Shown here: positions 1 to 34,552 of the stretch, piece by piece
Layout of the letters: each line of letters begins with the position of its first letter
Numbering within the stretch: the first letter of the stretch is position 1
From: Rhodospirillales bacterium
Lineage (GTDB): Bacteria; Pseudomonadota; Gammaproteobacteria; Nevskiales; Nevskiaceae
Direction: 5' to 3'
Length of the DNA stretch: 34,552 nt
NCBI GenBank assembly: GCA_903970615.1
Contig: CAJCJH010000109.1
Coordinates: 1 to 34,552, forward strand
Made by a program: the position numbers and the translations under genes
The notes under the pieces: generated by a model
Told to the model about the DNA's origin: nothing
Seen by the model: the letters and a program-made list of their open reading frames with translations, nothing else
Databases searched by the model: none

Positions 1-1
1 C

Positions 2-682
2 GAGCTGGTGGGATGGTTGGATCGCAACCTGCCGTTTCCATACGCGGACCGGCCACAGAAGGTGGCGTGGCTCGATGCTGCGATCCAGCATCTGCTGAAG
101 CACCGAGGGTTCGACATCGACGAACTTGCATTCCGCAAGTTCCGTCTGCGCGGCGCGCTGGAACGCAAGCTGGTGGCGGGGCTGAAAGTCTGCAAGCAGA
201 AGCAGTTCGGCGACTTGCTGGCGATTCCGGACCAATTTGAGCTGCGTCCAGACGAGCATCGCGTCGAGTTTGCGGCGGGACGCTACGCCTACGACACGGC
301 CTATGCCGGAGCAATCCGTCTCAAGCGGCACTTCTTTCCCGTCATCGGCAATCTCAAGTCGCACGGTGAGGAGTTCGAGTGCGCGGAACTCATCGCCAAC
401 GCCCTGCCCGGCGTGAAATGGTGGATACGAAACATCGAGAAGAAGCCCGGCGCATTCTGGCTTCAGACTTCCAGCGATCGCTTCTATCCGGACTTCGTAC
501 TAGCCTTGGAAGACGGCCGCACGTTGGCAGTGGAGTACAAGGGCAGCCACATCGCCGATACCGCCGACAGCCGGGAGAAGAAGCGTATCGGCGAGCTATG
601 GGCCGCGCGCAGCGGGGGCCGTTGCGGTTTCGTCTGGGTAGAGAATCGCAACTGGACTGCGTTACGCGCTGCCATTTCCTGA
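2..682 (+). CDS. Type III restriction / DEAD-box helicase-like nuclease, C-terminal part
   Basis: The reading frame is open to the left edge, so only the last ~226 residues are visible; the GTG at 8 is probably internal. About residues 161-178 (counted from that GTG) hold a PD-(D/E)XK signature: Pro-Asp, then a hydrophobic strand and EYK (Glu176, Lys178). This is the metal-dependent nuclease core found at the C-terminus of type III restriction (Res) subunits and related DEAD/DEAH helicase-nucleases. The helicase motifs would lie left of the window. The protein would translocate on and cleave foreign DNA, probably with a modification subunit encoded upstream. The next gene, parC, starts 54 bp later and is functionally unrelated, so this is likely the last gene of a restriction operon. 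The family is fairly clear; the exact subtype is inferred. Confidence 0.7.
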   Translation, partial: ELVGWLDRNLPFPYADRPQKVAWLDAAIQHLLKHRGFDIDELAFRKFRLRGALERKLVAGLKVCKQKQFGDLLAIPDQFELRPDEHRVEFAAGRYAYDTAYAGAIRLKRHFFPVIGNLKSHGEEFECAELIANALPGVKWWIRNIEKKPGAFWLQTSSDRFYPDFVLALEDGRTLAVEYKGSHIADTADSREKKRIGELWAARSGGRCGFVWVENRNWTALRAAIS

Positions 683-736
683 GACCTTTTTGCGGCCGCG
701 TGCCGCTTTCTACATATACGACGAATCAATACGAAA

Positions 737-2965
737 GTGACGACCGAAATCACCGAAACCGAACGCCTGCCTCTTAGGGATTTTGCCGAAAAGGCGTATC
801 TCGACTATTCGATGTATGTGGTGCTGGACCGCGCGCTGCCGCATATCGCGGATGGCTTGAAACCGGTGCAGCGGCGCATCGTCTATGCAATGAGCGAGCT
901 GGGGCTTTCGTCCACCAGCAAGCCGAAAAAATCCGCGCGCACTGTCGGCGATGTGATCGGCAAATTCCATCCGCACGGCGATTCCGCCTGCTACGAAGCG
1001 ATGGTGACGATGGCGCAGCCGTTTGCGTATCGCTATCCGTTGGTCGATGGGCAGGGCAACTGGGGTTCGGCGGACGATCCGAAATCGTTCGCGGCGATGC
1101 GTTACACCGAGGCCAAGCTCACGCCTTACGCCTCGACTTTGTTGACGGAGTTGGAGCAGGGCACGGCCGATTGGGTGCCGAATTTCGACGGCACCTTGAA
1201 CGAGCCGAAGCTGCTGCCGGCGCGCACGCCGAACATTCTGGTGAACGGCACCACCGGCATCGCGGTGGGCATGGCGACCGATATTCCGCCGCACAATCTG
1301 CGCGAACTGGTGGCCGCGTGCCTGCTGTTGCTGAAGAATCCGAAAGCCACTTTCGATGAAATTGCCGAACTGGTACCGGCGCCGGATTTCGCCACCGGCT
1401 GCGAGATCATCAGCGATCCGGGCGAGCTGAAAAAACTCTACGAAAGCGGCAACGGCCAAGTGCGCATGCGCGCGCGCTGGGAGCGCGAGGACGACGGCAA
1501 TATCGTAGTGACGCATCTGCCGCAGCAGGTGTCGCCGGCGAAAATTCAGGAGCAGATCGCCGAGCAGATGCGCGCGAAAAAGCTGCCGCTGATCGAGGAT
1601 TTGCGCGATGAATCCGATCATGCCAATCCGGTGCGTATCGTCATCATTCCGCGCAGCAATCGGGTCGATGCGGACGCGCTGATGGCGCATCTGTTCGCCA
1701 CCACCGACCTCGAAAAATCCGCGCGCGTGAATCTCAACATGATCGGCCTCGATGGCCGTCCGCGGGTGAAGAATCTGCGCGAGATTCTGGTCGAATGGCT
1801 CGGCTACCGCGTGGCCACGGTGCGGCGCCGGCTCGAACATCGTCTCGGCAAGGTCAACGAGCGGCTGCATATTCTCGATGGCTTGCTGATCGCGTATTTG
1901 AACATCGATGAAGTGATCCGCATCATCCGCTACGAGGACGATCCACATGCGCAGTTGATGGCGCGCTTCGGCCTCACCGATATTCAGGCGACGTCGATTC
2001 TCGATCTGCGGCTGCGGCATTTGCAGAAGATCGAGGAAATGCAGATTCGCGGCGAACAGGCCGAGCTCGCGGCCGAGCGCGACAAGCTGGTCGATCTGCT
2101 CGGCTCGGAAGCGAAGCTGAAAAAACTCACCGGCAACGAACTCAGCGAAGACGCGAAAAAATATGGTGACGCACGCCGCTGCCCGATCGTCGCGCGACCC
2201 GCGGCGGTAGCGCTGGAAGCCTCGGAAATTTTGCCGTCCGAACCGATCACCGTGGTGCTGTCGAAAGCCGGCTGGATCCGCAGTGCAAAAGGCCACGGCA
2301 TCGATGCCACCGCCTTGAGCTACAAATCCGGCGATGACTTTTTATGCGCCGCGGAAGGCCGCAGCAATCAGGTGTTGATCCTGCTCGATTCCAAAGGCCG
2401 TGCGTATTCGCTGAATCCGCGCGACCTGCCGTCGGCGCGTTCGCAGGGCGAGCCGGTGACCACGCGGCTCGATCTACAGGAGGGTGCCGCGATCGTCACG
2501 CTGATGCTCGGCGATGCGGCGGATAAATTCGTGCTCGGCGGCAGCGATGGCTATGGCTTCGTCGCCAAGCTCGATGATCTGCAAGCGCGCAATCGCGCCG
2601 GCAAGGCGGCGCTGACGCTCGAAGGCACGCCATTCGCCTGCGCTACGCGCACCCCGGCGAGCGATCGTTTCGCCATCGCCACCGCCGAAGGCCGCTTGCT
2701 GCTGATCGCCTTGAGTGAACTGCCGGAAATGGCGAAAGGCAAGGGCAACAAACTGATCGGGCTGAAGGAGCAGGATCGCATTGTCGCCGCCGCAGTAGTG
2801 CCCGCTGGCGGCGCGCTGGAACTGGTCAGCGGCAAACGCACCTTCACGCTGAAGCCAGCCGATCTGGAACATTACGCCGGAGCACGCGCCGGCCGCGGCA
2901 ATCATCTGCCGCGCGGTTTCCAGCGCGTCGATGCGCTGAATGTGCCGGCCGGGAAGCTGGCTTGA
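737..2965 (+). CDS. parC: DNA topoisomerase IV subunit A
   Basis: This 742-residue protein is the breakage-reunion subunit of topoisomerase IV, which decatenates daughter chromosomes together with ParE. The N-terminal core begins with the conserved run [20 protein letters not shown]. The active-site tyrosine is Tyr123 in [10 protein letters not shown]. The quinolone-resistance region reads [10 protein letters not shown], with Ser83 and Glu87 at the positions equivalent to E. coli Ser80 and Glu84, that is, the susceptible-type residues. The coiled-coil region and a ParC-type C-terminal beta-pinwheel follow to the end. Length is normal for gammaproteobacterial ParC. The start is GTG with no obvious Shine-Dalgarno sequence, but the following residues fit the family start. 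parE is not in the window. Confidence 0.97.
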
Positions 2966-3068
2966 AAATCGGCCTGATGCGCACTTTCGAGCGAACTGCC
3001 GGGCTTGAGTTTCGGGCCGCGATCCCAAAAGATTTGAGTGTTGATTCCCGAGCGAGTGACTTCAAACC

Positions 3069-3944
3069 ATGAAACGCATTTTCCTGTTCCTGTTGACCAA
3101 TCTGGCCGTAGTGCTGGTGCTCGGCGTGGTTTGCAGCGTGCTCGGCGTGGATCGCTTCCTCACGCAAAAAGGCTTGAATCTGCCGATGCTGCTGGCGTTT
3201 TCTGCGGTGTTCGGCATGGGTGGCGCGTTCATTTCGCTGGCGATGTCGAAGTGGATTGCCAAGCGCTCGACCGGCGCGGTGGTCATCACGCAGCCGAGCA
3301 GTGCAGCCGAGTCGTGGCTGCTCGCCACAGTGGAGCGCGAAGCGCGCGCAGCCGGCATCGGCGTTCCCGAAGTTGCGATTTATCAGGCGCCGGAGCCGAA
3401 CGCTTTCGCCACCGGCATGAGCCGCAACAACGCGCTGGTGGCGATCAGTTCCGGCCTGCTGCAAAGCATGAATCAGGACGAGATCGAAGCCGTGCTGGGC
3501 CACGAAATTTCGCACGTTGCGAATGGCGATATGGTGACGTTGACGCTGCTGCAAGGCGTACTCAACACCTTCGTGATTTTCCTGTCGCGCGTGGTCGGTT
3601 ATGTGGTCGATAGCGCCTTGCAGCGCGGCGACAACCGCGAGGGCAGCGTCGGTATCGGCTATTACATCACCTCGATCGTGACGCAAATCCTGCTCGGCGT
3701 GCTGGCTTCGATGATCGTTGCCTGGTTTTCGCGTCAGCGCGAATTCCGCGCGGACGCCGGCGGTGCGCACCTGGCCGGCAAGCGCAAAATGGTGGCCGCG
3801 CTCGAACGCCTGAAATCGATACATGAGCCATCGACGCTGCCGCAAGGCATGCAGGCGTTCGGCATCGCCGGCGGCATCAAGGATTGGTTTGCAAGCCATC
3901 CGCCGCTGGATGTGCGCATCGCTGCCTTGCAGAATTCGGCCTGA
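3069..3944 (+). CDS. htpX: Membrane zinc protease HtpX
   Basis: A 291-residue M48-family integral membrane metalloprotease that degrades misfolded inner-membrane proteins alongside FtsH. Two N-terminal membrane segments (about 4-26 and 38-60) precede the catalytic domain. The zinc motif HEISH is at 145-149, and the third ligand is probably Glu225 in SRQREFRAD. Two further hydrophobic segments lie at about 157-181 and 196-220. The C-terminus [13 protein letters not shown] is typical of the family. The ATG lies about 100 bp after parC with no shared function. In other bacteria htpX responds to envelope stress through Cpx or heat-shock control; no such site is evident here. The next gene is convergent. 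Confidence 0.96.
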
Positions 3945-4062
3945 AGCGGCTGGATTGATTGCGGGTTAGCCGGCGCGATCGACTTGATTCGATCGATGTG
4001 TGATCGCCACCGAATTCCGGTGAATTCCGCGCGGCGCTGATCGCGCGAGAAAATCGTCCGCG

Positions 4063-6141
4063 TCAGGCGCGCACTTGCTCGCTGGAAACCTGCAGCACCT
4101 CGGGTTCCTGCACATGGAATCCCTGAATGTAGTTGACGCCGATCTGCCACAACCGCGCCATCACATGCGCATCTTCCACGTGCGAAACGATGGTCTTGAT
4201 GCTGCGCTGACGGCTGGCTTCGACCAGTTCCGTCAGCCGTTTCTGCACATTCGGCTCGGCGAAACCCTGTATGAATGAAGCATGGAACTTGACGAACGTG
4301 ACCGGAATTTTTTCCAGCAATTGCGCCGACGAACTGCCGATTCCGAAATGATCGATCGTCAGGCCGATATTCATTTCCCGCAGTCGCGCGCTGAGCGCTG
4401 CGATCTTGCCGACGTGATCCTGCACGATCACTTCCTGAATCTGGAATACCAGCTCGTCGTTGCGCAACGTAATGCTGCCGAGTTCGGTTTTGAGCCATTC
4501 GACCAGGGCATCGGCCTGCGTTAACGAATCTTCCGAGAGCTTGACAAAAAACGTCGCGGCTTCGTCCGCCGCGCGGCGCGTGATCGCCAGCAGTGTGCGC
4601 TTGATCACCCAGCGATCGACCAATTTCATCAGCTTGGCCTGCACCGCGGCCGGCAGGAACTCCGCCGCCTGCCATTCCTTGCCGGCATCGTCGACCATGC
4701 GCACCATCAGCTCGAACAGCCGGCGTTCGTCGCCTTCGAGGCTGGCGATCGATTGATAGGCGACTTTCAGGCGATTGAATTCCAGCGCCCGGCGCACCAT
4801 CGCCGCGCGCTGCACCATATCCTGTTCGGCCTGCTGCCCTTGCGGATTGGCACTGACGATGACGACGCGATCGCCGCCCTTGGCCGAGGCCTGACGTACG
4901 CCATCGACCAGCTTTGCGATCACCGGATCGGGCGCGTCCGCGCCTGCCAGCGGATGGATCGCAATCGTCAGCGTAACGTGCGCTTCGTGACGATCGGTCT
5001 GGAACAGCTGTGCGCTGAACTGCTTCACCATCGCTTCGGCGAACTGCTCGATTTCGCGGTAGCTGTCGCGTTGCACCAGCAGCGATTCTTCGCCGGCCGA
5101 AAACGCGAAGGATTGATCGTGTGGGCCGAGGCAGGTATGCAGCCTGCGCGCAATTTCCATCTTGATTTCCAGCGCCTGCACGTAGCCGATGCGGCGTTCG
5201 AGCGCGTCGAAGCCATCGATATGCGCCAGCATTGCGCTTCTGGCCGCGCGTTCGTTGTCGGGCTTGGCCTGGATCACTTCGGCGAAGCGGGTGCGGGACG
5301 AGCGGCCGGCCGCTGGCGGCACCGCCAGCGCGCCTTTGACGCTACCATCGCCAGGCACCAGCAGCTCGATTACGCTCTGGCCGTTGTCGTTGCCGATGAA
5401 CAGCTTGGCCGTTGCCGAAACCTTGCCGCGACGGCCGATGAAATCGAGTTCCAGCGAGCCGGTGCTGTGCTTGCCGTTGGAAAGATCGCGCAGCTTTTCC
5501 TTGACCCTGGCGCGTTGATCTACGGCGATGAAATCGATCAGCGGCTGCTCCACCAGTTCATGCGGCGAGTCGTAGTGCAGCAGATGCGCGAAGGCCAGGT
5601 TCACATTCGCCAGAATGCCTTCCTGCAGGCTGGCCATTGCATCCGAAGTGGTTGCAGAAATATGCTGATGGCGCGCCTGGAAATCGACGAAGCGCTTTTG
5701 CATGTGGCGCAGCGAACGCAGATTCTTGAACTTGCCCAGTTCGCGGTTCACTACCAGTTCCAGATGACGCAAGGCGGCGGCATCGTCATGCGCGCACAGA
5801 TCAGCCGCGCCCGCCGTCAGTGCCGCCAAGGTGTTGGGCACCGAAAGCTCGCTGGCCAGCAGAATCACCGGCATGTCCGGATAAATCTGTTTGCAGATGG
5901 CGATGACGCTGGTGTGCGCCGCGCGCGGCATGTCCTTTTCGCACATCACCAGATCGGCTGGCGTGCGGCGCAGGGTTTTCTCGAACTCCTGCAAATCGGA
6001 AGTCCAGATCGCATGCACTGGATGCCCGGCGTTGCGCATTGAGCTTTCTACGCGGCCGGCAACGCCTTCGCGCGTCGACACGATCAGCAGCGTCGTGCTG
6101 GTCTCGCCCGTGGCTTTCGCCAGCGCCGGCGTTTCTGACAT
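4063..6141 (-). CDS. FimX-like degenerate REC-PAS-GGDEF-EAL protein
   Basis: A multidomain c-di-GMP signalling protein of about 692 residues. An N-terminal receiver-like domain (about 10-130) is followed by a PAS-like region (about 160-265), a GGDEF-like domain without a recognisable GG(D/E)EF motif, and a C-terminal EAL domain (about 435-690). The EAL domain is catalytically degenerate: the signature is FELMVRM instead of xEALxR, and the DDFG(T/S)G loop reads IDHFGIGSSS. This architecture matches FimX of Pseudomonas and Xanthomonas, which binds c-di-GMP without hydrolysing it and controls type IV pilus assembly and twitching motility. The ATG at 6141 is chosen over an in-frame GTG at 6153 because it begins MSETPAL and lies five bases after the epmB stop, suggesting translational coupling. 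FimX assignment is by architecture; pilus genes are not in view. Confidence 0.75.
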   Translation of the reverse strand: MSETPALAKATGETSTTLLIVSTREGVAGRVESSMRNAGHPVHAIWTSDLQEFEKTLRRTPADLVMCEKDMPRAAHTSVIAICKQIYPDMPVILLASELSVPNTLAALTAGAADLCAHDDAAALRHLELVVNRELGKFKNLRSLRHMQKRFVDFQARHQHISATTSDAMASLQEGILANVNLAFAHLLHYDSPHELVEQPLIDFIAVDQRARVKEKLRDLSNGKHSTGSLELDFIGRRGKVSATAKLFIGNDNGQSVIELLVPGDGSVKGALAVPPAAGRSSRTRFAEVIQAKPDNERAARSAMLAHIDGFDALERRIGYVQALEIKMEIARRLHTCLGPHDQSFAFSAGEESLLVQRDSYREIEQFAEAMVKQFSAQLFQTDRHEAHVTLTIAIHPLAGADAPDPVIAKLVDGVRQASAKGGDRVVIVSANPQGQQAEQDMVQRAAMVRRALEFNRLKVAYQSIASLEGDERRLFELMVRMVDDAGKEWQAAEFLPAAVQAKLMKLVDRWVIKRTLLAITRRAADEAATFFVKLSEDSLTQADALVEWLKTELGSITLRNDELVFQIQEVIVQDHVGKIAALSARLREMNIGLTIDHFGIGSSSAQLLEKIPVTFVKFHASFIQGFAEPNVQKRLTELVEASRQRSIKTIVSHVEDAHVMARLWQIGVNYIQGFHVQEPEVLQVSSEQVRA

Positions 6142-6146
6142 ATCCG

Positions 6147-7163
6147 CTACCACGGCAGCAGGGTTTTGGCGGGCGCACCCGCAATCTCGCGCACCAAACG
6201 CGGCACGAGATAGCCGGGCAACCGGGCAGAGATTTCGCGCATCAAATTACCCGCCGTCAATGAGTCCACTTCAAAATGTCCCGCCCCCTCGACGCGGTCA
6301 AGGAGATGAAGATAGTACGGCATGACACCTTGTGCAAACAGCTTCTCGGACAAGGCAATCTGCGTGCCTGCCGTATCGTTGATGCCGCGCAGCAGCACCG
6401 CCTGATTCAGCAGCGTAGCACCCGCCGCGCGCAGCCGATTCAAGGCCGCGCCGACCGCTGCATCGATCTCGTTCGGATGATTCACATGCAGCACGATGAT
6501 TTTCTGCAGGCGGCTCTGCGACAGCCAGCTGCAAAGTACCGAGTCAACCCGCTCCGGCAGTACCACCGGCACGCGCGTATGCAGGCGCAAGCGGCGCAGA
6601 TGCGGAATTTTATCAAGTCCGGCAGCCAATGCTGCGAGTTTATCGTCGCTCAGCGCGAGCGGATCGCCGCCCGAAAGAATCGCTTCCTCGATGCTGTCAT
6701 CCGCCGCCAGCTGCGTCAGTGTTTCGCGCCACTGGCCGCGTGCGGCGATCGCCTCGCCGTACGGAAAGTGCCGACGAAAACAATAGCGGCAATGCACCGC
6801 GCAGGCGCCGGTGGCGATCACCAGCGCGCGGCCATGATATTTGTGGATGACTCCGCCGGGTTTCAGCTTTGCCAGATCGCCAACGGCGTCGCGCGTAAAA
6901 CCCGGCGTGGGCTGCTGCTCCGCACTCGCCGGCCAGACCTGCAGAAACAGCGGATCGCGCGCATCGCCGCGCCGCATACGCGCTGCGAAACCGCGCGGCA
7001 CGCGCAGCGGAAAATCGCGCAATGCCGAACCATCCAGTGCCGGCAAGTCCGGATCGAGTTCCAGCAGTGCCAGCAATTCCGCCGGTTTGGTTATCGCATC
7101 CGCGAGATTGCGCTGCCAGTCGGCATGCGGCGGGGTGTCGGTCAGCGGGAAGTGGTCGTCCAT
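6147..7163 (-). CDS. epmB: EF-P beta-lysylation radical SAM aminomutase EpmB
   Basis: This lysine 2,3-aminomutase-family radical SAM enzyme converts L-lysine to (R)-beta-lysine, which EpmA attaches to elongation factor P so that it relieves stalling at polyproline. The radical SAM cluster motif is Cys121-x3-Cys125-x2-Cys128 in GACAVHCRYCFRRHFPYG. SGGDPL follows downstream, as does the PLP-site region typical of the family. The 338-residue length matches E. coli YjeK rather than the longer clostridial aminomutases. The ATG at 7163 is chosen because family members begin close to the conserved DWxxxLADA region; an upstream GTG at 7196 is possible. In many gammaproteobacteria efp lies divergently beside epmB, but here the divergent neighbour is a glycosyltransferase. 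A FimX-like gene follows immediately. Confidence 0.93.
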   Translation of the reverse strand: MDDHFPLTDTPPHADWQRNLADAITKPAELLALLELDPDLPALDGSALRDFPLRVPRGFAARMRRGDARDPLFLQVWPASAEQQPTPGFTRDAVGDLAKLKPGGVIHKYHGRALVIATGACAVHCRYCFRRHFPYGEAIAARGQWRETLTQLAADDSIEEAILSGGDPLALSDDKLAALAAGLDKIPHLRRLRLHTRVPVVLPERVDSVLCSWLSQSRLQKIIVLHVNHPNEIDAAVGAALNRLRAAGATLLNQAVLLRGINDTAGTQIALSEKLFAQGVMPYYLHLLDRVEGAGHFEVDSLTAGNLMREISARLPGYLVPRLVREIAGAPAKTLLPW

Positions 7164-7479
7164 TGAAAGCAGATTGTTGCGGAGTTTGACGTGCACCTCA
7201 ATGCTCGAAGCGTTTGAGCGGGTAAAGCCGGAATGGCGACGATTTTAGTCTTTACAACCACCTCGAAGTTCTTGACCGATACGGGAGGCTGGCGTGCTTT
7301 TTCGATGAGCCCTGCGGCTGCAAATATGCGAATTACATTTACCGGTTGCGCTGAATCTGAAACTTCCGGTCGGATATTATTTTTGCTCTGGCGTCTGAAT
7401 CGGCCTCTATATCGCCTGTGCTCGGGTGTCTCAACTCGAACACTCCACCCGACTTTCCTTCCATTATTTATTCTCCCGC
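7164..7479. other. Divergent intergenic region epmB / glycosyltransferase
   Basis: 316 bp between the epmB and glycosyltransferase starts, which must hold promoters in both directions. It contains a TATTAT near 7374-7379 resembling a -10 box, but no -35 box at a convincing distance. No conserved small ORF, RNA gene or strong inverted repeat was seen. Confidence 0.5.
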
Positions 7480-8544
7480 ATGAGCAGGATTTTATTTTTC
7501 GATCCCATTTGCCCTGCGCCTTACGACCAGCTGACGCTGAGCCGGCAGGCGATGGGCGGCACCGAGGCTTCCGTAGTGCGCGTGGCCGAGGCGCTGGATG
7601 CCAGCGTCGTCCAGCACAATCGACGACAAGCCGAAGGTCGTTATTGTCCACCCGCGGCGCGCAAGGATGTGGAACATGTGGTCGTATTGCGCGATCCGCA
7701 GCTGCTGCCCGTGGTGTCGCAGTTGTACCCCAACGCAAAGTTGTCGCTATGGATTCATGACTTGATCGATTCCGGCTCGAAGCGGGCGCAGCGTCTGGCG
7801 AAAGTGACTTCCGTGTTGCCGAAAACGGCAATCACGATCGTTTGCGTGTCTGAATTCCAGCGCGCGCAGGTCGAGCAACTGCTGGGTCGTCAAAACGATC
7901 GGCGGTGCATCTGCACGCACACTATTTACAATCCGATCGATGAGGCTCTGAACCCGGATGACACGCCGGTGGATCGATCCAAGCTGGTGTTTTTCTCGTC
8001 ACCCGACAAGGCGCTCGGTTATACACTCGACGCCTTCCGCGAACTCCGCCAGCAGCTTCCGGAACTGCGGCTGTGCATCGCCAATCCCGGCTACTTGGCA
8101 CAGCATTCCCACACGATTCCCGGTGTGGAATGGCTCGGCGCATTGCCGCACGCAAGCATCATCCACCAACTGCGATCGGCGTTGTGCGTTTTCTACCCCA
8201 ACTTCCTGAAGCCGGAAACTTTTGGTCTGGTCTTCGCTGAATCGAATGCCGCTGGAACGCCGGTGTTGACTCACGACTGCGGTGCGGCCAGCGAAGTACT
8301 GCACGACCCCGCGCAGACGCTGCCGGTATCGTTGCGGCAGCGGGTTTATGCCAGCTGCATGCGCAGCGTACCTTCATCGTTTCGAGCGCGCGCTGCACAT
8401 TCCGGCCATATCTTCACACCGTATCTGGAGTGCATCGCTGCTTGGCGTGTCGGCGCGCGGCCCAAGGTACAGGCCGATCCCCGATTCCGTATCGGTGCTA
8501 TCGCTAAAGATTGGCTTGCATTCTTCGCGTCGCGCGAATCCTGA
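7480..8544 (+). CDS. Family 4 glycosyltransferase
   Basis: A 354-residue GT-B fold transferase. The N-terminal half has QAMGGTEASVVRVAEAL (about 23-39), the acceptor-side Gly-rich loop typical of GT4 enzymes. The C-terminal half has the E-x7-E nucleotide-sugar signature, Glu246 and Glu254, in PETFGLVFAESNAAGTPVL, followed by HDCGAASEVL. It would transfer a sugar from an activated donor to a glycan or lipid-linked acceptor at the cytoplasmic side of the inner membrane. The ATG at 7480 begins MSRILFFDP, which starts the first Rossmann strand; a GTG at 7426 would only add a poorly structured leader. Specificity cannot be read. It may belong with the glycan genes at 10-18 kb, although an MFS gene intervenes. 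Confidence 0.88.
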   Translation: MSRILFFDPICPAPYDQLTLSRQAMGGTEASVVRVAEALDASVVQHNRRQAEGRYCPPAARKDVEHVVVLRDPQLLPVVSQLYPNAKLSLWIHDLIDSGSKRAQRLAKVTSVLPKTAITIVCVSEFQRAQVEQLLGRQNDRRCICTHTIYNPIDEALNPDDTPVDRSKLVFFSSPDKALGYTLDAFRELRQQLPELRLCIANPGYLAQHSHTIPGVEWLGALPHASIIHQLRSALCVFYPNFLKPETFGLVFAESNAAGTPVLTHDCGAASEVLHDPAQTLPVSLRQRVYASCMRSVPSSFRARAAHSGHIFTPYLECIAAWRVGARPKVQADPRFRIGAIAKDWLAFFASRES

Positions 8545-8853
8545 ATCTGTTGATTCGGCAGGAAAGACAAAAGCCGAGGACGAACGGGGATGACAACACG
8601 AAAACACCCGAGTTAAACGATGGCACCGCAAAAACAACGACGGTGAATACTGGACTCGCAAGTTGACCTGGACAACCGGGGATTGTCCACCGCAACTTAT
8701 GTGCTCGCGCAAGGTCCGCAACAAAGCCGTGCGCTGAATTCATGAGATCGATAAAGTTGATCCATCGCTGATGATCGCTGTCGGCTATTGTTGGTGGCCG
8801 TTCGAGCGGTTCCTTTACACAGTCAGTCCAAAGCGTTTGTCCACGGGAAACTT
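8545..8853. other. Intergenic region with a nested inverted repeat
   Basis: 309 bp between two same-strand genes. No convincing ORF was seen. The notable content is a nested inverted repeat at 8660-8698, described separately. The promoter for the downstream MFS gene should be here, but no convincing -35/-10 pair was recognised. Confidence 0.5.
8660..8698. repeat. Nested inverted repeat (two 6-bp stems)
   Basis: The outer arms AAGTTG (8660-8665) and CAACTT (8693-8698) are perfect complements. The inner arms GGACAA (8670-8675) and TTGTCC (8683-8688) are also perfect, with a 7-nt loop. The two stems are separated by a symmetric 4x4 internal loop (ACCT/ACCG). It lies about 155 bp upstream of the MFS gene and could be a structured leader or a regulator site. 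There is no T-run, so it is not a standard terminator. Confidence 0.5.
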
Positions 8854-10026
8854 ATGCCGCTGCCGATCATTGCGCTGGCCCTTGCTGCCTTCGGTATCGG
8901 CACCACCGAATTCGTCATCATGGGCTTGCTGCCCGAAGTGGCGAAGGATCTTTCGGTGTCGATTCCCAGCGCCGGCTTGCTGGTCACCGGCTATGCGCTG
9001 GGCGTTGCCGTCGGCGCACCGATTCTGGCAATCGCCACGGCGCGGCTGCCGCGCAAGGCGGCCTTGCTCGGCCTTGCGGCTATCTTCATCGTCGGCAATA
9101 TGCTGTGTGCGATTGCGCCCAACTATGCGGTGTTGATGGCGGCGCGCGTGCTCACCGCTTTCAGTCACGGCGCGTTCTTCGGCATTGGCTCGGTGGTCGC
9201 GGCAAGCCTGGTGCCGCCGAACAAGCGCGCGGGCGCGGTGGCGCTGATGTTCACCGGCCTGACGCTCGCCAATGTGCTCGGCGTGCCGTTCGGCACCGGC
9301 GTGGGCCAAGCGCTGGGCTGGCGCGCGACGTTCTGGGGTGTCACCGGCATTGGCGTGATCGCCGCAGTCGCCATTGCCGCCTGGGTGCCGGCCAAACTCG
9401 AAATGCCGAAGTCCAGCCTGCTCGGAGAATTCCGCGTGCTGCGTCAGCCGCAGGTGTGGATGGGCCTCGGCATGAGCGTGCTCGGTTTCGGCGGCACCTT
9501 CACCGTGTTCACTTACATCGCGCCGATCTTCGAGCAGGTGACGCATTTCACGCCGCATGCAGTGACCTGGCTGCTGCTGCTGTTCGGCGTTGGCATCACT
9601 TTCGGCAACTGGGTCGGCGGCCGTGTAGCGGACTGGAAACTGATGCCGGGTTTGATCGGCATTCTCGCCACCTTGAGCGTGTTGCTGTTTCTGTTCGCCT
9701 TTGCAATGCACGCCAAGGTGCCGGCGGTGGTGGTCTTCGTGCTCTGGGGCGCGGCGGCGTTTGCAACAGTGCCGCCGTTGCAGGTGCGTATTGTCGATCA
9801 GGCGAAGGATGCGCCGAATCTGGCATCGACGCTGAACATCGGCGCGTTCAACATTGGTAATGCCGGCGGCGCCTGGCTCGGCGGCGTCGTGATTGCACAC
9901 GGTGGCAGTAACGCTTTGAGTCTGGTCCCGGTGGCCGGTGGAGCGGTGGCGCTAGCGGGATTGGGATTGACCGTATGGTCAGCGCTGAGTCAGCATCACA
10001 ATGGAACTGCTGCGAAACCTGCGTGA
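8854..10026 (+). CDS. MFS efflux transporter, AraJ/YdhP/SotB type
   Basis: A 390-residue, 12-helix major facilitator of the DHA1 drug:H+ antiporter group. Diagnostic stretches are GIGTTEFVIMGLLPEVA in helix 1 and GYALGVAVGAPILA in helix 2, followed by the loop 2-3 motif ARLPRK. It is expected to export small hydrophobic compounds, sugars or nucleosides across the inner membrane by proton antiport; the substrate cannot be read. The ATG at 8854 has GGGA nine bases upstream and begins directly at helix 1, so it is preferred over an in-frame upstream start at 8788. The next gene is convergent, so it is probably a single-gene transcript. Confidence 0.9.
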   Translation: MPLPIIALALAAFGIGTTEFVIMGLLPEVAKDLSVSIPSAGLLVTGYALGVAVGAPILAIATARLPRKAALLGLAAIFIVGNMLCAIAPNYAVLMAARVLTAFSHGAFFGIGSVVAASLVPPNKRAGAVALMFTGLTLANVLGVPFGTGVGQALGWRATFWGVTGIGVIAAVAIAAWVPAKLEMPKSSLLGEFRVLRQPQVWMGLGMSVLGFGGTFTVFTYIAPIFEQVTHFTPHAVTWLLLLFGVGITFGNWVGGRVADWKLMPGLIGILATLSVLLFLFAFAMHAKVPAVVVFVLWGAAAFATVPPLQVRIVDQAKDAPNLASTLNIGAFNIGNAGGAWLGGVVIAHGGSNALSLVPVAGGAVALAGLGLTVWSALSQHHNGTAAKPA

Positions 10027-10151
10027 TGAGGCACACGCGATTTCCAGAGTCTATCGATAAAACCAGTTCATCCGGCACTGCCGCCACGCAATCGCGCAGC
10101 AAAACACCGCGCTAAAAACTCCCCGCGCTATTCAGTCCTGGTTCGATCAAA

Positions 10152-11927
10152 CTAAATCGGCTGACTGATCTTGATGTCCGGCGCAGCTTGCGTTTGCAGG
10201 GTTTCCGTCAACTGGCCGCCTTTCAGGCTGATAACGCGATCGGCGGCTTTCATCCACGCCGGATGATGCGAGATCGATAGCACAGTCAAGCCATGATCGC
10301 GCGCCAGTTCGCAGACGTTCTTGACGATCAGCGCTTCGGTCGCCGGATCGAGCGCGCTGGTGGCTTCGTCGAGAATCAGCAGCCGCGGCCGGTGTACCAG
10401 CGCGCGCGCGACTGCAATGCGCTGACGCTGGCCGCCGGAAAACAAGGTGCCGCGTTCGCCGGCAATCGTATCCATGCCTTGCGCTAGGCTGCAGACAAAA
10501 TCCCAGGCGCCGGCTTGGCGCAGCGCGTGCTCCACATCGTCGCGCGTGAAGCGGCTTTCGCCAAGGGTGACGTTCATCAGCACCGAATCGTGGAACAGCA
10601 TCAATTCCTGCGGCACATAGCCGGTCATCGCGCGCCAGCGTTTGACGTCGAGTTCGGCGAGCGGCACGCCGTCGATCAATATCTGGCCCGAGTTCGGCGT
10701 ATGCAGACCAAGCAGCAGATCGACCAGCGTGGTCTTGCCGGCGCCGGATGAACCGGTGAGTGCGACGATGTCGCCAGCGGCGAAGCGTAGCGAGGCTTCA
10801 CGAAGCACGAGGTGGTTCTCGAAAGCGAAATTGACGCCGCGAAACTCCACCTCGTGGATGAAATGCGGTGCGCGCGTGCCCTGGTCGATTTCGCGCTGCG
10901 CACGCGCTTCCGTGATGGTGTCGTGCAGCGACCAGTAGCCGCTTTCGTTGCGATAAATGTTCTGCAATTCCTGCTGCGTCTTGCCGACAGTCGCCACCGT
11001 TTTTGCCAGCAGCAGGCTCAGCACCATCACTTCGCCGACCGGCAGCTTCAGCACTTTCAGTGCGATATAAATGCCGAGCGCAAGGCACAGCGCGAGGATC
11101 GGCTCCTGCAGCGCGCGATTGGTGTGGTGGCTGAACACCTGCCGGCGCGCAGCTCGCTTGATGATCTTGAGGTCTTCGAGAAACAGCACGTTGAAGCGCG
11201 CATGCCGCGCCATCGCCTTCATCGGCTTGATGCCGACCAGCACGTCGGTGAGGCGGCCGAGCATGGTCTGCAAACGATGGCCGTGCTTGTCCGCGCTGCG
11301 CCGGGCGCTGGTCAACAGACGGCTCAGCGTGCCGAGCATGATCGTACTCACCACGATCGACAGCAGCGCAAGCTGCCAGGCGGCGACCGCGGCAATGGTT
11401 AAATAGATCAGCGCCTGCGTGCCTTGCGACAGCATCTGCGCGAGTGCTTCGTAAGCGCTGCTGGCGCGGCTGGCCTCGTCGCTCAAGGCATGCGAAAAAC
11501 GCCCGACCGGCTGCCGCACATAAAAGCCCCAGCGCGCCGCCAGCAGTTCATCGATCAGGCTCAGGCGCATCGAGGCGCCGACTTCGGCGACGGCGCCGCC
11601 GACCTGGCGCAAGGCCAGCAAAGTCAGGCCGGATTTGAGCAGCATGCCACCAGCGATGATCGCCAGCAGCACGGCTGGATCGTGCGGCAGATGGAGCTGA
11701 TCAAGCCCACGCAGAATGATGCGGCTCAGCGCATTGGTTTTCGAGCCTTCATCGCCCAGCACCGCAATCAGCGGCAACAGCGCGGCGATGCCGATGCCTT
11801 CCGCAAGGCCAGCGAAGACGATGCTGCCGAATACCAGCAGATTGCGCCGCATCGGAATCGCCTGCGCAATGTGCCAGATCGGACGGCGGTTGCGGTGAGC
11901 AGTGGAATCAGCAGTTAGCGAAGCCAT
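10152..11927 (-). CDS. MsbA-like ABC exporter (fused permease and ATPase)
   Basis: A 591-residue half-transporter. An N-terminal membrane domain with about six helices (30-325) is fused to an ATPase domain (about 357-580). Visible motifs are Walker A GSSGAGKTT (392-400), the Q-loop at Gln440, signature LFSGGQ (495-500), Walker B LLILDE (516-521), and the H-loop in LSISHHPAW. It would act as a homodimer flipping a lipid or glycolipid out of the cytoplasmic leaflet. Surrounding glycosyltransferase genes suggest a lipid-linked glycan or LPS intermediate. It is probably not the housekeeping msbA, because no lpxK-type neighbour is present. The ATG at 11927 begins MASLTADST. A divergent glycosyltransferase starts 318 bp upstream. 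Confidence 0.9.
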   Translation of the reverse strand: MASLTADSTAHRNRRPIWHIAQAIPMRRNLLVFGSIVFAGLAEGIGIAALLPLIAVLGDEGSKTNALSRIILRGLDQLHLPHDPAVLLAIIAGGMLLKSGLTLLALRQVGGAVAEVGASMRLSLIDELLAARWGFYVRQPVGRFSHALSDEASRASSAYEALAQMLSQGTQALIYLTIAAVAAWQLALLSIVVSTIMLGTLSRLLTSARRSADKHGHRLQTMLGRLTDVLVGIKPMKAMARHARFNVLFLEDLKIIKRAARRQVFSHHTNRALQEPILALCLALGIYIALKVLKLPVGEVMVLSLLLAKTVATVGKTQQELQNIYRNESGYWSLHDTITEARAQREIDQGTRAPHFIHEVEFRGVNFAFENHLVLREASLRFAAGDIVALTGSSGAGKTTLVDLLLGLHTPNSGQILIDGVPLAELDVKRWRAMTGYVPQELMLFHDSVLMNVTLGESRFTRDDVEHALRQAGAWDFVCSLAQGMDTIAGERGTLFSGGQRQRIAVARALVHRPRLLILDEATSALDPATEALIVKNVCELARDHGLTVLSISHHPAWMKAADRVISLKGGQLTETLQTQAAPDIKISQPI

Positions 11928-12245
11928 CGGGAATTGAAATCGGCAGAGAAATGATGCCGGCAGCGCAGTTTATTGGATTGCAGGATTCGGGTCTCTGCGA
12001 ACCCGATAATCCAATGGGCAATTCAATGCTGTAATCGAGTGCAAGCATTGAAACGGGACATCGAAAGTATCGGCAAGCTCGGTTACCATTCTTGCGATAC
12101 GCAACTCGGCAACCGCTCCGCGCGTGCAGCGCTCCGATGTGCTTTAAGCGTGCTAAAAAGCAGTCAATCGCCCGGATCAGGCTACGAGAACGGGAATAGC
12201 GGCTGGCCGATAAATTTTAACGGCAAATTCTGACCGCAATTTCCG
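11928..12245. other. Divergent promoter region ABC exporter / GT2
   Basis: 318 bp between divergent starts. It contains an imperfect long inverted repeat at 11972-12015 (listed separately) and an AT-rich patch (AAATTTTAACGGCAAATT) just before the GT2 gene. No convincing gene was seen. Confidence 0.5.
11972..12015. repeat. Imperfect long inverted repeat in divergent promoter region
   Basis: The outer arms ATTGGATT (11972-11979) and AATCCAAT (12008-12015) are perfect complements. The inner arms TCGGGT (11987-11992) and ACCCGA (12001-12006) are also perfect, around an 8-nt loop. An asymmetric 7:1 bulge separates them. It may be a regulator binding region or a structured leader of the ABC exporter gene, whose start is 45 bp away. 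Confidence 0.5.
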
Positions 12246-13283
12246 ATGAACAAAAAAGCAATCACGCCTGCACCTGCCATTAGCGTCGTTCTGCCGATTT
12301 ACAACACCGAAAGCTATTTGTCCTTGGTGTTGGAGTCGTTGTTGAGTCAGTCCGAGCGCGATCTGGAAATCATTGCTGTCGATGATGGATCGACCGACGG
12401 TAGCCTCGCGCTACTGCGGACTGCGGCGCACGCCGATGCGCGGATCAAGGTGCTGGCGCAGGCCAACAAGGGCATGTCCGCCGCGCGAAATCTCGCGCTC
12501 GAACAGGCGCGCGGCCGCTGGATCGCGTTCGTCGATAGCGACGACTGGCTGGCGCCGCAGACTTTGCAGGTCTGGCGCGAACGCGCTGAGCGCGATGCAC
12601 TCGATCTGTTGATCGGGAATTGCTTCCGCTTCCGCAAGGCGCCCACCGAAGCTCATAAACCGGTGCTGAAAAAGCAGCCTTGGCATTCGATCCTGACGGG
12701 CAAGCAGTGGATCGTTCACGCAGTCGCAGTGCGCGAATGGCCGAACTGGGTCTGGCTACAACTGATCCGCCACGATTTGATTCGGCAAACCGGCGCGCGC
12801 TTCGTCGAAGGCATGCTGCACGAAGATACGCCGTGGACGTTGCAGATTGCGCTGGCTGCGCAGCGGGTCGGTTTCGTGCAAACACCGCTTTACGGTTATC
12901 GGCGTCGGCCCGGTTCTTCGATCAAGACCAAAAGTGTCGCAACGCTTCATGTGCGCGCGCGCAGCCACGTACAGATCGCGCAATTGCTGGTGGCGACTGC
13001 CGCGCGCGAACCTGCGGGATCGGCGCTGGGCGATGCCTTGTTGCGCGATGTGAATAGTCGCGGAAAAGATCTTTTCAGCATTCTTAAAAGTCAGCTGCGC
13101 GATCCTGCCTTGCGTGCCGAAATTGCGCGGGAGTTCATCGCCGCAGGCTTGATGCCAGTGATGTTTCGTAGGGGTGGCGGTATCCGGAATTTCAGCCGCG
13201 CGCTGAACTGCTGGTTGCGCGCGCGCTGGTATTTGCGGAATCAGGCGATTGCAGGTGGCGATTCGAGTCGCGCCGCGCGCTGA
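12246..13283 (+). CDS. Family 2 glycosyltransferase
   Basis: A 345-residue GT-A fold transferase. The nucleotide-binding motif is VDDGST (Asp46-Asp47) and the metal-binding DxD is in FVDSDDWL (97-102). The middle region holds the acceptor-side sequence FVEGMLHEDTPWTLQIA, with the ED pair that usually supplies the catalytic base. It probably adds a hexose or amino-sugar to a surface glycan. It is a clear paralogue of the protein at 15688-16698: both have WIVH...W..WLQ.IR and the HED segment in the same order. The ATG at 12246 is the natural start; a hydrophobic strand (ISVVLPIYN) follows within 12 residues. Donor and acceptor are unknown. Confidence 0.92.
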   Translation: MNKKAITPAPAISVVLPIYNTESYLSLVLESLLSQSERDLEIIAVDDGSTDGSLALLRTAAHADARIKVLAQANKGMSAARNLALEQARGRWIAFVDSDDWLAPQTLQVWRERAERDALDLLIGNCFRFRKAPTEAHKPVLKKQPWHSILTGKQWIVHAVAVREWPNWVWLQLIRHDLIRQTGARFVEGMLHEDTPWTLQIALAAQRVGFVQTPLYGYRRRPGSSIKTKSVATLHVRARSHVQIAQLLVATAAREPAGSALGDALLRDVNSRGKDLFSILKSQLRDPALRAEIAREFIAAGLMPVMFRRGGGIRNFSRALNCWLRARWYLRNQAIAGGDSSRAAR

Positions 13284-13358
13284 GTCGATCGGAGAAACTG
13301 GCAGCCGTTGAGTTCGATGCCGCTGGGCTCCGATGACTTCGCTCAGGCTATTCCGCAA

Positions 13359-14525
13359 TCAATCCGACAGGAATTCCGCAATCGCCACGGCAGCCCGATG
13401 CGATGAAGGCTCCGGCGTTAAATCGAAGGTCTCACGAACATAAGCTTCCTGCAGCGGCCGGTAGCGATCCTGCGAGCTCAGCGCCAGCGGCAATTGAGTC
13501 GCCAGCTCGTTCGCATGTTCGATCACCGGACCCAAATTCCAGGCGGCATACGAAGGATCGTTGTGCCATTCCAGGCGATGCGCATTGACGAAAATGCAGG
13601 GCCGCGGTCGCACCAGAAATTCGCAGATCTGGCTGCTCACATCGCCGAGATAGACATCCGCGGTGATGGTGTAAGTCATGTCGGTGCAAGCCGCACTTCC
13701 GGTATCGACGAGCATGTGCGGGCATTCGCGGTAACGCCGCGGAATGCTGCGCGCCCAGGCCAGGCTGAAGCGATCGACGGTGATTTGCAGTCTGCGTCGG
13801 TACAGCATCACATGCGGCGCGACGATCAGGTTGTAGTCCTGCGAGCGATGGAAAAATTCCATGATCCCGCGGCCCATGCGATACCACGACGACAGATGCG
13901 GTGCGCAGTGCGGGTTGTACAGCACGGTCGGGCGATCGTTGTCGAACAGCTTGCGCGGACCGGCATCGAGCGCGCCAACGGCGTCGAACTTCGGATAACC
14001 GACCACGGCAGCGCGCGTAGCCGCGAGCGCGCCCGACGCCTGCAAACGCTCGCGGATTTTTTCACCTGCCAGCAACACCAGATCGAACTCGCCGCTGTGG
14101 CTGTCGAAGCCCACTGCACGATCGCCGGCGCCATGACGCGTGTGAATCATCCGCAGATGTTTCAGCCCGAATTTTGAGCGCAGCAACAGACTGGTTTTTT
14201 CCGGCACTACCAGCGCATCGAACGGTCGGAAAAACTCGACGTTGTCTTTCAGCAGCCACAATTTCCGCACCGGTGCGAGGCGATCGAGCGCGGCATTCGC
14301 CCAGGCCCAGCCGCGACGATCCGCCAGTAGATGGAACGCGCAGCGATGCCCCGGAAATCGCGCGGCGATCACCTCCAGCATTTCGCACTGGGCAGCGCTG
14401 CTGACGATCAGCGTCACCCGAATCTGCGGAAACGCGCGCGACAGCTCAAACGCGATCGGCGCGCTGTGCGCAACCTGATGCACATGATCGTGATTGAACA
14501 GAAAGCCCAGATGTTTGCCGGGCAT
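13359..14525 (-). CDS. CDP-glycerol glycerophosphotransferase-like protein
   Basis: A 388-residue GT-B-like protein resembling the TagB/TagF/SpsB family (Glyphos_transf). The strongest evidence is the C-terminal segment ADVYLGDVSSQICEFLVRPR followed by PCIFVN, which corresponds to the family's D-x-SS-x-x-E-F-L substrate-binding loop, and VLYNPHCAPHLSSW in the second Rossmann domain. Members transfer glycerol phosphate or related polyol phosphates onto wall or capsule polymers; in Gram-negatives they decorate surface polysaccharides. The ATG at 14525 has GGAAGG at a good distance, so it is preferred over an in-frame TTG at 14540. It lies convergent to the GT2 gene. Family is likely; substrate unknown. 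Confidence 0.75.
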   Translation of the reverse strand: MPGKHLGFLFNHDHVHQVAHSAPIAFELSRAFPQIRVTLIVSSAAQCEMLEVIAARFPGHRCAFHLLADRRGWAWANAALDRLAPVRKLWLLKDNVEFFRPFDALVVPEKTSLLLRSKFGLKHLRMIHTRHGAGDRAVGFDSHSGEFDLVLLAGEKIRERLQASGALAATRAAVVGYPKFDAVGALDAGPRKLFDNDRPTVLYNPHCAPHLSSWYRMGRGIMEFFHRSQDYNLIVAPHVMLYRRRLQITVDRFSLAWARSIPRRYRECPHMLVDTGSAACTDMTYTITADVYLGDVSSQICEFLVRPRPCIFVNAHRLEWHNDPSYAAWNLGPVIEHANELATQLPLALSSQDRYRPLQEAYVRETFDLTPEPSSHRAAVAIAEFLSD

Positions 14526-14754
14526 TTGCGAACCTTCCAACAGCGGCTCCTGCTGCCTTTGCGCGCCGCGAATGGACGAGTCTGAGATGGCAGAGCACCG
14601 AATTAGATCAGCATCGCGGCGCTTAGCGCAACGCGCGCGGTCGAGGCGTCGATGTCGAGGCCCGCTCGAAAAAATCTGAACGCTCGCAGCTCGGCCGGGT
14701 CAGATATCGCAATGCAGCATTTGCTTGTTTTTCTTGAGAAGGAGATCAATCCCG

Positions 14755-15594
14755 ATGCTTCCGATCCAACGTGATTTCCGCTTCGATTTACCGCGTTCGC
14801 GCGTCGGCAGCTGGCATGGCTGCGGCGCGCATGTCAGCCATTTTTTCAATGCGATGTCGGTATTTTTTCCGGTCGGTGAACGCTATTTCATTGCCAGCGT
14901 TCGCGCCCATCGCGGCAAGATCAAAGACGAGACGCTCGATGCCGAAATCCGCAGCTTCATCGGCCAGGAAGCCATGCACGGCCGCGAGCATGAAGACTAC
15001 AACCGTCTGCTGGCGCAGGCCGGTTTCCCGGTGCAAAAACTCGAACGCCGTGTCGCCCGCTTGCTCAAGTTCACGCAAGCAATCACGCCTGCAAGCTGGC
15101 AACTGGCTTCGACCATCGCGCTCGAACATTTCACCGCCATACTCGCCGATCGTCTGCTCGGCGACGATGCCCTGCTGCGCGATTCTGTCGAGCCATTCCG
15201 CGATCTGTGGCTGTGGCATTCGATCGAGGAAACCGAGCATAAAGCGGTGGCTTACGATGTCTGGCAGCAGGCCGTCGGGCGCGGCGCTGGCGCCTATGTT
15301 TTGCGTGCGGGCGGCATGGTCGTCACCGGCGCATTTTTTGTGTCGATGATCGCCGCATTCAGCGCCGAGATGATCGAAAGCGATCCCGCACTGAAAGGCA
15401 AACGCGGCGGCTATCTGCAATTGCTGAAATTCCTGCTGGGCCGAGGCGGCCTCGTGCGCAGCGGATTTCCGGCATGGCTCGATTACTTCCGGCCGTCGTT
15501 TCATCCCTGGCAACATGACAATCGCGCGCTGCTGAAAAAGCTCGATCAGATTGAACAGCGCGTTAATCGCGTGGAGTTCGCCAAAGCTGCTTGA
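14755..15594 (+). CDS. COG3687 family predicted metal-dependent hydrolase
   Basis: A 279-residue mostly helical protein of the family annotated as predicted metal-dependent hydrolase (Pfam Metal_hydrol, COG3687). Conserved His/Glu clusters are visible: SHFFNAMSVFFPVGERYF, IGQEAMHGREHEDYN, TIALEHFTAILAD and WHSIEETEHKAVAYDV. These resemble the carboxylate-histidine arrangement of ferritin-like di-iron proteins. The biochemical role is not established. A hydrophobic segment lies at about 190-212. The ATG at 14755 has the strong Shine-Dalgarno AAGGAGA, which decides the start. It is surrounded by glycan genes on the opposite strand, so it is probably transcribed alone. Confidence 0.85.
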   Translation: MLPIQRDFRFDLPRSRVGSWHGCGAHVSHFFNAMSVFFPVGERYFIASVRAHRGKIKDETLDAEIRSFIGQEAMHGREHEDYNRLLAQAGFPVQKLERRVARLLKFTQAITPASWQLASTIALEHFTAILADRLLGDDALLRDSVEPFRDLWLWHSIEETEHKAVAYDVWQQAVGRGAGAYVLRAGGMVVTGAFFVSMIAAFSAEMIESDPALKGKRGGYLQLLKFLLGRGGLVRSGFPAWLDYFRPSFHPWQHDNRALLKKLDQIEQRVNRVEFAKAA

Positions 15595-15687
15595 TCGGGC
15601 TACTTGATTGGGCGTTCAAACAATGCAGCAGAACTCGATCCAGAGATCGACAAGAAGTCGCAGGGATTGAGTATGGCCGGGTTTGAC

Positions 15688-16698
15688 TCAAGTCGAATGA
15701 TCGGCCGACTCTCTGTCAAATTTTCGCGCTGAACTCCAGCATCGCAGCGCACGCCAGAGCGCCGCTGGATTGCTGGCGCCCTTGAAAATCTCGCGGCCGA
15801 GCCGCCGTTGCGAAAACTCCCGCCATAGCTCGCGCGCGATCGCCGGATCGTCGATTTTCCGGTGCATGAGCTTGAGGAAATTCTTGCTTTGCTTGTTGTT
15901 ATGGCGCTGCAAGGCACGGCGAAAAACACGGTCTGCCGACTGTGAATCTGCGGTTTGCGCCAAGCGGTCCATGATGAGCAGATAGCTTTGCGCACGCTTG
16001 GCGCGCGCGGTTAAAGACAGATCGTTGGTGATCGACTGCGGGTTGATGCGATAGCCGTAAAAAGGCGCGGCGCAAAACCCGATGCGCTGCGCGGCCGGCG
16101 CCAGTTGCAAGGTCCACAGGATATCTTCGTGGACGATGCCTTCGATGAAACGAGTTTGGCTGCGATCAAGAAATTCGCGGCGGATGAATTGCAGCCAGGC
16201 GAAATGCCGCCATTCGCCGACGCCAATGCTGTGCACGATCCAGTCTCTGCCACTCAGCACCTTGCCCCAGGTTTGACGCTGCAGCAGCGGCTTCGCGTTG
16301 CCTGCGACATACGCAGCGGGATCGGCGGAAAATACGAATCCGTTGCCGATCACGAAATCCAGTTGCTGCTGTTCGGCCTGTTGACGCCAGGTTTCAAGCG
16401 CTCGCGGATCGAGCCAGTCGTCGCTGTCCACGAACGCGATCCAACGTCCACGCGCCTGTTCGATGCCGCGATTTCTGGCGGCCGAAAGTCCGCGATTGGC
16501 TTGGCTCACGACAATGATGCGTGAGTCTTGCTGCGCAGCGTGCTGCAAAAGTTCGAGGCTGAGATCGGTGGAACCATCATCTACCGCAATGATTTCCAGC
16601 GAAGTTTCGGTCTGGTTCAGCAGCGAGGTCAGCGACGACCGCAGGTACGATTCCGCGTTGAATACCGGGAAAATGATGCTGACTTGAATAGCATTCAT
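15688..16698 (-). CDS. Family 2 glycosyltransferase (paralogue)
   Basis: A 336-residue GT-A transferase. The motifs are VDDGST (Asp40-Asp41) and DSDDWL (91-96). The segment RFIEGIVHEDILWTLQLAPA matches the equivalent region of the GT2 protein at 12246-13283, so the two arose by duplication and then diverged. It lies 13 bp downstream of the GT9 gene on the same strand, so the two are probably co-transcribed. The ATG at 16698 begins MNAIQVSIIFPVFN, the first Rossmann strand; an in-frame start at 16740 would overlap the upstream gene and is less likely. It is expected to extend a lipid A-core or other surface glycan. Specificity is not readable. Confidence 0.92.
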   Translation of the reverse strand: MNAIQVSIIFPVFNAESYLRSSLTSLLNQTETSLEIIAVDDGSTDLSLELLQHAAQQDSRIIVVSQANRGLSAARNRGIEQARGRWIAFVDSDDWLDPRALETWRQQAEQQQLDFVIGNGFVFSADPAAYVAGNAKPLLQRQTWGKVLSGRDWIVHSIGVGEWRHFAWLQFIRREFLDRSQTRFIEGIVHEDILWTLQLAPAAQRIGFCAAPFYGYRINPQSITNDLSLTARAKRAQSYLLIMDRLAQTADSQSADRVFRRALQRHNNKQSKNFLKLMHRKIDDPAIARELWREFSQRRLGREIFKGASNPAALWRALRCWSSARKFDRESADHST

Positions 16699-16711
16699 CG
16701 CATACCGACGA

Positions 16712-17779
16712 TCAGTCAAGACGTTGGTTGCTTGCGCCAAAGCGAGCGTTTGCCCGAGGTAGTACCCGCGGCATCTGCAAAAACTTTTCCGCGAGATCGA
16801 TGATGTTGTCGATATCGATGCCGTGCAAAAAATCTTCAGAACCGCAATCCGAACTCACCACCGCGTGCTGCGGACCTTGCGCGACCCAGGCGTTGAAATT
16901 GCCGAAATGCCGGAACCAGCTGATCGAAGGCGTGCCCGCAAGCCAGGCCAGATGCATGGCGCCGCTATCGCCGCCGAGATGCAGCGCCGCGCCTTTGATC
17001 CATCCGAATAGTTCGGGAATATCGAGCGTGCCGGCGAAAACTTTCCAGGGCGCGAATGGCAGCGCGGCCAGCAGTTGCCTCAGCGCCACCAGCTCGCGCG
17101 GCTTGTTCGAACACGTCAGCACCAGTCGCGTTTGTGGGAAATCCTGCTGCACACGCACGAGCAGTTGCAGCATTTGCTCCGGCGGCAATTCCTTGCGCGT
17201 GAGTTTGGTGTACGGGCTCACATGCACGTAATTGCCGCGATCGCTGGCATTACTGGCAACTGCGGCATCCTCCAGTTCGAACCGAGACTGCGGCAGCGCA
17301 AAACCGGCTTGCTCGACGCAGCGCAATCGCTGCTCATACATCGGCGTGTCAGTGAACGAGGCCTCCATTACTTCAGTGTTGAGCAGGTGCCAGCCGTAAT
17401 GGCCTTGCCTGTGGCCGGATTTGCGCAACAGCCGATGCCGCGCGCCGCTGATTCTGGCGACGATCGCGGAGTAGTCGGCGCCCATGAAATCGATGGCGAT
17501 ATCGTAATGCTCCGCGCGCAGCCGGCGAGCGATGTTCAAGTGATGCGAGAGTGAACCGGCGGTGCCGCGCCGGTAGGGAATGATGCGATCGATCCACGGC
17601 GTCAGCCGCAGCAGGCTCGCGTTGCCCGTCTGCACCAGACAATGCAGCTGCGCATCCGGATAGCCCTGCCGCAAGGCCCACAACGCTGGCAGCGAATGGA
17701 TGAGATCGCCGAGACCGGCGATTTCGATCGCCAGGATTTTTTTGGCCGAACGTGTAGCCGCCGCAAAATTGGAAGTCAC
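16712..17779 (-). CDS. Family 9 glycosyltransferase (heptosyltransferase type)
   Basis: A GT-B transferase of the ADP-heptose:LPS heptosyltransferase family (WaaC/WaaF/WaaQ-like). The N-terminus AKKILAIEIAGLGDLIHSLP is the family's opening strand and loop. The C-terminal half carries LHLGGDSGAMHLAWLAGTPS, the ADP-heptose binding signature with GGDSGxMHLA. It would add heptose or a related sugar to the inner LPS core. The GTG at 17779 is proposed because it lies shortly before the first strand, giving about 355 residues. A TTG at 17836 would add 19 residues without conservation evidence; neither has a clear Shine-Dalgarno. The GT2 gene follows after 13 bp. Confidence 0.88.
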   Translation of the reverse strand: MTSNFAAATRSAKKILAIEIAGLGDLIHSLPALWALRQGYPDAQLHCLVQTGNASLLRLTPWIDRIIPYRRGTAGSLSHHLNIARRLRAEHYDIAIDFMGADYSAIVARISGARHRLLRKSGHRQGHYGWHLLNTEVMEASFTDTPMYEQRLRCVEQAGFALPQSRFELEDAAVASNASDRGNYVHVSPYTKLTRKELPPEQMLQLLVRVQQDFPQTRLVLTCSNKPRELVALRQLLAALPFAPWKVFAGTLDIPELFGWIKGAALHLGGDSGAMHLAWLAGTPSISWFRHFGNFNAWVAQGPQHAVVSSDCGSEDFLHGIDIDNIIDLAEKFLQMPRVLPRANARFGASNQRLD

Positions 17780-17981
17780 TCGACGATAGCTGTGGTTCAA
17801 AAGGAAAAATGCTCGAAGCGTGACGAAGGGTGGCAAGCGATTTTAGCGGCTTAAATTCTTGACGCTGCTGCGCGCCTGATCGCCGCCTTGGGCCGCGGCG
17901 GGCATCGGCCGTAAAATCGTTGTTGACTGGCGCATCAAGGCATACTGATCGCCCAGGTTTGATTGACCGATTTTATTTCGC

Positions 17982-18512
17982 ATGCGCCGGAGCATTTCCC
18001 TGAAAACCATGGATTCGAGCACTCGTTCGCGGCTGCGCCGATCGGCCGCTGCGGCACTCATTGCCGCCGGTATTTCCTTGCCGTTGCTGCCGGGGCAGGC
18101 GGCGCTGGCGTCCGATTCGGAGGAAATCGGCTGCATCAGCACGACGTTCCGGCTGGCCAGCCCGAACGACAAGATTTGCGTCACTGCCTATAACGATCCG
18201 CTGGTGCCGGCAGTCACTTGTTACTTGAGCCAGGCGCGCACTGGCGGCTACAAAGGCGCGGTCGGGCTGGCGCAGGATCCGTCGCGGTTCGCGCTGGCTT
18301 GCACCGCTTCGCAGCCAATTTCGCTGCCCGCCGATTTGCCGGACAGCGCCGATGTGTTCAGCGAGCGTACCTCGCTGATCTTCAAGAAAACCACCGTGCG
18401 CCGCATGGTCGATCGCAAGCAGGGCGCGCTGATTTATCTCGGCTATTCGACCAAGATCGTCGACGGCTCGCCGATGAATGCGATCTCGGTAGTGCCGTTT
18501 GCCAAGCCTTGA
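17982..18512 (+). CDS. creA: CreA family exported protein
   Basis: A 176-residue protein of the CreA family, a conserved periplasmic protein of unknown biochemical role. The N-terminus (TRSRLRRSAAAALIAAGISL to about residue 43, ending in AALAS) looks like a signal peptide. The mature part follows the family pattern: EEIGCIS.TFR, a DP..P.VTCY.S.A.TGG segment (NDPLVPAVTCYLSQARTGG), FSERTSLIFKKT, and the ending YLGYSTKIVDGSPMNAISVV. In E. coli creA heads the creABCD locus, but no creBCD genes are present here. Two ATG starts, 17982 and 18009, both leave a working signal peptide; neither has a strong Shine-Dalgarno. The mrdA gene follows after about 100 bp on the same strand. Confidence 0.93.
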   Translation: MRRSISLKTMDSSTRSRLRRSAAAALIAAGISLPLLPGQAALASDSEEIGCISTTFRLASPNDKICVTAYNDPLVPAVTCYLSQARTGGYKGAVGLAQDPSRFALACTASQPISLPADLPDSADVFSERTSLIFKKTTVRRMVDRKQGALIYLGYSTKIVDGSPMNAISVVPFAKP

Positions 18513-18615
18513 GCGACTCGCTACCTGAAGCTCGCCGATCAATGTAATGCAGCAGCCAATGTATCTCGGCCGATGAATCTGGTTTTGCATCTCTGCCCAA
18601 GCGCAGGCGGGCCGA

Positions 18616-20667
18616 ATGAGTTCGCGTAAATCGCGGCGGCGCAGTCGCACCGCTTCATTGTGGCCGATGTCGCGTGGCTTCGGTGCAGCGGATACCTTCG
18701 ATTCGGTCAAGGATATTTTCGAGGAGAAAAAATCCTTCACGCATCGCGTCTGGTTTGCGGCGTTGCTGGTACTGGTGTTGATCGGCTTGCTGGTCGCGCG
18801 GCTGGCGCAGATTCAAATATTCCAGCACGACTACTACGTGACGCGCGCCGACGAAAATCGCATGCGGCTGGTGCCGGTGGCGCCGGTGCGCGGTTTGATC
18901 TTCGACCGCAATGGCGTTTTGCTGGCGCAGAATCAGCCGAATTACGTGCTGGAAATCACGCCTGAAAATGTCGACGGCCTCGATGCGACACTGGCGCGTC
19001 TGGCCGAAGTGGTGCGCCTTACCGATGGCGACATCGCGCGCTTCAAGGAGCGCATGCGCCGCACGCAGCGTTATCGCGCGGTGCCGCTGCGCACCAATCT
19101 TTCGATGGAAGAAGTCGCGCGCTACGAGATCAATCGTTACGACTTCACCGGGGTTGATGTCAGCGCGCAGCTCGAACGCGACTATCCGATGGGAGAAGTC
19201 ACTTCGCATTTGATCGGTTACGTCGGCGGCATTTCGGATGCCGACTATGCGACCTTGACCGAGAGCGATTATCAGGGTCTGACACAGATCGGAAAATCCG
19301 GCATCGAGCGCAGCCACGAAAACGATCTGCGCGGCACGCCGGGCAACAAGATCGTCGAAGCCAGAGCCGGCGGCCGGCCGGTACGAGAGCTGGATTATCA
19401 CGCTGGCAAAGCAGGCGAGGATCTGTATCTTTCGATCGACGCCAAGCTGCAAAGCGTGGCTGAAAATGCCTTCGGCGATTTGAATGGCGCCGCCGTGGCG
19501 ATCAACCCCAAGAACGGCGAAGTGCTGGCGATGGTCAGCAAGCCCGGATTCGCGCCAGCGCCTTTCGTGGAAGGCATCGACAACACTAGTTACCACGCGC
19601 TGCTGGACGATCCGGATCGTCCGCTGTACAACCGCGCGCTGCTCGGCACTTATCCTTCCGGCTCGACCGTCAAGCCTTTTCTGGCGCTCGGCGGCTTGCG
19701 CTATGGCACCATTAATCCGGAAAAAGCGGTGTTCGATCCCGGCTACTTTCAGCTGCCGAATATCGAGCGCAAATATCGTTGCGACAAGCGCAACGGCCAC
19801 GGCTGGATCGCGCTGGACCAGGCAATCGCACAATCCTGCGACGTGTATTTTTACCAGGCGGCACTGAATCTCGGCATCGATCGCATCGATGAAATCCTGT
19901 CTGCGTTCGGCTTCGGCCATGTCACCGGCATCGACATTCCCAACGAGAAAGCCGGCATTCTGCCGTCGCGCGAATGGAAGCGGCGCGTCTATAAACAAAA
20001 CTGGTACATGGGCGAAACCGTCAATATGGGTGTCGGCCAGGGCTACTTCACGGTGACGCCGGTGGAACTCGCGCAGGCCGTGGCACGGATGGCGATGCAC
20101 GGCGCCGGCTTCAAGCCGCACCTGGTTCACGCGATGCGCGATGCGAACGGCGATACGGCGGAAGTGACACCAGAACCGCTGGAGCCGATCAAGGGCATCG
20201 ACGACAGCATTTATCAGCGCGTCATCAAGGGCATGACGCTGGCGATGCAGCCGCCGCTCGGCACCGCGCGCGCAGTGTTCAGCGATGCGCCGTATACCTG
20301 TGCCGGCAAAACCGGAACGGCCCAGGTTGCCGGCTTGAAGCAGGACGAGACCTACGCGCCGAAAGTCGATAACGTACCGAAACACCTGCGCGATCACGCG
20401 CTGTTCATCGCCTTCGCGCCGCTGGACGATCCGCAGATTGCGGTTGCCGTTGTCGCCGAACATTCGGGCTTCGGCGCGACTTCCGCAGCGCCGATCGCGC
20501 GGCAGATGATGGATCAATATCTACTCGGGAAAGTGCTGTATCACGCACCCGCGGCGAATCTGCCCGCAGCGGACGAAGAGCCGGCTGACGATGCCGATGC
20601 CGATCAAACCGACGAGCTGAAAGCGCCGCCGATCCAGCAGGATGCGCCTGCGGTTCCGCAGGATTGA
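18616..20667 (+). CDS. mrdA: Penicillin-binding protein 2 (peptidoglycan transpeptidase)
   Basis: A 683-residue class B PBP that cross-links peptidoglycan for cell elongation. It has a short cytoplasmic segment, a membrane anchor (about 46-66), a pedestal domain beginning VRGLIFDRNGVLLAQN (91-106), and a transpeptidase domain. The active-site motifs are Ser350-Thr-Val-Lys353, Ser407-Cys-Asp409 and KTGT (565-568). The RKYRCDKRNGHGW segment between them is characteristic of PBP2 rather than PBP3. The C-terminus ends in an acidic, Pro-rich tail (about 648-683) that is not part of the enzyme fold. The ATG at 18616 starts a basic leader. The usual partner rodA does not follow, and mreBCD is not upstream. 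Confidence 0.95.
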   Translation: MSSRKSRRRSRTASLWPMSRGFGAADTFDSVKDIFEEKKSFTHRVWFAALLVLVLIGLLVARLAQIQIFQHDYYVTRADENRMRLVPVAPVRGLIFDRNGVLLAQNQPNYVLEITPENVDGLDATLARLAEVVRLTDGDIARFKERMRRTQRYRAVPLRTNLSMEEVARYEINRYDFTGVDVSAQLERDYPMGEVTSHLIGYVGGISDADYATLTESDYQGLTQIGKSGIERSHENDLRGTPGNKIVEARAGGRPVRELDYHAGKAGEDLYLSIDAKLQSVAENAFGDLNGAAVAINPKNGEVLAMVSKPGFAPAPFVEGIDNTSYHALLDDPDRPLYNRALLGTYPSGSTVKPFLALGGLRYGTINPEKAVFDPGYFQLPNIERKYRCDKRNGHGWIALDQAIAQSCDVYFYQAALNLGIDRIDEILSAFGFGHVTGIDIPNEKAGILPSREWKRRVYKQNWYMGETVNMGVGQGYFTVTPVELAQAVARMAMHGAGFKPHLVHAMRDANGDTAEVTPEPLEPIKGIDDSIYQRVIKGMTLAMQPPLGTARAVFSDAPYTCAGKTGTAQVAGLKQDETYAPKVDNVPKHLRDHALFIAFAPLDDPQIAVAVVAEHSGFGATSAAPIARQMMDQYLLGKVLYHAPAANLPAADEEPADDADADQTDELKAPPIQQDAPAVPQD

Positions 20668-20766
20668 GCGGCGCAAATGATTCGTCGAATTGCCATCGAA
20701 CAAGATACTGATTGACTTCGCAGCGAGCTGTTTCGCCCGGCGCTTGATATGTTGATCGATCAAAAA

Positions 20767-20790
20767 CAGGGCTTTTTCAGCCTGAATTTT
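20767..20790 (+). terminator. Possible weak terminator after mrdA
   Basis: CAGGGCT (20767-20773) can pair with AGCCTG (20779-20784) with one bulged G and a short loop, followed by AATTTT. It sits about 100 bp after mrdA. The stem is short and the T-run weak, so this is tentative. Confidence 0.3.
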
Positions 20791-20811
20791 GCAAAAAATC
20801 GCATCAGGTAC

Positions 20812-20840
20812 TTGGCGTGGCGCCGCAGTTGCCCTACATT
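20812..20840 (+). promoter_or_regulatory. Candidate sigma-70 promoter of the HU-like gene
   Basis: TTGGCG (20812-20817) and TACATT (20835-20840) are separated by 17 bp and lie 60 bp upstream of the HU-like ATG. Both hexamers keep the key bases (TTG and TA...T). Confidence 0.45.
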
Positions 20841-20900
20841 CCGCACTCCGAGGAGAAACCCGGATCATCAACTAATCCACCTTGTAGTACTGGGAAACAT

Positions 20901-21269
20901 ATGACGACGAAGAAAGTTGCGAAGAAAACTGCCGCTGCAAAATCTGCCGCGCCAAAAATCCATAAAGAAGCGCTGAGCAAATCCGGCCTGATTGCGCACA
21001 TCACCGAGGCCAGCGGCGTAGTTGCCAAAGACGTGAAATCGGTTCTGACCGCACTGGAAGACGCGGTGGCCGGTTCGATTCACAAGAAAGGCATTGGCTC
21101 GTTCACCTTGCCGGGCCTGCTGAAGATCACTTCGGTGAGCGTGCCGGCGAAGCCGAAGCGCAAGGGCATCAACCCGTTCACCAAGGAAGAGCAGTGGTTC
21201 GCCGCCAAGCCGGCAACCGTGAAAGTGAAGGTACGTCCGCTGAAGAAATTGAAGGACGCTGCTGCTTGA
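20901..21269 (+). CDS. HU-like DNA-binding protein with basic N-terminal tail
   Basis: A 122-residue protein with a histone H1-like Lys/Ala-rich tail (about 1-20: TTKKVAKKTAAAKSAAPK) and an HU/IHF-like domain (about 24-115). The helical part is SKSGLIAHITEASGVVAKDV. The beta-arm region contains GIGSFTLPGLLKI and INPFTKEEQWFAAKPATVKV. Such proteins bend and compact DNA as nucleoid proteins; this long-tailed form is common in Xanthomonadaceae and Burkholderiales. The ATG at 20901 has GGAA upstream and starts the basic tail; a longer frame from 20817 would cover the promoter and is rejected. A candidate promoter lies upstream and a clear terminator downstream, so it is a single-gene unit. Confidence 0.93.
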   Translation: MTTKKVAKKTAAAKSAAPKIHKEALSKSGLIAHITEASGVVAKDVKSVLTALEDAVAGSIHKKGIGSFTLPGLLKITSVSVPAKPKRKGINPFTKEEQWFAAKPATVKVKVRPLKKLKDAAA

Positions 21270-21312
21270 GTTTTGCCTGATTGCTGTTTGAATTTGGCAG
21301 CTTTATCCGGAT

Positions 21313-21345
21313 GCGGTGCGCCCTGTGCGTACCGCGTCTTTTTTT
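21313..21345 (+). terminator. Rho-independent terminator of the HU-like gene
   Basis: GCGGTGCGC (21313-21321) pairs with GCGTACCGC (21327-21335) over 9 bp including one G-T pair, with a 5-nt loop. A T-rich run follows (21337-21345). It lies 44 bp after the HU-like stop codon and is the clearest intrinsic terminator in the window. Confidence 0.88.
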
Positions 21346-21521
21346 GACCGCTTTATCCAGCGCTTTTCTATAAACGGCTGGCCGCGATCGAATGCCGGAT
21401 TTTCAGTGCGCAGAAATGGCTGTGATCGAAATCAGAAAAACTGACTGAAGCTTGCGATCCGATTCCGCGCTGAATGCCAGCAAAAACTGGCCTCCACAGC
21501 GTTTTTGATTGTGTAAAAGGC

Positions 21522-21953
21522 TCAGGCCGCGCGCTGCAGGATTTCCAGCCGTTTGATCATCGGCCCGCGAATCACCGCGGCTAGCGTATAACCGCGCAAT
21601 TCGTCGATGAAGTTGCGTTCGGCGCGATCCAGGGCATGTTTGAGCGTGCAGGCGCCATCGAAAATACACGGCCCGCGTTTGCAATCCGCCATTCTGCCGG
21701 TGCCTTCGAGCGCTTCGACGACATCACCGATCCGGATTTCATCGGGCGATTGCGCCAGCACCAATCCACCCTGACGCCCGCTTCTGGAATTCACGTAACC
21801 CAGCTTGCGCAGATGCTGCGCCACTTTCTGCATGTGATGCGGCGAAACCTTGAAGTGCTCGGCAACCCGGCGGGCACCCACTGGCGCGGAATTGCCCGCG
21901 GCGAGATAAACCAGCAGTCGCAGCGAAAAATCGGTGTACAGGGAAATACGCAT
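21522..21953 (-). CDS. nsrR: Nitric-oxide-sensing Rrf2 repressor NsrR
   Basis: A 143-residue Rrf2-family winged-helix repressor. The N-terminal MRISLYTDFSLRLLVYLA and VSPHHMQKVAQHLRKLGYV helix-turn-helix region match NsrR. The iron-sulfur ligands are Cys91, Cys96 and Cys102 in CKRGPCIFDGAC, the same spacing as in E. coli NsrR, and Asp8 is also conserved. The [Fe-S] cluster reacts with nitric oxide, releasing DNA and inducing detoxification genes such as hmp. The ATG at 21953 is preferred over the adjoining GTG because family members begin MxLTxxTD. It is divergent from a NasT-like gene, and a small inverted repeat lies in front of it. No obvious NsrR target gene is in the window. Confidence 0.9.
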   Translation of the reverse strand: MRISLYTDFSLRLLVYLAAGNSAPVGARRVAEHFKVSPHHMQKVAQHLRKLGYVNSRSGRQGGLVLAQSPDEIRIGDVVEALEGTGRMADCKRGPCIFDGACTLKHALDRAERNFIDELRGYTLAAVIRGPMIKRLEILQRAA

Positions 21954-21976
21954 CACGTGAACCAGTAAACGTCCAT

Positions 21977-21988
21977 GTTAATTTTAAC
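21977..21988. promoter_or_regulatory. Small inverted repeat in the nsrR / nasT-like intergenic region
   Basis: GTTAA-TT-TTAAC, a perfect 5-bp inverted repeat 24 bp upstream of the nsrR start. It could be an operator for autoregulation, but it does not match the known longer NsrR consensus (AAGATGYATTT dyad), so the assignment is weak. Confidence 0.25.
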
Positions 21989-22084
21989 GCCGTAGCGTAA
22001 CTTTTATCCCTTCACGTTGATAACTGGCATTTCATTTGCTGCGTTTAACCCGACCTGTGGTGTACAGATTATCGGGAAAATGAC

Positions 22085-22666
22085 ATGGACCCCAGATTAA
22101 AAGTGCTGCTTGTACGCGATCAGCCCGGACAAATCACGACCCTGCAAGAAGCGCTCCGCAGCGAAGGCCACAACGTGGTTGGCGACTGCCAGCCGGATGA
22201 TTCGCTGTTGCTGAGGGCGCAGACCGCGCAGCCCGATGTGATGGTGGTCGAGGTCGACAAACTCACCGCAGAGATGATCCAGGCGCTGGAAAACGTCGAT
22301 CGCGTTCACGCCCTGCCGGTGCTGCTGTTCGTCGCGCGCAACGATCGCGCACTGATGCGGCGCGCTTTGGCGGCCGGTGTTAGTGTCTATGTGGTTGACG
22401 ATGTACAACCGCATCGGCTCGCCGCGCTGTTTGCGGTGGCGTTCGCGCGCTTTGAATGCCAGCACGCGCTGCGCAAGAACCTGCAGGAATTGCGCAATCG
22501 GCTGGCGGATGAGCGCGACATCGAGCGCGCCAAGGGCGTCATCATGAAACGCCAGCGTCTGAGCGAAAACGAAGCCGGCGAAATGCTCGACAGACTCGCC
22601 AGAAACCGCAAACAAAGCATCGGCGAATTTTCGCGCACGGTGCTGCAAGTCGCCGCGGTGGCTTGA
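22085..22666 (+). CDS. NasT-like ANTAR-domain response regulator
   Basis: A 193-residue protein with a receiver-like domain (about 5-120) and a C-terminal ANTAR RNA-binding domain (about 130-190). The ANTAR part contains LADERDIERAKGVIMKRQRLSENEAGEMLDRLARNRKQ, whose RAKG and helical pattern are typical. ANTAR proteins bind paired hairpins in mRNA leaders and prevent termination; NasT/NasR proteins do this in nitrate and nitrite assimilation operons. The receiver departs from the standard: VLLVRDQPG and VMVVEVDKLT in place of the usual acidic pocket and phospho-acceptor loop, so it may be controlled by a partner protein such as NasS rather than phosphorylation. No nas operon or partner is visible. 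It is divergent from nsrR. Confidence 0.85.
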   Translation: MDPRLKVLLVRDQPGQITTLQEALRSEGHNVVGDCQPDDSLLLRAQTAQPDVMVVEVDKLTAEMIQALENVDRVHALPVLLFVARNDRALMRRALAAGVSVYVVDDVQPHRLAALFAVAFARFECQHALRKNLQELRNRLADERDIERAKGVIMKRQRLSENEAGEMLDRLARNRKQSIGEFSRTVLQVAAVA

Positions 22667-22755
22667 TCGCCGATCGGATAGCCAGGGAAAAGCAGATGGT
22701 GCTCAGGCGTACTTCGTCAGTCGCATCTCCAGTTGAGTGCCTGCGCAGTTTTTGA

Positions 22756-22780
22756 CGATCCGCTTTGGCGATCGGTTTTT
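22756..22780 (+). terminator. Probable terminator between convergent genes
   Basis: CGAT-C-CGC (22756-22763) pairs with GCG-ATCG (22768-22774), with one bulged C and a TTTG loop, followed by GTTTTT. It lies about 90 bp past the NasT-like stop and just beyond the end of the convergent thioredoxin-like gene. Confidence 0.45.
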
Positions 22781-22785
22781 CGGGT

Positions 22786-23199
22786 TCAGCTCTGCGGCGT
22801 GCCCTGCGCCAGTTTTTCAAGCGCGGCATGCATGTCGTCAACACTCTCGTCGTACTTCAACTCGCCGACCTGAACATGCTCGCCGTCGACCAGCGCAACC
22901 CAGCCGGTGGCGTGGTTCGAGGTATATAACGGCCCGATGCCGAGCGCTTGCGCAGTCGCGCGGGCTTTCTGTTGGGTCGCCTCGTTGGTCACATCGAGCT
23001 TGACGAACTGGATCTGGTCTTCCAGCCCGGCGCGCGCGGGTTCGTATTTCGGTTCCAGCAATTTGCAGCTGGTACACCAATCCGCGTAAAACAAAACCGC
23101 CATCGGTTTCGGCTTGCTGGAGTCCGCACGAGACGCCGATGGCGGCGCCAGCAGTGCAATGGAAAACATCAAAGAGATCACACGCAGAATATTTTTCAT
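22786..23199 (-). CDS. Exported thioredoxin-like protein
   Basis: A 137-residue thioredoxin-fold protein. The N-terminus (MKNILRVISLMFSIALLAPP, to about residue 25) is a signal peptide, so the protein acts in the periplasm. The redox site is Cys42-Thr-Ser-Cys45 in FYADWCTSCK, followed by a strand-helix pattern (IQFVKLDVTNEATQ). The usual cis-proline loop is not obvious: the segment is TGWVALVDGEHV. The WC.SCK site resembles the thioredoxin-like domain of DsbD, so it may reduce or relay electrons to exported disulfides. The ATG at 23199 has the strong Shine-Dalgarno AGGAG. It is divergent from exbB. The exact partner is unknown. Confidence 0.82.
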   Translation of the reverse strand: MKNILRVISLMFSIALLAPPSASRADSSKPKPMAVLFYADWCTSCKLLEPKYEPARAGLEDQIQFVKLDVTNEATQQKARATAQALGIGPLYTSNHATGWVALVDGEHVQVGELKYDESVDDMHAALEKLAQGTPQS

Positions 23200-23429
23200 G
23201 TTCGACTCCTGAAGGGAGATGCATGGTAGCCCTATCGATGATCGCGCGATGGATTCCCGAACTGCGCACACGACTCAAGTTTTCGGTCAGTTTTCGGCCA
23301 GCCTTCAACGAATGCCTGCGGAATCGTCCAACATTTGCCTGGCACGACTTCGGCTCGCATTTCGTCCACGTCGAACTGCGAACATCTGAACGCATCAGCG
23401 ATTCGCCCTTAATCTAATGGAGCTTCGTT

Positions 23430-24134
23430 TTGAATCCCGATTCCAGCAGTAATTTGCCAGCATCCGCAGCACTGCACGACTTTTCGTTATGGAGCCTGTT
23501 TTTCAATGCGGATACGATTGTCAAAGCGGTGATGCTGGGCTTGATTCTGGCATCGATCGTGACCTGGACCGTCGGTCTGGCGAAGGCGCTGCAACTGCGC
23601 GCGGCGTCGCAGCGGCTCAAGCTTGCGCTCGATCAAGTTCGTCGTCATGCCGATACGCTGAGCCGCATCGAAACCGATGCCGCACAGACGCCGCTCGCCG
23701 CCTTTGCCAGCGCGGCATTGCAAGAATCGGCGTTGTCGCAAGGGCTGCCGGCCGACGGCATCAAGGAGCGTCTCGCCGCGCAGTTGGGCCGTGTCGAAGC
23801 CGCCGCCGGCCGGCAGATGAATCGCGGCACCGGCATGCTGGCAACGATTGGATCGACCGCGCCTTTTGTGGGTCTGTTCGGCACGGTGTGGGGCATCATG
23901 AACAGCTTCGTCGGCATCTCCAAATTGCAGGCCAGCAGCTTCGCGGTGGTCGCGCCCGGCATTGCGGAGGCGCTGCTCGCCACCGCGCTCGGTCTGTTCG
24001 CGGCGATTCCGGCGGTGGTGATCTACAACCTGTTTGCGCGCGCGGTCGCGGGGTATCGCGCGCTGCTGGCGCAGGGCGCCACCGACATTCTCAATCTCGT
24101 CAGCCGCGAACTGGATCGGAGCCATGCGCCGTGA
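23430..24134 (+). CDS. exbB: TonB-system proton channel subunit ExbB
   Basis: A 234-residue MotA/TolQ/ExbB-family membrane protein. It has three membrane segments (about 30-52, 135-160 and 175-200). The conserved core is ATIGSTAPFVGLFGTVWGIMNSF and then GIAEALLATALGLFAAIPAVVIYN. With ExbD it forms the proton-driven motor that powers TonB-dependent outer-membrane uptake. The start is TTG at 23430, supported by GGAG at the right distance. Its stop overlaps the exbD start by four bases. The first gene of an exbB-exbD-tonB operon; such operons are often iron/Fur-regulated, but no clear Fur box was recognised upstream. Confidence 0.95.
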   Translation: MNPDSSSNLPASAALHDFSLWSLFFNADTIVKAVMLGLILASIVTWTVGLAKALQLRAASQRLKLALDQVRRHADTLSRIETDAAQTPLAAFASAALQESALSQGLPADGIKERLAAQLGRVEAAAGRQMNRGTGMLATIGSTAPFVGLFGTVWGIMNSFVGISKLQASSFAVVAPGIAEALLATALGLFAAIPAVVIYNLFARAVAGYRALLAQGATDILNLVSRELDRSHAP

Positions 24135-24556
24135 CTGCGAAAATCGACCACGGCGACGATGAGTTGATCGAGCATCACGAAATCAATGTGACGCCATTCA
24201 TCGACGTCACTTTAGTGCTGCTGATCATCTTCATGATCGCCGCGCCGCTCGCCACGGTGGACGTGCCGGTCGATCTGCCGACGTCGTCCGCGCATCTACA
24301 GCCGCGGCCCGAACAGCCGGTTTATCTAACGCTGAAAGCGGACCTCTCCTTGACGCTGGCGGATACGCCGCTGGCGCGCAGCGAACTCGCCAGCGAACTG
24401 GATCGGCAGACCCGGCACAATCACGAGCAGCGCATTTTTCTGCGTGCAGACAAGCACGTCGACTACGGCGCGCTGATGGATTTGCTGAATGCCTTGCGTC
24501 AGGCCGGCTATCAAAAAGTAGCGCTCGTCGGTCTGGAACAAAGCGGCGCGCAGTGA
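24131..24556 (+). CDS. exbD: TonB-system motor subunit ExbD
   Basis: A 141-residue ExbD/TolR-family protein. A single membrane helix (about 22-43) contains the conserved proton-carrying Asp25 in NVTPFIDVTLVLLIIFMIAA. A periplasmic domain follows, with ADKHVDYGALMDLLNALRQAGY near the end, typical of the family. It couples proton flow to TonB. The start is GTG at 24131, overlapping the exbB stop (GTGA), which signals translational coupling. The frame is open much further upstream, but that part is only the exbB gene read in another frame. tonB overlaps its own stop in the same way. Confidence 0.95.
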   Translation: MTAKIDHGDDELIEHHEINVTPFIDVTLVLLIIFMIAAPLATVDVPVDLPTSSAHLQPRPEQPVYLTLKADLSLTLADTPLARSELASELDRQTRHNHEQRIFLRADKHVDYGALMDLLNALRQAGYQKVALVGLEQSGAQ

Positions 24557-25347
24557 ACATGGCGGGGCCGCTGCAAACCGCGCCTGCGTTCGGTCGGGAT
24601 AGGGCTGCCGCGTGGCGATGGAGCGTCTGCGCCGCGCTGGTGATCGCACTGCATGCGGCGCTGCTGGTGATTCTCGCGCCGCATGCGCCGCGCGAGACCC
24701 AGGTCGAACCGGTTCCGCCGATCTCGATCGATCTGCCGCCGGAATCGACCAAGCCGGCGGCGGCGAAAAGCCCCGATCCCGAGCGGGTTCTCAAGCTGAA
24801 TCCGGCGCTGAATCCAGAGCCGAATCCGCGCACTGAACCGCCGCCCTCGAAAACCGCACAGGCAAAGAATGCAGGCAAGCCGCCATCTCAGAGTCAGCCG
24901 CCCAGGTCGCCGCCGCCGGCCAAGCCGATCGAACAAAAGTCTGCGAAACCAGCCAACACGCCGCCGGAAAACCCGCATCGAATGCTGAATCTCACACCCG
25001 ATTTGGCGAGTGCGCCGCGCGATTTCGCGGCCGGCCCGGAATCCACCGACGATTCCGGCGAGCTGGAAAGCTACAAGCGCGTGCTCGATGGCTACGTGTT
25101 CCGCCATGCCGCGTACCCGCCTATCGCCAAGGCGCTGCATCAGGAAGGCGTGGTTTATGTTGCTTTCGTGCTCGACCGCGAAGGCCGCGTTTTGAGCTTT
25201 CATCTGGACCGAAGCTCCGGTTTTTCCGCGCTGGACAATGAAGCGCTGGCGGTCTTCGCACGATCGCAGCCATTCCCTTCGGTGCCATCGGATCTGCCGG
25301 ATCCGCTGACGGTAGTGATGCCGTTTCGATTCTCGCTGTCGCGTTGA
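24553..25347 (+). CDS. tonB: TonB energy-transducing protein
   Basis: A 264-residue protein with TonB architecture: a membrane anchor (about 23-43), a long Pro/Lys-rich periplasmic linker (about 50-160), and a C-terminal TonB domain (about 185-262). The C-terminal domain contains YPPIAKALHQEGVVYVAFVL and SSGFSALDNEALAVFARSQPF, the usual beta-alpha-beta layout. It transmits energy from ExbB/ExbD to outer-membrane receptors for siderophores, cobalamin or glycans. The GTG at 24553 overlaps the exbD stop (GTGA); an ATG at 24559 is the alternative. No TonB-dependent receptor is encoded in the window, so its client cannot be read. Confidence 0.93.
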   Translation: MNMAGPLQTAPAFGRDRAAAWRWSVCAALVIALHAALLVILAPHAPRETQVEPVPPISIDLPPESTKPAAAKSPDPERVLKLNPALNPEPNPRTEPPPSKTAQAKNAGKPPSQSQPPRSPPPAKPIEQKSAKPANTPPENPHRMLNLTPDLASAPRDFAAGPESTDDSGELESYKRVLDGYVFRHAAYPPIAKALHQEGVVYVAFVLDREGRVLSFHLDRSSGFSALDNEALAVFARSQPFPSVPSDLPDPLTVVMPFRFSLSR

Positions 25348-25414
25348 CAGGCTTCATGCGGAGGCAGCGGATCATCGTCGAGTCGTCGAGCGTTCGGTCT
25401 TCGATCGCTGATCC

Positions 25415-25446
25415 AAAGCGCTACTGATCGCTGATGCGCTTTTATC
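25415..25446. terminator. Possible bidirectional terminator between tonB and atzF
   Basis: AAAGCGC (25415-25421) pairs with GCGCTTT (25436-25442), followed by T and A. The arms give A-rich and T-rich ends on both strands, and it lies between convergent genes. The 14-nt loop makes it weaker than a textbook terminator. Confidence 0.4.
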
Positions 25447-25458
25447 GCGCGCAGGAAT

Positions 25459-27297
25459 TCATTCGGTTGATTTGCAATCAGCCCTTTTGCTCGCTGCCAG
25501 AAAAGCGCGCCAGCCGCCGAATTCGGTGATGTCGCGTGCGCTTTCCGCGGCCCAGCCTTCGCAGATGAAACCTTTCACCTTGCGGCCATCGGCGAGGTCC
25601 AGTGTGCCGATGCCGAGCGGTGCGGAAATCAGTGCCACGAACGATCCGAAAGCGGCCACCGGCATATCCCATAGCTCGACTTCGATACTGGCGCCGGTTT
25701 GCGCTTTCACCAGTCCCGGCTTCGGAGGCACCGTGCCCGGCAGCGCCAGAAGCCTGTAATTGCTGGCAGTCACGCTGGTTTCGATCAGGCGCGCATTGCG
25801 TTCGGTGAGTTGATGATTCAACGGCATGCCGCTCAAATGCGCGCCGACCACCGCCAGCCGCACCACATCGTTCGTAGACGCGTCGATGGCTTTCGATGCA
25901 ACGCCGGCTTGTGGAATCGGTCGGCCACTGGTGCCGAGCGTCCACGGCGCATGGCGCTGCCAGCGCTGTCCGAATTCGGCGAGCGCGGCATCGCTCCAGG
26001 CAGGCGCGATCAGCGTGATACCGAACGGCAGACCGTCGCTGCGCAGGCCGGCTGGCAGCGCCAACGCGCAGTAATTGAGCAGGTTGACGAAATTGGTGTA
26101 CGTGCCGAGCTGCCGGTTCAGCGTCACTGGTTCGGCTTCGACTGCGGCGATCGTCGGAAAAATCGGCGCTGTCGGCACCAGCAGTGCGTCGACATCGTGC
26201 ATCAACCGCTGTGCCTCGCGTGCCAATTGTGCCCGTCGATATTCGGATTTGAAGGCATCGGCCGCGCTCATCGTGCGTGCCGGCTCGATGATGCCGCGCA
26301 CCACCGGGTTCATTTCAGCGGCATGATCGCACATGAAATCTTCGATCGCCGCATAACGCTCCGCCAGCCACGCGCCTTCATAAAGCAATGCTGCGACCCC
26401 GTGCAGCGGCGCGAAATCCAGCGGCACCAGTTCCGCGCCCAAGGACTCGATACGTTTCAGCGAAACGGCGAAAGCGGCTGCGGATTTTTGATCGCCAAAA
26501 AACTGCGGCGACGCGGGTACGCCGAGGCGCGGCCGCTCAGGAAGTTTCGTACGAGTGGTCGCTGCGGCTTGTACACGCGAATAGGGATCATGCTCGTCGT
26601 AGGCCGCCGCAAGACGAGCGATGAAATTCGCATCATCGACCGTCAATGCCAGTATCGACAGGCAATCCAGCGAACGGCACGCCGGCACCATGCCGCGTGA
26701 ACTGAGCCAGCCGCGTGTGGGTTTGAGTCCAACGATGTTGTTCAAGCCCGCCGGCACACGGCCCGAGCCGGCGGTGTCGGTGCCGAGGGCGAACGGCACC
26801 AGCCCGCGCGCGACCACCGAGGCCGAGCCGGAACTGGAGCCGCCGCCGATGTAGTTCGCATCGAAGCTGTTCGGCACGACACCGTAAGGCGAGCGCGTGC
26901 CGACCAAGCCGGTGGCAAACTGGTCGAGATTGGTTTTGCCGATCAGGATAGCGCCGGCATCCAGCAAGCGCTGCACGGAGGGCGCGGTCATTGTCGCGGT
27001 GTAGGCAAAAGCGGGGCAGGCCGCGGTGGTGGAAAGTGCTGCGACGTCGATGTTGTCCTTCACCGCAAACGGCACGCCGTACAGCGGCAGCCGCGAGATA
27101 TCGCCATCGACCGCAGCCAAGCACTGTTCGAGTTTTACGAGCTGCTTGCTCAGCGCTTCGGAATCGGCATCCAGCAAAAGAATCCATGCGGGATCATCCG
27201 CAACGATTTTTTGCAGCAAGCTGCGAATCGCCGTTTGCGGCGTGATCTCGCCGCTGCGGTAAAGGCTTTGCCAATCGCTGAGCGTCAATGGCGGCAT
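25459..27297 (-). CDS. atzF: Allophanate hydrolase
   Basis: A 612-residue amidase-signature enzyme with an extra C-terminal domain, the length and layout of AtzF/DUR1 allophanate hydrolases. The catalytic triad is visible as Lys80 (GVPFAVKDNIDV), Ser154 (GGGSSSGSA) and nucleophile Ser178 (GTDTAGSGRVPAG). The C-terminal domain (about 455-600) begins near HLSGMPLNHQLTERNARLIE and includes GFICEGWAAESARDITEFGGW; this domain is diagnostic for allophanate hydrolase against other amidases. It converts allophanate to ammonia and CO2, the last step of urea-amidolyase, cyanuric acid and biuret pathways. No urea carboxylase is present, and two BiuH-like hydrolases lie upstream, so biuret is the likely source. 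The ATG at 27297 has no clear Shine-Dalgarno; a GC hairpin lies 40 bp before it. Confidence 0.93.
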   Translation of the reverse strand: MPPLTLSDWQSLYRSGEITPQTAIRSLLQKIVADDPAWILLLDADSEALSKQLVKLEQCLAAVDGDISRLPLYGVPFAVKDNIDVAALSTTAACPAFAYTATMTAPSVQRLLDAGAILIGKTNLDQFATGLVGTRSPYGVVPNSFDANYIGGGSSSGSASVVARGLVPFALGTDTAGSGRVPAGLNNIVGLKPTRGWLSSRGMVPACRSLDCLSILALTVDDANFIARLAAAYDEHDPYSRVQAAATTRTKLPERPRLGVPASPQFFGDQKSAAAFAVSLKRIESLGAELVPLDFAPLHGVAALLYEGAWLAERYAAIEDFMCDHAAEMNPVVRGIIEPARTMSAADAFKSEYRRAQLAREAQRLMHDVDALLVPTAPIFPTIAAVEAEPVTLNRQLGTYTNFVNLLNYCALALPAGLRSDGLPFGITLIAPAWSDAALAEFGQRWQRHAPWTLGTSGRPIPQAGVASKAIDASTNDVVRLAVVGAHLSGMPLNHQLTERNARLIETSVTASNYRLLALPGTVPPKPGLVKAQTGASIEVELWDMPVAAFGSFVALISAPLGIGTLDLADGRKVKGFICEGWAAESARDITEFGGWRAFLAASKRADCKSTE

Positions 27298-27338
27298 GAG
27301 TGGGACGAGTGCATCGATGAATTCGCGTGCGTGGATTT

Positions 27339-27365
27339 CCGCCGCCCGTGTGAAGTGGGCGGCGG
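27339..27365. repeat. Strong GC hairpin between permease and atzF genes
   Basis: CCGCCGCCC (27339-27347) and GGGCGGCGG (27357-27365) are perfect complements around a 9-nt loop. In the direction of transcription (minus strand) no T-run follows, so it is not a standard terminator. It lies about 42 bp before the atzF start, in a 163-bp gap inside an otherwise tight gene group. It could stabilise or process the mRNA, or reduce atzF expression relative to the permease. Confidence 0.7.
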
Positions 27366-27460
27366 CGGATCAAGTCCTCGATCAAAAAATTGAGCGCGAT
27401 TGCCGATGAGTCTCGGCCGTGCGACTGGTTTGGCTGTTCATTCGCAAGTTCGACTACTCG

Positions 27461-29047
27461 TTATTTCGCCGGCGAAAAATGCTGTTCGTCTTCGTGGCTG
27501 GCAACCGGCGTTGCGACCGTGACCATCGCGCAGACCCGCAGGATGAAGGCGACGACCAGATAACTGATCGCAACCAGCGGCGTTTTCGCAATGCCGATCG
27601 CCTCGCTGTGCATGAAGCCGAAGAAGGTCAGCACCGCACCGGTGAGCGCGAAGGCGGCGGCCTTGTTGTAGGCGCGATCGATCATGCAGGCGGTGATCGC
27701 GGCCATGATGACGCTCACCAGAATCGCGCCGCTGCCGAAAATTTCGAGGCCTTTATAAAGTACGCCGGTGCCGGCGAGTTTGTCGAGGCCGACTGCTGCG
27801 GCATTGGTGCCGGCGGCGCCGAGCGCGTTGTCGATCATCGTTTTGCCCCAGCCGGCGACTTGCGGAATCAACGCCAGAATCACTGCGGGCGCATGACTGC
27901 GCGGTGTTTCCTGGAATGCCTGCGCACCGATCAGCATGCCGATGTAGAGCAGGATCGGCGAGATCGCTACCACCGGGATCAGCGCCATCATCAGCGCCAG
28001 AATGCCGAACCACGACAGGATCAAAACCATCACGCCGGTGGCGGCGGAATAGCCGATGCGGCCGCCGATCGCTTTCCAGCCCGGATGGCCGATGTAAACC
28101 GCGTTGATGAATGGATTGCCGAGGCAGCAGCCGATCAGGCTGACCACGCCATCGGCGGTGAGCACGCGCGTGGTCGGGAAGCTGTCGCCACCGACGGCCG
28201 CGCTTTCGACGTTGTTCATCGCTTCGACCAGGTCATAAATGCCGAACGGAATCGCGGTGACCAGAATCACGCCCAGAAACTGGAAGCCGGAAAATATGTG
28301 GCCCACCGCCGGCACCGGAAACGAGAAGCCGAAGCTGGCGAGCGAATCGCCCAAGCCTTTTGGCGTTAGCCCGCCGAAGTTCAGACCGAGCGCGGTCGAA
28401 CCCCAGGCAATTGCGGAACCGACGGCGATGGCAACCAAGCCCGCCGGAACGCCTTTGTACTTGACGCCGCCGAACCAGCTGGCGATGAGGATGGCGAAGC
28501 AAACGATACCGATCACCGGCGTCATGTACATATCGAGCGCGGGCCGCAGCGAGATGAACGCGATCGACACCCCGGCGAGCGCGCCGAGCAGTGCTGCGCG
28601 CGGCGTGATGCGACGGATCACCGGCGCCACAAAGCCGCCGGCCATCAGCACGAAACTCTGCACGAACACCCAGGTGAGGCCAGCTTCCCAGCCCTTGATC
28701 GGATCGCCGCTTTTTGCCGCGATCGGCAGCATGATGACGAACACGACGACGAACATGTGCGGCACGCTGATGCCCGAAGGCAGAGCGCAGACATCGTTGC
28801 GGCCAGTGCTTTTTGCCAGCCGATACGCGAGCCAGGCGTAGTAAAACGTGGACAGCATCATCATCAAACCGGTGGCCGGCAGGATGTGGCCAAAAACGAT
28901 GTCGTCCGGCAGCTTCAGCACGTAACGCAACAGCGCAGTAAGCGTGAGCATGTTCACCAGAATGTTGGTGCCGAAACCGAAGAACGCATTCCAGTCGCCG
29001 GGTGCCCAGATTTTGGGTTTGAATCCAGCCATCGTCGTCGTCGTCAT
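27461..29047 (-). CDS. NCS2-type permease, candidate ureide importer
   Basis: A 528-residue membrane protein with about 12-14 hydrophobic segments, of the NCS2 xanthine/uracil/guanine permease superfamily. Recognisable stretches are WNAFFGFGTNILVN near the start, ALPSGISVPHMFVVVF, and the segment LGNPFINAVYIGHPGWKAIGGR in the second half. Known members are proton symporters for nucleobases. Its place between a BiuH-like hydrolase and allophanate hydrolase suggests it imports the pathway substrate (biuret, triuret or a purine breakdown product); this is inference. The ATG at 29047 is chosen because GGAG lies six bases upstream; a nearby ATG at 29053 leaves no spacing. The hydrolase gene ends 60 bp upstream on the same strand. 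Confidence 0.85.
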   Translation of the reverse strand: MTTTTMAGFKPKIWAPGDWNAFFGFGTNILVNMLTLTALLRYVLKLPDDIVFGHILPATGLMMMLSTFYYAWLAYRLAKSTGRNDVCALPSGISVPHMFVVVFVIMLPIAAKSGDPIKGWEAGLTWVFVQSFVLMAGGFVAPVIRRITPRAALLGALAGVSIAFISLRPALDMYMTPVIGIVCFAILIASWFGGVKYKGVPAGLVAIAVGSAIAWGSTALGLNFGGLTPKGLGDSLASFGFSFPVPAVGHIFSGFQFLGVILVTAIPFGIYDLVEAMNNVESAAVGGDSFPTTRVLTADGVVSLIGCCLGNPFINAVYIGHPGWKAIGGRIGYSAATGVMVLILSWFGILALMMALIPVVAISPILLYIGMLIGAQAFQETPRSHAPAVILALIPQVAGWGKTMIDNALGAAGTNAAAVGLDKLAGTGVLYKGLEIFGSGAILVSVIMAAITACMIDRAYNKAAAFALTGAVLTFFGFMHSEAIGIAKTPLVAISYLVVAFILRVCAMVTVATPVASHEDEQHFSPAK

Positions 29048-29107
29048 CTTCATCTCCGTTACGTGATGCGATCGCACAGGCAATCGCGTTGCATTCAACG
29101 AGCGCAA

Positions 29108-29800
29108 TCAGCTGGTGCCGATCACATTCATTGCCTTGATCAAGTGATCCGAATGCGTGATCCAGCCGAAGATGCCGCCTTGTGCTGCGATCATCTTCAG
29201 GCCGGCTCGGTGAAATTCCGGGAAATACGAACCGACGCAATCTTCCGGCACCAGACATTCATAGCCGCGATCGTTGGCCTCGCGGATGGTGCTGTTGACG
29301 CAGACCTCGGTGGTCACACCGGTGACGACCAACTGCGAAATGCCGTGCTGCTGCAAGATCAGTTGCAGGTCGGTGGCGTAAAAAGCGCCTTTGCCCGGCT
29401 TATCGATCACCGGCTCGTTGGCGGCGGGATACAGTTCGGGAATGATGTCCTGCCCCGGTTCGCCGCGGATCAGGATGCGACCCATCGGGCCAGCATCGCC
29501 GATCGTGGTCTGCGTGCGGCCGCGGATTTTTTTCGCCGGCGGCAGATCGCTCAGATCGGGCCGATGACCTTCGCGCGTATGAATCGCAAGCCATCCCTGC
29601 GCGCGCCAAGCGGCCAGCAATCGGCGATTGGGTTCGATCGTGCGCCGCAGTTGCGACACATCATTGCCGAGCATCGCGCCGAATCCGCCGGGCTCCAGAA
29701 AATCGCGCTGCATATCGATGACCAGCAGCGCGCAACGGCCCGGACTCAAGCCGAATGAGTAGGGTTGCGCATCGATCTCGATTGTCGGGTTAGCGTTCAT
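29108..29800 (-). CDS. Isochorismatase-like cysteine hydrolase, candidate triuret hydrolase
   Basis: A 230-residue cysteine hydrolase of the isochorismatase-like superfamily, closely related to biuret hydrolase. The predicted triad is Asp29 (LLVIDMQRDF), Lys134 (VIDKPGKGAF) and Cys167 (GVTTEVCVNSTIREANDRGY). The shared segments [14 protein letters not shown] and RGEPGQDIIPELYP place it next to BiuH, but it differs in the specificity region: YFPEFHRAGL replaces the [11 protein letters not shown] of the BiuH in the same cluster. Triuret hydrolase (TrtA, described from Herbaspirillum) belongs to this superfamily and also occurs with BiuH, so triuret is the best guess; other ureides are possible. 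The ATG at 29800 is the natural start. It shares strand and spacing with the permease gene that follows. Confidence 0.8.
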   Translation of the reverse strand: MNANPTIEIDAQPYSFGLSPGRCALLVIDMQRDFLEPGGFGAMLGNDVSQLRRTIEPNRRLLAAWRAQGWLAIHTREGHRPDLSDLPPAKKIRGRTQTTIGDAGPMGRILIRGEPGQDIIPELYPAANEPVIDKPGKGAFYATDLQLILQQHGISQLVVTGVTTEVCVNSTIREANDRGYECLVPEDCVGSYFPEFHRAGLKMIAAQGGIFGWITHSDHLIKAMNVIGTS

Positions 29801-29858
29801 GCCGCGAACTTGCGAAGAGCATGCCGATCGATTTAAGCGCTGTTTGCCGAGTTGCCGA

Positions 29859-30815
29859 TCAGAAGCCGAGGCTGAAACCGGCAATGCCATTGAACACATT
29901 GCGGCGTCCGTTCGGGCGGTTGATCGTCAGCGCTTGCGCATCGACCAGCGCGCCATTCAGCAGATTGAAATACTGCAAGCCGATGAAAACGCTCCAGCCG
30001 CCATACTGCGCGGGGATGAACGAAAGTGGTGTCGTCGCCGTAAGCCCGGTCGAAAAAACGCCGAAATTATTGCCGCCGCAACCGATCCCCTTGATTGATT
30101 TCGCCGCCATTGCCGCGCCGCTCGCGCTGTCGCACCAGAATTCGGATGGTCCCACCGAAACCCAGGTCGGCATGGTCAGGGTCAGCGGAACGCTGTCGAG
30201 CTTCAGGGTCGGCTTCGCACCGATTTCCAGATAAGCAGAGGTTCCGGCATTCGCCGGACGGCCGAGAACGACTACCGACGACGGGCTGGAAATCGCCCAG
30301 AAAATTTCCGCGTGCGGTTGTATCGACCAGCTTCTGGCAGCCTGACTATCGTCGAATGTGGCAGTGAATTCGATGTTCTGCTCATTGCTCGGCGAGCCAC
30401 TCGGAAAATTCCAGCTGTCGTAAGTGGCACTCAGCTTGAGCTGCTTCGTCGCCTGGTAATTCACGCCGGCGAAGAAATCCTCCTCGACCCAGGCGCCGGT
30501 TCCGGGCGTGTGCTGGTGAAACGCATCGACATCGTTCCACGAACCCACCACGACCGAAAAATTCTGCGGCAGCACCAACACCAGGCCTGCGACATATTGC
30601 TCCGTGAGTCCTTCGTCGGTGACCAGCAGACCACGCGGCGTGATGTAGTCATTGCTGGCCTGCGCGTTGGCAAAGCCATGAATTGCCGAACCCGGCGAGG
30701 CGTCTGCCGCTGCCGTGCCCGCGTAGAAGGCCGCCAGCAGGAGCAGACCCGAAATACAAGTTTGCAGCCGTGCCGCCGATTTTGTCTGAGCGCTTGCCAA
30801 TCCAGATGCGGTCAT
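29859..30815 (-). CDS. Outer-membrane beta-barrel protein, putative porin
   Basis: A 318-residue protein of unknown family. A signal peptide of about 37 residues (TCISGLLLLAAFYAGTAAADA) is followed by alternating polar/hydrophobic strands rich in Gly, Ser and aromatic residues, for example KLSATYDSWNFPSG and GGWSVFIGLQYFNLLNGALV. The chain ends in GIAGFSLGF, with the terminal Phe recognised by the Bam machinery for barrel insertion. Its size suggests 10-14 strands. Two Cys residues lie close together (WCDSASG...GIGCGG). Its place in the biuret cluster suggests a specific pore for small ureides; this is inference. The ATG at 30815 has GGGAG six bases upstream. A regulatory dyad covers the start region. 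Confidence 0.7.
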   Translation of the reverse strand: MTASGLASAQTKSAARLQTCISGLLLLAAFYAGTAAADASPGSAIHGFANAQASNDYITPRGLLVTDEGLTEQYVAGLVLVLPQNFSVVVGSWNDVDAFHQHTPGTGAWVEEDFFAGVNYQATKQLKLSATYDSWNFPSGSPSNEQNIEFTATFDDSQAARSWSIQPHAEIFWAISSPSSVVVLGRPANAGTSAYLEIGAKPTLKLDSVPLTLTMPTWVSVGPSEFWCDSASGAAMAAKSIKGIGCGGNNFGVFSTGLTATTPLSFIPAQYGGWSVFIGLQYFNLLNGALVDAQALTINRPNGRRNVFNGIAGFSLGF

Positions 30816-30853
30816 CTTGAACTCCCTGTTGTATACAAGATTGAGTTCAAGAT
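30814..30853. promoter_or_regulatory. 40-bp dyad over the outer-membrane gene start, centred on TTGTATACAA
   Basis: The arms ATCTTGAACTC (30814-30824) and GAGTTCAAGAT (30843-30853) are perfect 11-bp complements. The palindrome TTGTATACAA (30829-30838) lies exactly at their centre. The palindrome matches operators typical of GntR/FCD regulators and recurs before biuH. In RNA the arm would pair with part of the Shine-Dalgarno and the first bases of the start codon. TATACA inside the palindrome could also be a -10 box, with TTGCTA 18 bp upstream of it on the minus strand. Confidence 0.7.
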
Positions 30854-30867
30854 TAGCAAACGGCGTG

Positions 30868-30893
30868 CCAATCCCTGTTCATGTAGGGATTGG
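30868..30893. repeat. Inverted repeat between gntR and the outer-membrane gene
   Basis: CCAATCCC (30868-30875) and GGGATTGG (30886-30893) are perfect complements, extendable to 9 bp, with an 8-nt loop. It lies downstream of the gntR stop and upstream of the outer-membrane gene dyad. There is no T-run, so it may be a mRNA stabiliser, a weak terminator or a second regulator site. Confidence 0.5.
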
Positions 30894-30984
30894 TTTCAGA
30901 GATAGACCGAAAAGGGCCAGCGAATGGCAGCGACCAAAACGCCGCCGGGCTTGGCCGGCTTGTCCGCGGGAAGCGGTGCCCCGA

Positions 30985-31707
30985 TCAGGCGGCTACGGAA
31001 TTGTTGCGTCGTTTGCCGGTGTGTGGCTTGTTCGCCAGGTTAGCGCGCGCCTCGTGCAGCATGTGCAGCGTGATCTTGCGTACTTCGCCCTTGCTTTGGG
31101 TGATATGCGAGCGCAGCAGGATGATTGCTTCGGTGGCCTTGCGCCGCAGGATCAGCCGCAGGATTTTTGCGTGCTCTTCGTAGGTCGTGTCAATCCGTGC
31201 CGATTTGAGAAAGTCGAGTCGGCGGATGATGCGGATCTTGTCGGTCAACTCCGCGTGTACCCGCATCACTTCACGATTGCCGGCGGCTTCCACCAGCGAA
31301 CAGTGAAATGCCTCGTCGAGTCCGGCAACCTTGTGCGGATCGGTTTCGCGTTCGTCCGCCGTGACCAGCCAGGTCTTTTTTAGTGCGCCGAGCGATGCGT
31401 CCGAGTCCGTATGACAGAGCCGCTCGATTGAATTGGTCTCCAGCAGGATGCGCAAATCGTAAAGCTCGTCGAAGCGGACGAAATCGAACGGGCATACGCT
31501 CCAGCCGCTGCGGAAATTCACATCAACATAGCCTTCGCGCTTGAGCCGATACAGCGCATCGCGCAGCGGCGTGCGCGATACGCCGAAGCGCAAGGCCAGC
31601 GCAGTCTCGGTGAAGCGATCACCGGGCAGCAGATGGAAATCGAAGATTTCTTCCTTGATGCGCAGGTAAACCTGCTCGGCAAGGGGATTGGCGGGCTGCT
31701 GCTTCAT
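30985..31707 (-). CDS. GntR/FCD-family transcriptional regulator of the ureide cluster
   Basis: A 240-residue GntR-family regulator. The N-terminal winged helix (about 10-75) holds LAEQVYLRIKEEIFDFHLLPGDRFTE and FGVSRTPLRDALYRLKREGYV. The C-terminal FCD domain (about 85-220) holds DELYDLRILLETNSIERL, then DEAFHCSLVEAAGN, then EEHAKILRLI and LLRSHI, giving the Asp/His set that usually binds a metal and an acid ligand. It should repress the surrounding genes until a pathway carboxylate (such as allophanate or a carboxylated ureide) binds; this is inference. The ATG at 31707 gives the family's usual length. TTGCATGCAA lies 27 bp upstream, similar to the sites before biuH and the outer-membrane gene, suggesting autoregulation. 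Confidence 0.92.
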   Translation of the reverse strand: MKQQPANPLAEQVYLRIKEEIFDFHLLPGDRFTETALALRFGVSRTPLRDALYRLKREGYVDVNFRSGWSVCPFDFVRFDELYDLRILLETNSIERLCHTDSDASLGALKKTWLVTADERETDPHKVAGLDEAFHCSLVEAAGNREVMRVHAELTDKIRIIRRLDFLKSARIDTTYEEHAKILRLILRRKATEAIILLRSHITQSKGEVRKITLHMLHEARANLANKPHTGKRRNNSVAA

Positions 31708-31733
31708 TGAAAAAGGGTTATCCGCATCGAATC

Positions 31734-31743
31734 TTGCATGCAA
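31734..31743. promoter_or_regulatory. Candidate GntR operator before gntR (TTGCATGCAA)
   Basis: A perfect 10-bp palindrome 27 bp upstream of the GntR start. It differs from the sites at 30829-30838 and 32966-32975 only by symmetric changes, giving the shared form TTGYATRCAA. Confidence 0.5.
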
Positions 31744-31760
31744 CTCTGTATTCGAAAAGT

Positions 31761-32168
31761 TTACAGGTAAAGACTGAGTGAGGTCGGATCGACCAGGCTC
31801 ACATGCGCGGCGACGATTTTCCAATCCATTCCAAAGCGAATCCAGGTCTGGGTTTGACGCCCGAGCAGCGGGGTATCCGGCGCAGTGAATTCGGTGCAGA
31901 CGCTGGCGGAATCGTTGCCGAATGTCGTAATCAGAGTGCCTTGCAGCTGGCGTGCCGGATGAACCGGCGCAATGCGCGCACGCGAGCGGCGAATGGCATC
32001 GATGCCGAGGCCATGCTCGGCAATTCCATAGCGCAGCGTTCTGCTGTCTTGCCAGAAAAAACTATCGAGCGTGGCCGCATCGTTTTCAAGCAGCGCCGCT
32101 TCGTACCGATCGAAGGCAAGCTGAACTTCGGCCATCACCTCGGGGCGATTGACAGGCTCTGAATCCAT
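31761..32168 (-). CDS. HpxZ/AtzH-like DUF3225 protein
   Basis: A 135-residue SnoaL/NTF2-like protein of the DUF3225 group, which includes HpxZ (oxalurate catabolism in Klebsiella) and AtzH (beside the cyanuric acid genes of Pseudomonas sp. ADP). Typical stretches are FDRYEAALLENDAATLDSFFW, TLRYGIAEHGLGIDAIRRSR, TLITTFGNDSASVCTEFTAP and the ending TWIRFGMDWKIVAAHVSL. Its chemistry is not settled; it appears with amidohydrolases acting on carboxylated ureas, so it may process or remove a side product such as carboxybiuret or dicarboxyurea. The usual partners AtzE and AtzG are absent here. The ATG at 32168 has no clear Shine-Dalgarno. biuH lies about 110 bp upstream on the same strand. Confidence 0.85.
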   Translation of the reverse strand: MDSEPVNRPEVMAEVQLAFDRYEAALLENDAATLDSFFWQDSRTLRYGIAEHGLGIDAIRRSRARIAPVHPARQLQGTLITTFGNDSASVCTEFTAPDTPLLGRQTQTWIRFGMDWKIVAAHVSLVDPTSLSLYL

Positions 32169-32275
32169 GAAAATAGTGGCGGGAAAATTGAACGATGGCC
32201 GACAGTTTAATCAGCCGTCGAAAAAGTTTCCGCATCATCAATGCCCGCTTGAAAGCCTCGCCGGATCAGGCAAGG

Positions 32276-32959
32276 CTAGCCGAGAGCTTCGATCAGTTGC
32301 TTCGAACTGGCCACCGCACCGAATACGCCGCCCTGCATTTTCACCATCTTCAATGCAGCGAGATGATTACCAAGATCAGTCGCCGCGCAGCAATCTTCCA
32401 GCAGCAGACACTCGAAGCCTCGATCGTTGGCCTCGCGCATCGTCGTATGCACGCAGACATCCGTTGTAATGCCGCTGAGCAGCAAATTCCGGATGCCGCG
32501 CGTGCGCAGGATAAGTTCGAGATCGGTCGCGCAAAACGAACCTTTGCCCGGTTTATCGATGATGATTTCACCGGCTTCCGGTGCCAATTCCGCGATGATG
32601 TTCCATCCCGGTTCACCGCGCACCAGGATTTTTCCGCAAGGGCCGTCGTCGCCGATGCCCGCACCGATCCGCCGTGAACGCCAGCGTTTATTGGCCGGCA
32701 GATCGGACAGGTCCGGCCGATGGCCTTCGCGCGTGTGGATGATCGTAAATCCGAGCGGCCGTAAGCGTCCCAGCAATCGGTGGATCGGCTCGATCGGTGC
32801 GCGTGTCAGCGACAGGTCGTATCCCATCTTGTCGACATAGCCGCCAACTCCGCAAAAATCGGTCTGCATGTCGATGACGATCAACGCAGTGTCCGCCGCA
32901 GTAAAGCTGCCGTCGTAAGGCCAAGGGTAAGGGTCAGCGGGAATAGAGCGAAAGTCCAT
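32276..32959 (-). CDS. biuH: Biuret amidohydrolase
   Basis: A 227-residue isochorismatase-superfamily cysteine hydrolase that closely follows BiuH of Rhizobium leguminosarum as recalled. Shared stretches are [11 protein letters not shown] near the start, [53 protein letters not shown] and [17 protein letters not shown]. The triad Asp30, Lys136 and Cys169 corresponds to Asp36, Lys142 and Cys175 of the Rhizobium enzyme with a constant offset of six. It hydrolyses biuret to allophanate and ammonia in the cytoplasm; AtzF at 25459-27297 would finish the pathway. The ATG at 32959 is preferred to a start at 33004, which would overlap the operator. It is the first gene of the same-strand group. Confidence 0.93.
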
Positions 32960-32965
32960 GATTAC

Positions 32966-32987
32966 TTGTATACAAGAACGTATACAT
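32966..32987. promoter_or_regulatory. Candidate GntR operator before biuH (TTGTATACAA plus half-site)
   Basis: TTGTATACAA at 32966-32975 is identical to the palindrome before the outer-membrane gene. A second core, ACGTATACAT (32978-32987), follows with its centre 12 bp away. The operator lies only six bases from the biuH ATG, so repressor binding would overlap the likely -10 box or transcription start. Confidence 0.65.
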
Positions 32988-33169
32988 AGTGAAGCAATCC
33001 ACATGCCATACCCAAGGCGTCGAACGCGAAAATGTCGATTGTTCGCAGGTAAGGTCGAGGAGAAAATTCAAACTGTTGCGCAAAAGTCTCGCAGTAGTCC
33101 CGCAATGCTTTTGTGTGAAGGGTCTCGGTGCGGCGAGCCGTTTCCGCGGTAGTTATTTTAATTTATGAA

Positions 33170-33214
33170 TGGTGGCTAGAGGCGGGATCGAACCGCCGAC
33201 CTCAGCATTATGAG
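33170..33214 (-). tRNA. 3' half fragment of tRNA-Met (CAT), probable attachment site
   Basis: The minus strand reads as positions 32-76 of a tRNA: loop CTCATAA with anticodon CAT, stem TGCTG, variable loop AGGTC, T arm GGCGG-TTCGATC-CCGCC, acceptor strand TCTAGCC, A and CCA. It is exactly 45 nt. The next bases (CACCC on the minus strand) cannot pair as an anticodon stem, and no 5' half follows, so the gene is broken in the anticodon loop. This is typical of the duplicated attachment site left when an integrase inserts into a tRNA gene. tRNA-Met is favoured over tRNA-Ile2 by the acceptor sequence. Confidence 0.85.
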
Positions 33215-33355
33215 GGGTGGATTCGGATCGTTTGAAACGTAAGTGAAACAGCCACTTGCGGCGCTTGCCAAAGCTCACTGTGCCCAATTTGTGTCTGTCG
33301 CTGCTATCGAGCTGGTTATTGGCTTCAGTCCGATCCTGGGCACAGCCATTGATTG

Positions 33356-33395
33356 ATGGGAATCCCATATTTTGAAATTACGGAATCCCGTAATT
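33356..33395. promoter_or_regulatory. Two palindromes upstream of the antitoxin gene
   Basis: ATGGGAATCCCAT (33356-33368) is a perfect odd-centred palindrome. AATTACGG (33376-33383) and CCGTAATT (33388-33395) form a perfect 8-bp inverted repeat with spacer AATC. They lie 34-73 bp before the antitoxin start. AbrB/MazE antitoxins commonly bind such sites to repress their own operon. Confidence 0.6.
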
Positions 33396-33428
33396 CCGGC
33401 ATAATAACGTCCAGATTTGGAGGACTTT

Positions 33429-33686
33429 ATGGAACTCGTCAAACTCGGTAAGAAGGGGCAGGTCACAATCCCGATCGGCATCCTGCGTGCGCTCGGGGTT
33501 CGTGAAGACTCCCCCATGCTTGTGGAGGCGACCGGCGACGGAGGCATCATGCTGCGTCCGGCCGCGGTCTATCCGTTCGAGATGTATTCGGATGCCCGCG
33601 TTGTCGAATTTGAGCGCGAAAACGCGGTTCCTGCCGCTCTGCTGGCAAAGGTCGATCGGGCGATTGCGAAAAAGAAACGCGGCTAA
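33429..33686 (+). CDS. AbrB/MazE-family antitoxin
   Basis: An 85-residue protein with an N-terminal swapped-hairpin AbrB DNA-binding domain: MELVKLGKKGQVTIPIGILR, then ALGVREDSPMLVEATGDGGIML. The C-terminal part (about 55-85), charged and ending in AIAKKKRG, would wrap around and block the toxin. The ATG at 33429 has the strong Shine-Dalgarno GGAGGA and begins at the AbrB strand, so an upstream start at 33417 is rejected. The PIN toxin start overlaps its stop by one base. Palindromes upstream fit autorepression. It lies on the element side of the tRNA-Met fragment, as expected for a stabilising toxin-antitoxin module. Confidence 0.9.
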   Translation: MELVKLGKKGQVTIPIGILRALGVREDSPMLVEATGDGGIMLRPAAVYPFEMYSDARVVEFERENAVPAALLAKVDRAIAKKKRG

Positions 33687-34102
33687 TGCGGGTTTTTCTC
33701 GACGCGAATATTTTGTTCAGCGCCGCCTATGTTGATGACAGTAGTGCGAGCCGGTTATTCGGATTGCAGGCAGTCGGAGTTTGCCGGCTACTGACCTCGG
33801 CCTATGCACTCGATGAAGCGCGGCGCAACATTGCGGCCAAACGTCCGAAGCAATCTGCGGCCCTTGAGTCGTTCGTAGGCCATCTCACTCTGACGCCTGA
33901 GCCCTCGCCTGATCTGACGGCGGAAGCGGTACGGTTGGGGCTGCCGGCCAAGGATGCGCCGGTACTGGCCGCTGCCATCGCTGGCAAGGCAGATGCGCTT
34001 ATTACTGGTGATCGTGCGCATTTCGGGCATCTGTACGATCAGACGGTCGCGGGGGTTCGTGTCGTTCGGCTCACCGATGCCTTCGCGCTGCTGGTGGGCT
34101 AG
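33686..34102 (+). CDS. PIN-domain toxin (VapC-type RNase)
   Basis: A 138-residue PIN-domain protein. The acidic metal-binding residues are Asp6 (VFLDANILFSA), Glu44 (ALDEARRN), Asp90 (GLPAKDAPVLAAAI) and Asp109 (ALITGDRAHF), in the order expected for a PIN RNase. VapC-type toxins cleave tRNA or rRNA in cells that lose the antitoxin. The ATG at 33686 shares its A with the antitoxin TAA stop, so translation is coupled. The CRISPR array begins 29 bp after its stop. The pair could stabilise the element that carries the array. Confidence 0.92.
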   Translation: MRVFLDANILFSAAYVDDSSASRLFGLQAVGVCRLLTSAYALDEARRNIAAKRPKQSAALESFVGHLTLTPEPSPDLTAEAVRLGLPAKDAPVLAAAIAGKADALITGDRAHFGHLYDQTVAGVRVVRLTDAFALLVG

Positions 34103-34131
34103 TCACGCGAGAAAGCTTCTCCACCTTGATA

Positions 34132-34552
34132 GTGGTGGATTCCGGGCAGGTCTTGGTCAACTAAACTGAAGCGCCCGGACTTGTCGCCATGCCTGCGGTT
34201 GTGGATTCCGGGCAGGTCTTGGTCAACTAAACTTTCGGGCCTTTATATCTCATCGTATAGATGGTTGTGGATTCCGGGCAGGTCTTGGTCAACTAAACTC
34301 CCCAAAGCTCTCGGTTCATGGTGCTAACCGTTGTGGATTCCGGGCAGGTCTTGGTCAACTAAACTAAAAAAATCGGACGAAAGGTAGTGCTGACAGTTGT
34401 GGATTCCGGGCAGGTCTTGGTCAACTAAACTGAAGCCAGCGCTGATGCCCACCAATTTACAGTTGTGGATTCCGGGCAGGTCTTGGTCAACTAAACTAGT
34501 GCTGCGAAAGACGAACGCGCGAGGAAGGTTGTGGATTCCGGGCAGGTCTTGG
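34132..34552. CRISPR. CRISPR array, 36-bp repeats and 30-bp spacers, open at the right
   Basis: Seven repeats begin at 34132, 34198, 34264, 34330, 34396, 34462 and 34528; the last is cut by the window at 25 bases. The repeat starts GTTGTGGATTCC and ends TCAACTAAACT. Six spacers are all exactly 30 bp: 34168-34197, 34234-34263, 34300-34329, 34366-34395, 34432-34461 and 34498-34527. The first repeat has G for T at position 3; the others are identical where visible. Constant 30-bp spacers with 36-bp repeats are most like type II. A degenerate end repeat usually marks the leader-distal end, which would put the leader at the right. No cas gene is in the window. Confidence 0.97.

Follow-up and report, generated by a model that had tools for sequence, protein, structure and literature searches.

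The analysed window, by which the whole stretch of 34,552 nucleotides is meant, corresponds to positions 1-34,552 of contig CAJCJH010000109.1 from assembly GCA_903970615.1 (Rhodospirillales bacterium; placed by GTDB in the Nevskiaceae, Gammaproteobacteria). All seven open reading frames at positions 25459-32959 of the window are located on the minus strand, in the order that an earlier note, made from the letters of this DNA, had given for them (Table 1). They comprise genes for two isochorismatase-like hydrolases, an AtzH-like protein, a GntR-type regulator, an outer-membrane beta-barrel, a permease and an allophanate hydrolase. The likely starts of gntR (31707), trtA (29800) and the permease gene (29053) were set by eye against relatives. 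A search with Rfam gave no match anywhere in the window. The genome-wide absences reported below are based on the host genome assembly, which comprises 3.17 Mb and is 98.15% complete.

Table 1. Genes and candidate operators of the cluster, with positions in the window
Feature	Position	Strand	Basis
biuH, biuret hydrolase, 227 aa	32276..32959	-	NCBIfam NF050097, signature, triad, clade
AtzH-like protein (PF11533; HpxZ by NCBIfam)	31761..32168	-	Pfam, NCBIfam, residues
gntR, GntR-FCD transcriptional regulator, 240 aa from likely start	30985..31707, open frame to 31824	-	PF00392, PF07729
omp, outer-membrane beta-barrel, proposed substrate porin	29859..30815	-	predicted model, structural matches, synteny
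trtA, triuret hydrolase by sequence	29108..29800, open frame to 29899	-	PDB matches, residues, clade
UraA/UapA-fold permease, proposed triuret importer, 530 aa	27461..29053, open frame to 29107	-	predicted fold, linkage
atzF, allophanate hydrolase with C-terminal AH_C domain, 612 aa	25459..27297	-	TIGR02713, PF21986
candidate operator TTGTATACAA	32966..32975	.	upstream of biuH, partial copy CGTATACA at 32979
weaker candidate operator TTGCATGCAA	31734..31743	.	between atzH-like gene and gntR
candidate operator TTGTATACAA	30829..30838	.	13 bases ahead of omp start codon

The conservation of the gene order, which the earlier note had proposed as a check, was examined in 61 genomes and extends across the genus and family. 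The order biuH-atzH-gntR-(omp)-trtA-permease is found in 13 of the 15 genomes that carry trtA, including the host itself, and in one genome (G005) two halves of the cluster lie about 7.6 kb apart. A second comparison used the 80 trtA loci that best match the TrtA of the window, and the frequencies given for these loci do not hold for all TrtA.

Enzymes of the cluster

The product of biuH exceeds the cut-off of the NCBIfam equivalog model NF050097 (413.4 bits against 370) and shares 76% identity with BiuH of R. leguminosarum over 221 positions. It carries the BiuH signature Y41/Y47/D167/V212 and groups in the BiuH clade, and the triad Asp30/Lys136/Cys169 that had been noticed before is present (D30/K136/C169). 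The second hydrolase belongs to the isochorismatase-like family (PF00857, 159 bits) with its Asp-Lys-Cys triad, here D62/K167/C200. It had been described as a second BiuH-like hydrolase, a reading that we rejected because its 275.5 bits are below the BiuH cut-off of 370 and because its residues and its clade are those of TrtA. The TrtA-specific second-shell residues F35, N41, E160 and I205 (Herbaspirillum numbering) correspond to F73, N79, E198 and I243 in this protein, and the 11 active-site and second-shell positions that were compared with a characterised TrtA are all kept, at 59% identity over 211 positions. The best PDB matches are 6xix and 6xj4, and 6XJ4 and 6XJE are named as TrtA structures in PMC7948467. 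In a tree of 92 rows, the protein was placed in the TrtA clade apart from BiuH, with a support of 97/93 and in 100% of 200 bootstrap trees. Judged by signature residues and clade, the second hydrolase is a triuret hydrolase TrtA, an assignment made by comparison with TrtA and BiuH sequences.

Owing to the choice of start codons, the residue count and the tree do not contain the trtA rows of L010, L032, L051 and L077 (of the 80 loci) or of L106, L112 and L113, and the stretch L108 carries no trtA. Four stretches from plasmids (L105, L128, L129 and L130) are outside both, with the residues of L105, L129 and L130 checked separately. Signature residues do not prove activity, and TrtA of the cluster shares only 59% identity with the enzyme that has been characterised.

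For atzF, the earlier identification is confirmed by a TIGR02713 score of 816.9 bits (cut-off 511.05). The protein consists of an amidase domain and an AH_C domain (PF21986, 170.6 bits), and its best PDB matches are allophanate hydrolases. As previously noted for the cluster, no urea carboxylase was detected, here genome-wide: nothing exceeded the cut-off, the best partial matches cover positions 1-445 of 1201, and the search thus revealed no urea-amidolyase partner of AtzF. A search of the genome for AtzD gave no match, and neither did its positive control. A urease alpha subunit is encoded in the genome.

The label HpxZ/AtzH-like is justified on both sides, since the protein passes the curated cut-offs of the Pfam AtzH-like family (PF11533, 159.4 bits against 27) and of NCBIfam HpxZ (149.3 bits against 135). 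It keeps Y22, R46, R63, R73, F94, Q106 and Q108, of which Tyr22 and Arg46 are catalytic, and carries the substitutions R66 to I and R96 to A (all in AtzH numbering). AtzE was not seen in the whole genome either, where AtzF and a GatA were the only amidase-signature proteins found. Because no AtzE partner making its substrate was found, the protein was not classified as AtzH itself; it may process carboxybiuret instead. At the best 80 trtA loci, cupin genes (5/80) and atzH-like genes (28/80) never occur together, but with a chance probability of 0.11 this mutual exclusion is only suggestive.

Transport and control

The barrel protein could be placed in no family by Pfam, and a comparison with PDB sequences likewise yielded none. 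Its AlphaFold2 model, built from six sequences and of moderate quality (pLDDT 70.7), consists mainly of beta strands after an N-terminal helix, and the best structural matches are outer-membrane barrels. Homologues are located upstream of trtA in eight relatives and at five loci of Verrucomicrobia; at this place, omp is missing in 6 of the 15 trtA genomes.

The permease model (pLDDT 89.8) has short strands at 93-95 and 317-319, and short strands of this kind mark the UraA/UapA fold. It matches UapA with a Z score of 29.7 (rmsd 4.8, 400 aligned residues) and UraA with 26.4 (rmsd 3.6, 361 aligned), and SLC26 chains reach a Z score of up to 27.2, so that the fold does not discriminate between NCS2 and SLC26. 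Despite this predicted likeness in fold and strands, the permease differs from UraA/UapA and SLC26 in its sequence, with an identity of 8-16% to the 50 solved chains listed in the structural match. Searches of Pfam (E<=10) and NCBIfam (E<=0.001) gave no match, and a profile search against PDB sequences returned nothing usable. The 46 aligned members of the family gave 11 weak Pfam matches at E<=1, which do not include the Pfam NCS2 profile, Xan_ur_permease. Scattered weak matches of single members are to unrelated families (best E 0.0041). The designation as an NCS2 permease in the earlier note thus finds support in the predicted UraA/UapA fold, on which the label NCS2-like rests, but not in any Pfam or NCBIfam match.

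The distribution of the permease is linked to that of trtA. Of the 61 genomes, 15 have a permease orthologue (at least 78% identity), and these are precisely the 15 with a TrtA orthologue. Among the best 80 trtA loci, 60 have the permease gene no more than 1 kb from trtA, and it lies directly downstream of trtA in 57 of the 77 loci with at least 1600 bases downstream. The permease (61/80) and BMP/Nup-type ABC genes (7/80) never occur at the same of these loci, which fits a role of the permease in uptake. At 36 of the 61 permease loci, biuH was not seen in the available stretch, and therefore the permease may not always serve the full triuret pathway.

The regulator had been recognised as a GntR protein, and both PF00392 and PF07729 are above their curated cut-offs. 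Twelve relatives have a copy with 67-76% identity in the corresponding position. Only two perfect copies of TTGTATACAA exist in the whole 3.17-Mb genome, and both are in the cluster. In all eight relatives with omp, the motif TTGYATRCAA is located upstream of this gene. Seven of them also have it upstream of atzF, and the eighth has a one-mismatch site. A perfect match is absent in L109, L110 and L116 as well as in L022, L064, L068, L074 and L083, and in the latter five GntR is 52-58% identical. L107 has an extra operator-like site, which could be assigned to none of the cluster genes. A sigma-70 scan returned four promoter-like sites, compared to 2.7 expected, and none of them at the operators.

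A predicted route from triuret to ammonia

The cluster very likely is a GntR-controlled gene set for the use of triuret, and of biuret, as nitrogen. Based on sequence and predicted structure, it probably encodes the route from triuret via carboxybiuret, biuret and allophanate to ammonia. The scavenging of nitrogen from biuret or triuret, as proposed in the earlier note, is supported, and it can be narrowed to triuret because the sequence of one of the hydrolases is that of a TrtA. Triuret would cross the outer membrane via the beta-barrel and the inner membrane via the permease, and TrtA would convert it to carboxybiuret and ammonia. Carboxybiuret, which has a spontaneous half-life of roughly 20 min, would then yield biuret and CO2 with the help of the AtzH-like protein, BiuH would form allophanate and ammonia from biuret, and AtzF would release the last two ammonias. 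The probable binding sites of GntR-FCD are the two copies of TTGTATACAA, one upstream of biuH and one upstream of omp, and we infer two units under its control, biuH-atzH-gntR and omp-trtA-permease-atzF.

An alternative for the middle steps is that BiuH deaminates carboxybiuret to 1,3-dicarboxyurea, from which the AtzH-like protein would produce allophanate, as AtzH does after AtzEG. The retained Tyr22 and Arg46 are in line with this, and AtzH probably acts on 1,3-dicarboxyurea (PMC6219798). We nevertheless consider it unlikely, as BiuH-linked AtzH-like proteins lack Arg66 and, except in L064, Arg96, a loss that we regard as consistent with a substrate bearing one carboxylate less. Both arginines are kept in five proteobacterial AtzE-linked AtzH-like proteins. 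Four verrucomicrobial AtzE-linked proteins also lack both, which qualifies the argument of one carboxylate fewer. The AtzH-like proteins fall in two groups with weak support (59/50).

It is less probable still that the cluster in fact takes in another ureide, a product of purine breakdown or guanylurea, with the permease being a purine-type carrier and the name HpxZ pointing to oxalurate. Guanylurea hydrolases (GuuH), which also belong to this hydrolase family, are up to 65% identical to it (PMC9800807), a similarity that slightly lowered our confidence in the triuret reading. In addition, the permease fold is common to nucleobase transporters, distant homologues of the permease are annotated as xanthine, uracil or vitamin C permeases, and the AtzH-like protein is above the HpxZ cut-off. 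However, none of the seven cluster genes is of the HpxY or AllFGH type, the hpx genes being the linked oxalurate genes of HpxZ. Moreover, close orthologues of the permease track TrtA, whereas paralogues of 38-42% identity occur in 11 of the 15 trtA genomes and in seven others of the 61, and the combination of TrtA, BiuH and AtzF fits triuret. Finally, a biuret cluster with two biuret hydrolases and triuret as a side substrate at best is highly improbable, since the two hydrolases, although 53% identical and with the same catalytic residues, are separated by the BiuH cut-off, the TrtA-specific residues and the tree.

The core of triuret breakdown is already known. TrtA-BiuH-AtzF operons of Herbaspirillum sp. 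BH-1 and Rhizobium leguminosarum 3841, published in 2020, share the three hydrolases and the triuret-to-ammonia chemistry with this cluster, but the main text of that paper contains neither 'permease' nor 'GntR', and 'transporter' in one reference title only (PMC7948467). A nitrifier cluster, trtA-trtB-biuH-atzF, likewise combines triuret pathway genes with a transporter, and gntR is named in its Fig. 6 legend; it differs by trtB and by the bmpA-nupABC ABC transporter in place of the permease (PMC12625717). The cyanuric acid operon atzDGEHF of Pseudomonas sp. ADP shares the AtzH-like and AtzF proteins, whereas the present cluster is without AtzG or AtzE, and its proposed input is triuret rather than cyanuric acid (PMC6219798). 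The earlier impression that such a set had not been described together does not hold for the enzymes, which are published in PMC7948467 and PMC12625717. In a partial survey of the literature on triuret in bacteria, we found no permease, porin or operator specific to triuret, and no description of the permease, barrel and operator of this cluster. The transporters and the regulatory switch that accompany the enzymes here apparently are undescribed.

Beyond this locus, we give an even chance to a broader proposal. The permease would found a dedicated triuret (polyuret) transporter family, which accompanies trtA in several phyla, is outside the Pfam and NCBIfam models and is paired with a triuret porin in some diderms. 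The BiuH-linked AtzH-like proteins would be carboxybiuret decarboxylases that have lost the arginine pair proposed to hold the second carboxylate in AtzH. AtzH-like protein, cupin, and AtzE with AtzH would then be interchangeable ways to handle the TrtA product.

Being an impurity in urea fertiliser, triuret reaches farmland in amounts of about 300 million pounds each year (PMC7948467). For the use of this compound by bacteria, the cluster provides concrete candidates for a triuret permease, a porin and an operator. A permease family that had not been modelled gains a likely substrate, and for AtzH-like proteins that lack AtzE as a partner, a function can be proposed.

Triuret hydrolase and gene order

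All seven genes that the earlier note had placed on one strand were found there in the order given, in a host genome of 3.17 Mb in 126 contigs. BiuH, the AtzH-like protein, the GntR-FCD regulator and AtzF passed curated cut-offs in the profile search. The second hydrolase, previously described as BiuH-like, has 6xix and 6xj4 as top PDB matches, and 6XJ4 and 6XJE are named as TrtA in the accessible text of PMC7948467. It is 59 % identical to the crystallised TrtA and 53 % identical to the neighbouring BiuH. At the positions discussed for triuret versus biuret preference in that text, it carries F, N, E and I (TrtA type), and its neighbour carries Y, Y, D and V (BiuH type). The exact TrtA pattern was present in 91 of 147 aligned rows and the BiuH pattern in 50. 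The six deviating rows are two of BiuH type in which I replaces V, one in which G replaces D, one gapped, the crystallised Cys-to-Ser Rhodococcus BiuH and a distant hydrolase of the related genome G057. For a tree, 92 of these rows were taken: 5 references, 31 that came from relatives or the Terrarubrum plasmid, and alternate ones of the remaining 111. It separated the TrtA and BiuH groups with support of 97/93. Given these residues and this split, the description as BiuH-like did not hold, and by its sequence the second hydrolase is TrtA.

A TrtA orthologue was detected in 15 of 61 related genomes (own included). The conservation of gene order, which the earlier note had proposed as a check, was observed in 13 of these 15, own included, as biuH-atzH-gntR-(omp)-trtA-permease. 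The two halves of the cluster are some 7.6 kb from each other in G005, the permease is interrupted by the contig end in G006, and the AtzH-like match is split into two pieces in G013. The omp gene is present in 9/15. The position of atzF varies: it precedes biuH in 8/15, follows the permease in the window and G017, and precedes trtA in G021 and G035, and none was seen in the stretch covered of G006, G008 and G009. The window AtzF is 67 % identical to that of G017 versus 49-53 % to the eight copies upstream of biuH.

Coordinates of the cluster, its surroundings and related loci
Feature	Sequence	Position	Strand	Description
Seven-gene cluster	window	25459-32959	minus	transcription order biuH, atzH-like, gntR, omp, trtA, permease, atzF
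TTGTATACAA	window	30829 and 32966		the two copies in the genome
Response regulator	window	22085-22666		ANTAR domain; about 3 kb from cluster
PIN-domain gene	window	33430-34102		PF13470; directly after small ORF
CRISPR-like array	window	34132-34552		seven copies of a ~36-base repeat, 66-base period
Hydrolase locus	L105, E. coli IncF plasmid	9998-17208		TrtA-signature hydrolase, 63 % identical to the window's
trtA locus	L104, Terrarubrum plasmid	9040-15155		trtA, same permease type, atzF, DUF4089 (AtzG-like) gene, atzE, hpxZ
Small cupin gene	L130, plasmid	11874-12206		Cupin_7
Small cupin gene	L118	10063

ANTAR-domain response regulators include the nitrate regulator NasT, and a nitrogen link is possible for the one near the cluster. 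The small ORF before the PIN-domain gene has no Pfam match and resembles an AbrB-type antitoxin by eye, so that the two may form a toxin-antitoxin pair. The last repeat of the CRISPR-like array is interrupted by the contig end.

Permease and outer-membrane protein

For the window permease, neither Pfam (E<=10) nor NCBIfam (E<=0.001) gave a family, and across the 46 aligned members, the window's included, these databases gave nothing beyond scattered weak matches to unrelated families. Its AlphaFold2 model (pLDDT 89.8) resembles UapA, UraA, SVCT1 and SLC26 proteins, with UapA as the top match (Z 29.7, rmsd 4.8, 400 aligned), followed closely by NCS2 and SLC26 chains. Plasmid records contain distant homologues whose annotation reads xanthine/uracil/vitamin C permease or NCS2 permease; that of the nearest one reads 'regulator'.

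An orthologue at least 78 % identical occurs in the same 15 genomes as TrtA. No match was found in G018, G041 and G057, which have a BiuH-type gene but no TrtA orthologue, nor in G055 and G056, which carry a 53-54 % identical hydrolase. The wider frequencies refer to the 80 best matches to the window TrtA among 84,980 species genomes, which by record titles include Verrucomicrobiota, Actinomycetota, Chloroflexota and Pseudomonadota. In 60 of these 80 loci, the permease is no more than 1 kb away from trtA. Among the 77 loci that extend 1600 bases or more downstream, it is the gene immediately after trtA in 57. Seven of the 80 have BMP/Nup-type ABC genes, and none of these seven has the permease; leaving relatedness aside, the probability of such a complete separation by chance is 1.6e-5. 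In the stretch covered of 36 of the 61 permease loci, no biuH was seen. Nor was it seen in the stretches covered of Frankia and Parafrankia (L036, L041, L055, L058, L063) and mycobacteria (L047, L075, L081), where trtA adjoins the permease.

The omp product was modelled, with moderate confidence, as a beta-barrel. Among its structural matches, autotransporter barrels score highest (EspP: Z 17.6, rmsd 4.3, 242 aligned), and porins, among them KdgM, NanC, OmpG and Tsx, also match. The modelled fold thus indicates the outer membrane and not the substrate. Homologues 26-31 % identical lie upstream of trtA in five Verrucomicrobia loci.

AtzH-like protein and alternative routes

In the window AtzH-like protein, the catalytic residues Tyr22 and Arg46 known from AtzH are conserved, while Arg66 is replaced by Ile and Arg96 by Ala. 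Among the 80 loci, biuH is present in 20/20 with an AtzH-like gene but without atzE, and eight further loci have both AtzH-like gene and atzE. Nine AtzE-linked proteins were compared: both arginines occur in the five proteobacterial ones, three of which also have biuH near (L068, L074, L083), and neither in the four verrucomicrobial ones. In the BiuH-linked rows, Arg66 is absent in 33/33 and Arg96 in all except L064, with duplicate stretches among the 33. This loss would fit carboxybiuret with its one carboxylate, but the split into groups is weak (59/50). In the accessible part of PMC6219798, the five AtzH variants reported as reduced include none of Arg66 or Arg96.

Several trtA clusters without an AtzH-like gene hold a small cupin gene (L130, L118, L004, L005, L006, L010, L013), identified by Pfam as Cupin_7 in L130 and L005, the two scanned; it is a candidate for handling carboxybiuret in another way. 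In G021, likewise, a cupin gene is present and an AtzH-like gene absent, and neither was seen in G035, where biuH is at the contig end. The Terrarubrum plasmid shows no biuH in the stretch covered and probably routes triuret through AtzEG and AtzH. In the E. coli plasmid, the hydrolase neighbours fdrA, DUF1116, carbamate kinase and cytosine permease genes; 39 of the 40 plasmid records listed (of 969) as matching the window TrtA are from E. coli or Klebsiella, and poultry is the source of many.

Candidate operator and relation to described pathways

The motif TTGYATRCAA has three copies in the window, a number reached in 0/100 shuffles. With gene starts extrapolated, all eight omp-bearing relatives have a site 37-119 bases upstream of omp, and seven of them also have one 42-75 bases before atzF. 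A one-mismatch site precedes atzF in the relative L106, and operator-like sites lie near biuH, atzF or trtA in L111, L118 and L120; no perfect copy of the motif occurs in L109, L110 or L116. Because of where these sites stand, the GntR protein presumably binds them.

The earlier note took the gene set, with its transport proteins and regulator, not to have been described together. This does not apply to the enzymes, since the accessible text of PMC7948467 reports operons with TrtA, BiuH and AtzF in Herbaspirillum and R. leguminosarum, releasing all four nitrogens, and a decarboxylase gene, trtB, co-occurring with TrtA. In nitrifiers, the triuret pathway comes with an ABC transporter according to the accessible part of PMC12625717, whereas the window cluster has the permease instead. 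For permease, porin and operator, no published account was found among the papers listed in the literature searched, which consisted mostly of papers outside subscription. The pathway is therefore known, and what the cluster adds is a transport and control module that is probably undescribed.
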